From positions 3,534,001 to 3,598,000 of the forward strand of contig OY101117.1 in the NCBI GenBank assembly GCA_956465555.1: a stretch of 64,000 nt of DNA, in the 5' to 3' direction. Positions within the stretch are counted from its first letter, which is position 1. Each line of letters starts with the position of its first letter. This DNA comes from Nitzschia sp. pyKryTriq1. Its lineage: Eukaryota; Bacillariophyta; Bacillariophyceae; Bacillariales; Bacillariaceae. Shown piece after piece: positions 1 through 64,000 of the stretch. The notes beneath the pieces were generated by a model, which saw only the letters and a list, made by a program, of their open reading frames with translations, searched no databases and was not told the DNA's origin. The position numbers and the translations under genes are program-made.

Positions 1-216
1 GATCTTTCGGCTGGTGGTCCACCACCAAAAGCCCATCCTCGTGTTGTCGGGGCCGCTTACTGGAAGGAATTTTCAAGTCAAAATACTACTACTACTACTA
101 CTGGCACCTCGTCGTCCGCTTCACCGAATCATCACGCCCAACAACAAGCCGACGCTTTGGAATCGGTCATGCAAAAGAAACAACAAAAATCGAGTAGTGG
201 TTGGAGTTTGTGGTAA
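1..216 (+). CDS. 3' end of an unknown protein (5' part outside window)
   Basis: Reading from base 1 in frame 1 there is an open stretch of 71 codons ending at TAA 214-216. The C-terminus contains AAYWKEFSSQ, a run of six Thr, a Ser-rich stretch, a Gln/Lys-rich stretch and ends SGWSLW. Codon use and the frame being open to the window edge suggest the last exon of a gene whose body lies to the left. The family is not recognised. A different frame that begins with ATG at 14 is a shadow. Confidence 0.5.
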   Translation, partial: DLSAGGPPPKAHPRVVGAAYWKEFSSQNTTTTTTGTSSSASPNHHAQQQADALESVMQKKQQKSSSGWSLW

Positions 217-559
217 CAAGAATTCATTGTAATATTACCTTACTAACTACTACTACTCTAGAGTAAAGGTACATGTACTGTACACGAGTATAGCTAGAAT
301 ACCGTAGTTATAAAAGAGGAGGGTTCTTCTACCACTCATAGTACAGTGCCGATACTAGTAGTAGTAGGATCGGCCCTACACGTGGCAAGTGTAGCAGCTT
401 TAATTTTTGCCAATACTACTAAGGCTACACCTTAGACACTTCCTACACTTGTTACTGTCATTGTAACAAGAACATTTGTGCAAGCGGAACGGATTTGCTC
501 CAACTACAGGGGCGGTAGAGGTAGTGGAGTTTTCCCCGGAGTTGGGTTTTGTCGCCCGC
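217..559. other. Intergenic, TAC/TAG-rich
   Basis: Short runs of CTA/TAC/GTA trimers (for example around 240-260 and 355-370). No gene is supported. Confidence 0.5.
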
Positions 560-823
560 GGCTGCGCAGTAGGAATCCTACGGGAGCCTACGACGACGAC
601 GATGACGACAATCCCCAATCCATTTCCAGCATCCAAAAAGAATTCCGACATTCGATTTGGCACGTATAACATCCAAAGTGGCCGCAATGGCCGCCTTGAG
701 ACCTGCCTCCGAGCGATGGGGCAGATGGGGCTCCACTGGGGTATCCTCACGGAAACCAAGCTGACCGGTGGCATCCACACCCGATTCTCTTCGGATTATC
801 ATGTGTTTGCCACACTAATTTAG
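560..823 (+). mobile_element. Truncated LINE (non-LTR retrotransposon) endonuclease fragment
   Basis: The translated stretch from about 638 to 823 reads RFGTYNIQSGRNGRLETCLR and continues to GILTETKLTGG. It matches the N-terminal part of the exonuclease-endonuclease-phosphatase fold used by APE-type LINEs: the NIQSGRN motif (Asn of the active site) and the TETK motif (metal-binding Glu). The frame is open from 476, but the part before about 630 is low-complexity Thr and does not look like the family. The reading ends at a stop at 821-823, long before the catalytic Asp/His motifs, and no reverse transcriptase follows, so this is a short 5' scrap of an ORF2-like gene. A host EEP-family exon is a less likely alternative. 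Confidence 0.6.
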
Positions 824-1573
824 TTACTACTACCTTGACGGCGGTCGTCTCCTTGAGAGCAATGTAGTCTACAAGTACGGTACAATCTACTACTATGTTT
901 TAAGGTAATACTTTTACTGTACTACGATGGTCGTACTAAGAACGCCAGTAGTACTGGTACTACAACAGTACCTACCACCCAGTACAGTACTCTACAGTAT
1001 AAAATAATACCGGTACCGTACCTGGTACCGTAGGTAGTAGTAGACTATCAGAATTGTTGCTGACACTTTCTCAGCGAGATGGAACGCATCCAAGCTACCT
1101 GTAGTACTTAAGCTGTTCCCCATCCGTTGTGCGAGGCAGCCGAGACAAGGCATATATGATATTTCATGTTACTGGCTGCAATTAAATTCAAAGGGTCCTC
1201 TATTTAAAATTGGCGCTTAGGGAATGAAATTTTCACTTTCGCATATATTTTCGTCGTTCTTCGAACCGTTGGGGATATCGATATCAACAAGCATGAAGCA
1301 TTTAGATTTCCTTCTTTGTCCCAATGTCGGATTTGTTGGACAATAATAATTATTCTAAATACGCTCACACTGGATACTTACTGTACTTCGTTCCGTACTA
1401 CAGACTCGACGTGTTGTCGTCGTCGTCGTCGGCGGCATCAGACATACTGGTACCCAGACACAGACAGCACGCTAGAAGCAGTAATTTTTTCACTTGTATG
1501 CCACAAAAAACAATTTTCTCGAGACGTTGGTATGACTACAAGCTCCAAGACTATACAACCACGATCTTTCATC
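824..1573. other. Intergenic / 5' flank of the first membrane-protein gene
   Basis: Contains GTAC-rich repeats at 880-1050 and AT-richer DNA at 1140-1320. The open frame from 1316 into the next gene lacks secretory features before residue 87 and is taken as 5' UTR. Confidence 0.4.
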
Positions 1574-3802
1574 ATGAAGCTCGGGTTTACTACTACAAGA
1601 AGTACCCTCCTCATGGCATCCGCCGCCATCACGATGTTGTTTCAGACCGCGTCCGCCGCCAACAAGCAGCCGCGAACAACGGCGGCGCACCAGCGCCATC
1701 CGTTTGTGTTGAAAGATATGCCTGATACAGGAGAGCAGTGGTCTACTCTTGCCAATGGCATTGAGTTTCAGCCAGCTGCCAACTTATCTCCACTGGCCCA
1801 AGAGCACTTGCGTCGTTTGACGAGTAGTAGTTCTACTCCTGCTGACAAAGAGGCATATGTCAACGGCGTCTATGCTGTTGATGGACTCGAAACGTACTAC
1901 GATGAATGGGCACAAGCGTGGCGCACCCTCGGATTTTACATTGACTGCGATGCGAGCTCAGAAGATGATAATATGGATAATCAAGGTGACTGCGACGAGG
2001 AATCCGACCCCAACTGCAACTGCAAGAGGTACCTTCTGTGGGCGGCGGTAAGTGGTGCTCCTGGTGCTGGTGCTGGTGCTGGTGGGACTGCGCCGATGCA
2101 TTGTTCTTTCTTCTTGGATTTGTTGGTCTCGGAAGAGAAGAAGGAGGTTATGCTTGAAGATACGTAGTACTACGACTACAGTGTATTCGATAGATCGCAT
2201 CATGCTCGCCAAACGAACCACGCCACACATGCATCATCTGACACGATATCTGTCTTGTTGTTCTTGTTGTTGTTCTGCATTGTGATATTGTACTCCTCCT
2301 CACCTCCTTGTTATCGTCATACTAGTACATTGGTAAGTACAGGAGTTTATCTTCTTCGGTTGTCAACTATGTACTATCTTTATTCGATCTTTCGCTCATT
2401 GTTCCTTCCCATGCTCACTCGATGCTTTCTTTCATATTGCTGTTGCTGTTGTTGTTTTGATCTTCTTGCCTACTATCTTCGATCGAAAGACGAAGGCTAC
2501 TCCGGCCATCAAGTTGGAGAGTACCAGTACTATGATCGTCACGGAGACAAATGGTCGGACTATGCCTGCAAGGAATACGGAAACAACAAGCGTTGCGTCA
2601 AGATGGATTGCCACCTGCCCAACACCCACTTTTCGTTGCTAGGATTCTTCAAGGAAGCCAAGTATGAGGAGTGGATGGAACAACTCTTCAAGCACGAGGG
2701 AGATTGTCTCTGGACCGATGAAGAGTATCAATTCATGCGCAGCGAACGTGAAGCCTGGCCCCGCTACTGTACCGCGTCGGATGCGGTCGACAGTCAAGGA
2801 AGGCCCATCTACTTTGATCTCAAACCAGAAGCGTACGGATCGTACGATATTGGTCTCTACATCGATGCCTCTTGTGTGACCCCGTACACCGAAGGAAACC
2901 ACAACACGTCCGAGGTTTTGATGGAGTATGTTTGCAACGGGGGTGGCAACGGCGGTGGCGGTGGCGGAGGAAACAATGGAAATGGAAACTTCTATTCCAA
3001 CTACTGCTCCACTGGCGACTACAACGCGGAGTACCAATTCGACGATGCCTATGTCGACAACAGCAACAACTATCAGAATGGAGGGCATCCGGAAGACATC
3101 AGACGTAACCTCTACCAGCTCGAAGAAGAACTTGCCCAATGGAATGACGCCTTTGACGTCTTCAAGCAATGCTCCCCCTGCAAGTCTTCCATCTTGACGA
3201 ATATGATTGCTGGAATTGGATACACGGCCAACGCCGATGGCACCAGGTACGATTCAAGGGCCGAAGTGAACGAAAACGAACAATTTGACGACGATCAGTA
3301 CGAGTACTATGGTGAATTCCGTTGCCATGATGCTGCAGGGGCGAATAGCGTCAATCAGGTACGAACGTACAAGAGTATTGTTTGTTTGTCGTAGGTTATT
3401 GTACCTAGTATGGACTGTATCCTTGTTCTCACACCATCACGTTTTCTTCCATGATCGCCATGATTATTTCTCAAGTGCATGAAATTCAAGACTAAAACTC
3501 GAATGCAAACGGCGAGTTGGCAGGATGTCATTGTAGCCGGTTCCCAAGGTACTATCACTCAACTCCAAATTCCCACGAAGAATGGCGCTACTGGAGGAAC
3601 TGTCACTATCGGCCAATCGACTCGAAAGCAAGCGGCTTCCAGCACGGCCGGAGTGGCCTTTTCATGGCTCTTTTTGATTGCCGCTTTAGTCCTCTTTGCA
3701 GGTTCGCTCTACCGCTTGTATTCCATCAAGAAAGTATCGGATTCCACTCGTGAGCCTCTGATTATTAACAGTGGTGCTCACAGAGGAGGAGTCTCGGCAT
3801 AA
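1574..3802 (+). CDS. Secreted/type I membrane protein, first of a tandem pair (3 exons)
   Basis: Unknown family, about 557 residues. ATG 1574 is chosen because it begins a clear signal peptide (MKLGFTTTRS...TASAA), matching the start of the downstream paralog. Exons: 1574-~2051, ~2490-3358, 3476-3802. Intron 2 is clean (CAG|GTACG ... CAAG|TGC, phase 0). Intron 1 is ambiguous: the strong donor GTAAGT at 2048 gives the wrong phase with the only good acceptor (AG 2488-2489), whereas the donor GTGGTG at 2052 joins in frame (AAV-NEGYSG). The ectodomain holds the blocks CHLPNTHFSLLGFF and EWMEQLFKHEGDC, several Cys pairs and a Gly/Asn-rich spacer. A single TM helix (about 22 residues) precedes a short tail ending GGVSA. 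It shares intron positions and about half its residues with the gene at 4682. The function is not inferred. Confidence 0.75.
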
Positions 3803-4681
3803 TTCAGTATACGGTACGAGTGAGGATCGACAAAAGAAGAATCTTTGTACGATGTCATATATATTATACTATCATCTATCATCCCTTTTGTCGGTATGGT
3901 ATGAACGTGTGCTAGGTAATATGAAAGAACATATCAATCAATCGATCAATCAATCGTCTTTGCTGGACCAACCCCAACCCGCAAATAAATCGCTTCATGT
4001 GGGAGAATTATTTAGCTTTCCGTTGCAGAGATTGCCGGCATCCGGCATCAAGTTTTGAGTTGCTGCGCAGCGCTGTGGACGACGAGCGGTCGATGCAAGC
4101 ACTACACTACCTACCGGTGTGTAGTCTACAGTACCAAGTACTGCCTATTAGTCACTGTCTGGGTACTGTATAATAGTCTTCATATTGTTCCCCATCCACC
4201 CCATATCATGATCCCTCCTTCTCGTGACTGTACAAGTAGACTACCGGAACGTACTCGTACTACGATACTGGTACTGGATTGGACAATTGTATTGAGAACT
4301 GCTCGGGCTCTACGCGCTCGTTGCGGCAATAATAGCGAAAATTTTGTCGGCTCTTTTTTTCTTGATACTTAGACATTTGAATCATATGCTCAATCACCAT
4401 ATCTGTATACTAGGCGTATACAAGTCTCCAAAGACGGAACCTTTTCACATGGTTCAAAGTCTCACCCGCCGACCTGTTTATTTAGCGACGACCGGAACGA
4501 AGCGCAAGAGCGCGGTCGGCTTTCGCCAATATGGGGAGCGGAGAGAGCAGCATTCGATCTCGGGCCTTTCGTGCGTGCTGCAGTACCGCAAAGGTGTTTT
4601 CCCTCAGCAGCATCGTTCATTATTAAACTTTCACCCCTACATATCTTTCGAAAGTCTAATATTTAGTCTAATTCCAGCACC
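3803..4681. other. Intergenic between tandem paralogs
   Basis: Holds (CAAT) tetranucleotide runs near 3935-3955 and GTAC-rich DNA at 4100-4290. It is the likely promoter of the 4682 gene. No other gene is supported. Confidence 0.4.
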
Positions 4682-5295
4682 ATGAAGATCATCGTTCTGA
4701 CCTCTGCTGCCATGGTGTTGTTGTCGTCGTCGTCTTCCTCCGTGGCCTCTGCTGCACTCACCAAGAAGCAGCAGCTACTCCTGAAGCAACGAAACAGCCA
4801 CCAAGCCTTGTTTTTGAAAGACTTGCCCAATGCGGGCGGAGAGTGGCAAACCCTGGAGAACGGTGTCGAGGTCCAGCCCGCTAGCAACTTGTCTCCATTG
4901 GCCCAAGAGCATCTGCGCCGTTTGACATGGGGCAAGTCTAGCGGTAGTAGTAGTATGGAGAATGACGCCAACGGCATGACAACCATCTACAAGGACGGTA
5001 CCGAAACGTACTACGATGAATACTCGCAAGCCTGGCGGGCTTTGGGATTTTACATTGACTGCGATGCCGATGTGCAAGAAGACGGTCGTCGTCAACTAGA
5101 AGACGATAATAACGATGGCATTACCTGTCAACGATACATGTTGTGGGCTGCGGTAAGAAAATCAATATTACCTGTACCTCCTGTACGGGTACCGGTACCG
5201 GTACCTGTACTGAAAGAAGTACAACCGATGATGGATGATGACGTCTTCTCACCTATTGTATATATATTGCTCCTGTTCCTACTGCACTGCACTGA

Positions 5296-5335
<40 letters not shown>

Positions 5336-6568
5336 CTATCTAGTACGTCGACGAAGAATATTCGGGCCATGGGGTGGGAGAGTACAAGTACTATGATCGT
5401 AAATCCAATCGTTGGTCCGACTATGCGTGCCAAAAGTTCAACAACACGGAACGTTGCGTCCCCATGGATTGCCACTTGCCCAACACCCACTTTTCTCTCA
5501 TTGGATTCTTCAAGGAACCCAATTATGGAGAATGGATGGAACAACTCTTCAAGCACGAAGGAGATTGTGTCTGGACCGACGAAGAATTTCAGTTCATGCA
5601 AGGAGATCGTGATGCATGGCCCGAAGAGTGCGGTGCCACGGGCTTGACCACTTCCTCTGGAAGTACCCTTTACTATGACCTCAAACCGGCCCTCTATGGA
5701 TCCTACGATATTGGATTGTATACCGAGTCCGCCTGTATCGAGGAGTATACTGGAGACGAGTATACGGCCAAAGATGTTGTGGGAGGAGACGATGGAGGAG
5801 ATGATGGAGGAGATTTGTACGACGATTTGGCCACTTGGAATTCCGCCTTTGATGTCTTTAAGCAATGCCAACCCTGCAAGGCCTACATGTTGACCGATAT
5901 CGTTGCAGGTATGGGATATGCAGCCAATGCCGATGGCAACCGATATGGCGATGCCGATGCCAATAACAACGGAGGACGTCTCCGAAAGTTGCAAGATGGT
6001 GAAGATGGTGAAGACGAGGAATTCCGTTGTCACGATGCGGCAGGATACGATAGTGTGAATCAGGTACGTTTCTTCCTATTGCATGCTTTTGGAGAGAGAG
6101 AGAGAGACGATGATGTGCTTATTATGGAGATGCACAATGCTCACTTCGTGCTTTCAATTTTTGTCGAATGTTGATGTTATTGTATTCCATTCCATTCCTT
6201 GTCTACTACTACTACTACTACTACTCTCTTAGTGCATGAAATTCAAAACCAAGACACGAATGATGACCGCTTCGTGGCAAGACGTCATGCTCGCCGGTGC
6301 TCAAGGCACTATCGCTCAAGTCGTTGTTCCTGGATTCTATAGCTCGGCCGCTCAATCTTACAATTTTAATACCCAGAAATTTGGAGCCACGTCTCGCAAT
6401 CAAGGCATTACGAACGGCAGCCCCGTTGGCTACTTTTTGTATTTGACCGTCGCGGTTCTTTTCTTTACCGTTTCGTTCTTGAGATGCATGGTCGTCTTCA
6501 ACGATACCCGCAAGACGAAGGAAATCATGGAACCATTGGTGGAAAACACCGAAGCAGTCACCGCCTAA
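4682..6568 (+). CDS. Secreted/type I membrane protein, second of a tandem pair (3 exons)
   Basis: Paralog of the 1574-3802 gene. Exons 4682-5152, 5344-6063 and 6233-6568 join in phase 0 at both introns (GCG|GTAAGA...CTAG|TAC and CAG|GTACGT...TTAG|TGC), giving 508 residues. A signal peptide (MKIIVLTSAAMVLL followed by a Ser run and SVASAA) leads a Cys-containing ectodomain with ETYYDEYSQAWRALGFYIDC, CHLPNTHFSLIGFFKE and EWMEQLFKHEGDC. One TM helix near the C-terminus (YFLYLTVAVLFFTVSFL) is followed by a tail of about 35 residues. Intron 1 carries a (CT)n run at 5301-5332 and a TACCGGTA cluster. The conserved exon boundaries show a whole-gene tandem duplication. The family is known to me only as diatom hypothetical membrane proteins. 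Confidence 0.85.
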
Positions 6569-7392
6569 AAAAAGATGAACCATCACATCACTTCTTGTTG
6601 GTATATCACTACATACCGTACTAACTATCACTATTATTATCATCAATATTATTACTGTGCCACAATCGCTCTGCTGAGGAGTCACCACGACCACCACCAC
6701 AATTGCAAGTGAAGAACTCGATTCCTCCTTGAATCATCAAGGAATCAATTAGTCAATCAGTCAGTCAATCAATTTTATTATATTATAATATAAACAACAC
6801 GAAGACACGCACAGCTTCGATTTTTCTTGTTAGTGTACTAGAGTATCTATCATTTTTTATATTTGATGTATTTCCACTGAGTACAGTAATAATATTACTG
6901 TGGCTCCTTGTTTCCTTTCGTCCGCTCTCCTGTTGAATAGAACGATGAGCAAATAATAATGACGAGCCAACAATGAATGAATGAATGAAAGAATCATCAG
7001 CATCAAGCCTCACTGCTCGTTGTTGAGCAGGCGGCAGAAGAGAGCAGACGAGCGAAGGTCGGCGGTGATCATGGACGACGACTCATTTGACTTCATTTTC
7101 GACCCCTTCGACTTTCTTTTCTTACTGAACTTGGCCTGGTGTGTTTAGCTAGATGCTTCCCTACTACCGGTAGCTCTCTAGTAGAGAGTAATGTAGCTGC
7201 GGAAGTACTCTTCACTCTACTAGTAGTAGTAGTAGTAGTAGTAGTAGGAGACTACACGTAGTACTAGTAGTAGAGAGCAGAAGGAATGTAGGGAAGTAAA
7301 ACAAGAGGAGTTGGTTATGATAGTATGAAAACCAAAATGTAATACTAGTAGCTGCGTTAGTAGTAGTAGTAGATGAATGCATCGTTGGTGCT
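6569..7392. other. Intergenic between convergent genes
   Basis: Contains (CAAT/CAGT)n near 6745-6770, (GAAT)n near 6970-6990 and (TAG)n at 7220-7245 and 7360-7373. No gene is supported. Confidence 0.4.
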
Positions 7393-8406
7393 TTAAAAGG
7401 GATCATTGTACTTGGATGATGGCATTCGAGGATTGAAGACAAATCCAAGAGAGCATAGACGTGCAATACGATCCGGCGTCATGTTGGAGCTTTTTGATTC
7501 TGTGTATAGCTTGAACTGCCGACGTTGGCACTTGACCCAGATTGCCAGTTGAGGATTCTCAGAATACTTTTTCGGGACATTGGTATGCCCAAAGATTTGT
7601 TTGAAAGTCGCGAGCTCTTGCAAGCGTTCTTCCCAACCGGCCGCGTGCGAGTCCCAAACAAAGCCAAGATTTGCCAGTGCGGCTTGACGTTCGGCCGTCA
7701 TGGTGGAATGTTTTCCTTCCTGTTTGATGCGATACTGGTAGCGTTGGCGCTTGACCCAGTGGGCTAGAGAAGGGTTGCGTTCCCAGTTGAGTGGAACTAA
7801 GCAGTGTTGAAATTCGTTGTGAAAGCTGACAAGCTCCAGGTATCGTTGGTTCCATTGTTCCACGTGACTGTTGCGAAAGCCAGAGTCAATGCTGTCACTG
7901 CAGCAACTGGTTGCAGAACTTGAGATGGTTCGTTGTCTCTTCTTGGGTCTTGGCATGGAAGTCGATTGGAAGCCTTCTTTGGAAGAGTCTTCGTCGACAA
8001 GGTACGTCTCGTGACTTCTCTTGAGATTGCTCACTGAGAAGGAATTAGATTTCATGAGAGGCGAAGGTTTGGTAGCAGTCTCTCGGACGAGCATCTTGAG
8101 ATTGCGAAGGAAGCCCTCATCTTTGTGCCAGACGGCGTTGGCGAGAGGGACTTCTCGCACAAAGACGGCACTCTTGGGGTCGATCGGTGTGGGCTCGCAC
8201 ATACTCGGCAGACTGTCGAGGCTCGAGAACACGAGCGATGAAAGTGATGAGACACATAGCGGGCCTCCATCGTAATCATCGGCATCGCTGCTACTAGTAG
8301 GGCAGAGCACAGACTCTGCTTTTCTGAGAAAATCGTCAAGGCTCTCCATGCTGGGCGATTGAAGTTGGAGAAGTCCGGGGTGGGCATTCGATCGATGATA
8401 CATCAT
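7393..8406 (-). CDS. HA-repeat (helicase-associated domain) nuclear protein
   Basis: Intronless, 337 residues, ATG at 8406. Two copies of the helicase-associated domain (Pfam PF03457 type) lie at about residues 184-252 and 258-325. Each starts W(N/E)(Q/E)R and has the signature W(V)K(R/C)QR(Y/R)Q, ending with MT..R...L..LGF(V)(W/F). The N-terminal half is acidic and Ser-rich with a basic cluster PRPKKRQR at about 152-159, a likely nuclear localisation signal. Stand-alone HA-repeat proteins without a helicase core are abundant in diatoms. The repeats are Myb-like three-helix bundles in the family, so DNA binding is a reasonable inference, but the targets are unknown. Confidence 0.85.
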   Translation of the reverse strand: MMYHRSNAHPGLLQLQSPSMESLDDFLRKAESVLCPTSSSDADDYDGGPLCVSSLSSLVFSSLDSLPSMCEPTPIDPKSAVFVREVPLANAVWHKDEGFLRNLKMLVRETATKPSPLMKSNSFSVSNLKRSHETYLVDEDSSKEGFQSTSMPRPKKRQRTISSSATSCCSDSIDSGFRNSHVEQWNQRYLELVSFHNEFQHCLVPLNWERNPSLAHWVKRQRYQYRIKQEGKHSTMTAERQAALANLGFVWDSHAAGWEERLQELATFKQIFGHTNVPKKYSENPQLAIWVKCQRRQFKLYTESKSSNMTPDRIARLCSLGFVFNPRMPSSKYNDPF

Positions 8407-9627
8407 TATAAAGTGTAGAGTGTTGATTTATTAAAAATATGATGCAGGTTGAGATGATTCAAAATTGTGAGAAGGGCCATCGGTCGACTACAAGTACGGT
8501 AGTCGTAGATGGAAAAAAAATGAAGACTTCTCGGTTTCTCGGATGATTTCTTGCCGCATGGTCGGTTGTCCCGCCTCGCTTGGTATCTGGTTTGACCAGT
8601 TCCATAAGCCCATGTGAAGACGTCATAAGAACGGGAACGAATTTAGGTAACGATCCCGAATAAATTGGACGCGACCACTATTTGAAAACAAGGCGATACC
8701 GAAATGTCATTTAACATTCGGGGAATCGTTCCTCCTCCTTGACGAATGATTCTCCGACGTACTCGTAAAACCGAAAGATCAAAGTTCTACCGGACATTCT
8801 CCATTTTTTCCCTTTCAAACTTTTTGTCTGTGATAATACTACCGGTAGATGTTTTGAGCCTTATTGTACTAACCTTCAAGAATGAGCCTTATTCTAATCA
8901 TCCATCATCGAACCGTCAAAACTATTACTCCTACTACCTCCGATCCCGAAAGAGCTAAGGTGCAATACCGCAAGGCGGGAACGGTAATGGAGCGACACTT
9001 GAATTCTCCAACAACTCAGTGCTGCTCTTAAAAACAACAGAACAGGCCTTGTTCCTTTTGTTGAACTAACAATGTCAACAAGGTGGTTCTACTAGCTACT
9101 ACCAGAGCCCCCCGTGAGAAACCCTGAAAACGAAAGACAAGGCTCCTCCACGACCCTGAAATCCTGAGAGCGAAGCAGCAGCATCAACAGCAGATAGGGA
9201 TGATATGAACAAATGAGGATGCGGTACCGTTGTCGGACCAATCCCGGTAGAGGAGAAAACACAAGGGTGAGAATAAATCCTCTTGTTCGCTTCAAGAAGT
9301 CCCCCCCGCTCTTTCGCTGATTCAAGATTTGCTATCAGACGAGTGCAGTAGCGCTTCGACGACTTTGTCCTCGGCAAGTCTTATGGTAGCTCTTTACAAA
9401 CTCTCTAAACTCTCTACTAGAGTAGAGAATCCTAGTGATGATGGTACTACGCTTTCGCTCCTAGCAGTAGCTCTTGTTGGTGGTACTACACTCCAGAGTT
9501 GTTGATCGTTTACGTACAAGAAGAATCTACTAGTAGACAAGACGAAGATAGAGGAGTAGTTCTACTGCTGTATGTCATTCGATCTTAGTAGAATGCTATA
9601 CTGTTCTTAGCAACTGTGATACTACTA
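8407..9627. other. Intergenic, no gene supported
   Basis: Includes the probable promoter of the HA-repeat gene. Short open frames at 8746-8958 and 9092-9377 have no recognisable features. 9400-9560 is rich in CTCTACTAG-like motifs. Confidence 0.4.
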
Positions 9628-10416
9628 CTAGCAAGCACTTCGAACGGGCAGTCTCAAGCTATTACCAGTGCTCTTCTTTTGGGAAAGTAGCAAGAGACTA
9701 TCACGGTGCCCAGTCATCACCAGCAAATTTCCCCCACATCTCGTGGGCGAACAACAAGAAGAAGTAGCGCTCCATCGACCGGCACCAGCGCTGGAGCTCA
9801 GTGGTGGAGGTCGGTCTATATCAATAGACTTTTTCTTAGTATTCTTGCGCCTGGTGGTGGTGGCGGTGGACGAAGATATAGCGCAACGAGACAGTGATTC
9901 TACTACTTCTGCGGATGCCAGTTTGGCGGCCCGAATTCTCGCTTCTTCTTGGGCCTCTTTCGAAGTCTTTTGGTACGCGCTAGAGATCATGGTTCCATCA
10001 GTAACGTGCGCCACGTGTTCCCACTGTCGCTCTTGTTCCAACAAAACGGCGTATACGCCTGCGTTTCTTCGCTGCCGTCGATGGGATCGTACCGCACAGG
10101 AGGTTTCCAATCCGAGCAGGGAGTCGTTGGGAGGAGGAGTGGATCGCTTCGATTGAATCAGCAGCTCTTCGTCTCGCTTGGCCATTGCTTTATAATCTCG
10201 AGACGTGTACCAAATATCCGACAGCTGGACCGCAGACTCGTCGTAATCGGCATGTAGAGGGACCAGATACGAAACCTTGACGACCTTTACCGCGGAATTG
10301 AAGTGGACGTAGGTAGTCGTACCACTGGTTTCTTGGTGCAGCGGTCGTTGCCGTTTTCTCATTGGACTACTACAAGCAGTAGATGTAGTCGAAGTATTGG
10401 AAGAATTGGTTGTCAT
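9628..10416 (-). CDS. Diatom-type hypothetical protein, paralog of 17961-18740
   Basis: 262 residues from ATG 10416; an ATG two codons upstream at 10422 is possible. The frame is open further 5', but the paralog starts at the same Met-X-Met, which fixes the start region. A conserved core reads VHFNSAVKVVKVSYLVPLHA, then DYDE, AVQ.SDIWYTSR.Y and NDSLLGLE, followed by a charged region, a PPPLSSSAGAGRW block, GHRDSL and a terminal LRLPVRSAC. There are no membrane segments or signal peptide. The VxF....VKVV...YLVPLH/WYT pattern recurs in diatom proteins of unknown role, so only family membership is claimed. It is divergently oriented to the 6PGL gene, 959 bp away. Confidence 0.75.
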   Translation of the reverse strand: MTTNSSNTSTTSTACSSPMRKRQRPLHQETSGTTTYVHFNSAVKVVKVSYLVPLHADYDESAVQLSDIWYTSRDYKAMAKRDEELLIQSKRSTPPPNDSLLGLETSCAVRSHRRQRRNAGVYAVLLEQERQWEHVAHVTDGTMISSAYQKTSKEAQEEARIRAAKLASAEVVESLSRCAISSSTATTTRRKNTKKKSIDIDRPPPLSSSAGAGRWSATSSCCSPTRCGGNLLVMTGHRDSLLLLSQKKSTGNSLRLPVRSAC

Positions 10417-11375
10417 GATCATGGTTGTAACTACTAGTACTCGTACTTTGGAAAATATTATTTTTGTGAGCCCGATTTTGTGATTTCGGATTCTAGCTGT
10501 GCGTGGCAATTGAGAAACGCCGTTCTTGAATTTTAATTACTACTTGGACACCGACCACGCCCCGGGAGCCTATGTGTTGCTTCGCACTCTATTTAACGTA
10601 AATAGAGATGATGATGATGATGATTCTACGATTATTTCCTTGCTTTTTATTTCCCCGCATTTTCAATTCACGATCACGACTACCGGTACGGTGCTTGTAC
10701 AACAGGCGCTGTACTCTTACAGTACCGGTACAGTCGTGCCCGAGATTCGATGCATGGTAAGTATGTGAGTCAGAACCCACTAAATGAAATGGGTGAACCA
10801 TTCGAGAATTCCCTTTTGTTGACGCAAGTACTACCTGCGTGACAGGTGTACCGGTACCAGGTACGGTACACATACGCCTCGGGTAACCACCACCATCATC
10901 ATTATGACGAGTGTTGTCTTTGTTGGGCCTTTCGCCGGCCGAGAGGCCATTTTTTAAGAAATTTGGATTCATTCGTCTGTACTTGGTACGCTTAAGCTCG
11001 GCCGCGATGATCGATCCTTGACAACCGTTCATCTGAGCCAACGGTCTGACTGTCTGGCCGTTCCAGCAGCAACCTCCCAAGATTATTATGAGAAGATCGC
11101 GAATGAATGATATCATTATGATGTCAGCAGATTATGTATGTGTTGGTGTTCTCATGCAGCACAACATCGCATATCCATCATTTCCATCATCATCTTCCAT
11201 CTGTCTGTGTATCCCACGCACAAGAAAGATACGACAACGGGTTGTTCCTGGTCTTCCGGTATCATTATTATAATATCTCGAGACTGCATTTCTTCACCAC
11301 TTTCACTTCTCATCGTTCGCTTAGGAGCTACAGTACAGTACTACAGTACGGACAGTATCAAAATAATACAGTAGT
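10417..11375. other. Divergent intergenic region (shared promoter zone)
   Basis: Lies between the start of the minus-strand gene at 10416 and the plus-strand 6PGL gene at 11376, so it must hold both promoters. It contains (GAT)n at 10608-10622, TACCGGTA palindromes near 10680, 10722 and 10850, and ACAGTACT repeats just before 11376. A minus-strand 175-codon frame at 10589-11116 is not convincing. Confidence 0.45.
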
Positions 11376-14300
11376 ATGACTACCGCTGACCTGCTCGTTG
11401 CCAAAACCCAAGCCAATGTGGCCGAGGCGTTGTGTCAATCGATTGTGTCCATCGCTGACGAGTCCCTTCAGAACAAGTCCTCCTTTTCGATTGCGTTGAG
11501 CGGGGGGAGCTTACCTAGCTTTCTCTCCGCCTTGCCTCTCGCCTTTGAAAAGGCGCAAGTGGATCCGCAGTGGTCGAAGTGGCACGTCTTTTTGGCGGAC
11601 GAACGCTGCGTGCCACTTACTAGCGAGGACTCTAATCTCGCCGCCATTCAAGAACACTTTTTACACTTGACATCCATTCCAACCTCTCAAATCCACGGAA
11701 TCAATCAAGACTTGTTGTTGTTGTTGTTGTTGGCGGCGGCGCAGAAGCATGACGGCGAAAACAACATCGACAAAATTGCCGAGGACTACCAAGCCACGTT
11801 GGAACGTGTGTTGAAGGAGTTAACGCCTTGTTCGGATACAACCTACTCGTTTTTGGATTTGGCCGTTCTGGGATTCGGTCCCGATGGACACACTTGCAGC
11901 TTGTTTCCCAATCATCCACTATTGGAAGAAGACACGAAATGGGTCGCTGCGATTACGGATTCACCCAAACCGCCATCGGATCGCATCACATTAACGTTTC
12001 CCTTTCTCAATCAATGTACTCACAACGTGATCATCTGTGGAGCCGGTTCCAGCAAGCGCCCGATCGTCGAACAGGTCTTTCAGCCCCATGATATTTATCC
12101 ACTTCATTCGAGTCGTCAAGAAGAATATTCCAACAAGGAGATTCTTGCAGCCTATTATACGGCATCCATTTCGCACTCGCCGCCACCACCGTTCCCATGT
12201 GCCATGGTACACCCCATGAAAAGCTTGACGTGGATCCTCGATTCGGATGCTATTCCATCCAGCTGGGGACTCTTGTCAAATGTTGTGGCAGAAGTCGATG
12301 TCTTTCCCACCAAGTCGGATGTGGGTACGGAGCTTTGTCGTCAAATTGTAGCCATTTGTCAGCAATCGATTCAACAGAGGAACATCTTTTCCATCGCACT
12401 AAGTGGAGGCAGCCTTCCAGCTCTCCTCTCGAAACTTCCCGAGACGTTTCGCCAAATGAATGTACCGCCGCATTATGAGAAATGGCACATTGTCGTGGCG
12501 GATGAACGAGGGGTGCCGGAATCGCATCCGGATTCCAATCTACGTGCCATCAAGCGCTCTTTTTTGACACAAGTGGGAGTTTCGGTTCCAGCACGACAAG
12601 TCCATGGAATCGACATTGTGTCCTTGGGCGAATCCATCCAAGTGGCAGCCTTGAGCTATCAAACCACACTGCTCTCGGTCCTAGAATTGTGTGAAGGAGG
12701 GTTATTGGATTTGGTCTTGTTGGGATTTGGGGAAGACGGCCACACCTGTAGTCTCTTTCCGAATCATCCACTGCTGCTCGAACGAGAGGCCTACGTCGCA
12801 GCCTTGACGGACTCGCCCAAACCTCCTTCTTATCGCATCACGTTCACCCTTCGAACACTGAATGAACGTTCGAGAAACATTTTGTTTTGTGGAACGGGAG
12901 AGTCGAAAAGTCCCATTCTTCATGAAATCCTACAAGGGGCCTATCATCGCACTACCACCAGTGATACCAACGACAAGGAGGAGGAGGAGGAGGAGGACGG
13001 GCATCACCACCACCAGAGACTCGAAGCCAATGTCTATCCCAAATTTCCTTGTGGGATGGCACGACCCAAGGAACGACTAGTCTACCTTGCGGACGCCGCC
13101 GCCATGAAACAAGTATTTGTCGCTTCGAGTGAAGAGTCGGCGGAACACGACGAGGAAACCAATACCGGTCCCAGACTCGTCGCTCGACGAGGCTCCTCCG
13201 TGTTGCCCAAACCCGCCATTGCCAAGCTGTACGTCCACTCTCACCAAGCAGACGTCGGTGCTGAATTGTGCGCTCAGATTGTGCGATACGCAGCCACGGC
13301 GATTGCAGAACGCAGCGCTTTTACAGTCGCCTTGAGTGGAGGATCCTTGCCTGGTATGCTGTCAAAGCTTCCACAAGCCTTCGAGGACGCAGGCGTAGAC
13401 CCCCACTATCACATGTGGCACGTCTTGCTGGCGGACGAGCGATGTGTTCCCGAAGATCATCCCGAATCCAACATGCATGCACTAAATCGATATCTCTTGG
13501 GAGATCTTTACGAGCGGATCCCCCACCAACACATTTATGGCTTGGACCAAGTGTCGTTGGCAGAGTCTCCTCAAGTTGCCGCCCAGGACTACGAGCGTAA
13601 GGTTAAAACCGCTCTGGGATCATCGGGTGGCATGTTGGACCTGGCCGTTTTGGGATTTGGTCCCGATGGACACACTTGCAGTTTGTTCCCCAACCATCCG
13701 CTACTGAAAGAAGACACGAAATGGGTCGCTGCCATTACGGATTCACCCAAAGCACCGTCAAACCGCATTACCATGACCTTTCCCTTGTTGAATCAGCATA
13801 CTCGCAACGTACTGTTTTGTGGTACGGGCAACTCCAAGAGTGCGATCCTACGGGACATTTTCCCCTCCATCAAGGCCAAGGGACTCCACATGGAAATGGA
13901 TCTAGTACCAACAAAGTATCCTTGCTCCATGATTCGACCCCAAGGCGACTTGGTATACATTGTCGATGAAGGCTCCATGGAGAAAGTGCTGGATTGCGCT
14001 CCTACTGCGCCACCCGCCCAATTCGCCAAGGTTTTAGTTGCCAAGAACAAAGAAGCCCTTCCCGATCGAGTGCTTCCCTTGTTGGTTCAACAGTCGCAAA
14101 AGGCAATTCGAGAACGCGGCATCTTTACCATTGCACTTTCCGGCGGGTCGATTCCTCAACTTTTATCGGGGCTGGCGGACGCCTTTCGACACTTGGGCAT
14201 CGTTCCTCAATGGGACAAGTGGCATGTACTCTTGGCCGACGAGCGTTGCGTGCCCGGCTCCGACCCTGACTCGAATATGGGCGCCCTTCGAAGTCACCTC

Positions 14301-14828
14301 TTGGACTTTATTAACATTCCTCCTTCCCAAATATATGGGATTGACGAGTCGAAACTTGTTGCATCATCGACACAAGACCAAGCGCGAGATTACGAAGCCA
14401 AGGTTCGAAAAGTCCTGGCCCGCTCCGATGGTGTGCTCGACGTGGCGCTTCTCGGATTTGGACCCGATGGTCACACCTGTTCATTATTTCCAGGGCGGGA
14501 GCAGTTGCAGGAACGTCTTCGTTGGGTGACAGGGATCGATGATTCTCCCAAACCTCCTCCGAGGCGCATCACATTGACTTTGGGACTACTGAACGAATGG
14601 ACTCGAACTATTATTTTCTGTGGCGCCGGCGAAAGCAAGGAGCCGGTATTGAGTAAAGTCTTTCAAGAAGTCCAAGGTCGGCATGGAACGGACATTTACG
14701 TCAAAATTCAAAACGACCCTCCTCCATTCCCCTGTGCGATGGTGACCCCACAGACTCATCTCTTTTGGGTAGTTGATGCAGCCGCCATGCCCAGCAGGCA
14801 TCTGCTGCCCCCGCAAGCCTCTCCGTAA
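11376..14828 (+). CDS. Four-domain 6-phosphogluconolactonase
   Basis: Intronless, 1150 residues. It contains four tandem copies of the 6-phosphogluconolactonase (PGL, DevB/SOL) fold; ordinary PGLs are about 230-260 residues. The enzyme hydrolyses 6-phosphogluconolactone in the oxidative pentose phosphate pathway. Each copy has SGGS(L/I)P (phosphate binding), W(H).(V/L)...ADER.VP, and GFG(P/E)DGHTCSLFP with the catalytic His; the last motif starts at residues 166, 450, 760 and 1027. Copies 1, 3 and 4 keep GPDGH and ERCVP; copy 2 has GEDGH and ERGVP. Copies 1 and 3 share near-identical blocks around WVAAITDSPK, suggesting recent duplication or conversion. A Glu/His-rich insert sits near residues 545-560 in copy 2. 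There is no clear targeting peptide, so it is likely cytosolic (inference). Confidence 0.93.
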   Translation: MTTADLLVAKTQANVAEALCQSIVSIADESLQNKSSFSIALSGGSLPSFLSALPLAFEKAQVDPQWSKWHVFLADERCVPLTSEDSNLAAIQEHFLHLTSIPTSQIHGINQDLLLLLLLAAAQKHDGENNIDKIAEDYQATLERVLKELTPCSDTTYSFLDLAVLGFGPDGHTCSLFPNHPLLEEDTKWVAAITDSPKPPSDRITLTFPFLNQCTHNVIICGAGSSKRPIVEQVFQPHDIYPLHSSRQEEYSNKEILAAYYTASISHSPPPPFPCAMVHPMKSLTWILDSDAIPSSWGLLSNVVAEVDVFPTKSDVGTELCRQIVAICQQSIQQRNIFSIALSGGSLPALLSKLPETFRQMNVPPHYEKWHIVVADERGVPESHPDSNLRAIKRSFLTQVGVSVPARQVHGIDIVSLGESIQVAALSYQTTLLSVLELCEGGLLDLVLLGFGEDGHTCSLFPNHPLLLEREAYVAALTDSPKPPSYRITFTLRTLNERSRNILFCGTGESKSPILHEILQGAYHRTTTSDTNDKEEEEEEDGHHHHQRLEANVYPKFPCGMARPKERLVYLADAAAMKQVFVASSEESAEHDEETNTGPRLVARRGSSVLPKPAIAKLYVHSHQADVGAELCAQIVRYAATAIAERSAFTVALSGGSLPGMLSKLPQAFEDAGVDPHYHMWHVLLADERCVPEDHPESNMHALNRYLLGDLYERIPHQHIYGLDQVSLAESPQVAAQDYERKVKTALGSSGGMLDLAVLGFGPDGHTCSLFPNHPLLKEDTKWVAAITDSPKAPSNRITMTFPLLNQHTRNVLFCGTGNSKSAILRDIFPSIKAKGLHMEMDLVPTKYPCSMIRPQGDLVYIVDEGSMEKVLDCAPTAPPAQFAKVLVAKNKEALPDRVLPLLVQQSQKAIRERGIFTIALSGGSIPQLLSGLADAFRHLGIVPQWDKWHVLLADERCVPGSDPDSNMGALRSHLLDFINIPPSQIYGIDESKLVASSTQDQARDYEAKVRKVLARSDGVLDVALLGFGPDGHTCSLFPGREQLQERLRWVTGIDDSPKPPPRRITLTLGLLNEWTRTIIFCGAGESKEPVLSKVFQEVQGRHGTDIYVKIQNDPPPFPCAMVTPQTHLFWVVDAAAMPSRHLLPPQASP

Positions 14829-15373
14829 AGTTCTCTCTAGCTAGCTAGCTAGCTAGCTAGCTAATGTACTACTACTAGTAGAGAGTACTGTACTCGTACT
14901 ACTACTACTAGTATATTAGGCAGTTGCACTTCTATTCCTCAAACTACTACTACTTCTACTACTACTTCTACTACTACTAGCTCGCTAGCTAGTACTACTA
15001 GTAGAGTAGACTAATTGTGCAGTCGGATAGTCTTGACCCGAGAGTGCAGGAGTACTTGTACTATTTTCACGCTATTCTTCCGCAACCGGTGCCAGCCCCG
15101 CGCACCTCGCCGCTAATAGCTAATACAGTACACGTACGAGCTCATCATGACGTCACCAGAAGATTGTCAAAAACGCGCGCGCGCAAAAACAACAAAAGAT
15201 ACACTTCTTACTACTTCTACAACGTACCGTATCTTGGAAAAGTCGTCGAGAGTGATGAGAAGAAGGAATTCAAAGAAGCAAAGAAGCAGTAGATGATAGG
15301 CAGAGGAGAACACTCAAAGTTGACACAACGAAGCCAAAGAACAAGCACAAGCAACAACGACCAACGACAAACC
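14829..15373. other. Intergenic; (AGCT)n and TAC/TAG microsatellites
   Basis: An (AGCT)n run at about 14838-14861 and GTA/TAC repeats to 15010. The open frame at 15017-15292 abuts the next gene and is best read as 5' UTR or chance. Confidence 0.45.
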
Positions 15374-16222
15374 ATGGCAGAAGATTCTAAAGCAACACCT
15401 ACCACGAAAGCTAAAGCTGATGTTGGTCGTGGTGATGGCGGCTTGGCAATTATTGGAGCGGGTTATGGAAGAACGGGCACCGCTTCGATGCAAGAAGCCT
15501 TGAATCTCCTGGGATTCGGGCCGTGTTATCACATGAAAGAAGTCTTCAAGGATCCCAACGGAGTTTCCAAATGGGATCAAGTCGGCCTTGAATTTGACAA
15601 CAACAAGAAGAAGGAAAACGTAGTAGCAGTAGACTGGGACGATATCTTTCATGGCTACAAATCGACCGTGGATTTCCCGGCGGCCCCCTATTACAAGGAA
15701 CTATTCAACAAGTATCCGAATGCCAAAGTCATTCTCAACGTACGCGACCCGGAAAAATGGTGGGGAAGTTATGCGGAAACGATTAGCCCTAGCCCGCCCC
15801 TTTGGAGGGTCATTTATACCATTACCGGGCAAAGAAGTTTTCAGTGGGATCGAATGGTGGAAAATTGTGTGTACAAACCGATTGCAGGAAGCCGCGCCAA
15901 TGCTCGGCAAAAGGAGGCGGCGATTGCCGGATTTAACCGACACAACGAACAAGTCAAGGCCAACATTCCCGCTGACAAACTTCTGGTATTTGAAGTAAAA
16001 GAAGGATGGGGACCACTCTGCCAATTTCTAGGCTGCCCCGTTCCTCCCAAAGATACTCCCTTTCCACACACCAACGATACGGCCCAGTTCAAGAAATTTA
16101 TTGCGATCCGCAAGAAAAAGGCCTTGGCGATACTGGCGGCAGAAGTCACACTGGTCATAGTAGCGGCGGGTTTCTTGTTGTGGGCGCGTGATGGAGGAAG
16201 AAATAAGTCGAAATCATACTAG
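15374..16222 (+). CDS. Sulfotransferase-family protein, C-terminally membrane anchored
   Basis: 282 residues from ATG 15374 (context AACCATGG, stronger than the in-frame ATG at 15293). The N-terminal part has a PAPS-binding P-loop, IIGAGYGRTGTASMQEAL (about residues 26-43), and a downstream 3'-phosphate motif NVRDPEKWWGSY (about 122-133), both typical of the Sulfotransfer_4 (PF17784) group. FNRHNEQVK and LLVFEVKEGWGPLCQFLG are further family signatures. A hydrophobic helix near residues 253-272 followed by a basic tail indicates a tail anchor facing the cytosol. The substrate is unknown. The protein is otherwise of normal family length. Confidence 0.85.
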   Translation: MAEDSKATPTTKAKADVGRGDGGLAIIGAGYGRTGTASMQEALNLLGFGPCYHMKEVFKDPNGVSKWDQVGLEFDNNKKKENVVAVDWDDIFHGYKSTVDFPAAPYYKELFNKYPNAKVILNVRDPEKWWGSYAETISPSPPLWRVIYTITGQRSFQWDRMVENCVYKPIAGSRANARQKEAAIAGFNRHNEQVKANIPADKLLVFEVKEGWGPLCQFLGCPVPPKDTPFPHTNDTAQFKKFIAIRKKKALAILAAEVTLVIVAAGFLLWARDGGRNKSKSY

Positions 16223-17960
16223 TAGTAGTAGCTAATAGAGGATGAGAGGCTTTCTTTTCCTACTATATAATAGCATTATACATACTAGTACTACATGCAC
16301 CTCTCTTTTGATTCGATATCAACAATAATTCTACGGTAGTACTAGCGACTCGTCTTTAGAGCAAAGAATGATACGTTGCTGTTGCGCATGGAGGAGGATT
16401 ACGACTACTTGATGACACAACTACAACTAGCTAGTACTGTAGGACGTATTCATAGCCTACCTCATGGTACATCCTCGTCATACTACCTGGTACTACTACT
16501 AGCGATTGCTAATAAAGTCATCTCTCTGAAAGGAGAAAGTACTAGTAGACTAGAGTGGTGGAATTAATCATCGATCATGGGCCATGATCAGAGGAAGACT
16601 AGTAGTAGTAATACTGGTAGTAGAGAGTGATAGTTCGGACCCCGGGTACTAGTATTCTGAATCATATACCTTTGAAGGCAATCTACTTGTAGTACTAATA
16701 GCTAGTACAGTAGTCGTTTCGCAGAATCTACTACTGTTGTTGTTGTTGTTGTTGTTAACTGTCTCCAGTCCCATTGAGCGTGGTTAGAACGGGATATCAA
16801 TCCCACCAGAGGCTCGCAGGCACTTAGACTAGACTACTAAGTGCGTTCTTAGACTACCTACTCCTGTTCCCCATCGGATTCCTAGGTCATGGCCTCCGTC
16901 TTACTGGTGTTAGTCTTTAGTCCTACCCCGAAATTTCAAGTCTCGGTCCCCGCCTCGCCGGTTACCGCCTGGACGCTTATGTGCGTGACGAACCAAACCA
17001 GGTCCCATCATATTATTGAACCAAACCATCCACAATATCTACAAGGGCTGATATACATTTCATCGACTTTATAAGGACCAACTCACCAAAGATTTTAACA
17101 CCCACCGAACAAAACGGCTTTTACAACGAGCTATGATGACGAACTAGCATACATTTCTCCTCTAACGTGACGAAATGAGGGGAGTGACAACAGCGCAATG
17201 ATACGAAGGAATCTGGAATCGGGAATTCCAGCATTCCACGCATGGCGCTAGCACAAGATCTCCATATCATCATAGATTTCCACTCACACCATTCACCAAT
17301 CCTCCGAGATTGATGACCATGACTTTATTATTATCTATTACTATAATCTACCTTTACATGCTTTGCTATCCGCTGTTATCAGGAGAAATAACGTCATCTC
17401 TCTCTACTACTGTAGAGTAGAGAGAAACTCAAGTACCGGTAGTAGTAGTACCAGCAGGCAGGATCATAGACATGGCCTACAGGAGTATCAAAGTAGTAGT
17501 ACCAAAGTACTACCGGTAGCGGGGTTTCTCATCATGATCGGTCGGTCGTGCGTCGGCCATTATTTTGTCGGCATCAAATTCCAAATAAAAATACACCCTC
17601 GGTACTTCGGAGTTTCTTTGTCTCTGACGCACGAAGGAGGCGAGCCGAGGGATCTATTTTCCCGTTGTTCTCTCATTTCTCATTTCCGGAAAAAAAATAC
17701 GGGACCCGGGGGAAAGAATCCTCGATTCTGAAGAAAGGAGAAAGTGGTGGAATGATGAATCATCATCATCATCATCATCGATCATCGGAAGGATATCCCT
17801 ACTACTACCGTAGCTACTAGCTACTACTACTACTAGTAGTAGAATAATATACCTTTATTAGAAGCCCCTACTACGGTACCATAATAATATGTTATAAGAG
17901 AAACTAGAAAGTAGAAGTAGTGTGCGAGTAGTAGTACTAATCGTAGTTGTAGCTACTCCA
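16223..17960. other. Long intergenic stretch, no gene supported
   Basis: Holds GTA/TAC/TAG trimers throughout, (TTG)n at 16737-16757, (CAT)n at 17760-17780 and many TACCGGTA motifs. The longest open frame (17363-17731) has no protein-like features. Confidence 0.45.
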
Positions 17961-18740
17961 CTAGTAGCAGGCACTTCGAATGGGTAGTCTCAAGCCAGCC
18001 GTGTTCTTGTGCGTCGCTAGGAGTGAGAGACTATCCCGGTGTCCTGACAAACTGTGCCTCCTCATGCCTGCTGCTCCTGGAGAAGTGGAAGAAGCAGCAG
18101 CCTCCCAACGACCTGCGCCAGCGCTGGAGCTCAATGGTGGAGGGCAATCAATGTCGAGGCTGCAGGTTCGCTTCTTGACAACAAGAGAAGTAGTCTTCTT
18201 CTTCTTGCCGACAGCACCTCGGGCCAAAGATTCGGCTTGAGCCGACGCCAGTTTGAAGGCTCGCAAGCGAGCTTCTTCCTGTGCCTCATGCGAAGACTCT
18301 TGATACTTTCCGGAAATCATGAGGAGTTCTTGACGATCGCCAGCTTCGACTTCTCGTCGGATCTCTTCTTGTGCCGCCAATACAGCATCGATTCCGGCAT
18401 TCATTCGCTCTCGACGGCAAGCTCGTACGGCATGCGTCTCGAGTCCGAGAAGGGAATCTTTGCTGCTGCTGGACGACGATGATCCTCGGTGCTGGTGAGA
18501 TCGGATGAGTTCATTGTCTCGTCGAGTCATTGATTTGTACTCTCGTGATGTGTACCAAATATCCGATTGCTGGACGGCTGTCTCATCGTAGTCAGCGTGG
18601 AGAGGGACCAAGTATGCAACGTGAACGACCTTGACCGTTCGGTTGAATTGAACCGATCGAGGAGGAGGAGCTTCTTCATGTTGTTGTTCTCTTTGCCGTT
18701 TTCGCATGGTAGTGCTTGTATGAGTAATAGTGCTCGACAT
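17961..18740 (-). CDS. Diatom-type hypothetical protein, paralog of 9628-10416
   Basis: 259 residues from ATG 18740; an ATG two codons upstream at 18746 is also possible. It aligns end to end with the protein at 9628-10416: VQFNRTVKVVHVAYLVPLHA, DYDETAVQQSDIWYTSREY, KDSLLGLE, the Ala/Glu-rich helix SHEAQEEARLRAFKLASAQ, PPPLSSSAGAGRW, GHRDSLSLL and the tail LRLPIRSACY. A Ser run in the middle differs between copies. The two copies share orientation, lie about 8 kb apart and bracket the 6PGL and sulfotransferase genes. The function is unknown. Confidence 0.75.
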   Translation of the reverse strand: MSSTITHTSTTMRKRQREQQHEEAPPPRSVQFNRTVKVVHVAYLVPLHADYDETAVQQSDIWYTSREYKSMTRRDNELIRSHQHRGSSSSSSSKDSLLGLETHAVRACRRERMNAGIDAVLAAQEEIRREVEAGDRQELLMISGKYQESSHEAQEEARLRAFKLASAQAESLARGAVGKKKKTTSLVVKKRTCSLDIDCPPPLSSSAGAGRWEAAASSTSPGAAGMRRHSLSGHRDSLSLLATHKNTAGLRLPIRSACY

Positions 18741-19634
18741 GATCATGATATTATGGTTGGAGATAGTGGTGATGATTAAGATGATTATGATGATGTCGAA
18801 AATAATATGAGAGTGCGGCTTGCACTGACATTTCGATATCATCTTTCGATATTATTAGTTGGGCGGAATCTATCGTTCAGGTTGTTCTTGTTGCGATAGC
18901 GCAGAATAGATGGAAATTCCCCATGGAAGAATCAGAAACCGGAGAGTGGGTCCGACATTCCTTCAAATAAATTAAATAGCCCTTTGGTATAGACAAAATC
19001 TGAGTTCAAATTCTGGCTTATGTGAGGCGAAGGGGATAAGTAGAAGGATCAAATGCAAATTAATCTTGTATTTAACGATTCTGATCGGATCGACGAATGG
19101 AACATGCTTTGACGGGCGTTTCACTACCTGGTCATTGATCCTTAAATGGCCCCTATGACGTCGTGTTCGGAATATGGATAGGACCAAATGCCTTGAATGA
19201 CATTTTAGTGTATAACCCCATCTCAAGAACGACATTTGGGAGGTTCTTTACAAACCCGACTAGATAGATAGGGGCGCAAAATGCGATGTTCCTCCTTGCT
19301 GGGGTTTCGGCCTTGTACTCCCAACACAATAAATATTTGTCTGGACCGGTACGAGCAGATAGGGCCAACTGTAGAGGTACGTAACGTACCGTACTTGCAT
19401 GCTTATACAGTACCTTAAGGACATCATTGAGGTTGGGGAGAGAACGAATGCCGAAGAATCCGGCACTCTAATCACATCCTAAATAAAGATCCAACCTTCT
19501 TTGGTCCGACTTCCCGATTACAACGATTACGCCGATACGAAGTTTCTACCGTACCAGTCAGTCCTTGCTTTCGAACCTACAAATCCAATCAAAAAATTAA
19601 TCAAAAGTTCGCCGCGTTCGGAGTGCGTCATCAG
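18741..19634. other. Intergenic; possibly further degenerate element sequence
   Basis: Contains (ATC/GAT)-rich DNA to 18800. The segment 19000-19480 has several mid-sized open frames on the minus strand and may be eroded element DNA, but I could not assign it. Confidence 0.3.
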
Positions 19635-20300
19635 TCAATGCCAAAAAAATAATGACCTTTCCGTCGTGTGATGGTTGATGCTCGCGTCCCTTCTTTCACG
19701 CACGCAAGTGGGCCACGTATCAAGAATTGGGTCCAGGTGTTTGAACCGCGGCACGCCTTTCATGTGCTTATGCGCATTGAACAAGTAGTAATCGCTGGGA
19801 TGTCCTAAGCGCTGGTGCCAGAGCAGACGCTCGGTCTCTTGTCGAATTGCTTGGACAGGGGTATTGGCTTGAATGTATTCGTGAAATGGCAATGTCATGA
19901 TTGATCTCGGCATCATCGTGAGGTCAGATTGTAGCTTGGATAGTGCGTCTTCTTGGAAGGCATACACATGGAGCAATGATGCTTTCGCACAATCCTCGGC
20001 GAATTCTGCAGAGTCTTCTTCGGACATCTTGCTCCTCGCTTCTACACTGTATGGGGGAATAAGCTCATTCGTATAGCATTTTCCGTTTCGTAGGACTCCA
20101 TGTATAATCACATCGTACGATCTCTTCATCTTGTGGACAGCATGCATGGTAAGTGAAAGTGCCAGCTTCATAATTTTTCTTGATACTCTCGGATTCAATA
20201 TGCTTCGCCGAATGACCAGCTGCACGGATGAGGTCCCGTTCGTCTGTAGCGACACGGGTTCGCCATCTACTACTACAGTATCCATGAAGTCGAAACGAAT
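19635..20300 (-). mobile_element. Fossil Ty1/copia retrotransposon fragment (GAG-pre-integrase region)
   Basis: The minus-strand translation contains the GAG-pre-integrase signature LLWHQRLGHPSDYYLFNAHK followed by M.GVP.F, typical of diatom Ty1/copia (CoDi-like) polyproteins. The upstream part of the segment fits the region after the protease. It is truncated at both ends, with no integrase core, reverse transcriptase or terminal repeats recognised nearby. It is broken, with at least a few breaks, and moderately old. Confidence 0.65.
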
Positions 20301-20417
20301 GAAGAAGTCGAAAAGAACTTCGTTTTGCGCATTCATGCATGCATGCATCATCATCCTTCGCCTCGTTTCCTTCGCCTCGTTCGTTTCGCGCATCCATGAT
20401 CCTTGCTGCTTGTTCAT

Positions 20418-20920
20418 TCATACGCCTCAATAATAATTCCCAACCAGAACTTCCCGAAATTTCAACGGAGGGTCATTATTATTACTTGCCATGGTCGCTA
20501 CTACAGTATGTATTATTTTTATCATCATCGCCCTTATTATTTTCGTCTATACCTATCTACTCGTACATAGAGTAGCACTACTAGTAGAGAGGAACGAAGT
20601 CGTCGAGCTTCGCCGCCGCCGTTGAAACGGGATGATGGATGACCTTTGAAACATAAGCCCAAATTCGGCCAAATAATACAGCAGCGTCATCTGTCGTTCT
20701 TTATTATTTTTTGTGCCACGCATTCTCATGCATCCGTCGGTCCTCGCTCATCATTAGCATCTCATACCGGTATACTATTTCTCATCTACCTGATGCTGTC
20801 CTGTCCTCCTTGCTCTCTCCCAACGAACCAGTAATTATTCTGTATATCTCTGATACATTATCCTACAAACAAGACGGGCAAGCAAGCAAGCAAGACAAGA
20901 CAAGACCAACAAGATTGACA
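20418..20920. other. 5' flank of the kinase gene
   Basis: No repeats of note except (CAAG)n immediately before the start (20876-20896). Likely promoter and 5' UTR of the kinase gene. Confidence 0.4.
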
Positions 20921-23900
20921 ATGCCCCTCCCGCCCATGCTGCTCGAACGTTCAATCATCAGCAGCAGCAACATCACATCAGCACATCCTCAGTCCGCGGA
21001 TGATGATGAAGAAGAAGACTCGAATGATGATGATGATGATTCGAATAATGATGATGATGATGATTCGCTTATCATGTTGGCGGCGAACAAGTACTTTGCT
21101 ACCGGTATGACGGCGAGTGGTGCTGGCGACATGACAATCACGGATGATTTGGACGGCGCTGCAGCTGGTGCTGCTCATGGTGCTGCTCATGGTGGTGGTG
21201 GCGAAGCTGCTACTTTATTAACGGTCCATGTTCGAGAATGCCGTGCCTCTCAAGCTTGGAAGATGGAACGACAACGGAGCTCGAGTGCTAAAATCACCAG
21301 CACTAGCACCAGTATCAGCACCACCAACGGCTTGACGACGACGACGACGATGACAACGACTGCATCATCATCAGCAGAACAAATCAAAGCGGCAGAACAA
21401 GCCTCTGCCTGTGCGTTTGCTCGGAAACAATATCAAGAAGATTTTGATATATATAATGAAAATGAAAATAATGAAAATAATGATCATGATGATGACAATA
21501 ATAATCATCCTCATCAGCAGCATCATTCGCGAATTCCAGATTTGTCCGAGACAAACTTTCCTCGTTTTGCCTTTACGGAACTGGAATTGGGTCCACAATT
21601 GGGACAAGGAGGGTTTGGGGTGGTGACGCAAATCAATGGATTTTCCATTCCGGAACTACTAATTGTTGATGAAAGGGTGGAAGATGATGATGACGATGAC
21701 GATGATGATCATCCTCATAATGATGATGATGATCATAATGATGATGGTACTACTACTACGACTGGTGGTGGTGGTGCTGGTGGCGGCGCTCGTTTTCGTC
21801 GTCTCATCCCTCCTCGAGCCGTATCACGACGCAGCATCATGATCAGTAGAAGTTGGAGATGGGGGAAGAAACAGCATTCGGCATTGAATGTCCGTAATGG
21901 TGATAGTGAAAGTGAAGGTGACGATGATTATAATGATGATGATGATGATGATGATGATGGGAGTGGTGGAGATGGTGACGATGGTGACGACGATGGTAGT
22001 AATCCAACGAGACGGCACAAGTATTCGACGAGGCCAATCCGGAGAGATCAAGAAAGAACGAAGAGTGCTGCTACTGGTACTACTGCTACTGCTACTGCTA
22101 CTGCTGTCATCGATCAAGCAGAAAGTCGCAAGTTCATTGCTCAGAATTGCTGGAGAAAAAATGATTCGGGACGACGACGAGGAGGAGAAGGAGGAGAAGC
22201 CCGATATGCCATCAAACAACTCAAAAAGGAAATTACGGACGATCCCGATTCGCTGTTTCAAGGAATTTTGGATTTAAATCTCGAAACACGAATGTTATCC
22301 AGCTTGCCCCATCATCCCAATGTGATTCAATTGCGAGCCATCTCCAAGGACGATCGATTTGATCCGTACTTTTTCATTGTATTGGACCGACTCTACGATA
22401 CACTGGAACGGAAATTGGACAAGTGGCGAGAGACGGCAAAAATGAAACCAATGAAGATGAGCAGTATCAGGACTACTGGCCATTGCTGGATCTTGTTCCG
22501 TTCCTTGTTCTGCGTAATACCTTCCTCCGCTTCTTCTTCTAGCAGACGACATCAACGAAAAGCAGAATTATTATTAGAGACGAGTCGACACTCGGCAGCC
22601 ACCGTGGAGGAGATTGGTGATTTGAAGGAACGACACCAACGTACAGTCGATCGGTTATGGAAAACATTTGATTTGGCATCGGCAGTGGCCCATTTACATA
22701 AACATCATATCATGCATCGAGATCTCAAGCCGGACAATATTGGATTTGATATTGTAAGTGAAGTGAAGTACACATACTATGTTTTACTATTCATCATATC
22801 CCGTATAAAACAGCAAAATGGATGGATGGATGGATGGATGGACGAATGGACGAATGAATGAATGATTGTTGACTCACTTGTTCTTTACATACTTTCTTCT
22901 TTATCGTGCTGCGTACTTATTTTCTCGTCATCTGAATGAATCATTCCTTATTGGTCGTTTGTTTGTCCCGACTATCTACTACGACAGCGGGACGATGTTC
23001 GAATTTTTGATTTGGGATTGGCCAAGGAAATACCGGCCAGTGGTGCTGCTGCTGGTCCATGGAAATTGACAGTCATGTGTGGATCGCCTCGATACAGTAA
23101 GTGAATGATTGTTGTGGTGGTGGTGGTGGTGGAGGAGGAGGAACAATGCTGCTCGTCGTACTCTAGCTAGTTGTACAGTACAGTACAGTACAGTACAGTA
23201 CAGAGGAGTCAAGTCAGGTGCGTGATGGAGCATTGCTGAATATGATTACTCACTACATCCTTTTTCGTTGTTGCCTTGCGTTGCGTTTCCTTCTACATGA
23301 TCAACCATATAGTGGCACCCGAAGTTGCTCTAGAGGAGACGCCTACGATGCCAGGTGCGATGTCTATTCATTTGCCTTGTTGCTTTGGGAAATCATGAAT
23401 TTAAGAAAACCATACGGAAACGTCTCCATGGAGAAATTAAAGAGACTAGTGTGGGACAAGAATAATGCACGGCGGCCTCATATCCGAGTCGTTCCGGAAG
23501 AACTGGCACCGGACGAACAATCGACCTTGTTTCTTACCTCTCCCGAGGCGTCTTGGACGGCACCGCTCAAGCGGCTGGTCGAACGAGCCTGGTCACACGA
23601 CTTTACCCAACGACCGACCATGGCTGAAATGGAACCTGAATTGAAGGCACAGCTTACCAAGGGTATCGAGCATATGGATCGGGTCCATGGAGGTTTGGAC
23701 GATAACTTCTTGGACAGTAGACGTTTGTCTCACAATCGTCGACGATCCACGTTTGTATATCATCCACCCACTCGCGACCATGAACGTGGAGTGGGGGTGC
23801 GGCGACGAGGAGAATCAGGAATCCTCGAAGCGCAAGCGAAGATCCAGGCCTGGTTTGCTGGTGGTGGTGGTGGTGGTTCCAGTCGGCGAATGATGTTTTC

Positions 23901-24018
23901 GAGACGAAGTCTATTGAATATCGGGAGTGGACTTTCCTTTACAAATCGGCGCAAGAAGAAGAATCATCCTCATCATGATGAGCATCCAGCACCACTTCGA
24001 AACGGCAGCAACGAGTAG
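20921..24018 (+). CDS. Protein kinase with large acidic insert (3 exons, one frame break)
   Basis: Exons 20921-22753, 22988-23096 and 23313-24018. Introns are GTAAGT...CAG (phase 0) and GTAAGT...TAG (phase 1). Start ATG 20921 follows a CAAG-rich leader. Kinase motifs in order: glycine loop LGQGGFGVV (residues 227-235), RYAIKQ with Lys432, HRDLKPDN (599-606), a DLG in place of DFG (IFDLGLAKE), MAPEVA, CDVYSF, and a final conserved Arg (TQRPT). About 200 residues rich in Asp, Gly and Arg separate the glycine loop from the Lys; another basic/Ser insert precedes HRD. The ~210-residue N-terminus is Asp/Ser/Thr-rich. In exon 3 the MAPEVALEETP frame and the YDARCDVYSF frame are offset by one base at about 23342-23344. 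The TKL-like class is inferred from ARCDVYSFALLLWEI. The substrate is unknown. Confidence 0.82.
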
Positions 24019-24144
24019 AGCTTTCTAGAGTAGAGAGTAGGGTACTACCCATAGAAGGAATCAAAGCATCAAGCATCCTCGATACGGCTACTCCTAGTAG
24101 AGTACAGTTAGTACACGGTGGCTCCAGCTACCACAGCTATCATC

Positions 24145-24684
24145 ATGCCATTTCCGCCCTGCTCATCACCACCAGCATCATCGTCATCATATTATATTGA
24201 TACGGATGCTCTGCTCGACAGAATGCAACAACATCAAGAGTACGATTACGATCGTCTTCGTAATGATTACAATTACAACACGAATTGGGTTCTCGGAATC
24301 AGGCAGAGTGTCGAACACATCATGGAGATGGCGGAGCAAGTAATTGATGCGACCGATGCTGATATGTTGGATAGGATCATGGAGGACAATTCGATGTTGA
24401 GCAGTGGTACTACTACTACTATTATGAGTATCCTCCGCAGCATCAATCGGATGAATCCCAGTATGATGATGGCGGCGGCGGGTGCTGTCGAGGACTACAA
24501 TCATGTCGAGGACAACTCTTCCTTCTCAACCAGCAGCACCCCCTCATATCATGCACAAGAAGAAGACCAGCAGAATCAGCATCAGCAAAGACCGACCACG
24601 CCAAGCACCAACACCAACTCTAATGATGATCTACTAATGAGACACGAAGAAAGCAACGACGCGGCCAACGAAGGAGAAGAATAA
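24145..24684 (+). CDS. Small hypothetical protein, paralog of 41562-42170
   Basis: 179 residues. The frame is open from a GTG at 24118, but ATG 24145 is the first Met and aligns with the paralog. Shared blocks: PPCSS.PPA, TDALLDR (residues about 20-26), LGIR(Q/E)S..HI.E.AEQVI and ATDADMLDRIM(E/Q)DNS, then ILRSINR. The C-terminal third is Gln/Thr/Asn-rich and acidic at the end. The central block is predicted helical by its hydrophobic spacing. No known domain was recognised. It lies 126 bp downstream of the kinase and converges on the SET gene. Confidence 0.6.
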   Translation: MPFPPCSSPPASSSSYYIDTDALLDRMQQHQEYDYDRLRNDYNYNTNWVLGIRQSVEHIMEMAEQVIDATDADMLDRIMEDNSMLSSGTTTTIMSILRSINRMNPSMMMAAAGAVEDYNHVEDNSSFSTSSTPSYHAQEEDQQNQHQQRPTTPSTNTNSNDDLLMRHEESNDAANEGEE

Positions 24685-25022
24685 CAGGTGGTGGTGCAAC
24701 ATGTTATGACCATCTTGTTTCGAAGTAAAGTAAAGTAAAACGAGCAGTAGCAGCATTCGACGTAACTTGCTTTTTCTATCATCTCGGCTGCCTGTATCTC
24801 GCGCGGCGTCGTACTACTGTAGCTTTATTCCGTACTATTACACGTACTGTACTCTAGAGCTGTTTCCGCACTATTCATTTCCGAGGTACTACTATACCAA
24901 CATAAAAAGTCATGATATTGCTACAGTAGAAGTCTACTAGTAGTACCGAGCTGACATCATGATATTACTGGCCGCCGACAACATCAAAATTCTAGCGCTG
25001 GAATTCTTGACAAGCACTGCTA
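24685..25022. other. Convergent intergenic region
   Basis: AT-richer with TACTAC repeats. It separates the 3' ends of two convergent genes. No gene is supported. Confidence 0.4.
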
Positions 25023-28000
25023 CTAGTAAAGAAGATCTTTCCACAAGGGAGGAAATTCCTCCTCTGGAAAGGCGATCTCGTGGCGAAAAGTACCCGCAAC
25101 CATCATATCCGACTGAAAGGGCCGAAGATAAAACTGAATCGCCTCGGGAGGCACGTCCTTGACACGTGCCACCATTCGACTAGAAGAGTCATTCTTTGCC
25201 CTACTTCTACTAGCAGTAGGAGCTCCAAGAAAGTAGACAACGTCAAACGCCTGACTTTCTGCGGAGCTGTCCAATATTTTGCAAGGCTTGGAATCCATAA
25301 AATCAGTCGGCACCTTGAAGCCCTCGTCGCCGTGCGTAATCCCCATATAGGATTGTTTCCGCCTTGGGTCTACTACAGCCTTGGTAAAGTCAGTGGATAT
25401 AGTTTCTTCAATCCAGAACGTCTCGCCTTTTTCTTTGATGAGGGTGGCGTTGTATAAGCACGTTGTCAGGTGGGTACTCGTCCATGGGTGAAAACTTTTG
25501 TTGAACTTGTCATCATTCATGGAGAGCACCCGTTTTGACGATTTGAAGCAAGACGGTTCCGACGACGATCTACATGGACTCTTCCAGTTGTCGATGTACG
25601 CTTTCCACGCTTCTTCCCATGCTTCGCCTGTGTGTGTAGAGAGAGAAAGAGAGATCATCACATGAGAACGATTCTGTAGTCTACGCAAAGGGGATATAAG
25701 CAGACTGCTCCTACCATAGTCTATGAAAATCTCTTCGTCTGGTTGAATATCGCGAGTTGCGATGACCTCAATCATAACAGTTGAATATTTTTGCTGCAAA
25801 AAGTCAACGATAGAGAACGAGAATGAGAATAAGATCATAAAAGTAGAAGAATCAAGGCTGGATGAAGTGACGTGCCGGCCCGTACCTCAAGCAAATCCTC
25901 CAGCGGAAGGCTCGTAAAATATCTAGTCCGGCGGTCAGTTTTCGAAAAAGCGATTCTCGCATTGGGTGCGCTCCCGTCCTCGAGGCGGGCGCTATTGTGA
26001 TTAATAGACATCGCTTGGTTAAGCGGGAATAGCAAGGTTGACGAATCTTTGTGCCCAAAGTGATAATTGGTCATGAGTTGGTAATCATTGGTCGCTTCTC
26101 CAAGGCGCGTACTATTAATGAAAAGAACGCCTCTTGTGGTTGGAATAGTCGGAGCCGAAATGATGCTGGCGCCCTTGCCAAGGAATCTCCGCGAGAAGGC
26201 ACCCTTTCCAGCATTGGGGAGAGTACTATCCTTGACAAAGATGTGGTCTTGGCAGTATCCATTCGCCTCGAGCCATTCTTGTGATCGAGCTTCCACCGTC
26301 GCTTCGGCCGTCCCATTGCGAGTGAGGACATGGCGTAGATCGTCCAACGTCTGAACAGCACTCAAAGCCGAGAGTGTTCGCTTGTTTTCGGTCTCCACAA
26401 AATGATCGCGAATGAGGGAAAGAAAATTCGCCACAAATGATTCTTCGTTCTCGATCGCGCCAGTATGAAGAAGGGCCAATACCGAGGCGAGGATGGCATT
26501 CGCTTGCATAAAGTTTTCCAACAGAGGCACATTGGCAAACTTGGCACGATGACGAAACCAAGTCTCTCCATACGAAACAAACAATTCTTCCCCGGCCGCA
26601 ATCGGATACTTCGAACGAAAGCCACTATTCACGTAGTCGGAAAAGGCACCCGCTCCGTAGTCTTGAACTCCATCTAGTGCGGGCGACCACTCGCCCACGT
26701 CTATTTCCAAATTGTTGATCCCAGAGTGGCAGTTTGCCATAGCTCCCATGACACCGGAAAGAAAGGTAATGGAAGGCAACTTTGGCCAGCCTTCATAAAC
26801 GCTCGCATTAAAGCCATTCCAAACATAATCTTGACCGACCCAAGGTTCTTTATCCTCTGGGGAAGAAAACGCGGGAATGAGTGACACAGACGTTGCCACC
26901 ATCACATCTCCCGCCGGAATATCGACAGCGGTGTAAACCCCCAACCCAGCATTGGGAATATTGCTCTTTGCAATGTAGACACCGCATTTCGCTTTTCGAA
27001 GGGCTCGTTCGTAGCCCTCTTGCTCTGCGTTATTCTGTACACTGACGTCTGCGTAAGTTCCAAGCTTGAAATCTTGGGCGGTCTTGTAGTCTCGGCGCCA
27101 TCGTCGAGGAAAGATGGAATCGGGGATGGGAATGAAATGCCGAAACGCCCATTCCAAATGCATATCGGTGTGATAAAGAGAGTTTGTGAACTGGATCCGA
27201 TCTCCAGGAACGTTTCGGAATTTCCGGCCCACTTGAGCAAGGGATAGAGGCTTAACGAGCATTTCAACCTCATGAAGATTTGTGCTTGGGTCGACTCGGA
27301 CAACATTGCAAGGGTACAGGGACACCGCATCGTTGTACTTGTACCATGCAACATAGGTTGCCGGCCATTGCTCCCGATCAGTGGCCCCGTTGGCGGCAAA
27401 ATCCTCCCAGCCCGCCGGCCTGCTTGGAACGATCTTGACGTGAGGGTAGACCATACAAAAGTAGGCAAGGTGCTCGGGACGGACCTCGGTGGATGGAGCT
27501 ATGGCACGACCCATGGCATTGACCTTGTTTGCAGAGAGACGGCTGGCGTTGTCGGCATTGATCGTGTTGATACTGCTGGAAGTGCCATGTTCCAAATGAT
27601 CCGCCAAAGCGTCCTCCCAGCTTTTTGTGTAGTCCAAGAATAGTTCCTCTCCGGCTTGAATGGGCCGAATTGCTACGTATTCCATCACCACTCGAGTCTT
27701 GTAGGAGGCCAGATCCGTCTGACTGATGTTCGTAATCGATTCCAGAGACTCCAGTTTGAAATGATGATCTGGTGCATCCTCTTCCGTACTGGTTGTAGGA
27801 GTCGCCGACGACCATCGGATGGCCACGTTGGGAGTAATAGAATTTGTATTAACAGAATTTGTACCGGTAGCGGCAGTACTCGCATGATTGATCAACGCTG
27901 CATGAGTCGTTGGACAAAACAAAAGATCGGAGTGCTCATGTCCGAAACAATAATTCGTCAAGAGTTGTTGTGTTGCGTTGGCACGGATATCCGGAAAGTA

Positions 28001-30018
28001 AAAGTCCTGCTCGTCATTGTCGTCGTCGTCGTGGTTCGCGAATAGTACGTCCTTGGGATTTGAAGGTGTATTGGCAGATGTGGTAAAAGGAACTTCCATT
28101 GCCGTTTTCCCATTGGTGATTGTTACCATGGGCGATACGGAAATAATGGAACCCTTGGGCATGTCTCGTGTCGCAAAGGCGCCATGCCCCGCTTCGGGAA
28201 TAATCGTACTCGCTTTGGATGTGATCGTATCGAGACAGTACCCTATATTATTATTAGTAGTAGCAATAGGAGTAGAGTACGAGCAGAGTACAATACAAGC
28301 AATAAGGAGGGAAAGAGACAAAATGAGAATGACAATGACAGCGACCACCCTATCCATCCACCCACCAATCATTTACTAATAAAGTAAGTAGTACGTACGT
28401 ACCATTCTGTTCTATCCAATCCAAACTCCGTTCCTTCAATTTGCACTTGGCCGTACCCACTTGGACACATTTTTCTAATTCTTGTCGAGTCCTCGGGATG
28501 AGACTGGATAATAATCTCTTGGCCCGGTCATCCTCGGCAGCAGGATACCCGGTACCACGACCTACAACCACCACTTCCTTGGCTAATCGATACAAGGCGT
28601 CTTCCAATTGAGCATCCGTCAAGGTGTGGACAATGTTGTTGCTGTTGCTGTTGCTGTTGTTGTCGTTATTGTCGCTGTTGTCATCACCGAGATTATTCAT
28701 CATCATGATTATGCCATGAATCATGGTATCGACCAATTCATAATCCTTGGCCGAGGGAAGATGACGCTCGTAGTAGATGTTGTTGTTGTTGTTGTTCCTT
28801 GTTCGATCAAAAAACAATTCTTCCCCCTTTTGAATATTGCGTTTGGCAATCAAATAAAAGTCATGATAGGCCGTCGAGGATCCTGCCATGGGATTGGTAT
28901 AGCGATAAAAGTCTCCATCTTGTGTCAATCCACCCGGGAGAACTAGTAATAATAATATAAAAAGAACAATAAAGAAAAAAGAAAAGCAAAGCAAAAGCAT
29001 GAGTGAACGAACGAACGAACGAACGAACGAACGAACGAATGAATGGAGCCACCAACCAACCAACCAACCAACCTAAAGTTCTATTATATAGTGATGTAGT
29101 ATGTAATAAATAGCACGTACCATTATCCAAGGCCGCATGATGATTGATCAACGATGCCGGGCCCGGTAGAAACAAGTCGACCCGAAGTCCCTCTCCAAAG
29201 GCACCAATATCCGCCGACTCCCTTTTGGTAGTAGTAATAGTGGTAGTAGTATAGTAGTAGTAGCAATATAGTAGAAGTATGGAATGAAATGAAACGAAAT
29301 GGAATGTGAGGATACGACTACTACTAGAATTACAACACGACATGCACATGTGCATGAACATGCCAATGATGGAATATACATTCGTACCACAAGTATTCAC
29401 TCAACGCTCCATAGATAAATGTTGTGTCGCCTCGCCCGGTTGGCATGTCGAGGAATGGAATGCCGACGCTCGGAGTTCCCTGAAATATGAAATGGAATAA
29501 TGAAGTGAAGTGAAGTGAAAGGAAAGGAAAAAGCATCCACAGTAAGTTAGAACGAAAGAAAGTACAAAAGTAAGAAACATAGAGCATTGAGTAAAGTATT
29601 GTATCATTTTAGCTCATTTCAGCTCAGCTCAGCTCATTTCAGCTTAGTCTGGTTCAGTTCAGCTCAGTCTGGTTCAATTCAGTTCACTTCACTTTTACTT
29701 GTTTATTACACTTACGATCCGATCCCCCATGGCAAAGTCTCGTGCCGCAAAGACACCCCATCCGGCGTTGGGTATTGAACTTTTCGCCATGTAAATGGAG
29801 CATGACGACGACGACGAAGAAGATGATGATGATGAAGAAGATGATGATGGTGGGGTGGGCGCTGCTGCTTGGGCGGTGTTACTCCTCTTTTGCATCACCG
29901 ATGTGGGCACCGTTTTCGCTCCGACGTGATGGATGCCCATCATCATCATGCCCATCATCATCATTCCCATCGTCATGGCCATCATCATCTTCCTTATCCT
30001 TATCCTTATCCTGGCCAT
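25023..30018 (-). CDS. Four-SET-domain protein, (SET-linker-SET-X) x2, seven exons
   Basis: Exons, in transcript order: 29716-30018, 29388-29479, 29121-29221, 28403-28942, 25886-28242, 25715-25793, 25023-25627. All six introns are GT-AG and all phases match, giving 1358 residues. SET domains (usually protein-lysine methyltransferases using S-adenosylmethionine) start near residues 73, 347, 765 and 1007 with the (I/L)PNAG.G(V/A)F-type motif. SET2 has INHAS, PNVAI and GEELFLDY; SET4 has INHNSA, PNARI and DEEIFIDYG. SET1 (GEELFFDR, no PN) and SET3 (NCHS, GEELFVSYG) depart from the consensus. SET2 and SET4 are each followed by a homologous X region ending FRH.I..P...FP..W. The linkers before SET2 and SET4 share RS..W(I/L)E.NGYC. 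The Met-rich N-terminus could be a signal or artefact. Substrate not known. Confidence 0.88.
28945..29063 (-). repeat. Tetranucleotide runs in intron 3 of the SET gene
   Basis: (GAAC)n at 29006-29036 and (CAAC)n at 29053-29072, in the intron between exons 3 and 4. The whole block, with different repeat numbers, recurs at 34010-34105. Confidence 0.7.
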
Positions 30019-30690
30019 ATCACAATACTACTATACGGTAATAATATGCGGTGGGCCAATGTATGTGTGTGAATGGTATAATATACTGTATGGTAATATT
30101 ATATTATTATTATGAATGCAATGGGAATATGTACGGTAGTAGTAATAAGAAAGACACAGCATTATACCATCACCATCATCATCACTAACTGCATGTGATT
30201 TGGTGCTGTGGAGCGGCGGCGGTGCGACGACGACGACTCATTGGTACAGGCTACACGTACAGTTAGTACGTACAGTATTTGCTGTGTAGTATGGTGCGTA
30301 CTTTGCTACAGTTCGTACGTGTACAGTAGTAGTAGGTACCTTGTACCTTACGTAGATGAGTCCGAGTGGTCAAACATCGGGCAATCAGAAATAAGAATTT
30401 GTGCGTGTGCTACTAGTAGTGTGTCTACGACCAGTAGAGTAGTAGAGTACTAGTAGAGTCGACCCTTTTTTCTTAACGCGCACCTTTTTAAGCCTAAAAG
30501 GGTCGATTTTTTCTTATCACAGTCTTAAAACGTCGCCTCGATAATTAGTAATTTCTGTTTTCCGTCTCCCTCTGACCCTACCGGTACTCATTATTTCTAC
30601 TTTCGTCATTGTTGTTTTTTGGATCAAGTTGACCGCGAGTTTGATCAAGAACTAACCCTCTTCGAGTTTCTGATGAAGAACGAGTTGTAC
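30019..30690. other. 5' flank of the SET gene
   Basis: The ATC/CAT-rich trimer array just inside and upstream of the start, and GTAC-rich DNA at 30240-30460. No gene is supported. Confidence 0.4.
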
Positions 30691-30691
30691 A

Positions 30692-31262
30692 TTGGTATTT
30701 GATGACACCTACCCCTACATTGATCAAAGGAGGTTCGTCAAGAAGGACTGGTCTGAGTTTTACCCTGACGCTGCGGAGGTGATACCGCCAAAGATGCCTG
30801 AAGGGCGGGGTCTACCGGTGACCATGTCCTGTTTTGTGGATGCTGATCATGGGGGATGCAGAGGGTGTCATCATTTTGGTCATTCGCTTGCCAATCTTAT
30901 GGTACAGCAAGAGGCAAACGACTGTCGAGACATCGACCTGGGGGAGCGAAATATGTGCACTTAGAACCGCCATTGAAATGGTGGAGGGGTTGCGATACAA
31001 GTTGAGGATGATGGGCGTCATTCTCGACGGCCCATGCGATGTCTTCTGTGACAATGACTCCGTGGTCAAGTCTACGACTAGGCCAGAGAGTAACTTACAG
31101 AAGAAAAGCAATGCAGTAGCTTACCACAAGGCCCAGGAGTTGCAAGCTGCCGAGGCGATACGGATTACCCACGAGGACGGCGATACCAACCTCGCCGATA
31201 TCCTCACGAAGCTACTTCCTGGGCCACGACTCCGCGAACTGAGCGGAAAGATTCTATGGTAG
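30692..31262 (+). mobile_element. Fossil Ty1/copia retrotransposon 3' portion (RNase H)
   Basis: Translations show the copia RNase H pattern: FVDADHGG, then WYSKRQTTVETSTWGSE, VFCDNDSVVKS, YHKAQE and NLADILTK.LPG, as found at the end of diatom Ty1/copia (CoDi-like) polyproteins. The element is truncated at its 5' side, carries about one or two breaks, and ends near 31262. The 31263-31800 segment, which repeats the motif AACGGGGAC, may include remains of its 3' terminal repeat, but no matching 5' repeat is in the window. Moderately young judging by motif preservation. Confidence 0.85.
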
Positions 31263-32515
31263 GGTAATTGCAAGTTCTAGCAAAACGTTAGAACGGGGAC
31301 AACAGCACGGGGACATTTGGGTAGTTATGGTAAAACACCAGAACGGGGACGAGCATGGGGACGAGTCGCATATGGTTGCCCGAACGCGCACGAGGTGGTG
31401 TATTCACGACGAACTGTGAATGGATTTACATAACGTAATTTGTACTTCCGGGGACGAGATGCATACGAAAACACGTGTTGGAAAGAATAAGAAAATGTGC
31501 GAGAGTGGTATTACGGCGAAGATGAGTCGAACCAAGGTCAAGATGTGTACTACGGATCGGCTCACGGGGACAGAACGAATGTGGCCATGCTGGCGTGGAA
31601 TCGGTCCGTACGTCGTACGTATTTACGACCGATGTCCGGTCGGTGGATTCCGATGACTGAAGACCGATCGGTGGGCGATCGGATGTCCGCCGAGACTCAT
31701 GGCTCACTAACAACGATACTCGTACCGATACTACATAACAAATAACAACACCACCTTGTGCGCTACTACAAGCATCCCACCATAGCAATATTTATTCTAA
31801 TGCTGGCAATAATCAACAGCGAAGTACTCCCGAAAAATGTCGAAGTACTCCAGAAAAATGTCGAAGTTTGAATTAGCGCAGAAGTGGAAAATAGTTCTCG
31901 AAATACAAGTAAGTTCCGAAAATCAATTGGTCAGTTCGTACGCACAAGAACGAGGAGAAGCAAGAACGACGTGGTGCAGTACGAGTAAGTTCCCAAAATC
32001 TATCGTCCAGTCAGCAAGTACGAATGCAGATATGCCTTGTGCTGACTACTCGTTCGACGAATCGGAGAAAAATGAACTTTCGAGCAGTTACGTTTAGATA
32101 TGCCTTGATTTCCTCGAATGCCGGCCATCCGCCTTCCTTTGCAGTCGGTTAGTACCAGAACTGTGCCAGTTGGTATGCGAAAAAGATACGCAGCGATAAG
32201 TACTACGAAGGATAGACCAACCTGGAACAGTACTGTACAGTGCACAGTGCAGTAGTCTGTTTCGAGCATTCCGGCGATGTCGTACTGTATCTTTTCTCGC
32301 CAGAATGCTAGGAACAGCGCAGTTGCAATCGCTGGACAGGATGCCGACGGCAGGCGAAGATAGGTGTAAAAGGTCGTATTTTTGCGGTGACGGTCGTGCA
32401 ACTACTCAATCCTATTGATGGTTGATTCGTTCGACATTACTTCCTTTGAACGTTCTCAACACAACAGAAGTGCTTCCACCGTATCTATCTCCATTACCTC
32501 CTAACAACCATCATT
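31263..32515. other. Intergenic; possible 3' element remnant then promoter
   Basis: 31263-31450 has repeated GAACGGGGAC-type motifs next to the copia fossil. 31815-31870 has a short direct repeat (CGAAGTACTCC.GAAAAATGT twice). 32400-32515 is the likely leader of the 32516 gene. Confidence 0.45.
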
Positions 32516-33316
32516 ATGACCTCGGATAGCGACTCTCTTCTTCCCGACCCCAAGAAGGAAGAGAAGGACGTTGAGGAGTCTCCTCTGGTTGTCGTTGACA
32601 CCCCCACTCCTCTTCCTACTGGCCATGAGCAGGTCATTGAGAAAAGTTCAAGAACCTCATCGTTTCTGGAAGCAATCAACCCAAAACTGGCGGAGATCCG
32701 AAGACCGTGGAAGGCCTATTGTATTGTCGCCTTTGTCGTTGTCACGAACTTGCTGTTTCTCTTTGTCATGACTTCGTATAACTGGGTCTATGCGTGTACC
32801 CAGCAAGTGATCATAATGGATGCGGATTGGAGTGCCGTGCCTAGTGCACTAGATATAGGCTTTGAACCCTATGATTTTGACCCACCCAATTACCTCTGTA
32901 TCTCTTACACAGCGAGTGACTGGATAAACGCAACTGGTGACATTATCGAAACTGTATACGATGTGCCTTGTCTACTTGGAAACCTGACCTGTGAAAATTA
33001 TGGCGATACCCGCTGCCCTGAAGTGTTTCAGACTGGTCAATCCGACTACCTTTGCAATGGGCTGGAGCCTGGACAAGAACTGTACAACTGTGCCGACTAC
33101 GAGAATCCGTTCGTGTCGGTGGTCTCGATGCAATGTCTCTCTTTCTTTGCTTCGTTGGGTGTGGCTCTTCCGTACGTTTTCTATCTCCAGATTGTTTTAT
33201 TTGCGATTGGGTATTGCTTTTATCGTTGCTGTTGCTACAACGACGACGAAGATGAAGATACTACGATGCTCAGTGGGATCAAAGATGTCATGCTGCATGC
33301 CGTCTCTCGAGTCTAA
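32516..33316 (+). CDS. Two-TM membrane protein with Cys-rich loop
   Basis: Intronless, 266 residues from ATG 32516 (ATCATTATGACC). A 65-residue Pro/Glu/Ser-rich N-terminus precedes TM1 (IVAFVVVTNLLFLFVM, about residues 69-86). A loop of about 120 residues carries eight or so Cys and N-glycosylation sequons (NAT, NLT), so it is likely lumenal or extracellular. TM2 (about 212-236) ends in a Cys cluster (YRCCCY) that could be acylated, followed by an acidic tail. No homologous family is recognised. A cell-surface or endomembrane role is inference. Confidence 0.75.
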   Translation: MTSDSDSLLPDPKKEEKDVEESPLVVVDTPTPLPTGHEQVIEKSSRTSSFLEAINPKLAEIRRPWKAYCIVAFVVVTNLLFLFVMTSYNWVYACTQQVIIMDADWSAVPSALDIGFEPYDFDPPNYLCISYTASDWINATGDIIETVYDVPCLLGNLTCENYGDTRCPEVFQTGQSDYLCNGLEPGQELYNCADYENPFVSVVSMQCLSFFASLGVALPYVFYLQIVLFAIGYCFYRCCCYNDDEDEDTTMLSGIKDVMLHAVSRV

Positions 33317-33874
33317 TGGCAAAAATGGGGCAGGAAGTAAGAGTTGTTGAGATAGCGCACCGATACAAGTATCAAATGGCGAATTCACGTCCAATCCATC
33401 CCCCCATCCATCATATATGTCACATCATACACACCGGTACAAATGACCGACCCACACCTAATAGCCCACACGCATAACACTGGCGATAATGCTGAACAGC
33501 AGCAAGACGGATATTCTAGTAGAGAGTGTAAAAGGAGCCTATTCGTAGTATATTACGTACCGGTAGATTAGATCGAAGTCAAAGACGAATACTGATCGAT
33601 GCTCTGCGGACTACTGCAGTACAGTACCGGTACTGTACAAACGAGTACCATCACCATACATATGTACTTCAGATCCCCAAGATATGTCTTGTGCAGTCTT
33701 TGTAAACGTTCTGGTACGTCCCAGATTACCCAAGTTACGTGGAGGTACTAGGGTATGTATGTACCGGTACTGGGCACCTGGCTGGGGTGCAGCGGTTACT
33801 ATGGGTGTGGCGATAGAGGGGAATAGAGATAAAAGGGAGATTGCGCTATCCAGCACGTCCCCCATTTTGGATAA
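33317..33874. other. Intergenic, no gene supported
   Basis: GTACCGGTA-rich between 33550 and 33780. Leads into the SET-gene fragment. Confidence 0.4.
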
Positions 33875-34105
33875 CAAAAACAATTCTTCCCCCTTTTGAA
33901 TATTACGTTTGGCAATCAAATAAAAGTCATGATAGGCCGTCGAGGATCCTGCCATGGGACCGGTATAACGATAAAAGTCTCCATCTTGTGTCAAACCACC
34001 CGGGAGAACTAATAATAATATAAAAAGAACAATAAAGAAAAAAGCAAAGGAAAAAGCAAAAGCAAAAGCATGAATGAGTGAATTAATGGAGCCACCAACC
34101 AACCA
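33875..34105 (-). pseudogene. Partial copy of the four-SET gene (exon 4 start plus intron 3)
   Basis: Matches 28808-29068 in the same orientation with only scattered differences. 33875-34008 corresponds to the first part of exon 4 (LPGGLTQDGDFYRYTGPMAG ... IQKGEELF) and 34009-34105 to the adjacent intron, including the rare ACCAACCAACC tail. The exon 4 acceptor context is retained, but no other exons are present and the reading diverges after GEELF. Intron sequence in the copy shows a DNA-level duplication rather than a retrocopy. Confidence 0.88.
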
Positions 34106-35257
34106 AGCGACCGACCACGAGAAACTGAAGGGACTCACCGATGGGAAAGCCATCGTCGCCTCTTACTCGTCTTACGACCGTACCTCGTGGGCTTCCGGCC
34201 TTCGAACCCTGATATTGTACCCATCAGCGATAGGGGAATACTCATGTCATCCTCATCGTTCTGGATGATAATGGCGTATGGTACAGGAGAAAAAGACAAG
34301 AGTCTTGATAAGCTTACTCTTTTACAGAAGCAACACTTGATAAGCTAAAAATACCATTTACTGCGATATACAAATAACGTGGTTGATCTTTCGTAACAAG
34401 TAGGGGCACTAACTGCGCTATCATACGACATGCTATTAATTATTGTAGACTACGTAGTACTCGTAGTGGTACAGTTAGTAGTTAATAGTGTGGGTAGACA
34501 GATACTGTACTTCGTCCTACTACTACTACTAGTAGCAGAGAGAGCGTACTGTTGTCCTACAGTACCGCTGTACTACTACAGTACGTAGATTATTCTGTTT
34601 TTCGAATGAGCCGTTTGGAACATTTTTGTGCGTGCCGTTTTCTTCCTCAATGAAGCAGCGGGCAATAATCAGCATAGGTACTACTACCGGTACTAATAAT
34701 GAAGTGTCGTACTGGTACTATTAGTAGTACGTGTACCGAACGGTACTTTCAAATACAGTAGATACTGTACCTGGTAGTAGTAGAATTGGTGGTGTTTTAC
34801 CGTTTAGCAAAAGCGAGGACGGTCGGTCGGTCGGTCGGTGCTTCTACTATCTGCATGCACATGCTTCGCTTTTTCAAAGACAACAACGATCGATTATTAT
34901 TGATCATGCATGGAATGGATGAATAATAATGCCTCAAGCAAGGTTCGGCATTTTGGTTTGCTCAACATGCAAGCCCTTGCGAATACCCCATACTTGCATC
35001 ATCACAAAATAATGCATACATAATATGCATCTTCTCAATGCTGGATCAAAAACGGAAAATCATGCATTTGCACCGATCGATCGAGCGCAGCAAGCAGCTA
35101 CTAACTGTAGCAGCCGGTGTTATATTTTAGATAGCTATGCGAAGCGTGTGGCACGCAGTAGTCTACTACGAGTAAAGGAGCGTCATCATCATCATCATCA
35201 TTTGTCTCGAGCGAGGAGCTAGCAAGCAAGCAAGCAAGCAACTCCTCATCACGTGTC
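34106..35257. other. Intergenic, no gene supported
   Basis: GTAC/TAC repeats at 34440-34590 and 34680-34790, (GGTC)n at 34820-34838, (CAAG)n at 35222-35240. Probable promoter of the 35258 ORF at the right end. Confidence 0.4.
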
Positions 35258-36553
35258 ATGATGATGACTGATAGTACTATTAATGATGCCTTGAAAGAAT
35301 TCTTTTCCACCACGTCGAACCTTGGTGCGTCGGGGGCGGTGTCGTGGTCGCTCCAGCCGGACAACGCTAGAAGCCACTACCATCATCAGCAGCAGCATCG
35401 TTGTTGTCGTTGTCGTTGTGGGCAGCACACCATGAGAACAGCAGCAACAACAGGAGGAGGGGGAGACGGCCGAATAAACGTAATACTCCAGCAGCAAGAA
35501 CGACGAAAAACAATAGGAAGCGATCGGTTCCTGGCGGAAATGACTACCCGTACGATTAGTAGTGCTGATTGCGATCATCATCACCACCACTACCAAAACA
35601 ACAAGGATGATGATGACGATGATCATCATCATGGTGGTGGTGCTGGTCCTCTTTTGCTGGGAGCATCAAGAATATCGAGAAGGGCGCGACCAGCATCGAC
35701 TTTACCTCTTGTTGTTCCTCCACCGCCTACTACTACTACTACTAGCAACAACAACAACAACAACAACTCGCTCATATCCATGCTCGGACAACAACACCAA
35801 CAGCAACAAACACAGCAACAACAACATCGACGACGGCGGCGGCGGCGGCCAACAATACATCTACCGGCGGCGACTCCACTATCATCAGAATCAATCTCAT
35901 CAAAATCATCAGAATCAGAATCAGAATCAGAATCAGAATCAGAATCAGAATCATCATCAGACTCAGAATCATCAGAATCAGAATCAGAATCATCAGAATC
36001 ATCAGAATCATCAGAATCATCAGAATCATCAGAATCATCAGACTCTTCCTCCTCCTCTATGATTCGTCCAGCACCAAAACAATCAACTTCTTGTTCTTCT
36101 TCTTTTCCGGCTGTCGCGTCATCAAAATCATTCCCACGGCGGCCGCAGCAGCATTGGCGGCGGCTTCCTCCAAGTCTATTCAAAATCAACAAGCAAAACC
36201 AAAACCACAACCACAACGATTCCTCGTCGTCAACAACAACAACAACAACCACGACCTTGTCCTCCTCGTCGGATTTCCGATGGAAGAACGATCATACTAG
36301 TAGCTCAGCATACTCCTCCTCCTCCGAGCATCGTCAGCTACTATATCAGCAGCATCATCATCATCATCATCTTCCAATGATATACCCCAAGAGACGATCT
36401 TCGTATCCTCCTTCTTGTTCTACTACTACTACTACTGCTACTACTACTACTAATTCTACATCCTCGGCCGCCGCCGCACCAACGCCAACGCAAGAACCAG
36501 CAACAAGAAGAACACCACTAGCCCTACCACCACCACCACCAGGAGGGTACTAG
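35258..36553 (+). CDS. Low-complexity hypothetical protein
   Basis: 431-codon intronless frame from ATG 35258. The start MMMTDSTINDALKEFFSTTS looks protein-like. The rest is dominated by His, Asp, Gln, Thr and Ser runs, with a long Ser-Glu repeat (about residues 208-264, from a GAATCA/TCAGAA hexamer array at about 35885-36040) and a Pro-rich C-terminus ending PPPPGGY. The antisense frame through the same array is also open for 207 codons, so openness alone is weak evidence. Chosen on length and the plausible N-terminus. Confidence 0.4.
   Translation: MMMTDSTINDALKEFFSTTSNLGASGAVSWSLQPDNARSHYHHQQQHRCCRCRCGQHTMRTAATTGGGGDGRINVILQQQERRKTIGSDRFLAEMTTRTISSADCDHHHHHYQNNKDDDDDDHHHGGGAGPLLLGASRISRRARPASTLPLVVPPPPTTTTTSNNNNNNNSLISMLGQQHQQQQTQQQQHRRRRRRRPTIHLPAATPLSSESISSKSSESESESESESESESSSDSESSESESESSESSESSESSESSESSDSSSSSMIRPAPKQSTSCSSSFPAVASSKSFPRRPQQHWRRLPPSLFKINKQNQNHNHNDSSSSTTTTTTTTLSSSSDFRWKNDHTSSSAYSSSSEHRQLLYQQHHHHHHLPMIYPKRRSSYPPSCSTTTTTATTTTNSTSSAAAAPTPTQEPATRRTPLALPPPPPGGY
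35885..36048. repeat. TCAGAA/ATCAGAATC hexamer-nonamer array
   Basis: Tandem 6-bp TCAGAA units that turn into 9-bp ATCAGAATC units towards the right, inside the 35258 frame. They encode alternating Ser and Glu. Confidence 0.85.
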
Positions 36554-38024
36554 TACTAGAGTAGTAAATCCAACATGATTATCATCGAGGAGGAGGAGGA
36601 GGAAGAAGAGGAGGAGGTTCGGTTCTTCTTCTTCTTCTTCTTGTACAGCCCTACTACGAGCTACTACTAGCTAGGAGGAAACGTTGCTGGACTGCTGCTG
36701 CTGCTGCTGCTGCGAGGAGTGGTAGTACTACTACCTAGTGCTAGTAGTACTACCACTAAATAATAACTAGTAAAGAAGAACGTATCTGTATCTGAATCAA
36801 GAATCATGATAATCATCATGCCCCCTTCTTTCTCTTTCTTATCTAGTCTACTACTACTAGTAGTACTACTACGAATACTACTACGAATACTATCAATACT
36901 ACTAGTAGCTACTACTACTACTACTGCTAGTACTCTACAATAGAAATCTACTCTACTAGCTAGTACTACTAGTAGTAGTAGTAGTAGTAGTTCTCCTCGG
37001 TTCAAGAAGTACTAGTAGAGTAGTAGCAACTCACTCATGAAGAACAATAAGAAGACGAAGTAGTGCCGTGCTGCTGCTGCCTGCTGTTCTCGTCCTCAGC
37101 ACCACCACCACTTTCAACAAGATCAAATCATAGTAGTAGTCCTAAGTACTACTACTAGTAGTAGTACTACTAGTTGATAAGAATGGCATGTTCGTGGTGA
37201 TACTACTACTCTACTAGCTAGTAGTTTCTTTTTGGTGGTAGTAGTAGTTGTAGTACTACTACTACCGAGTAGCATAGTTGAAGTAGTACACCAAAAAAGT
37301 TCCACCAGCGCAGCACGACGACGACCCAGCACAACCACGACACGTAATTATTACTGTACACTACCGGTACAGTACACGTACCGGTACGTACGAGAAACGA
37401 TCGTACTGTACGTCAACCTACACGGGCCGCGACGGCCGACGCACGGCCCATTATTCAATTGCCACGTGCGTGGAGATCGGCAACTAATACGAGGCCTTAA
37501 CGATGTGACCCTCTCACCTCTATCTCATCATCTATATCATCTATACAACAACATCCTAGTACTACGTATGCGTTGATGCTTGATGCTGTGGTAATAATAT
37601 ATCGTTCTTGGCGTTGGCGATGAACAGAGGATAAGAGGATAATTAATTGCCTTGGTGCCGTGTGTGTCAAGTCAAGCCAAACAACAAGAAGGTCATGGTG
37701 TGGTGATGGGTCGTCGACGTTTTGTGGGCTGGCGGCATTGACCTTGATGCGGGGAGTTTGGACGAATATTCTTCGGACACCTACTACTGCTCCTCCTAAT
37801 AAAAACAAGAACAAGAACAAGAACAGGAACAAGAACAATAGCAGCAGCCGTATGACTATAAGCTGGAAGGACGAATCGATTCATTCTTGCAAGAACAAGA
37901 GGCGGGAGAAACAAATTACTAAAATGTACCTGCTATAGCTGTTATTGGATTATCGGGGAAGTGGGCTCATCGGCAGGAGGACTGATGATGATGATGATGA
38001 TGATGATGATGCTCTACTATACTA
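36554..38024. other. Long intergenic stretch rich in trimer repeats
   Basis: (GAG/GAA)n at 36584-36642, (CTG)n at 36690-36712, dense TAC/TAG trimers 36715-37260, a TACCGGTA cluster at 37360-37400, (AAGAAC)n at 37803-37835, (GAT)n at 37982-38010. No gene is supported. Confidence 0.45.
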
Positions 38025-39944
38025 CTACCAGATTTTGCGCTTGAGCGCAGGCTTGTGATTCTCGTACATTTCGTCAATTTGAAGACTGGTGTAGTTCGCA
38101 GTCTCGACTTGGAAAAAGTAGACGACAGTGCTTCCGATTGCAATCACACAGGCGAAAAAGCCAAAGCAGCCAGAAAGAGAGGCCGTAGAGGCAATGGGGA
38201 AGAGACCACCGACAATGGCGGTAAAGGCCCAGTTGGTCATGGTGGTCAGACCCGTTCCCTTTCCACGGGTACGGAACGGGAACATTTCGGCACACACAAT
38301 CCAAACGACGGGACCCCAGCTAAAGGCAAAGCCAACAATGAACACGGCAGAGAACACCAAGACGCACCATCCGACGGCCTTGTTAGTCTGGTCGAGACTG
38401 GACAGAATCGCATTGCTTATCAAGGCCAAGCACATGATGGTACCGCCTAGGCAAAGCAACTTGACACGGCCATACTTGTCGACGGTTGCGACCGTGATAA
38501 AGGTGGCGAGAAAGTTGATCGTGTTCAATCCAAAGGTTCCACCAATCGCTTGACTTTCTGTAAAGAAGGTATTCAAAATGTCGGGCGCGTAAAACATAAT
38601 GGCATTGATCTGGTGGTGATGTAATGTGATGTGATGTGATGTGCGGTGCATCAATCATGATGGTAGAAGAGGAAGAAGAAGAAGAAGAAGAAGAAGCATG
38701 AGAGGCAATGTGTGAGAAAGTGAGCGAACAAGAAGAAAAGGAATGGATGGACGAGAAACAACAACTCAGACAATGATACTATCATGTCACTTACACCGCA
38801 TAGTTGCTGGAACATTTGGAAGGACATACCAAGAAGAACGCGGGTGCGCATCTTGTTGTGATTCGAAAAGACCTCGGACCAAGGAGCTACTCCCAGCTTG
38901 ATCTCTTCCAGGACTTCGGCATGCAGCTTGGCCTTTTCCGGTTCCACATCACCTTCGTAACGAAGTTTCTGAAGCGCCTGCTCCAGCTGTTCGTCCGTGG
39001 AATGAGCCGCCAGCCAGCGTGGGGACTCGGGCATGAAGAGGAGACAGAGGATCAAGATGACGGAAAACAAAATGTTTCCACCGTACGAGATCCGCCATCC
39101 ATTGTCCCAATTCTGGAGGCCGAGATTAGCGGCCGAAGCTATCAAGATGCCTGCTGTGACGGCAATCTGCCACAAAGTACCAAGCACACCGCGGACGTGC
39201 TCGGGCGCACACTCCGTGATGTAAACGGGAACGACCATGGACAGCATACCGATGCCTAAAGAGGAGCGAGGAAGAACAAGAGGGACAGAAGGAAGTCAGT
39301 TTGAGAGTGTTGGCAATCTGAGAAGGCAAACGATCGACCAAGCAAGAGCAACAGGACTTACCCATTCCTGAAAAGACGCGGCCCGCCCACATGACACCCA
39401 TGGTAGGAGCTGCGGCTTGGATGGAGGCACCGATGATAAAGACACAATTCGCAAAGAACAAGGCAGGACGACGACCAAACTTTTCGGCAACATACGGATT
39501 CAACATGGCACCAATCATTGCGCCGACACCAAAGAGTCCGTTGATCAATCCCTTGTCAACGTCCATTTCATGCTGCGTGGCGGGAATGCAGTCGACGTCG
39601 TCCGGTGCACAAGTCCAGCCAAAGTGTTCCTTGAAGCCATCCATGACAAAGGTAGCGCCAGCTCCTGCGATATCGTAGCCGAAGACGAGGCCACCAAGGG
39701 CGGCGCAAGAGGCCACAAGAACAATGAACGGCTTGGTTTTCTCGGGAATGTATGCAACAACATCCGAGTCGTCGACCACCTTCTTGTTGAGTTCAGCATC
39801 TTGTTGGTCTTTGGTAGGATCTTTGGTAGGAACAGCTGGAGACTCCTCGTCGTCATGTTCCTCGGAGGAAGAACCATCCTCGTTGAGCTTTAGATGATGC
39901 TTTTCGAAAACATCGTCGAGCCTTTTTTCGAGTGCGTCGGTCAT
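38025..39944 (-). CDS. Sugar porter (MFS) transporter
   Basis: Three exons, 39362-39944, 38795-39255 and 38025-38609, with GT-AG introns in phases 1 and 0, giving 542 residues. The protein has a charged N-terminus of about 70 residues, then about twelve TM helices with sugar porter signatures: GYDIAGAG in TM1, EKFGRRPAL, the PESPRWL motif at the end of the N-half, QQLCGINAIMFYAP across the exon 2/3 junction, DKYGRVKLL and FPFRTRGKGTG. These mark proton-coupled hexose or related polyol/inositol transporters of the plasma or vacuolar membrane. The TM1-2 loop carries two Cys (WTCAPDDVDC). The length is normal for the family. The exact sugar cannot be read from sequence. Confidence 0.9.
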
Positions 39945-41561
39945 GTTGATGGTTCTGTCTTAATCTCGGACTTCAAGATTTTGATTTTGTGAGCACAGCA
40001 GATATCATCTAAAGCCGCTCCCTCTCGGTCAATAATGGATCCAACAAGAAACCAGCAGCAGCCGCAATCGGAACACTTTTCGTTTGTTCTTTCTGTTCTA
40101 GGAACAACATCTCCGCGTTCTTCTTGACACCAATAGCGTTGGAGTGAAGCCACAGCAGCATAACGCAAATGTTTCAATTTATCATAGTATTATGGATCCT
40201 AAAACTTTTGCTGTTGGTATTATTATCCATACCTGGTGACACCAATAGCGTTTAAGTGAAGCGACAGAAAGAGTCAAGATGCTTCTTCTTCAACCATTCT
40301 TTTTGTTGTTCCTTTCCCTGTTCTCAATAACAGCGTTCGTACCGCAGTGACGATGAAGTCATACGATTCTATTTGTAAGTGATGTGATTGTAGACTTTTA
40401 CCAATAGGTCTAGTAGTCTACTAGAGCTAGTAGTAGACGCAGAAGAATTACAGTCATCACTACTACTATGTATCACAGTAATATCCTCCACAATTTCATG
40501 ACTTCGCCCTCTTCTTCAAATAATGCTTCGGTAGTACTACTCGTACTACTGTTGTTCTTTGCCTTCCAGCATGAAGAGTATCCGATTTCTTCATTGCATA
40601 CTACATGGATCATTGATACTTTGTACTGCGTAGTAGTCCGTGAACCAAGCGTCACCTCTACCAGCTACCGGTAGTAGACTACTCTATCTTAACCAAGTAA
40701 CGCCATGTCAACCCACTCCCTACTACCTGTGGTTAGCAAAGCGTTCCTTCTTTTCATTCTTCATGTTCTTGACAGCTCATCTTGAAGCTCGCCGTGCGTG
40801 AGTGATCGCACCAGCGCCTTCTTATTCTATTGACTTCTTGACAACCTTCGCTCTGTTCCAGCAAATAAAGCGATCGATTGGATTCATCTTGCTTCCTTCG
40901 CGCTATCTGGTACGTTAAGGTGTGTGGGTGATGTCACAGAAACTCGTGCGTGTAGGGTTCTCGTTTTGACGGAAGGAAGAAAACAGACAGACCATCCCGC
41001 CGCCATACGCATGCACGGACGGAATGAAAATGCAGCCATGCACCCAAAATCCAAACCATCCAATAAAAATGATGAATTCAAGCAAGCCACCGGTAGCAAG
41101 GAGAGACCTAACGCGCCCTTCCCTGTACCAGAACATGAGCCTGAAATTCTCCGGGCGGGGGGAGTTGGATTGGCTGCCTGAGGTTGAAGTATCTAACGGT
41201 AGCGGTAATTGCAGTACTCTACTCTTACGTGCGTGGCAGGTTCGCAGGAATTCGATACAAACGGGGGCGCATATGACATCCTCTTCGAATATCGATGATA
41301 GTATAGCTAGTGTTGAAGTGCAGGGTTGAGATTAATGTCTCTACTATGTATTTGTCCGGGGGCAATCTGCTGATCAGGCGAGAAAGTCGTGGTTCATAAG
41401 TATCTACTAGAATTGCGAATGAAGTGAGAATACCCGAAAAGCGCAATGTTCTTGTTGCGCTACTGATTCATTATTCAAATTCCCGATCAATCGTCCACAA
41501 AATAGTAATGATAATCCCTCTTCGTTCGATCCAGCAGGAAGATCCACAAAGCACACAAACA
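39945..41561. other. Intergenic; short direct repeat
   Basis: A direct repeat GACACCAATAGCGTT..AGTGAAGC occurs at about 40126 and 40219 (spacing ~93 bp) upstream of the transporter. Other short open frames are unsupported. Confidence 0.45.
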
Positions 41562-42170
41562 ATGAAGGACAACAATCATAACAGAAACAACAGTACTAGC
41601 ACCATCATGTCCTCGCCGCCGCCCTGCTCATCGTCCCCGCCAGCTTTATCATATTCGTATGATAGTACGGATGCTCTGCTCGACAGAATAGAGCAACATC
41701 ACCAAGAATACCACAATCGTCGTCATGATCTTCTTGATAACAACCATTATGACGATTTGTTTCTCGGAATCAGGGAGAGCGCTGTTCACATCCTCGAGAG
41801 TGCAGAACAAGTGATCGGTGCGACCGATGCTGATATGTTGGACAGGATCATGCAAGACAATAGTAGTACTACTGGTGCGATGATGAGCAGTGATAGTACT
41901 GCTAGTATGAGTAGTAGTATCCTCCGAAGCATCAACCGGGTAAATGGTGCCAATATGATGAGGATGGCAATGACGATGGCGGCGGGTGCTCCTGGTGTCG
42001 AGGACTACCCAATATCCTCCACAAGAAGACCAGCAGCACCAGGAGCGGCAGTATCACCAACGACCACCCACCACGAGCGCGTCAATCACCACAACCAGCA
42101 TGGTCATCCTCTCACGAGGACACGAGGACGAGCACCACCACGACCTCCTCACGAAAACAACATTCGTTAG
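41562..42170 (+). CDS. Small hypothetical protein, paralog of 24145-24684
   Basis: 202 residues from ATG 41562; ATG 41607 aligns better with the paralog and is the alternative start. Shared blocks: PPPCSSSPPA, STDALLDRI, LGIRESAVHILESAEQVI, GATDADMLDRIMQDNSS and SSILRSINRVN. After that the two copies diverge: this one has a Met/Ala-rich patch and a Pro/Arg/His-rich tail, the other an acidic tail. Unknown function. Confidence 0.6.
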   Translation: MKDNNHNRNNSTSTIMSSPPPCSSSPPALSYSYDSTDALLDRIEQHHQEYHNRRHDLLDNNHYDDLFLGIRESAVHILESAEQVIGATDADMLDRIMQDNSSTTGAMMSSDSTASMSSSILRSINRVNGANMMRMAMTMAAGAPGVEDYPISSTRRPAAPGAAVSPTTTHHERVNHHNQHGHPLTRTRGRAPPRPPHENNIR

Positions 42171-43027
42171 CGCCGCTGGTGCTGGTGCATCTGTTGTTGT
42201 TGTTAACTCTAGTACTACTGGGGCCAGGACGACATGCCAACGACGGCGAGGAGGACCACCACGAAGACGACCGACCGACCGAGTTCCTCTTGTTTCTTCG
42301 AAGAAGTATAGTAAAACCAGCATTCCAACAAGTTGTTGTTGTTGTTATCTTTCTTACACTACTACTACTACTACTACTAGTAGTAGTACAATTATTATCT
42401 GCCTGCTGAATCAGCAGTCTTATTCGCTACTACCGTTAGTGGTAGTCTATGGTGTTTTTAAGAAGTATTTCAACCACATCGAACGTCATACATCATCCCG
42501 ACCAAAAAAGCCAACGGTACCATACCACCAGTACAGTGTAGTTGGTGGAGAACCATGGACGTCTCTGCTTTGCTTGCTACTAGTAGTACTTCGCATGCCA
42601 CTTGTATGGTTCAGAATGTCTTGCACGTGTCGCCCATCTATTTCTCCGAGGACAAAAAATAATAATTCCCATATCTTCTGATGATCAGGCGAAAAAAGTC
42701 ATGCGGTTCGCTCGTTCACAAAAACGAGTCGTGGTAGAAAATAATGATATCGAAACACATCATGATCATCGCAACACAAACCAGCACCACAAGCGGTAAG
42801 CAAGAAGAACAATCAAGAACAGCCGTGCCATCATCATCGTATCCCAGCACGTGCCGATGTTGCCCGTTCTCTCATGAGCCACATCGCTAGCACTACTGCC
42901 GGCGATCGATCCTCGAGTGAGGACGAGAACCAACGACAGTCTTGGAATGGTGATGGTAAGCGAAGCGAACGGTGCAGACGTGTGCTAGCTAGACGTGCGC
43001 TAGACGTGCACTGGGCAGGATGATGCA
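42171..43027. other. Intergenic, no gene supported
   Basis: (TTG)n near 42190-42205 and 42330-42348, (CTA)n at 42357-42385, TAC/TAG trimers. No convincing gene. Confidence 0.35.
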
Positions 43028-43980
43028 CTATTCACTGTGATCTCTTCTTCTTCTTCTTCTTTCATACTTTATGGACGACCTTGCTGAATCGCCAGGAGCC
43101 AACAAGCTAGAGGAGCAGTTAGCAAGAAGATGAAAACGACGACGGCGACGAAGAGCTTTGAAGTTGTTGGCAGTATCCGAGTTGTACAATAGATTGTCTC
43201 GTATTATAGTCCACAAATAAGGAGTCCTTGACAATGGATGAATGTGACAGTCAACCACCACTTCCCATACCGGTACGGTACTGGTAGAGGTGACCATACC
43301 CAGTCGTTTTTGTTTGGCCATATCACCGATATAGTAGGAGCCATGCGATGATCCTCCCGTGGCGGAATGTCGAACGTCAATATCTTCCAAACCAAGGCGT
43401 GGAGAGAAAAAAGACTACAGCGCGTTCCGTGACGTGCTCTTGCTTTCTTGATCTTGCAATATATCCAATGAACAAGACGAGAGGCGTTCGATCCTTGTAT
43501 TTATGACCCATTCCTTTTCCATCGCCTCCATCACCAGAGGCGGAATCGAGACAGACCCCCCTGGTGCATCATTTCCCTTGCCGGACGTTTCAGTAGTAGT
43601 GGTCGACGAGATTCCTTGTCCTGTGTCACCATTCATGGGCACGACAAAGACTTTCGTTTCAGTACATGAATCGAGACAGACGACCCCCCTGCATCATCAC
43701 TTTCCTTGCCAAACGTCGACGAGACTTCTTGTCCTGTGTCACCATTCATGGCGTCGCTTGTAAATCGCCCGCGGTGGTACTATATCTCCAATCAACAAGA
43801 CAATACTATTGGCATCCTTCAACACGACTGCTAGTCCAAAGATGATGTGCCAATCGATCTTGTCCCTGTTTGCCGATGATTGTGTGACGTACCATACCCA
43901 ATCGCAATGTCCATCATCACTTATTAATGTATCATCAGTAACGATCCTGTAGCTACCAGTACCTCCGTTTTCGACGATGC
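43028..43980 (-). pseudogene. Degenerate coding-like segments, unknown family
   Basis: On the minus strand, several stretches read like protein but are not joined by a clean frame: about 43980-43745 (DWVWYVTQSS, VVLKDANSIVLLIGDI), 43642-43415 (IPPLVMEAMEKEWVINTRIE) and 43412-43028 (GSSHGSYYIGDMAKQKRLGM then VPVWEVVVDCHIHPLSR). The last two share a frame and are separated by a TAG at 43415-43417, which could be an intron boundary (CTGTAG) or an inactivating stop. A near-repeat of about 110 bp (GTGTCACCATTCATGG.. at 43624 and 43736) lies between the first two. Either a decayed gene or a multi-exon gene I could not solve. Confidence 0.35.
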
Positions 43981-44139
43981 CAGCCAGTAGCCATGTAATA
44001 GAGGATGAACCACTTGCTATTCGCGTCCACGACGTCGCACGCCAGACCGCAAGCGTCTTGAGTAAACAAGACGTACAGTAGGACCAATTCTTCGTTATGG
44101 CATTGAATTTTGGTACATGTCCCCGAGGAGTAGTTCCAA

Positions 44140-44565
44140 CTAGAAGTACACAAATTCACCCTTGTCATCAAGGTTTGCTCTTTTCTTGGCAGATAAGAAG
44201 TAGTAGTCTCCAAAGAGAGCGTCGTCGTTACGTTTTCGATAATCCACAAACTTAGTACGCTTCCCCTCGATGATGTTGTTGTTCTCGTCAAAATCGGCTT
44301 CTGGATCTACCAGAGTAGTAGTAGTAGTAGTAGAGTGACCCCGACTAATAGCGCTTTGCGTTTTGTTGCGTAGTAGTCGACGACGCTTACGCTTGTTGGT
44401 CTTCTTGCGACGAGGTGCTGCTGCCACCACCGTCCCCGTCCGAGAGTACGCTGCAAATTCCTCGCTCTTGTCGATCTTCTTGAGGTCGACGGACGACACA
44501 GCGAGTAGCGAAGCTTGGCTGGACCGCATAGATGATTCGTCGCTCCTGCCTATCATCACCACCAT
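44140..44565 (-). CDS. Hypothetical basic protein
   Basis: 141 residues from ATG 44565 (the open frame extends to about 44637 without ATG). Features: a basic block RRKKTNKRKRRRLLRNK suggesting nuclear localisation, then KRTKFVDYRKR, DALFGDYYFLSAKKRANLDD and the end GEFVYF. The next segment in another frame (about 44150-43953) also reads like protein, so a further exon is possible. Unknown family. Confidence 0.4.
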   Translation of the reverse strand: MVVMIGRSDESSMRSSQASLLAVSSVDLKKIDKSEEFAAYSRTGTVVAAAPRRKKTNKRKRRRLLRNKTQSAISRGHSTTTTTTLVDPEADFDENNNIIEGKRTKFVDYRKRNDDALFGDYYFLSAKKRANLDDKGEFVYF

Positions 44566-44865
44566 GTTTCTCCTGGCCTTGGCGTTCTCGTCGGCGTCGT
44601 CGTCGTCGTTGTTGTTGTTCAAAAGGATGAGTTTTCGTCAAACAATATACTAGTAGTAGACTGTAGTAGCCCTCGTTGTTTTCGTCATCAAAGTCCTAAT
44701 AGTACCCACTGGCATCGGGGGAACGCCGCCACCGTATCCGCCTTGTTGTTGGAAAAAGTCAGTCAGTTTTCACCCGAATAAAAGGCGGTACATACTAATA
44801 ATGGATCATCATCATCATCACCATCATGGGATTGCTGCGAGGAGACGACGAGCATTATTATTTCT

Positions 44866-45663
44866 TTACACGACTATCTTCGTAGTACGTGTACGAGTAC
44901 TAGTAGTACTGGATATGATGATGATGATGATGATGTTGATGATGGAAATAAAAGGTTGGGTTTGCTCTTGAATGCGGTTCATCATCATGTTGGGCGCATC
45001 ATGGAGACCAAAAATGTGTCGATCACAGTCAAACACATGGTCGTACACATATGCAGTTGCTGAGTCGTTGTCCTCGGAATCCGAATCGTTGTCCGTCCTC
45101 ATCATCAAATCAGCTAGCGATTCAGGAAAACTTTCATCAAGGCTACCGTCATCCCATTCGGATTCACGCTCCGCCAATGGTGGCATCGAATCGCAGTCAC
45201 TTCCATCTTCCCATTCGGGCTTGCGTTCTGCCAGGGATGGCATCGAACCGCAATCGCTGTCTTCTTCGCACAACAAGCACTGTTCCACCATTACGCCGTC
45301 CTCTTCACCATCATCTTCTTCGCAAATTTCGAACCAGCTTTTCTTCTTTGACTCGACAACTTGAGTCACACCAACGAACAAGGCCTCCTGTCGCTCACTT
45401 CCACCTCGCTTCTTATATCTTCCTTGGCGAATTTTAATGACGCGGGTCCGAATGATGCGACGAGCGAAAGAGATTACAGTTCCGGTAGGCGTAGATGCTG
45501 TACCAGTACATAGTACGTACTGTACCGGTACAGTACCATGTACTTGGTACGTACCGGTACCGGTATGTCCGTTGTTGGAAGAGGATCGCCGTCTTGGTGA
45601 CGCGTCGCGACGAATGTATTCGCGACGAGTCACAAACCTCGTGTCGGATGACAGACCTCGCAT
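44866..45663 (-). CDS. Acidic hypothetical protein with internal repeat
   Basis: 265 residues from ATG 45663. The centre has two similar units, SDCGSMPSLAERKPEWEDG and SDCDSMPPLAERESEWDDG, preceded by EICEEDDGEEDG and followed by an acidic Ser/Asp stretch. The first 60 and last 30 residues are derived from simple GTACCGGTA and (ATC)n sequence and may not be coding. The DSMP.L..R pattern is reminiscent of acidic spacers in diatom Ty1/copia polyproteins, but that link is a guess. Confidence 0.35.
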   Translation of the reverse strand: MRGLSSDTRFVTRREYIRRDASPRRRSSSNNGHTGTGTYQVHGTVPVQYVLCTGTASTPTGTVISFARRIIRTRVIKIRQGRYKKRGGSERQEALFVGVTQVVESKKKSWFEICEEDDGEEDGVMVEQCLLCEEDSDCGSMPSLAERKPEWEDGSDCDSMPPLAERESEWDDGSLDESFPESLADLMMRTDNDSDSEDNDSATAYVYDHVFDCDRHIFGLHDAPNMMMNRIQEQTQPFISIINIIIIIIISSTTSTRTRTTKIVV

Positions 45664-46268
45664 TGCTTGCGATCAGTCGCGTGTCCTGAAGATGTCGTAC
45701 AATATTACATATATGCCCATTCGTCAGGAAGCTGCGCGACGGACAGACGTGACAGATTCTGTTTTTGAAAATTTGTGAGCCATTCCAGAACTGGTATTGA
45801 TTCTGGATGGAAGAAACCACTAATCGGATCCTTCCATTACCCATAACACTCAACTAGTTTTGGTTCGGTACGTACTTCACAGAACAAATAATAGATTTAC
45901 TTCAAGGGTTCTTCATTGTCTCCTCCGCTACGCTGCGAATGCCTGCGAGCGAGTAAAATCCTTCGCCATTTCGACGACGCTTTGCGGCCGGCTGCCACTA
46001 GTCTAGTTGTGGTTCTGTCGGAGCTTCTTCGGAACCTCATCTGTACCACATCGGAATTTTGGCGCCCCTTGCCCGCCTGCGCGCTGTCGCTACTCCGACT
46101 GCTACGCTTCCGCCGCCGCCGACAAATGGCCTAAGGCCTTTTTCGGTCGTCCGTCCGTCGCTGCCCGTAGTGCAGCAGCCACCAGAATTAATATTTGTTC
46201 GACTCTTCCCCTTTTCCATCTTTCTCATTCACTTCATTTCACACACTGCCCTTCTGCATCCAACAACC
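45664..46268. other. Intergenic with a dispersed repeat copy
   Basis: Includes the repeat at 45812-46000 and the promoter of the 46269 gene. Confidence 0.4.
45812..46000 (+). repeat. Dispersed repeat, copy 1 (partner 51643-51850)
   Basis: Shares TTTTGGTTCGGTACGT, ACTTCACAGAACAAATAATA, CAAGGGTTCTTCATT and a perfect block CGCTACGCTGCGAATGCCTG continuing to GACGACGCTTTGCGGC with 51643-51850, same orientation, small indels only. Ends are not defined. It has no coding potential, so it may be a solo terminal repeat, MITE or other short element. Confidence 0.85.
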
Positions 46269-46762
46269 ATGGATTTGCAATCATTGGAGGCGACAGTTGC
46301 CTCCTACAACGAATGGGATGCCTCAGGCATCAATGTAGAGGTTAGTGATGCTGTGGATGGAACATCACAACTCATTGATCTGGCGCAGTTGCTGGTGTCA
46401 GATCCCACTGACATGACCGGTCGCAGTATCAAGCTGCTCAAGGTACGTCCCTTCGGACTTAGAAAATTTCCGTCATGTTGTATGCATGTTGTCGAATAAT
46501 CATTTTTTCGAATTTTCTTGTATTCTATTCTTCGACTTTTCGCATATTCTGCTCAATGTACGTCCCTTCGGACATCAAAAATTTCCGTCATGTTGTATGC
46601 ATGTTGTCGAATAATCTTTGTTTCGCCTTTTCTTGTATTCTATTATTCGACTTTTCGCATATTCTGTCCCAGGCCAAAAAATATTGGTTCGCCGCCGAAT
46701 TCAACTCGGATGTGCAACAATGTACCGTCTTCCTCATTCGAATTCAAAAATTTGTTCTGTGA
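46269..46762 (+). CDS. Small hypothetical protein (2 exons)
   Basis: Exons 46269-46442 and 46673-46762 (AAG|GTACGT ... CCCAG|GCC, phase 0) give 87 residues. It starts MDLQSLEATVASYNEWDASG, continues VEVSDAVDGTSQLIDLAQLL and GRSIKLLK, and exon 2 adds AKKYWFAAEFNSDVQQCTVF. No family recognised. The intron consists of two tandem copies of a ~115-bp unit and the stop codon falls in the first unit of a 53-bp tandem repeat, so both gene ends of exon 2 are flanked by recent duplications. Confidence 0.55.
46443..46672. repeat. Tandem ~115-bp duplication filling an intron
   Basis: GTACGTCCCTTCGGA starts at 46443 and again at 46558. Both units share TTTCCGTCATGTTGTATGCA, TGTCGAATAATC and CGACTTTTCGCATATTCTG. 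Each unit begins with a usable splice donor (GTACGT), and the second ends at the acceptor. Confidence 0.9.
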
Positions 46763-46915
46763 AGTACGTATGAAGTTTTCGAATTGCGAACCCTCGGATA
46801 AATTCTGTTCTGTGAAGTACGTATGAAGTTTTCGAATTGCGAACCCTCGGATAAATTCTGTTCTGTGAAGTACGTATGAAGTTTTCGAATTGCGAACCCT
46901 CGGATAAATTCAGTA
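46755..46915. repeat. 53-bp tandem repeat, three copies
   Basis: Unit CTGTGAAGTACGTATGAAGT ... CCCTCGGATAAATT recurs at 46758, 46811 and 46864 with no visible differences. The first copy contains the TGA stop of the preceding small gene. Confidence 0.92.
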
Positions 46916-47109
46916 GAAAATGAGGTAGATGCCTTCAACTATCGTAGAATCTCGTTAAGACTTACTAGAATCGAGGCATCCATCACTCTCACCAACCTCG
47001 CGATTTCGGATCTCGACATCATTCAAACTCACTAAATCCTTGTTCTCACAATCTCAGAGTCGACGCCGAAAGTTATAATCCCTCCTCCTCTTTCAAAAAC
47101 AAAAGAACA

Positions 47110-48241
47110 ATGAAGTTTTCTGCTGCCGCAACAGCTGTTCTTGGTACCTCCTTTCTTTGGTTGAATGGTGCTGCTGCAGCTGACGAGGTAAGAACACCAA
47201 GATCATGGTGGTTGTTTGTTGTTTGAAAAACATATGAAGCCTAATGGATCCACCATTTCGTATCGTTTTGCCCTTTTTTCCCTTTCACTCTTTCCACTAT
47301 TCCAGAACAACAAAGAAGGCCGCTACCACCGCAGTGTCGTCCGTGGGGCTGGAACAACTCCTCGTGAAGAAGAACACTCCGCTCGCTTCTTGGGGCCGGT
47401 GCCGGTCTTTGTGAAAGTCGGAACAGGAACATGTCCTGTAATCCAACCAACCAATAACTATGGGTGCGACCAGGACCATTTTGCCGTATGTTTCTTCAAG
47501 GATGATACGACTGACGAGTACAAGACCAAGTGCAAGACAGAATCAGAGTTGGCGGGGAAAAGTGTCGGTGACGAATTTTCGACCGATTACTACCTTGCAG
47601 CTTGTGGCCCCTGTGATTGCTTTGAAGCTATCGAGAATACAGGAAAAATCGACATGACGCCGAGTTATAAGGACAATACTTCTAAAAGTTTCACCTGTGC
47701 TCCAAGCGCTGCACCGAGTGCTAGTCCTTCCGACAGCTGCCTTGCCTGCGAGGGAGATCCCGAGTTTGTGTTCTCCGCTGAGATAGGAACCTGGAGTCAG
47801 CACAAGTATCTCGCCAGGGCTATGGGATGCGAATTGGCTTCCATCAAGAATGATGCGGAGCAAACAGCGGCCGTGGCTGCATTGAAGCCCTTCAAACTAA
47901 ACGCCAACAACCCCTTTAATTTCGCGTTTCTTGGGGGGGTACTCGTCTCGACAGTTAGTGTCCCCCCAACTGCATACACATATTCATGGGTAGATGGCTC
48001 GGGTACCGTCACCGTCGTCGTCGGCACCACCCCCAACTTCTTTACAGGAAATCCAAATGGTGCAGCTCTTGGAGCAACAACTGGTACTGAACCATACCTC
48101 GGAATCAACCTCAATGGTGAATGGGTCGATTTACTTGATGGGTACGTATTTCCTGCACTCTACAAGTGCTGCTCGACGAACAGTCAATTCGACTTGGCAG
48201 GATGCACTGTTCCCGCTCCTGCTCCTTCTCGCCGCTACTAA
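47110..48241 (+). CDS. Secreted C-type-lectin-like protein (2 exons)
   Basis: Exons 47110-47187 and 47306-48241 (GAG|GTAAGA ... TCCAG|AAC, phase 0), 337 residues. Exon 1 is almost exactly the signal peptide (MKFSAAATAVLGTSFLWLNG then AAAADE). The mature N-terminal half has paired Cys (CDQDHFAVC, CGPCDC). A Pro/Ser/Ala linker (APSAAPSASPSDSC) leads into a C-type lectin fold from about residue 175: LARAMGCELASIKNDAEQ (the CTLD helix/loop with Cys), FAFLGG, YSWVDGSG, YLGINLNGEWVD and ALYKC near the end. The WVD and NGEWVD motifs are the CTLD core. The classical EPN/QPD calcium-sugar motif is not seen, so sugar binding is uncertain. Confidence 0.8.
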
Positions 48242-48354
48242 GTCATTGATCATCCTACTGCTACCACCACGGCCTGGTGATGACATGAGCAGTACTACTC
48301 TCAAGGTAGTATGATGGTAGTTCGAGAGATGAAACAAAGGAAGAATCGGAAAGA

Positions 48355-48387
<33 letters not shown>

Positions 48388-48516
48388 AATAATATCCAGT
48401 CAAAAAATATTTACCGTGGTTTGACCGCTAGGCAAAAAAGCTTGCCGTTAATAAAAGTATGATGGGTACCTGAAGGTATGGGCTGCTACCCCCGCCCGTA
48501 ACTTGCAGTTAAGGCT

Positions 48517-48735
48517 GGGTTCGATAGAGGGGGTTAGTTGGTTCGATAGAGGGGTTAGTAGTTGGTACCCATCAAGGGGATAAACCATACCCTAGACCCT
48601 CAAAAGGGTTAACACCTAAATGCACCGCCCCCAAAACACCCCATTTGGTTCGATCACTAGGAATCAATGCTAGGTTCGATCACTAGGATTCAATGCTTGG
48701 TTCGATCGATTCGACTGAAATCCTTGGTTCGGTCT
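48517..48735. repeat. Degenerate GGTTCGAT-led repeats
   Basis: GGTTCGAT(A/C) followed by GAGGGG occurs twice near 48519-48556. A 25-bp unit GGTTCGATCACTAGGA(A/T) followed by TCAATGCT recurs at about 48648 and 48673. Two further GGTTCG starts follow. Confidence 0.7.
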
Positions 48736-48893
48736 ACCGGGGGAAGGACAGACGCTACTTTACTACGGTAGTAGACTACTGCTAGCTAGTAGAGAGAGTG
48801 ATTGTCAATCCGACAATCAGCAACAGTACTGTAGATAGATGTATAGAGTAATCAATAGACTTCTATTTGTGTTACAATGATGTTGTTGTTGTA

Positions 48894-48930
48894 CTTGTTC
48901 TTGCGATCGAGCGTCGGTCGCAAGAACAAG
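48894..48930. other. Perfect 13-bp inverted repeat (hairpin)
   Basis: CTTGTTCTTGCGA (48894-48906), an 11-nt loop, then its exact complement TCGCAAGAACAAG (48918-48930). Stands alone in intergenic DNA. Confidence 0.85.
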
Positions 48931-49407
48931 ATGCGTGCACGCCGCTTTTTTCCGATGTTGTGATCTCTTGTTGTGTGATGGATCGCCGGCCGGCGTGCGT
49001 CGGCATCAAATAATAATCAAAACACCGGCGACGACCGAGCAATCCCGCATGTCCTTGCGACATCAATTTATTAAATAAGACCGGTGCGCAGGATTAGCCC
49101 CCCCCCCCATTGTACCCATAACCCATCCACGCGACAGATGCATTTTGAGAAACGAGCAAAAACATTCTTGCGATTTTAGCGCGCACGCGTTAGTCACAAG
49201 CAATACTATAGTTCGTTCTAGGCTATCGAGCCTAGCGTTTCGAATGTTAAACCACCACCGCCCCAGCCACCTTCGCAATCACGGAGGTGTGCGACAGGCG
49301 GGACTCCTACTAGTCCCGAATTATGCCACACACCACCTGTTCTAGTCTAGACATGACGCACCAGCGATGCCACGCAGGTGGCGGTAGCCACGAGGGGCGG
49401 GATGTAC

Positions 49408-49470
49408 CTGGTACTGTACTGGTACAGTACTGGTACAGTACTGGTACAGTACTGGTACAGTACTGGTACA
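49408..49470. repeat. Minisatellite, 11-bp unit GTACAGTACTG
   Basis: About five head-to-tail copies of TGGTACAGTAC between 49408 and 49470. Confidence 0.85.
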
Positions 49471-49772
49471 GAGTTGTACTGTACAGAAATACAACACAGG
49501 ATGCTGTACGTAAAGTACAGCACACGTACGCCCGACTACGCATGCAGCGTCGCAGCAGCAAGGAAGGAAAAGCAAGATGAATAGAATATGAGCGCCGTGA
49601 TGCTATGGCGTTGCGGTTTTGTTTTGCTGTGCTACAGTCGTCCACAGTGTAATACTCTCTCCTCCCATCACGCGGTGCATTATTGTCCTCTTCGAGTTTC
49701 GAGTCGTCGTCGTCGTCGTCCTCTTTGACAGTAGAAATACAATATTATTATATTATTATAATCTACAAGAAG

Positions 49773-50998
49773 ATGTTGTTGTTGGACGTGGATGCTTGTA
49801 TCGCCACCCTACAATCGGGCGAATGCGTCTCGGAACGTGAATTGCGACAATTGTGCCAATACGTGAGCGAATTGTTGATGGAAGAAAGTAACGTCCAACC
49901 GGTGATTAGTCCCGTGACGATTGTGGGAGATTTGCACGGCCAATTCTTTGATTTGTTGCATTTGCTGAGCGACAAGGTCGGAGGATGGCCGCCCCGGACG
50001 TCGTACGTCTTTTTGGGAGACTTTGTCGATCGGGGACACAACAGCGTCGAAACATTGTCGCTGCTGCTCTGTCTCAAACTCAAATATCCCGGTCATGTCA
50101 CATTGTTGCGAGGGAATCATGAGGTAAGTACATTGGTGATGTATACTGGATGTACTAGTAGTGTTGTACCGTTGTGATATGGATGGATGTGTTTGATGTG
50201 CTTGATGTACTTGACTCGACTCGACTCGACTTGTTGTATTCTCACCGCAACGTGTACTCTCTACTCTTTCTCTCCCAATCTTATCATCATCATCATCAAC
50301 ATGAACATCATCATCACCAATAATAGTCACGCCAAATCACTCAAGTGTATGGCTTTTACGATGAATGTTTACGTAAATATGGCAATGCCAGTGTCTGGAG
50401 ACATTGCGTCCAATGCTTTGATTGTTTCGGTCTGGCCGCCTTGATTGATGAAGCGATACTCTGTGTCCATGGCGGACTCTCGCCGGATGTCCGGACGCTG
50501 GATCAAGTCCGTGCCATTGATCGGAATCAAGAAATTCCCCATGAGGGTGCCTTTTGCGATTTGGTATGGAGCGATCCGGAAGATATTTCGAATAGTTGGC
50601 AATTATCGCCGCGCGGTGCCGGATATTTATTTGGCAAGCGCGTCACCGATGAATTCCATCACGTCAATTCGTTACAATTCATGGCCCGGGCCCATCAATT
50701 GGTCATGGAAGGACGAAAGTATCATTTCGATCAACGATTAGTCACAGTGTGGAGTGCACCCAATTATTGTTATCGATGTGGCAATGTCGCGGCCATTTTG
50801 GAAATTGGAAAAAGAAATGATAATGAAAATGACGGTAATGACGACAACGACGACGACAACGACGACAACATTAATATTCAGAATGAAGGATTTCCGGGAT
50901 CCATTCCGCAACGATTTCAATTCTTTCAAGAAACGGCCGAAAGTGTCCATGGACCACGAGGAGAAGAACGTGCGCAACTCGTTCCTTACTTTTTGTAA
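49773..50998 (+). CDS. PPP6C-like: PP6-type Ser/Thr protein phosphatase catalytic subunit (2 exons)
   Basis: Exons 49773-50123 and 50327-50998 (GAG|GTAAGT ... TAG|TCA, phase 0), 340 residues. All PPP-family catalytic motifs are present: GDLHGQF, GDFVDRG, LLRGNHE (the intron falls right after it), [30 protein letters not shown] and [23 protein letters not shown] near the N-terminus and WSDPEDI point to PP6/Sit4 rather than PP2A or PP4. The C-terminus ends VPYFL, resembling the TPYFL tail methylated in PP2A-like enzymes. Unusual: a ~30-residue Asn/Asp insert (about residues 281-312) between the core and the tail. A 3' half copy lies at 55232. Confidence 0.92.
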
Positions 50999-52138
50999 TC
51001 ATAGTAGTAATAATAATAGTACTAATACTAATACTAATAAAGTAGTAGTACCGTACTACAGTACAGTACAGTACAGTAGTAGCCCTACTACTATTTCTAC
51101 TACTAGCCCTCGGTACTACTACTAGTAGTAGCGCTAGTAGTAGTAGTAGTAGTATATCTAGCAATAGCAATATCTATCTATATTCTCTCTACTAGAGAGT
51201 AGTAGTAGCTACTACTACTAGGACACCTTGCGGCGTTGGAACAAGAACGAGATAGAAACAACGAATTTCATCGTCGTCGGAGTTGCTGCTTTTATTCATT
51301 CATTCATTCATGCATGATTTTTTCTCTCTCATTTATTTATTTATTCATTCATTCATTCATTCATGCAGTGTTCTTGTTCCATCGTGCATTCATGCAGTGG
51401 TATTCTTGTTCCATCATTCATTCATTCATTCATGCAGCATTCTTCTTGCTTCCATCCTTCATGAACGTATCGAGGACACAAGTACATAAAACCGATCCGT
51501 TTGCATGCTAGCTAGCTGCTGTCCTTTTTATTGTTGCCCAGTTAGTAGAAGTATGCTCTACTAGCTTGTAATAAAGCCATGCAAGAAAGGAGCTGAATTG
51601 TTCCATTCATTAAATGTTTGGCGTGATGGACATACCGGATCGAAGAAACCACTAAGTGGATCGATCCACTACCCATAATCGAGAAACTTCACTCCACTAC
51701 TACCCAGTTTTGGTTCGGTACGTGTGTACTTCACAGAACAAATAATAGATTTAATTCAAGGGTTCTTCATTCTCTCCTTCGCTACGCTGCGAATGCCTGC
51801 GAGCGAGTAAAATCCTTCGCCATTTCGACGACGCTTTGCGGCAGGCTGATGCATGCAGATACTGCCGTAATCGTAGTACACTGGCTACTAGTAGCTAGTC
51901 GTAGTCAATGAGACGCAGCGCAAAACAAAACCAAAAAACCTTCAAGAACTGATTCCACTTCTTTTTCGATCGCATCATCGATAGCAATATCGATACGGAT
52001 CCATTGAGACGATACAAGAATCATCATTGATCTTTGATTGATCTTGCTTTCGTGATTGTTGAGCTGCATCCTATTGCACCTACCTTTGTCATCTTTTTTG
52101 CATATCGTTGCTTATCATTGCTTATCGTTGCTTATATC
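50999..52138. other. Intergenic with trimer arrays, ATTC repeats and a dispersed repeat
   Basis: TAC/TAG trimers to 51230, CATTCATTCATTCATGCA-type repeats at 51294-51440, the repeat copy at 51643-51850, then the leader of the 52139 gene (ATCGTTGCTTATC repeated three times at 52103-52137). Confidence 0.5.
51643..51850 (+). repeat. Dispersed repeat, copy 2 (partner 45812-46000)
   Basis: Same sequence and orientation as 45812-46000, with an extra short segment (GAAACTTCACTCCACTACTA region) and a few substitutions. Confidence 0.85.
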
Positions 52139-54060
52139 ATGAAAGTCCAGCACGGCCTCTTGTGGATCTCGTTCGCGGCCGCGGTTACCATTCTGGCCAC
52201 TGCCGGAGACGCCGCGAAGGATGAAGAGTCCTCTGTCGTCGAGCAGCAGCAGCAGCAGCCGTCAAATTTTCTTCTTCGAGGAGGTTCTGCCGGTGCTGCT
52301 GGTGTTGCTGGTGTTGCTGCCGCAACTTCCTCTACGAATTTTGACAAGGAGAGGTCTTCTATTGCTCTCGATATGGATCACTTTCTTGATGTTGATCATG
52401 TCGATCTACATGAACAAGCCCTTCTACTGCAGGCGGAAGAACAAGAAGGAGGCCAAGGCGGCGAGGACCCCGTTGCTGTTGTTCATTCTGCCCCCCTTGT
52501 CAAACAAGAAGAAGGAAGGACCACGGGTCGTGATCGAGCGCTTCAAACGGGAGTTGCTCTGGGCGGCAAATGTTCCGACACCAATGTCTGTCAAAGCGGT
52601 CTTTTTTGTGTAAGTCCTGGCGGAGACCTAACAGGAGAGAGTTTCTGCTATGATGGATCAGTTGGAAGCTTCTGTAATGCAGCCGAACATTGCAAGGCTA
52701 CTTCTGCGTTCTGCAGCATTGACTTTAGCGATGCCTGGTACAGAAAGAAGTGTACTCAAGGGATAAAAGGAGATTCGTGCGCAGCAACATTTGCAGGTGC
52801 TGGTACGCCATCAGGATGTGCCGTCGGCTTTTATTGTGTCAGACCCGGCGGAGACATAACGCGATGGTTTTGCTATGATGGATCAGCTGGAAGCTTCTGT
52901 ACCTCAGCCGAACAATGCAATCCGACTACTGCTCCGATCTGCGGAGTGGACTACAGCGATGACTGGCAAAGAATGAAGTGTAATCAAGGAGTTGCTCTGG
53001 GAGGCCAATGTTCCACCTCTGCTCCATGTCTAAGCGGTCTCTTTTGTGTGCAAGACAGTTGGGGGACGGGTTTGTGCTACGATGGATCAGCTGGCAGCTT
53101 CTGTCATACAAACGAAGACTGCAACCCTACTACTTCTCCGTTCTGCAGCGTGGACTACAGGGATGGTCACTACAAGTGTACTGAAGGGAAAAAAGGAGAC
53201 TCGTGCGGAGGAACACATGGGGAAAGTGGTACGCCATCAGGATGTGCCTCCGGCCATTTTTGTGTATACACTGATAATATCCAACGACAATGGTTGTGCC
53301 ATGATGGTCCTTTAACGTTCGTGATCTAGGTTATCGACCCAACGTATTCAATGGCTGGTATGACATTGACGATCAGACAGATACATGCCATGCATATTGC
53401 CGCTGGGTCGGGAATACGCCTCCTCCTGCCGATTTGGATCCAGGACTATCTACCCCATCCAAATACGGCTCGAGCTTTTGGGCCTGTCAAACCTCGAGTT
53501 CTATTGAATACAAACTCGTCAACGCCACTGTTGAGAAGACCAAATGCCCGTTTCCCGTGAAGGATGCTGGTTATAAAAACATCCATACTGGCTGGTACGA
53601 CATTAACAATGATGGGAAATGCGAAGAGTATTGCCGATGGGTGGGCGATACGGCTGTCCCCAACGATCTGGATCCAAGAAGCTACGCAGATTACAATTTC
53701 ACATTTTCTGGTAGCTTCTGGGCCTGTCACACCTCCAACAAAACTTACGAGCAGCAATTTGCCGACCAAACATTTTCAACGATGAAGTGCAAGAGCGGTA
53801 CTTTGCGGGTCGGTGAATGTGGACCAGGTAAGTTTCAATTCTTGTGTTCGTGGTGCTGGTGTCGCCTAGCTACTGGTTTGAGCTTCCAGCTACAGCCGCT
53901 AATGGAGGACTGACGAGTCGTGTTTGATGATCACCAATACTTCCCAATACTAATACTTCTGACCCTTCTTGTTGGCTTTATCGTTCACCTCCCCCTTGTC
54001 TCCTCCTTGTATTTTTCTGCTACGGTTCCAGTTGCCGACTGCAACAAACCGAAACCATAG
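52139..54060 (+). CDS. Secreted Cys-rich repeat protein (2 exons, one frame break)
   Basis: Exon 1 is 52139-53827 and exon 2 54032-54060 (CAG|GTAAGT ... CCAG|TTG, phase 1), ending ECGPVADCNKPKP. Signal peptide: MKVQHGLLWISFAAAVTILA. After a variable acidic propeptide-like region come two tandem copies of a ~140-residue module, each with VALGG(K/Q)CS, CYDGS.GSFC, C.VD(Y/F).D and KGDSC then GTPSGCA.G.(Y/F)CV. Two copies of another module follow, GY(R/K)..(F/H).GWYDI then EYCRWVG, LDP and FWAC.TS. The two parts are offset by one base near 53308: CHDG continues as PLTFVI-stop, while one base over it reads SFNVRDLGYRPNVF, homologous to FPVKDAGYKNIH. Either a real mutation, a sequence error or two genes. 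Function unknown. Confidence 0.72.
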
Positions 54061-54958
54061 CCACAAAACTAAGAAATTGCCAATGGTGGAAGAGGTTCTA
54101 CCGACGAAGATTTCGAGCACGAGGACACGGCAGCACCATTGGTGGTACTGCTCACATACATAAAACATATATACTAAATTCGAAATACATAATCCTATCA
54201 TACACCATCAGTCAGTAACATTAAAAATTACTACCTATACGAACATTGGAAAGAGGAACGCGCCAATTTTCATACGATAAAGAAGGCTGGCTGTTGTTGT
54301 TGTTGTTTGTTGTTGTTGCCTACTATGATACTTCTCATTGCTCTGATGTTGACAACCCCAACGATCATATGATGATCGCAACGTCGCATCGATTGTGGCA
54401 ACAAGGCAATTACAAAAGGCTTAACATCGAGCAACGATTACACGTACTGTAAGAATGATGATGGTGCTGATATTCGAGCCCAAGAAGTTTCAGCCCCGGC
54501 GCGAGGAGGAGTCAGCCATTTATGTGTGTAAACACACCATAAAGACTAGCAAGAAAGAACGCGTGGAGGTTTGATCGACAATCAACCATGAAATCATCAG
54601 CGAAAGCAACACTCTTCTGATTCCTTGCGAGCCCTCCTCTCAGCATCGTCTTTCGACCTCAAATTGTTGTAGTCTCATCTTACTAGAGTACCATAGTAGC
54701 TCTTTCCACCAGCAACGATGGATGCGACGAATAAAGTCTTTGTGAAGCTGCTCGATATCATCCTGTAAAAATCCGATGCCGTCGTCTCAATTGTGGAACT
54801 TGGAAGCTCATCTAACTTCTTGATCGAAGAGACAAACGAAGTTGGAAAGAGGAGTAATAGTACAGCAATGAAAATACGCTTTCGACTGGCGATGAATGCT
54901 GAAGCAATGACACGATGAAAATAATAATGTACTTCTACTAGTAGTATGAAAGATTATT
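54061..54958. other. Intergenic, no gene supported
   Basis: A 68-codon frame at 54246-54452 is unconvincing. Otherwise AT-rich unique DNA. Confidence 0.4.
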
Positions 54959-55233
54959 GGCACCCGCGGATTCATCGCTTCGTTCCGAATTGAAGGGTAG
55001 TGCAAACGCCAACATCACCAACATAAGGCCCTGGGGCAATATTAATTTCAGAGGAATCTTACTCAAAGCCCAGCATCGAGCAAGAGGACAGCGACGATAT
55101 TACATATGCCCACATGCATTTCTCACGAACTATTAATTGACGAAAATGGAAAGGTCATTGAAGTTGAGCAAGACTGAAACTCACATCATCTACTTTTTTT
55201 CATGATAGTATTATTTTTGTTTCAACGGCTTCT
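54959..55233 (+). repeat. Direct repeat A (partner 56097-56370): copied upstream region
   Basis: About 272 bp nearly identical to 56097-56370, with about five differences. It starts GGCACCCGCGGATTCATCGC and ends TTGTTTCAACGGCTTCT. The partner lies directly upstream of the 56511 gene, so this is a copy of that gene's upstream region. Confidence 0.95.
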
Positions 55234-55780
55234 GGATCAAGTCCGTGCCATTGATCGGAATCAAGAAATTCCCCATGAGGGTGCCTTTTGCGATTTGGTA
55301 TGGAGCGATCCGGAAGATATTTCGAACAGTTGGCAATTATCCCCTCGCGGTGCCGGATATTTATTTGGCAAGCGCGTCACCGATGAATTCCATCACGTCA
55401 ATTCGTTACAATTCATGGCCCGGGCCCATCAATTGGTCATGGAAGGACGAAAGTATCATTTCGATCAACGATTAGTCACAGTGTGGAGTGCACCCAATTA
55501 TTGTTATCGATGTGGCAATGTCGCGGCCATTTTGGAAATTGGTAATGGTGGTAATGGTAGTAGTAATACTACTGGTGGTGGTAATAATATTGGAAATAAC
55601 GATGGTAATGACGACAACGACGATGACAACAATATTCCGCAACGATTTCAATTCTTTCAAGAAACGGCCGAAAGTGTCCATGGACCACGAGGAGAAGAAC
55701 GTGCTCAACTCGTTTATGCGCATATGCGACTACGTGCCCATCCGCACATGCGCATGAGTAGGATCATTTTGAATCCGTGA
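55202..55780 (+). pseudogene. Chimeric duplicate: 3' half of the PP6 gene behind a copied upstream region
   Basis: 55232-55715 matches PP6 exon 2 (50498-50982) from [12 protein letters not shown] through [11 protein letters not shown] to EERAQLV. Differences are almost confined to the Asn/Gly/Asp-coding microsatellite (here [15 protein letters not shown] in place of [12 protein letters not shown]). ATG 55202, in direct repeat A, is in frame and would give a 192-residue protein ([14 protein letters not shown]...), with a novel tail [18 protein letters not shown] replacing VPYFL. The GDxHG, GDxVDRG, GNHE and HGG motifs are absent, so no phosphatase activity is expected. It could be a pseudogene or a young chimeric gene. 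Confidence 0.85.
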
Positions 55781-56096
55781 TGACAACCACTATATGCATA
55801 AGAATATGCACAACAGATTTGTTGAATGGGTCAAAATCTGAACCAGGTATGTACAACCAGTCAGATGCATGATGGTCTCGTGCATGCCGAACACAGTTCT
55901 TATATGCGCATATGCACCATATGCGCATATGCGTGCCGATCTATATTGACCATGGTGGTGTGCTGTTGTGGTTGTAGCGACTTGTGTTTTTTTTTTGGTT
56001 GAACTGAGAGAGCGATCGAAGGGTTCTCCCCGGACGACGGATAGACGTGTGTCCGGTTGACGTACGTACAAAGAGCGCTGGCATGTAACCCCTCCC
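55716..56096. other. Segment with ATATGCGCATAT palindromes
   Basis: Sits between the PP6 fragment and repeat A'. CATATGCGCATATG-type palindromes occur at about 55720-55732 and twice at 55899-55932. No coding support. Confidence 0.5.
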
Positions 56097-56370
56097 GGCA
56101 CCCGCGGATTCATCGCGTCGTTCCGAATTGAAGGGTCGTGCAAACGCCAACATTACCAACATAAGGCCCTGGGGCAATATTAATTTCAGAGGAATCTTAC
56201 TCAAAGCCCAGCATCGAGCAAGAGGACAGCGACGATATTACATATGCCCACATGCATTTCTCACGAACTATTAATTGACGAAAATGGAAAGGTCATTGAA
56301 GTTGAGCAAGACTGAAACTCACATCATCTACTTTTTTTCATGATAGTATATTTTTGTTTCAACGGCTTCT
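56097..56370 (+). repeat. Direct repeat A' (partner 54959-55233)
   Basis: Original-looking copy of the 272-bp repeat, continuous with the leader of the 56511 gene (CGGCTTCTCGCTTTGCTTTC). Likely contains its promoter. Confidence 0.93.
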
Positions 56371-56510
56371 CGCTTTGCTTTCCGACCGAAGGAATAGTTC
56401 TGACACATACTACAACACACAATATCACATCATCCGCATCAACAACATATAAAGCGACAACTTCACCAACCAACAACTTAACCCAACAATCACAAACATC
56501 CAACACCACC

Positions 56511-57098
56511 ATGACTTTGAAACGAACTGGCATCAGCGATGATTCACCAGCACTTGTACTACACGGCTTCCTCAATCAGCTGCTGGTGGTCGAAAAGCAG
56601 GCCGTCGAGGGCGTCTCGTCAGTACCAGTGGTCGAAGATAATGCCCGATCGCATGGAACGGAAGAGTTTCACGACAGTTTCTCTCGCAGGCCACCTACGC
56701 CATCCAACAGTTTCCTCAAACGTCAACTATTAGCTCGATGGGATGATTCGTTTGAATTGTCAGAACGAAGTCCGGGCTCTACTACTACGACTTCTCCTCT
56801 CGATAGTCAGCACAACAAGCACTACTACCAGCATCACCACCTGCAGCAGCAGCAGCACCAAAAGACGGCGTCACCGGCAGCCTTATTCTCTCCGAACAGT
56901 GTCATGACTCTGGAAAAACTCCTGGCAATCTCTTCTTCGAATCGGCGGAAGACGACGACGACGAAGGTGGAACAAGAAGAAGAAGGACTGTCGAGAAAGG
57001 GTCAAAACAAGAACAACAACAAAAATGGTCATTCTACTTCTACCTCTACTACTAGTACAGCGGACATATTGAAGGCGTTACCGTTGGATAATATTTAG
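56511..57098 (+). CDS. Hypothetical Gln/His/Thr-rich protein
   Basis: 195 residues from ATG 56511 (CAACACCACCATGACT). The leader CAACAACT..ACCCAACAATC is A/C-rich and unstructured, as in many highly expressed diatom transcripts. The N-terminal half is best conserved-looking: GISDDSPALVLHGFLNQLLV, then SRRPPTPSNSFLKRQLLARW. It ends with a Thr/Lys/Asn-rich region and ADILKALPLDNI. No domain recognised. Its upstream region has been duplicated (54959-55233). Confidence 0.6.
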   Translation: MTLKRTGISDDSPALVLHGFLNQLLVVEKQAVEGVSSVPVVEDNARSHGTEEFHDSFSRRPPTPSNSFLKRQLLARWDDSFELSERSPGSTTTTSPLDSQHNKHYYQHHHLQQQQHQKTASPAALFSPNSVMTLEKLLAISSSNRRKTTTTKVEQEEEGLSRKGQNKNNNKNGHSTSTSTTSTADILKALPLDNI

Positions 57099-57904
57099 AG
57101 AAATACTGCCCGTCATACTGATTTAAAAGGGAGTCCTACTACTAGAGAGACTATACTCATTTTGACGTCGAGCAACGCCGCCCCTTTACTACTAGATAAT
57201 AATGAAGATCGACTAGTAGTCGAGTAGACGACCAGGGCTACCCGGAGACTAGTCTACTAGTAGAGTACTCTACTCTACTAGCCTACTCTAGAGCGTAGAA
57301 CTCTAAAGACTTGTCGGCTCGAACTCTTTACAGGGCGATTAGATAGGAGTACTACTAGTCGTAGTGAACAGCTCTACTTCTTCTACTCTACTACTACTAG
57401 TAGTAGAGTACTTATTGGTAGCAATTCTACGAAAACTTTACTTTCCCGGTTGAAATCTGAATAGTATCAACCTCTACTTGACTTCGCAAAGATCTACTAC
57501 TCTACTACTACTAGAGTAGAGTAGAGTAGTAGAATACAAGAGCTACTACTACCCGGAGACTACGGGTACTCCGTTCCGCTAGCTACCAGATAGCTAGCTG
57601 GCTAGGAGATAGCTAGCTCTCTAGTAGAGTAGAGCAAGCTAGTTAGCTAGTTTGATAGCTACTGTTGTAGAGTGGATCTAAAGACTGTCGACTCGAACTC
57701 TTTTTCAGAGCTACTACCACTGCTACTAGTAGATAACGTTGCTTTCGACTTGTTCCTTTAATGTTACATTTGCTCTCGTCGATGACTGGGTATGTATGTA
57801 TGTATGTATGCATGTACTCGTTGTTCGTTTGTTTGTTTGTTTGTTTCCGTCGTTCGTTCGTTCGTTCGTTCGTTCGTCAATTCATTGTTTCATTCGTTCT
57901 TGTT
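57099..57904. other. Intergenic, dense TAG/CTA trimers and TTCG/TTTG tetramers
   Basis: 57120-57740 is almost entirely CTA/TAG/GTA/TAC trimers. (GTAT)n at 57790-57812, (TTTG)n at 57827-57846 and (GTTC)n at 57850-57878 follow. The motif AAGACT.GTCG.CTCGAACTCTTT occurs at about 57306 and 57671. Confidence 0.5.
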
Positions 57905-60841
57905 TTACATAATCCCCAATCCAGCCGCATTGGAATGATACGACGTAGTAGCGAGCATGGAAAGGGCGTTGCCATTAAAGTATTCTTCTTGCAAATGAAG
58001 ATAGACCATACTGAGAATCGTCACGACTGCGACACTGACCAGGGTCGTCGTGACAATCGCCACGGGTAGACCAATCAATAACCACCCGATGAAACCAAAG
58101 ATACTCTTGAAGATCATTCCCAGAAAGATGGCCAAGACATCGCTACTGGCAGAAGAACTAGCTTCTTCTTCCTCGGCGGTCGCCTTCTTCTTGGATGGTG
58201 CAGTAGTAGTAGTAGCAGCAGCAGCAGCAGAAGGGACGTCAATGGTAGCGGGTGGATATGGAATATCGGCCGTATCGACGGCAATCGAAGACGTAAGAGG
58301 TTTGCCCTTCTCTGTTGTTGTACTCGATACTGCTGGAGCAGCAGCTGGTCGATCCTTGAATCCCAAAGCCGTACTGGTCAAGGTACGACAATATTGTTCT
58401 CTCACCAGTAACGCTTCTTCCACCACTTGATCCAAACTATAATCCCGCTCGACCCCTTCATTGTCAATGTATGTGACCATACCCAAGGGACGATCGTATT
58501 GATCCAGAGGGACAGTCTTCCATTCCTCACCTTCACCCTCACCCTCATTATCATCTCCATCATTATTGACATTGTTATTGTTATTGTCATTGGATTGATA
58601 TCGGACCGTGGCAGTATCGTACAACAAGAGTACCAGTACCGCCGCCTCGTTATTTGCCTTGACAATCGCTGCGACTTCGAGAGACGAGGACGTCGAGACG
58701 TGAGCCTTGCGAGAATATTGCGCATGTGTCAGTGTACTGATCGAATCAAACAAGAGATCATGACTATTGTTGATGTTGTTGTTGTTGTTGTTGTTGTGAT
58801 CCTCCTCAGTCGTCTCCATCATCGTTGTCGTCATTATTCCATACGGACGCCGAATGATATAAGTGGCGAGTGGCGAATCGTACTGATAGGGAATACATGA
58901 CGCGGCTTCTCTAAAATAAGAAAGGAGCTGCCGTTCCACCAACACCATGTTGGGAGGAGGAGCCTCGTTGTTGTTGTTGTTGCTGTTCTTGTTGTCCTCC
59001 TGCTGCTGTCCTTTTTCCTGTTGCCCAGCATGAAACAATGATGATGACGATAATTTGGGTTGAGGAGCCGTGGCTGTCGCAGTCGTCAATCGATGCCAAA
59101 AAAGAGGAGGACGACCACCCCCGCCATGTCTCGTCGGCGTACTAGCCGCAATCGCCGATCCACTGCTGCTTTCGTACGAAAGAGGTGGGACACCAACGAC
59201 TTGGGCTCGAGCCCATTGCAATGCGGCTTGTTCTCCTTGTTCGTCGGAAATTTGCAACATTTTTTGCAATGACTTGGGTTGCGGAGTACTTGGCATACTT
59301 GATGATGATGATGCCATGGTCGCTGCCACGGCTTGCGTCGCGGCTTGTGCCGCCGCATCACGTGCTTCCATCAAGGCCTGTTCCAATTGCGCCACTTGTT
59401 GCAAGGCCTTTTTCTTTTCTTGCAACGACTCTTGCAGAGCTTGTTCCAAACGAGCCGAAGCTTGCGACGACGACTGAATGGATGACATCATGAAGGAAGA
59501 ATCTTTGGAAGACGATGGTGGAATATCACCGCCGCCGCCGCCGCCACCCAAACTATCACTCCCACCATAGCCACCATATCCACCACTATTACTATTGCTG
59601 TTGCTCAATCCATCTCGTAGATTCTTGATGCGTTCCCGACGCGAAGTAGTAGAACTGGTCGGCGGTACGAGTACTTTGCTCGGTGTTTGCATCGGAGCAG
59701 GAGTCTTGGCATCCTCCAAAAGTACGGGATCGTCGTCATGACGATGATGATGATGATGATGTTCGGGTTTGAGTGGCGTCCGATCCATTGTTTTGGCCGT
59801 CAATGGAGGTCCTGAAGCGGGTGTGGTTGTTTTCAAGGTCGTCGCCGTCACATCCGTATCATCATTATACTTATTCATGACGGTAATGACCGGAGTCGGT
59901 GCCTTGGCTGCCAGTGGCGGTTCGGGAGCAGTCGGAGGACTACCTCGAGGAGGTGGTGCTGGAGGCCCTACTGCTGGTCCTACTCCTGCTGGAGTCCTTG
60001 ATGACAACAACAAGGCCGTCTGGGGAGAGACCGGCGATGGTCGACGACTCGACAATAGAGGACCTTCCTTGGCCTTGCTGCTGGTCTTGCTGCTGGTCTT
60101 TGGTACTACCACCACCACACCACCACCTCCACTTTTGGTAGCCGCCGCCGCCGCCGCCGCTACTGATGATGATGGTGGTGGAGGAGGAGGAGGCGGACGT
60201 GCCGGAGGAGCACTCTTGGCACGCAGCGAGGATGATGCTGCTGCTGCATTGTACTCCAACTTTCGTGCTGCTGCTGTATTAGGTGATGATGCTGGCGGCT
60301 GTTTGGGAATCATCAATGGCAATAAGGGATGGGTAGGTATCGCCAGGGCAGGAACAGCCGACTTTGTGGTTTTCGGACTTTTCTTGACGGACGGAAACAA
60401 ATCGGAATGATGGCGCATGACGGGACCTCCGGGCTTGGGCGGTGCTGCTGCTGCTGCTGCTGCTGCTGGAGGAGGAGGAGGCCCGCCAGCTGGAGTGGTG
60501 GTGACGGGTGGACGCTTGCTGGCAGCGGTTCGAGAGTCTCGTTGGGCTTGCAATCGTCTCAACTCGGCCCTCCGGCGGGCAATGGCATCGGCCGCACTTT
60601 CCATGCTCGAGAGCGGTGGTGTTGTTGTTGTTGTTGTAGTAAATGTAGTGGTGGTGTTGTTGACGGCCGCAGTAGAGGCACTGGCAATACTGCTACTCGT
60701 ATTGTTGTTATTGGAATTGTTATTGCTGAAACGACTGGGCGTACTTCCACCGCGTTGTTTCTTGAGAGGCTGATGTTGATGATGATGATGCTGGGTGCGA
60801 AGAGGAGACAACAAGTTGCTGCTGTCTTCGGGGTTGTTCAT
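57905..60841 (-). CDS. Large low-complexity/coiled-coil protein with C-terminal membrane segments
   Basis: Intronless, 978 residues from ATG 60841 (the frame extends three codons 5' from a TTG). Residues 1-400 are disordered, rich in Asn, Ser, Pro and Ala, with RRAELRRLQAQRDSR as an early helix. A coiled coil follows at about 465-515 (ARLEQALQESLQEKKKALQQ). Then come DEQGEQAALQWARAQVVGVP and a globular-looking part, LVERQLLSYFREAASCIPYQ, YIIRRPYGIMTTTM, AAVLVLLLYDTATVRYQ and PLGMVTYIDNEGVERDYSLD. Near the C-terminus are two hydrophobic stretches (IFKSIFGFIGWLLIGLPVAI and VSVAVVTILSMVYL), so it is likely anchored in a membrane as a hairpin. Function unknown; conservation of the 660-860 region is inferred from its composition only. 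Confidence 0.75.
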   Translation of the reverse strand: MNNPEDSSNLLSPLRTQHHHHQHQPLKKQRGGSTPSRFSNNNSNNNNTSSSIASASTAAVNNTTTTFTTTTTTTPPLSSMESAADAIARRRAELRRLQAQRDSRTAASKRPPVTTTPAGGPPPPPAAAAAAAAPPKPGGPVMRHHSDLFPSVKKSPKTTKSAVPALAIPTHPLLPLMIPKQPPASSPNTAAARKLEYNAAAASSSLRAKSAPPARPPPPPPPPSSSVAAAAAAATKSGGGGVVVVVPKTSSKTSSKAKEGPLLSSRRPSPVSPQTALLLSSRTPAGVGPAVGPPAPPPRGSPPTAPEPPLAAKAPTPVITVMNKYNDDTDVTATTLKTTTPASGPPLTAKTMDRTPLKPEHHHHHHRHDDDPVLLEDAKTPAPMQTPSKVLVPPTSSTTSRRERIKNLRDGLSNSNSNSGGYGGYGGSDSLGGGGGGGDIPPSSSKDSSFMMSSIQSSSQASARLEQALQESLQEKKKALQQVAQLEQALMEARDAAAQAATQAVAATMASSSSSMPSTPQPKSLQKMLQISDEQGEQAALQWARAQVVGVPPLSYESSSGSAIAASTPTRHGGGGRPPLFWHRLTTATATAPQPKLSSSSLFHAGQQEKGQQQEDNKNSNNNNNEAPPPNMVLVERQLLSYFREAASCIPYQYDSPLATYIIRRPYGIMTTTMMETTEEDHNNNNNNNINNSHDLLFDSISTLTHAQYSRKAHVSTSSSLEVAAIVKANNEAAVLVLLLYDTATVRYQSNDNNNNNVNNDGDDNEGEGEGEEWKTVPLDQYDRPLGMVTYIDNEGVERDYSLDQVVEEALLVREQYCRTLTSTALGFKDRPAAAPAVSSTTTEKGKPLTSSIAVDTADIPYPPATIDVPSAAAAATTTTAPSKKKATAEEEEASSSASSDVLAIFLGMIFKSIFGFIGWLLIGLPVAIVTTTLVSVAVVTILSMVYLHLQEEYFNGNALSMLATTSYHSNAAGLGIM

Positions 60842-61524
60842 TGAATTCAATTCAATTCAATTCGATTCGATTCTTTACAATGAAAGGCAATGAAATGCAA
60901 TGAAACGAAAGGCGATAATGATAATCCGTCGCTTTGTATTGTGTTGTTTTGTGTTGTGTTGTGTTGTGTTTTTTGCTGTTGCTTGCTGTATTTTTTATTT
61001 GGGCGTCATTGTCGCCATCTTCGCCAAAGATCGCGAGTGCAGCCTGCGCTACACGTACGCAGTAACGCACAGCACAGAGCGCAGAGCGCAGGCGGCAGAT
61101 GATGGGGTTATGTACATCCGTACGCGTGTGTGTGTACGGGTACCAGTACTGTACAGTAAAGATGATGACGTTATCCGTCATTGAGGTCGTCGGTCGCGTC
61201 AGTGTCGAGTAAAAATGAAGGAGGCTGAACATACGAAGGTATGACAGCTGATATACGTATGTATGAAGTATGGTGGTGTTAGACATCATATGTCGGGAAC
61301 GATATTTTGTGTGTGTGACAGCCAACCATTACTTGGAGATGAATTGAAAAGTGCGAACAATGAAACGTATGGGATTGTCATTAAATTTTAATAATCCGAT
61401 TTGCATGAAAATATCAGATCGCAATAGACTATCGTAGCAACCAAGTGGATATCTTTACAAGATTCCAGGTCTGATACGCATATAGCTATTTGCTTCAACA
61501 TTATTAAAATTTAATCGCGGAGGC
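60842..61524. other. Divergent intergenic region
   Basis: (ATTCA)n just before the 60841 start, (TTGTG)n at 60934-60965. The right part is AT-rich and unique. Confidence 0.4.
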
Positions 61525-62139
61525 ATGGTGGAACAACCAGCCCAAACCCCAAGTAATGGGATCGGCGGCGGTCGTTACAACAAAAGACGCGGTAACAACA
61601 CGAGCACGGCTACTGACAAACAGCGCCCTGCGCCCTCAACTAAGAAGTTTGACTACATACAGCGCACATTCAAGGAGAATGCGGGGCTCTTGGCGGGGGC
61701 GGTAAAAAACATCGCTGACCCTGGATTCATCAGACCTACCGCCCCGCAGTCAGTGCAGTCAGTGCAGTCAGTGCAGTCAGTGCAGTCAGTGCAGTCAGTG
61801 CAGTCAGTGCAGTCAGTGCAGTCAGTGCAGTCAGTGCAGTCAGTGCAGTCAGTGCAGTCAGTGCAGTCAGTGCAGTCAGTGCAGTCAGTGCAGTCAGTGC
61901 AGTCAGTGCAGTCAGTGCAGTCAGTGCAGTCAGTGCAGTCAGTGCAGTCAGTGCAGTCAGTGCAGTCAGTGCAGTCAGTGCAGTCAGTGCAGTCAGTGCA
62001 GTCAGTGCAGTCAGTGCAGTCAGTGCAGTCAGTGCAGTCAGTGCAGTCAGTGCAGTCAGTGCAGTCAGTGCAGTCAGTGCAGTCAGTGCAGTCAGTCCTT
62101 CGTCAGTCAGGCAATCATGCGATGCGATGTGTTTGTTGA
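61525..62139 (+). CDS. Hypothetical protein made largely of a QSV repeat
   Basis: 204 residues from ATG 61525. The first 74 residues look like a normal basic N-terminus (FDYIQRTFKENAGLLAGAVK, NIADPGFIRP). Then 39 tandem QS(V) tripeptides are encoded by a 9-bp minisatellite, followed by RQSGNHAMRCVC. No domain recognised. The intact frame through the array is automatic for a 9-bp unit without internal stops, so coding status rests on the N-terminus. Confidence 0.4.
   Translation: MVEQPAQTPSNGIGGGRYNKRRGNNTSTATDKQRPAPSTKKFDYIQRTFKENAGLLAGAVKNIADPGFIRPTAPQSVQSVQSVQSVQSVQSVQSVQSVQSVQSVQSVQSVQSVQSVQSVQSVQSVQSVQSVQSVQSVQSVQSVQSVQSVQSVQSVQSVQSVQSVQSVQSVQSVQSVQSVQSVQSVQSVQSVLRQSGNHAMRCVC
61747..62097. 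repeat. 9-bp minisatellite CAGTCAGTG, 39 copies
   Basis: 38 perfect units from 61747 and a final unit ending in C. No interior variant was seen. Confidence 0.97.
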
Positions 62140-62252
62140 AACAACGGTGAAAAGCCAGACTATTGTATCACTAAGATAACAAAGTCAGTCTAAGCTAAAC
62201 ACGCAGTGTAACAGTAACCTTCGTATCGTTAGATTCGTAGACAACAATGAGA

Positions 62253-62686
62253 TCAAGAGATGATACTCATTGTTGTTTTCCTCATCGCATTTACCGGTGA
62301 ATTTTTCCACGCGCGGGACGTTGCTATGTCCCCTCCGGTTCCTAAATCTCGCGCACGCCTGGCACTCCGAATCTGTGCTTCTGTGTAGAATGTTTTGTTT
62401 TCTTCTACCGTGCTCACGAATTGTGCCTTGATCTCCATTTTGTTTTCCAATGGTTTATGGACATACAGTCCATTGTATCGCTTGAATGGGATTGTCTTTT
62501 CACTTGAGATATGGACGAGAACGCGAATGCTTGAAGGAACTTTTTCATGAGCATGATGTTGATGATGATGATGCTACGTAGCGACGAGTCAACGCAGTCC
62601 ATCAGCCAAGCTTCGCACTTATCAAGGAGAGTACTGACGAGTTGGGTTTGATCGACTAGTAGATTAGGATGAATTGTTAGTAGCAT
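62253..62686 (-). mobile_element. Possible fossil Ty1/copia fragment
   Basis: The minus-strand translation contains NKTFYTEAQIRSARRARDLG, resembling the segment between protease and integrase of diatom Ty1/copia polyproteins (N...(F/Y)T...(V/I)..A..AR.L). Truncated at both ends, with several breaks and no terminal repeats seen. Old. The assignment is tentative. Confidence 0.4.
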
Positions 62687-62875
62687 GCAAAAGAAGACGA
62701 AGCAGCCGAGAAAGAAGATAATCCAATCCGTCTTATCAGAGCTCTACTACTACTAGTGGAGAGATAATAGTCTCCCCATGGCGATCCATAATTTCCTCAG
62801 TTTCCCAACTAGAAATAGTAATGTCGACCCAAGCTTCGTAGCTCATAGTACTTGTTGTATTTAGCTTTATGTTTG

Positions 62876-64000
62876 TCACAATCTATGACTCGGAAACACG
62901 ATGCTCTCAGGCACTGGTTTCTTAGGTGTTGGGGATACTGTCGGGACTTTGGTTGGTGTCGTGGTGGGATTCAGTGTATAAAACGGCTCCGGATTGGATC
63001 TCCAAGGACAGATACCACCGATACTTGACATGCTGGTACTGGTGGTCCTGGAGGTAGTAAAGTTCGTCCAAGCCGTTGCTGTCGAGAAAGGATTCGTACA
63101 GTTACCGCCGCCTTCTTGGCTATCTTCGTCGAGAGAAGTAGCATATTCCACCATTTCTGTAAATACCGATTCAAAGTCTTCTAGTTTGGGAGGCCGCCGA
63201 GCAATGGCATCACTTGGACAGTAACATTGGTTCAAATCGCAGGGCGGGGACACCAATAGCCCGCGTCGAGATACCAAGCGAGGATTTGGTAGGTTTTCGT
63301 CGTCGTCGTCACCACGAATAGGAGTGGAGGACTGGAATCGGCGAGTTCTTTTCGTAGCAGGTGATGGTATCACGAAGCGTTGTTGTGGTTGCTTTAAATC
63401 ATCGACATACTCTCCGTCTTCCAAGTGCTCATATCGTAGGTGGCGTAGCCTAATGCCGTCATCGTCATCATCAACTTCAAAAGAGCGCTTTCGGTGTGTC
63501 ATACTGCGCTCGACTTCATAGACATTTTCGTCAGTAATCGTATCCCAAAACAAGCCGTCGCAAAGTGTTTCTTCTTCTTCTTCGCCGTCGTCGTCGTCCA
63601 GATCGGCCGTAGTCGTAGTTGCAGCATCTTGGCCATCAGGTACGAGTCCACGACGACATCGACGGACTGTGAGAAATAGCGCTTTAATCTCCACATGGTC
63701 GTCACCCTCTTGCTTAGTAAGCTTCTTGTCGACTTTCTTTTGAAGCTTGTCAAGAAACTTGTCGGAATCCAAAAGCTCCGAGTAGACGAGAACTCGTCCC
63801 ACTGGATCACAATATTCCGCGAGTAGTCCATTGTACGAAGAAAGAAAGAGCTCTTCCAACGCTTGAATGGAAGGATCCAAGTGATCATCCTTGGAATCGT
63901 CTTGGGATGATTTCTTTCTTGCTAGTGCTTGTAGTATATCATCGTTGCCATCTTCATCTTCCTCGTCGTCACTGGGCGGGCAGGTCAAGAGTCGGTTCCA
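62876..64000 (-). CDS. Acidic hypothetical protein, 5' end outside the window
   Basis: 374 codons from the window edge to TGA at 62876-62878; the frame is open at 64000, so the N-terminus is missing. Begins WNRLLTCPPSDDEEDEDG. A likely folded helical part is QALEELFLSSYNGLLAEYCD to VDKKLTKQEGDDHVEIKALF. Then come acidic and basic low-complexity stretches (KRTRRFQSSTPIRG), CDLNQCYCPSDAIARRPPKL, VFTEMVEYATSLDEDS and a Thr/Pro-rich tail ending VFPSHRL. No family recognised. Probably nuclear or cytosolic, since there is no signal or TM. Confidence 0.65.
   Translation of the reverse strand, partial: WNRLLTCPPSDDEEDEDGNDDILQALARKKSSQDDSKDDHLDPSIQALEELFLSSYNGLLAEYCDPVGRVLVYSELLDSDKFLDKLQKKVDKKLTKQEGDDHVEIKALFLTVRRCRRGLVPDGQDAATTTTADLDDDDGEEEEETLCDGLFWDTITDENVYEVERSMTHRKRSFEVDDDDDGIRLRHLRYEHLEDGEYVDDLKQPQQRFVIPSPATKRTRRFQSSTPIRGDDDDENLPNPRLVSRRGLLVSPPCDLNQCYCPSDAIARRPPKLEDFESVFTEMVEYATSLDEDSQEGGGNCTNPFSTATAWTNFTTSRTTSTSMSSIGGICPWRSNPEPFYTLNPTTTPTKVPTVSPTPKKPVPESIVFPSHRL

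What the first reader, a model, noticed from the sequence alone, without database searches (positions are those of the whole stretch)
25023..30018. Seven-exon gene with four SET domains arranged as a duplicated double-SET module
All phases join, giving 1358 residues with SET domains near 73, 347, 765 and 1007. The order is SET-linker-SET-X repeated twice: SET1 resembles SET3, SET2 resembles SET4, both linkers share RS..W.E.NGYC, and both X regions end FRH.I..P...FP..W. The second SET of each module keeps NH, PN and a DY-type motif, while the first of each has lost parts, suggesting an alternating pseudo-enzyme/enzyme layout. I know of no described protein with this architecture.
Basis: partly seen in the sequence, partly recalled or inferred. 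Interest (0 to 1): 0.85.

Follow-up and report, generated by a model that had tools for sequence, protein, structure and literature searches.

The report
Four-SET diatom protein from doubled module
A diatom gene really does encode a protein with four methyltransferase-type (SET) domains, made by doubling a two-SET unit in which one domain looks dead and the other live; it belongs to a diatom gene family that probably methylates proteins of the secretory route, perhaps those that shape the silica shell.

Summary
The minus-strand gene at 25023-30018 has seven exons, six GT-AG introns and 1358 residues. All four SET domains pass Pfam's cut-off, in the order SETa-SETb-X-SETa-SETb-X. An intact copy on another contig shows coding constraint along the exon chain, and a paralogue shares the intron most open to doubt.

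The architecture is not isolated. The genome holds about 19 genes built on this module, one of them with it doubled in a single frame. SETb keeps the catalytic motifs in 19 of 20 sequences seen. SETa lacks at least one in 17 of 17 aligned, so pseudo-enzyme/enzyme pairing is the family norm. Seventeen of 19 genes have signal-peptide-like N-termini and one ends in KDEL; this protein's own N-terminus is marginal. Diatom-specific SET methyltransferases were reported in 2020, so this looks like a doubled variant of a known kind.

Most likely it methylates lysines of secretory cargo, plausibly silica-forming proteins; substrate and location are inferred. Bold lead: four paralogues carry a C-terminal domain with an HxD...H...R pattern like that of 2OG-Fe(II) hydroxylases, which would fit the trimethyl-hydroxylysine of silaffins. 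No profile search confirmed it.

The parts
29716..30018 (-). exon 1: start codon, basic then Met-rich N-terminus, Ser run, start of SET1
   Evidence: the ATG is the first after an in-frame stop
29917..30018 (-). possible signal peptide (MARIRIRIRK-MMMAMTMGMMMMGMMMMG-IHHVGA)
   Evidence: 12-residue hydropathy 1.54, marginal; C1 copy 2.05; 95% of 196 internal-Met controls lie at or under 1.61
29388..29479 (-). exon 2 (SET1)
29121..29221 (-). exon 3 (SET1, LINHHAALDN)
28403..28942 (-). exon 4 (end of SET1, ELFFDRTR, and linker 1 with RSLDWIEQNG)
28806..29802 (-). SET1 (SETa type, residues 73-211, spliced); keeps NH, lacks PN and the catalytic Tyr
28243..28402 (-). intron 4, joining SET1 to SET2; read in the exon-5 frame it is open from an internal ATG at 28372
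   Evidence: same position and phase as an intron of L024; by my reading all 3 differences between the copies would change amino acids of the alternative frame
25886..28242 (-). exon 5: SET2, X1, SET3, linker 2, first part of SET4
27596..28406 (-). SET2 (SETb type, residues 345-561): INH, TPN, EELFLDY intact
27098..27595 (-). X1, family-specific region ending FRHFIPIPDSIFPRRW
   Evidence: no Pfam match over its cut-off
26552..26986 (-). SET3 (SETa type, residues 765-909): NH lost, YG kept
25715..25793 (-). exon 6 (SET4)
25596..26263 (-). SET4 (SETb type, residues 1006-1168, spliced): INH, APN, EEIFIDYG intact
25023..25627 (-). exon 7: end of SET4, X2 (ends FRHEIAFPEEEFPPLW), stop

Best explanation
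The gene encodes a doubled (SETa-SETb-X)x2 member of a diatom family of SET-domain protein methyltransferases that mostly enter the secretory pathway. In each module SETb is the working AdoMet-dependent N-methyltransferase. SETa is a degraded SET that more likely serves as scaffold, substrate groove or regulator, and X is a family-specific C-terminal region. The doubling gives one chain two active sites, which would suit repeated methylation of clustered lysines such as the KXXK groups of silaffins and cingulins. Shown: gene structure, four SETs, module homology, motif retention, purifying selection, family size. Inferred: catalysis, secretory location of this particular protein, and lysine-rich silica-forming proteins as substrate.
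For: Four SETs and exon chain. In the SETb alignment GxG, the N-H pair, the N of PN and the Tyr of the EE...Y motif are invariant in 19 of 19 rows. The solved relatives of the SETb profile are SET lysine methyltransferases, first 4rz0 (PFL0690c) at 6.4e-8, then SETD8/KMT5A at 6.9e-5. SETa degraded: 17 of 17 rows lack the NH pair or the Tyr (15 rows reach the Tyr). 17 of 19 family genes have signal-peptide-like N-termini, and paralogue L012 ends DKDEL. The host is a diatom with 8 silicon transporter places. The review PMC4557024 (passages) says all lysines of silaffin-1A1 are di- or trimethylated or carry polyamine, and that KXXK clusters might be a recognition sequence for the enzymes. Two papers citing Nemoto 2020 say diatom-specific SET methyltransferases were proposed to act on cell-wall proteins and long-chain polyamines (passages).
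Against: The window protein's own N-terminus is only a marginal signal peptide (1.54, inside the upper tenth of controls), and the other doubled gene L013 has none that I could find (0.99). Start Mets were chosen by eye, and for L015, L016, L019 and L021 the N-terminus is an upstream open frame assumed to be the first exon. Sequons are not clearly enriched: 76 against 64 expected over 17 proteins, 10 against 11.8 in this one. L029 has a degraded SETb, so intact SETb is not universal. No expression, localisation or activity data; no usable structure model (pLDDT 31.5). Nemoto's sequences could not be compared. A pelagophyte, not a diatom, also has a SET gene with a signal peptide (PMC9133084 passages), so that trait may not be diatom-only.
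Confidence: 0.55

Rival explanations
1. Same enzyme family, but the substrate is long-chain polyamines (or polyamine side chains on lysine), not lysine itself.
For: Polyamines of diatom silica are N-methylated, and some diatom polyamine-synthesis fusions carry a histone N-methyltransferase domain (PMC12029483 passage, citing Michael 2011). PMC11554505 suggests SET proteins may methylate putrescine (passage).
Against: This genome has other SET frames directly upstream of aminopropyltransferase frames (L039: SET frame 2395-3585 before frame 1-2337; L040: SET frame 7432-8709 before frame 4276-7368). Those two give no match to the SETa, SETb or X models at E 0.001; the best frame anywhere in L039-L041 reaches 20.5 bits with SETb, and none matches X. 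Polyamine methylation may already be served by another SET class.
Confidence: 0.2
2. A nuclear or cytosolic histone or other protein methyltransferase that regulates transcription or stress, unrelated to silica.
For: Most characterised SET proteins do this (established knowledge, recalled). The solved relatives include SETD8, EZH2 and KMT2A. The window N-terminus is a weak signal peptide and L013 has none.
Against: 17 of 19 family members have signal-peptide-like N-termini, and one has KDEL.
Confidence: 0.2
3. Two genes, not one: exons 1-4 encode a single-SETa protein, and a second transcript starts at the internal ATG 28372 with the hydrophobic leader MIGGWMDRVVAVIVILILSLSLLIACIVLCS.
For: The frame is open through intron 4 in both copies (845 aa), the leader looks like a signal peptide, and intron 4 differs between the copies at only 3 of 160 bases.
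Against: The spliced junction restores the family motif RSLDWIEQNGYC. L024 has an intron at the same codon and phase, and by my reading all three differences would change amino acids of the leader. The intron is pyrimidine-rich, which reads as hydrophobic residues in any case. L013 has the SETa-SETb-X module twice in one open frame.
Confidence: 0.05

Closest known systems
[quoted passage not shown] 2020, Mar Biotechnol 22:551; not held, seen only as cited in PMC11151724 and PMC11554505)
   Same: Diatom SET proteins linked to the cell wall. My recall of the abstract, from no call, is that they were picked as putative ER-targeted proteins; 17 of 19 genes here have signal-peptide-like N-termini.
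   Different: Here the module is resolved as degraded SETa + intact SETb + X, and it is doubled in this gene. I could not compare sequences, nor check whether Nemoto described the double SET.
PfSET7 (4rz0, PFL0690c; the name PfSET7 is recalled) and KMT5A/SETD8 SET domains
   Same: Closest solved sequence relatives of the SETb profile (6.4e-8 and 6.9e-5); same SET motifs.
   Different: One SET, no SETa, no X, not secretory (recalled).
AdoMetDC/aminopropyltransferase/methyltransferase fusions of diatoms (Michael 2011, not held, cited in PMC12029483)
   Same: Also link a histone-type N-methyltransferase domain with silica chemistry.
   Different: No polyamine-synthesis domain in this gene; the SET frames beside such genes here do not match the family models or match them weakly.
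Chlamydomonas SUV-class protein with two SET domains (PMC5725981, one passage read)
   Same: More than one SET in one chain.
   Different: Has SAD_SRA and PreSET domains; no doubled module is described in the passage.

Membership tests
SET domain (PF00856) | Score over Pfam's cut-off | tested here: met
   4 of 4 segments, 26.0-36.3 bits against 22.4
Catalytically competent SET methyltransferase | N-H, N of PN, and Tyr of the EE...Y motif | tested here: met
   SET2 and SET4, within 19 of 19 SETb rows; not met by SET1 (no PN, no Tyr) and SET3 (no NH); activity itself not tested
SETa-SETb-X family of this genome | Both SET types and X in order | tested here: met
   HMMs built without the window find all six parts
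Diatom-specific SET methyltransferases (Nemoto 2020) | Sequence similarity to the described members | not testable with these tools
   Paper and sequences not held
Diatom-specific SET methyltransferases (Nemoto 2020) | ER targeting (recalled criterion) | tested here: inconclusive
   17 of 19 family genes signal-peptide-like; window 1.54, its copy 2.05
Diatom-specific SET methyltransferases (Nemoto 2020) | Response to silicon (recalled) | not testable with these tools
   No expression data
Polyamine-synthesis/methyltransferase fusions (Michael 2011) | AdoMet decarboxylase or aminopropyltransferase domain in the same protein | tested here: not met
   No such Pfam match in the 1358 aa; none of the 21 PF01564 or 9 PF02675 places lies in this gene
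2OG-Fe(II) dioxygenase (C-terminal domain of paralogues L018, L020, L025, L029, and of L028) | HxD...H metal triad and distal Arg (pattern recalled) | tested here: met
   Invariant in 5 of 5 rows: H148, D150, H204, R223
2OG-Fe(II) dioxygenase (same domain) | Profile similarity to a known dioxygenase family | tested here: not met
   No Pfam dioxygenase or solved-structure match, hhalign probability 0.1% against 7 PF13640 members; therefore not filed as a member

The most novel reading that the evidence does not exclude
This family is the missing lysine-modifying machinery of diatom biosilica: tandem pseudo-SET/SET modules in the ER lumen methylate clustered lysines of silaffin-like proteins, and the paralogues fused to a C-terminal HxD...H...R domain also hydroxylate them, giving epsilon-N,N,N-trimethyl-delta-hydroxylysine on one enzyme. 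The doubled-module proteins such as this one act as two-site versions for repeated lysine clusters.
Probability: 0.25. Interest if true: 0.85.

Novelty: new variant of a known kind. Interest (0 to 1): 0.55.

Why it matters
Silaffin lysines are known to be methylated and hydroxylated (PMC4557024 passages). In the passages that I read from the papers listed in four searches, none named a proven enzyme for it; most listed papers were seen as titles and abstract starts only. If this family does it, a defined set of about 19 genes makes the question directly testable. Independently, a SET family in which a degraded SET precedes an intact one, and in which the pair was doubled at least twice, is a clear natural case of pseudo-enzyme/enzyme pairing, probably outside chromatin.

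Tried and rejected
Structure: AlphaFold2 on exon 5 alone gave pLDDT 31.5 and pTM 0.22, so no fold search was made.

Signal peptide in the window gene: marginal, not claimed. N-glycosylation sequons as a lumen test: no clear enrichment, so not used as support.

C-terminal domain of the paralogues as a known dioxygenase: no profile support; NCBIfam gave nothing either. Kept only as a motif-level lead.

Pfam on ten paralogue frames: PF00856 has one passing stretch in 8 and two in 2 (L013, L020), so most SETa copies outside the window gene fall below Pfam's reach and are called SETa by similarity to the window's SET1/SET3. In L013, Pfam sees two stretches for four SETs.

PF08666 (SAF) scores 21.2 bits against a cut-off of 21 on the whole window protein with no stretch passing on its own, best at 195-208 inside SET1; taken as an overlap with SET, not a domain. 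X1's best Pfam match, Allene_ox_cyc, is far under its cut-off (14.1 against 31.2).

Relatives elsewhere: none in viral contigs with A1, none in bacterial/archaeal contigs with two single-protein queries. Single-protein scans reach close relatives only.

Single ancestral four-SET gene: one clade of all four modules is rejected (p-AU 0.0011 on SETa+SETb+X; 0.0068 on SETb+X). Whether the two modules of the window gene are sisters is neither shown nor rejected (p-AU 0.10 in both trees); their branches are long.

Dropped rows: L027 (one SETb-like SET at 45.6 bits, no X or SETa match) was left out of the family. L015, L019 and L029 were left out of the SETa alignment because their SETa is split or diverged. 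L029 and the C1 copy were left out of A1, and L029's SETb reads SSIRHGRPAN and EELLMDLG, so it lacks the N of N-H and the Tyr. L020 has almost no X and was left out of the X model; L026's frame ends before FRH.
Full report
OBSERVATION. On the minus strand seven exons join through six GT-AG introns into 1358 residues from an ATG at 30018 to a stop at 25023. Pfam SET (PF00856) is found four times, and each segment alone passes the curated cut-off (29.2, 36.3, 26.0 and 29.7 bits against 22.4). The two X regions have no Pfam match over its cut-off.

THE EXON CHAIN. No RNA data could be used, so the chain was tested by comparison. The genome carries a second copy of the gene on contig C1 (region C1:4694184-4701126, 95% DNA identity). 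It keeps all splice dinucleotides and also encodes 1358 residues. Between the copies the exons differ at 56 of 4056 aligned bases (1.4%) with 6 of 6 indels a multiple of three. The introns differ at 72 of 885 (8.1%) with 6 of 8 indels not a multiple of three, although introns 4 and 5 taken alone differ only at 3 of 160 and 2 of 92. dN is 0.009, dS 0.032 and dN/dS 0.28 over 1349 codons. This fits a coding chain under purifying selection. Intron 4 is the weak point, because it can also be read open from an internal ATG at 28372. But it lies at the same codon and phase as an intron of paralogue L024 (EENG|GQC), the joined codons restore the family motif RSLDWIEQNGYC, and by my reading all three differences would change amino acids if the stretch were coding.

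MODULE. Profile HMMs built only from paralogues recover SETa-SETb-X-SETa-SETb-X: SETa at 73-211 and 765-909, SETb at 345-561 and 1006-1168, X at 640-729 and 1231-1356. SET1 and SET3 score 101 and 89 bits with SETa but 25 and 21 with SETb; SET2 and SET4 score 141 and 138 with SETb but 31 and 25 with SETa; the best shuffled control is about 6 bits.

A FAMILY, NOT A SINGLETON. Searches of the window's own genome with two different family proteins return nearly the same set of places (L027 appears only in the first and L029 only in the second). Counting genes from the fetched loci gives about 19: this gene, its C1 copy, the doubled gene L013 (C11:1233404-1237348, one open frame of 1330 aa), fifteen single-module genes, and a diverged one, L029. 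X is nearly absent in L020 and cut short in L026's frame. Pfam sees only one SET in 8 of 10 paralogue frames scanned and two in L013 and L020, so SETa outside the window gene is mostly called by family similarity. The host is a diatom: eight silicon-transporter places, seven of them at 870 bits or more. No relatives were found in viral or in bacterial and archaeal contigs, within the reach of those scans.

CATALYTIC STATE. In the SETb alignment of 19 sequences from 17 genes, GxG, the N-H pair, the N of PN and the Tyr of the EE...Y motif are invariant (A1). L029, not in that alignment, has lost the N of N-H and the Tyr, so the count is 19 of 20. In the SETa alignment of 17 sequences the NH pair survives only in SET1 of the window gene, and that domain has lost the Tyr (FFDRTR). 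By my reading 11 rows keep the Tyr, 4 lack it and 2 end at an exon border before it. No SETa row is complete. The degraded/intact layout is thus the norm of the family. That the degraded domains are inactive is inferred.

HOW OFTEN DOUBLED. A tree of SETa+SETb+X per module puts both modules of L013 with L014 and L016 (98/99), apart from the window modules. Forcing the four modules of the two doubled genes into one clade is rejected (p-AU 0.0011). The doubling therefore most likely happened at least twice. Whether the window's two modules are each other's nearest kin cannot be told (p-AU 0.10), and their branches are long.

WHERE IT WORKS. Seventeen of 19 family genes have N-termini with a hydrophobic 12-residue stretch of 1.92 or more on the Kyte-Doolittle scale. 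Internal-Met controls have a median of 0.62, and 11 of 196 reach 1.6. Start Mets were chosen by eye, and for four genes the N-terminus is an upstream frame assumed to be the first exon; both favour signal peptides. L012 ends in DKDEL, the ER-retention signal (recalled). Against this, the window protein reaches only 1.54 (basic then Met-rich; its copy 2.05), L013 only 0.99, and sequons are not clearly enriched (76 against 64 expected over 17 proteins; this protein 10 against 11.8). Secretory location is well supported for the family and open for this protein.

WHAT IT LIKELY DOES. The SETb profile finds 4rz0 (PFL0690c) at 6.4e-8, then SETD8/KMT5A, so N-methylation with AdoMet is the natural reading. 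In a diatom the obvious lysine-methylated secretory substrates are silaffins. [quoted passage not shown] Two papers citing Nemoto et al. 2020 report diatom-specific SET methyltransferases thought to act on cell-wall proteins and polyamines (passages). I recall from its abstract, not from any call, that these were found among ER-targeted diatom-specific proteins. Two active sites in one chain would suit clustered lysines; this is inference.

A LEAD FROM THE PARALOGUES. L018, L020 and L025 carry a further C-terminal domain in the same open frame; in L029 it lies in a neighbouring frame, so that fusion assumes an intron. The domain is also present in L028, a gene with a signal-peptide-like start and no SET match. 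Over five rows H148xD150, H204 and R223 are invariant, the pattern expected of a 2OG-Fe(II) hydroxylase (recalled). No library confirms it: Pfam, NCBIfam, solved structures and a profile comparison with seven PF13640 members are all negative for this domain. A weak Pfam match of L028 to the WelO5 halogenase family (E 0.22, 11.5 bits against 27) falls on its other, N-terminal part. If the domain is a hydroxylase, methylation and delta-hydroxylation of lysine would sit on one protein.

THE POLYAMINE RIVAL. In the same genome other SET frames lie directly upstream of aminopropyltransferase frames, as described for diatom fusions (PMC12029483 passage citing Michael 2011). The two clearest of these SET frames give no match to the family models; the best frame in L039-L041 reaches 20.5 bits with SETb and none matches X. 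Polyamine methylation may thus have its own SET class, which leaves proteins as the better guess here.

VERDICT. A true, well-supported four-SET gene; a doubled variant of an apparently known diatom family; substrate unproven.

Noticed in passing
window 33876-34116 (minus-strand reading): An isolated 241-base duplicate of the start of exon 4 and the intron before it (83% DNA; 43 residues at 95% identity), a relic of this SET gene; the same fragment lies beside the C1 copy.
   Followed up: partly
window about 9000-52000 (C3:3543000-3586000): The three stretches of the window that were searched (9000-17000, 24000-31000, 44000-52000) are duplicated, with gaps, near the end of contig C1 (C1:4677690-4716136, 93-99% identity), so this is probably a terminal segmental duplication of tens of kilobases; both copies lie within about 70 kb of their contig ends.
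   Followed up: partly
window 11376-14828 (+): One open frame of 1150 aa with four Glucosamine_iso/6-phosphogluconolactonase stretches (4.2e-237): another four-fold tandem-domain protein.
   Followed up: no
L018, L020, L025, L029, L028: Uncatalogued C-terminal domain with invariant HxD...H...R, fused to double-SET modules and, in L028, to an N-terminal part that by eye also has an HTD...H pattern.
   Followed up: partly
L012, C-terminus: A double-SET protein ending in DKDEL.
   Followed up: partly
L039, L040 (C13:129500-139400, C16:391800-401700): SET frames of another class immediately upstream of aminopropyltransferase frames on the same strand, likely fused or split by a short intron.
   Followed up: partly
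   Followed up: no
window 30700-31260 (+): Copia-like retroelement remnant (ADILTKLLPGPRLRELSGKILW) just upstream of the gene; name recalled from the motif.
   Followed up: no
PMC9133084 (not in the window): A pelagophyte SET gene with a signal peptide is reported there (passages), so secretory SET proteins may reach beyond diatoms.
   Followed up: no
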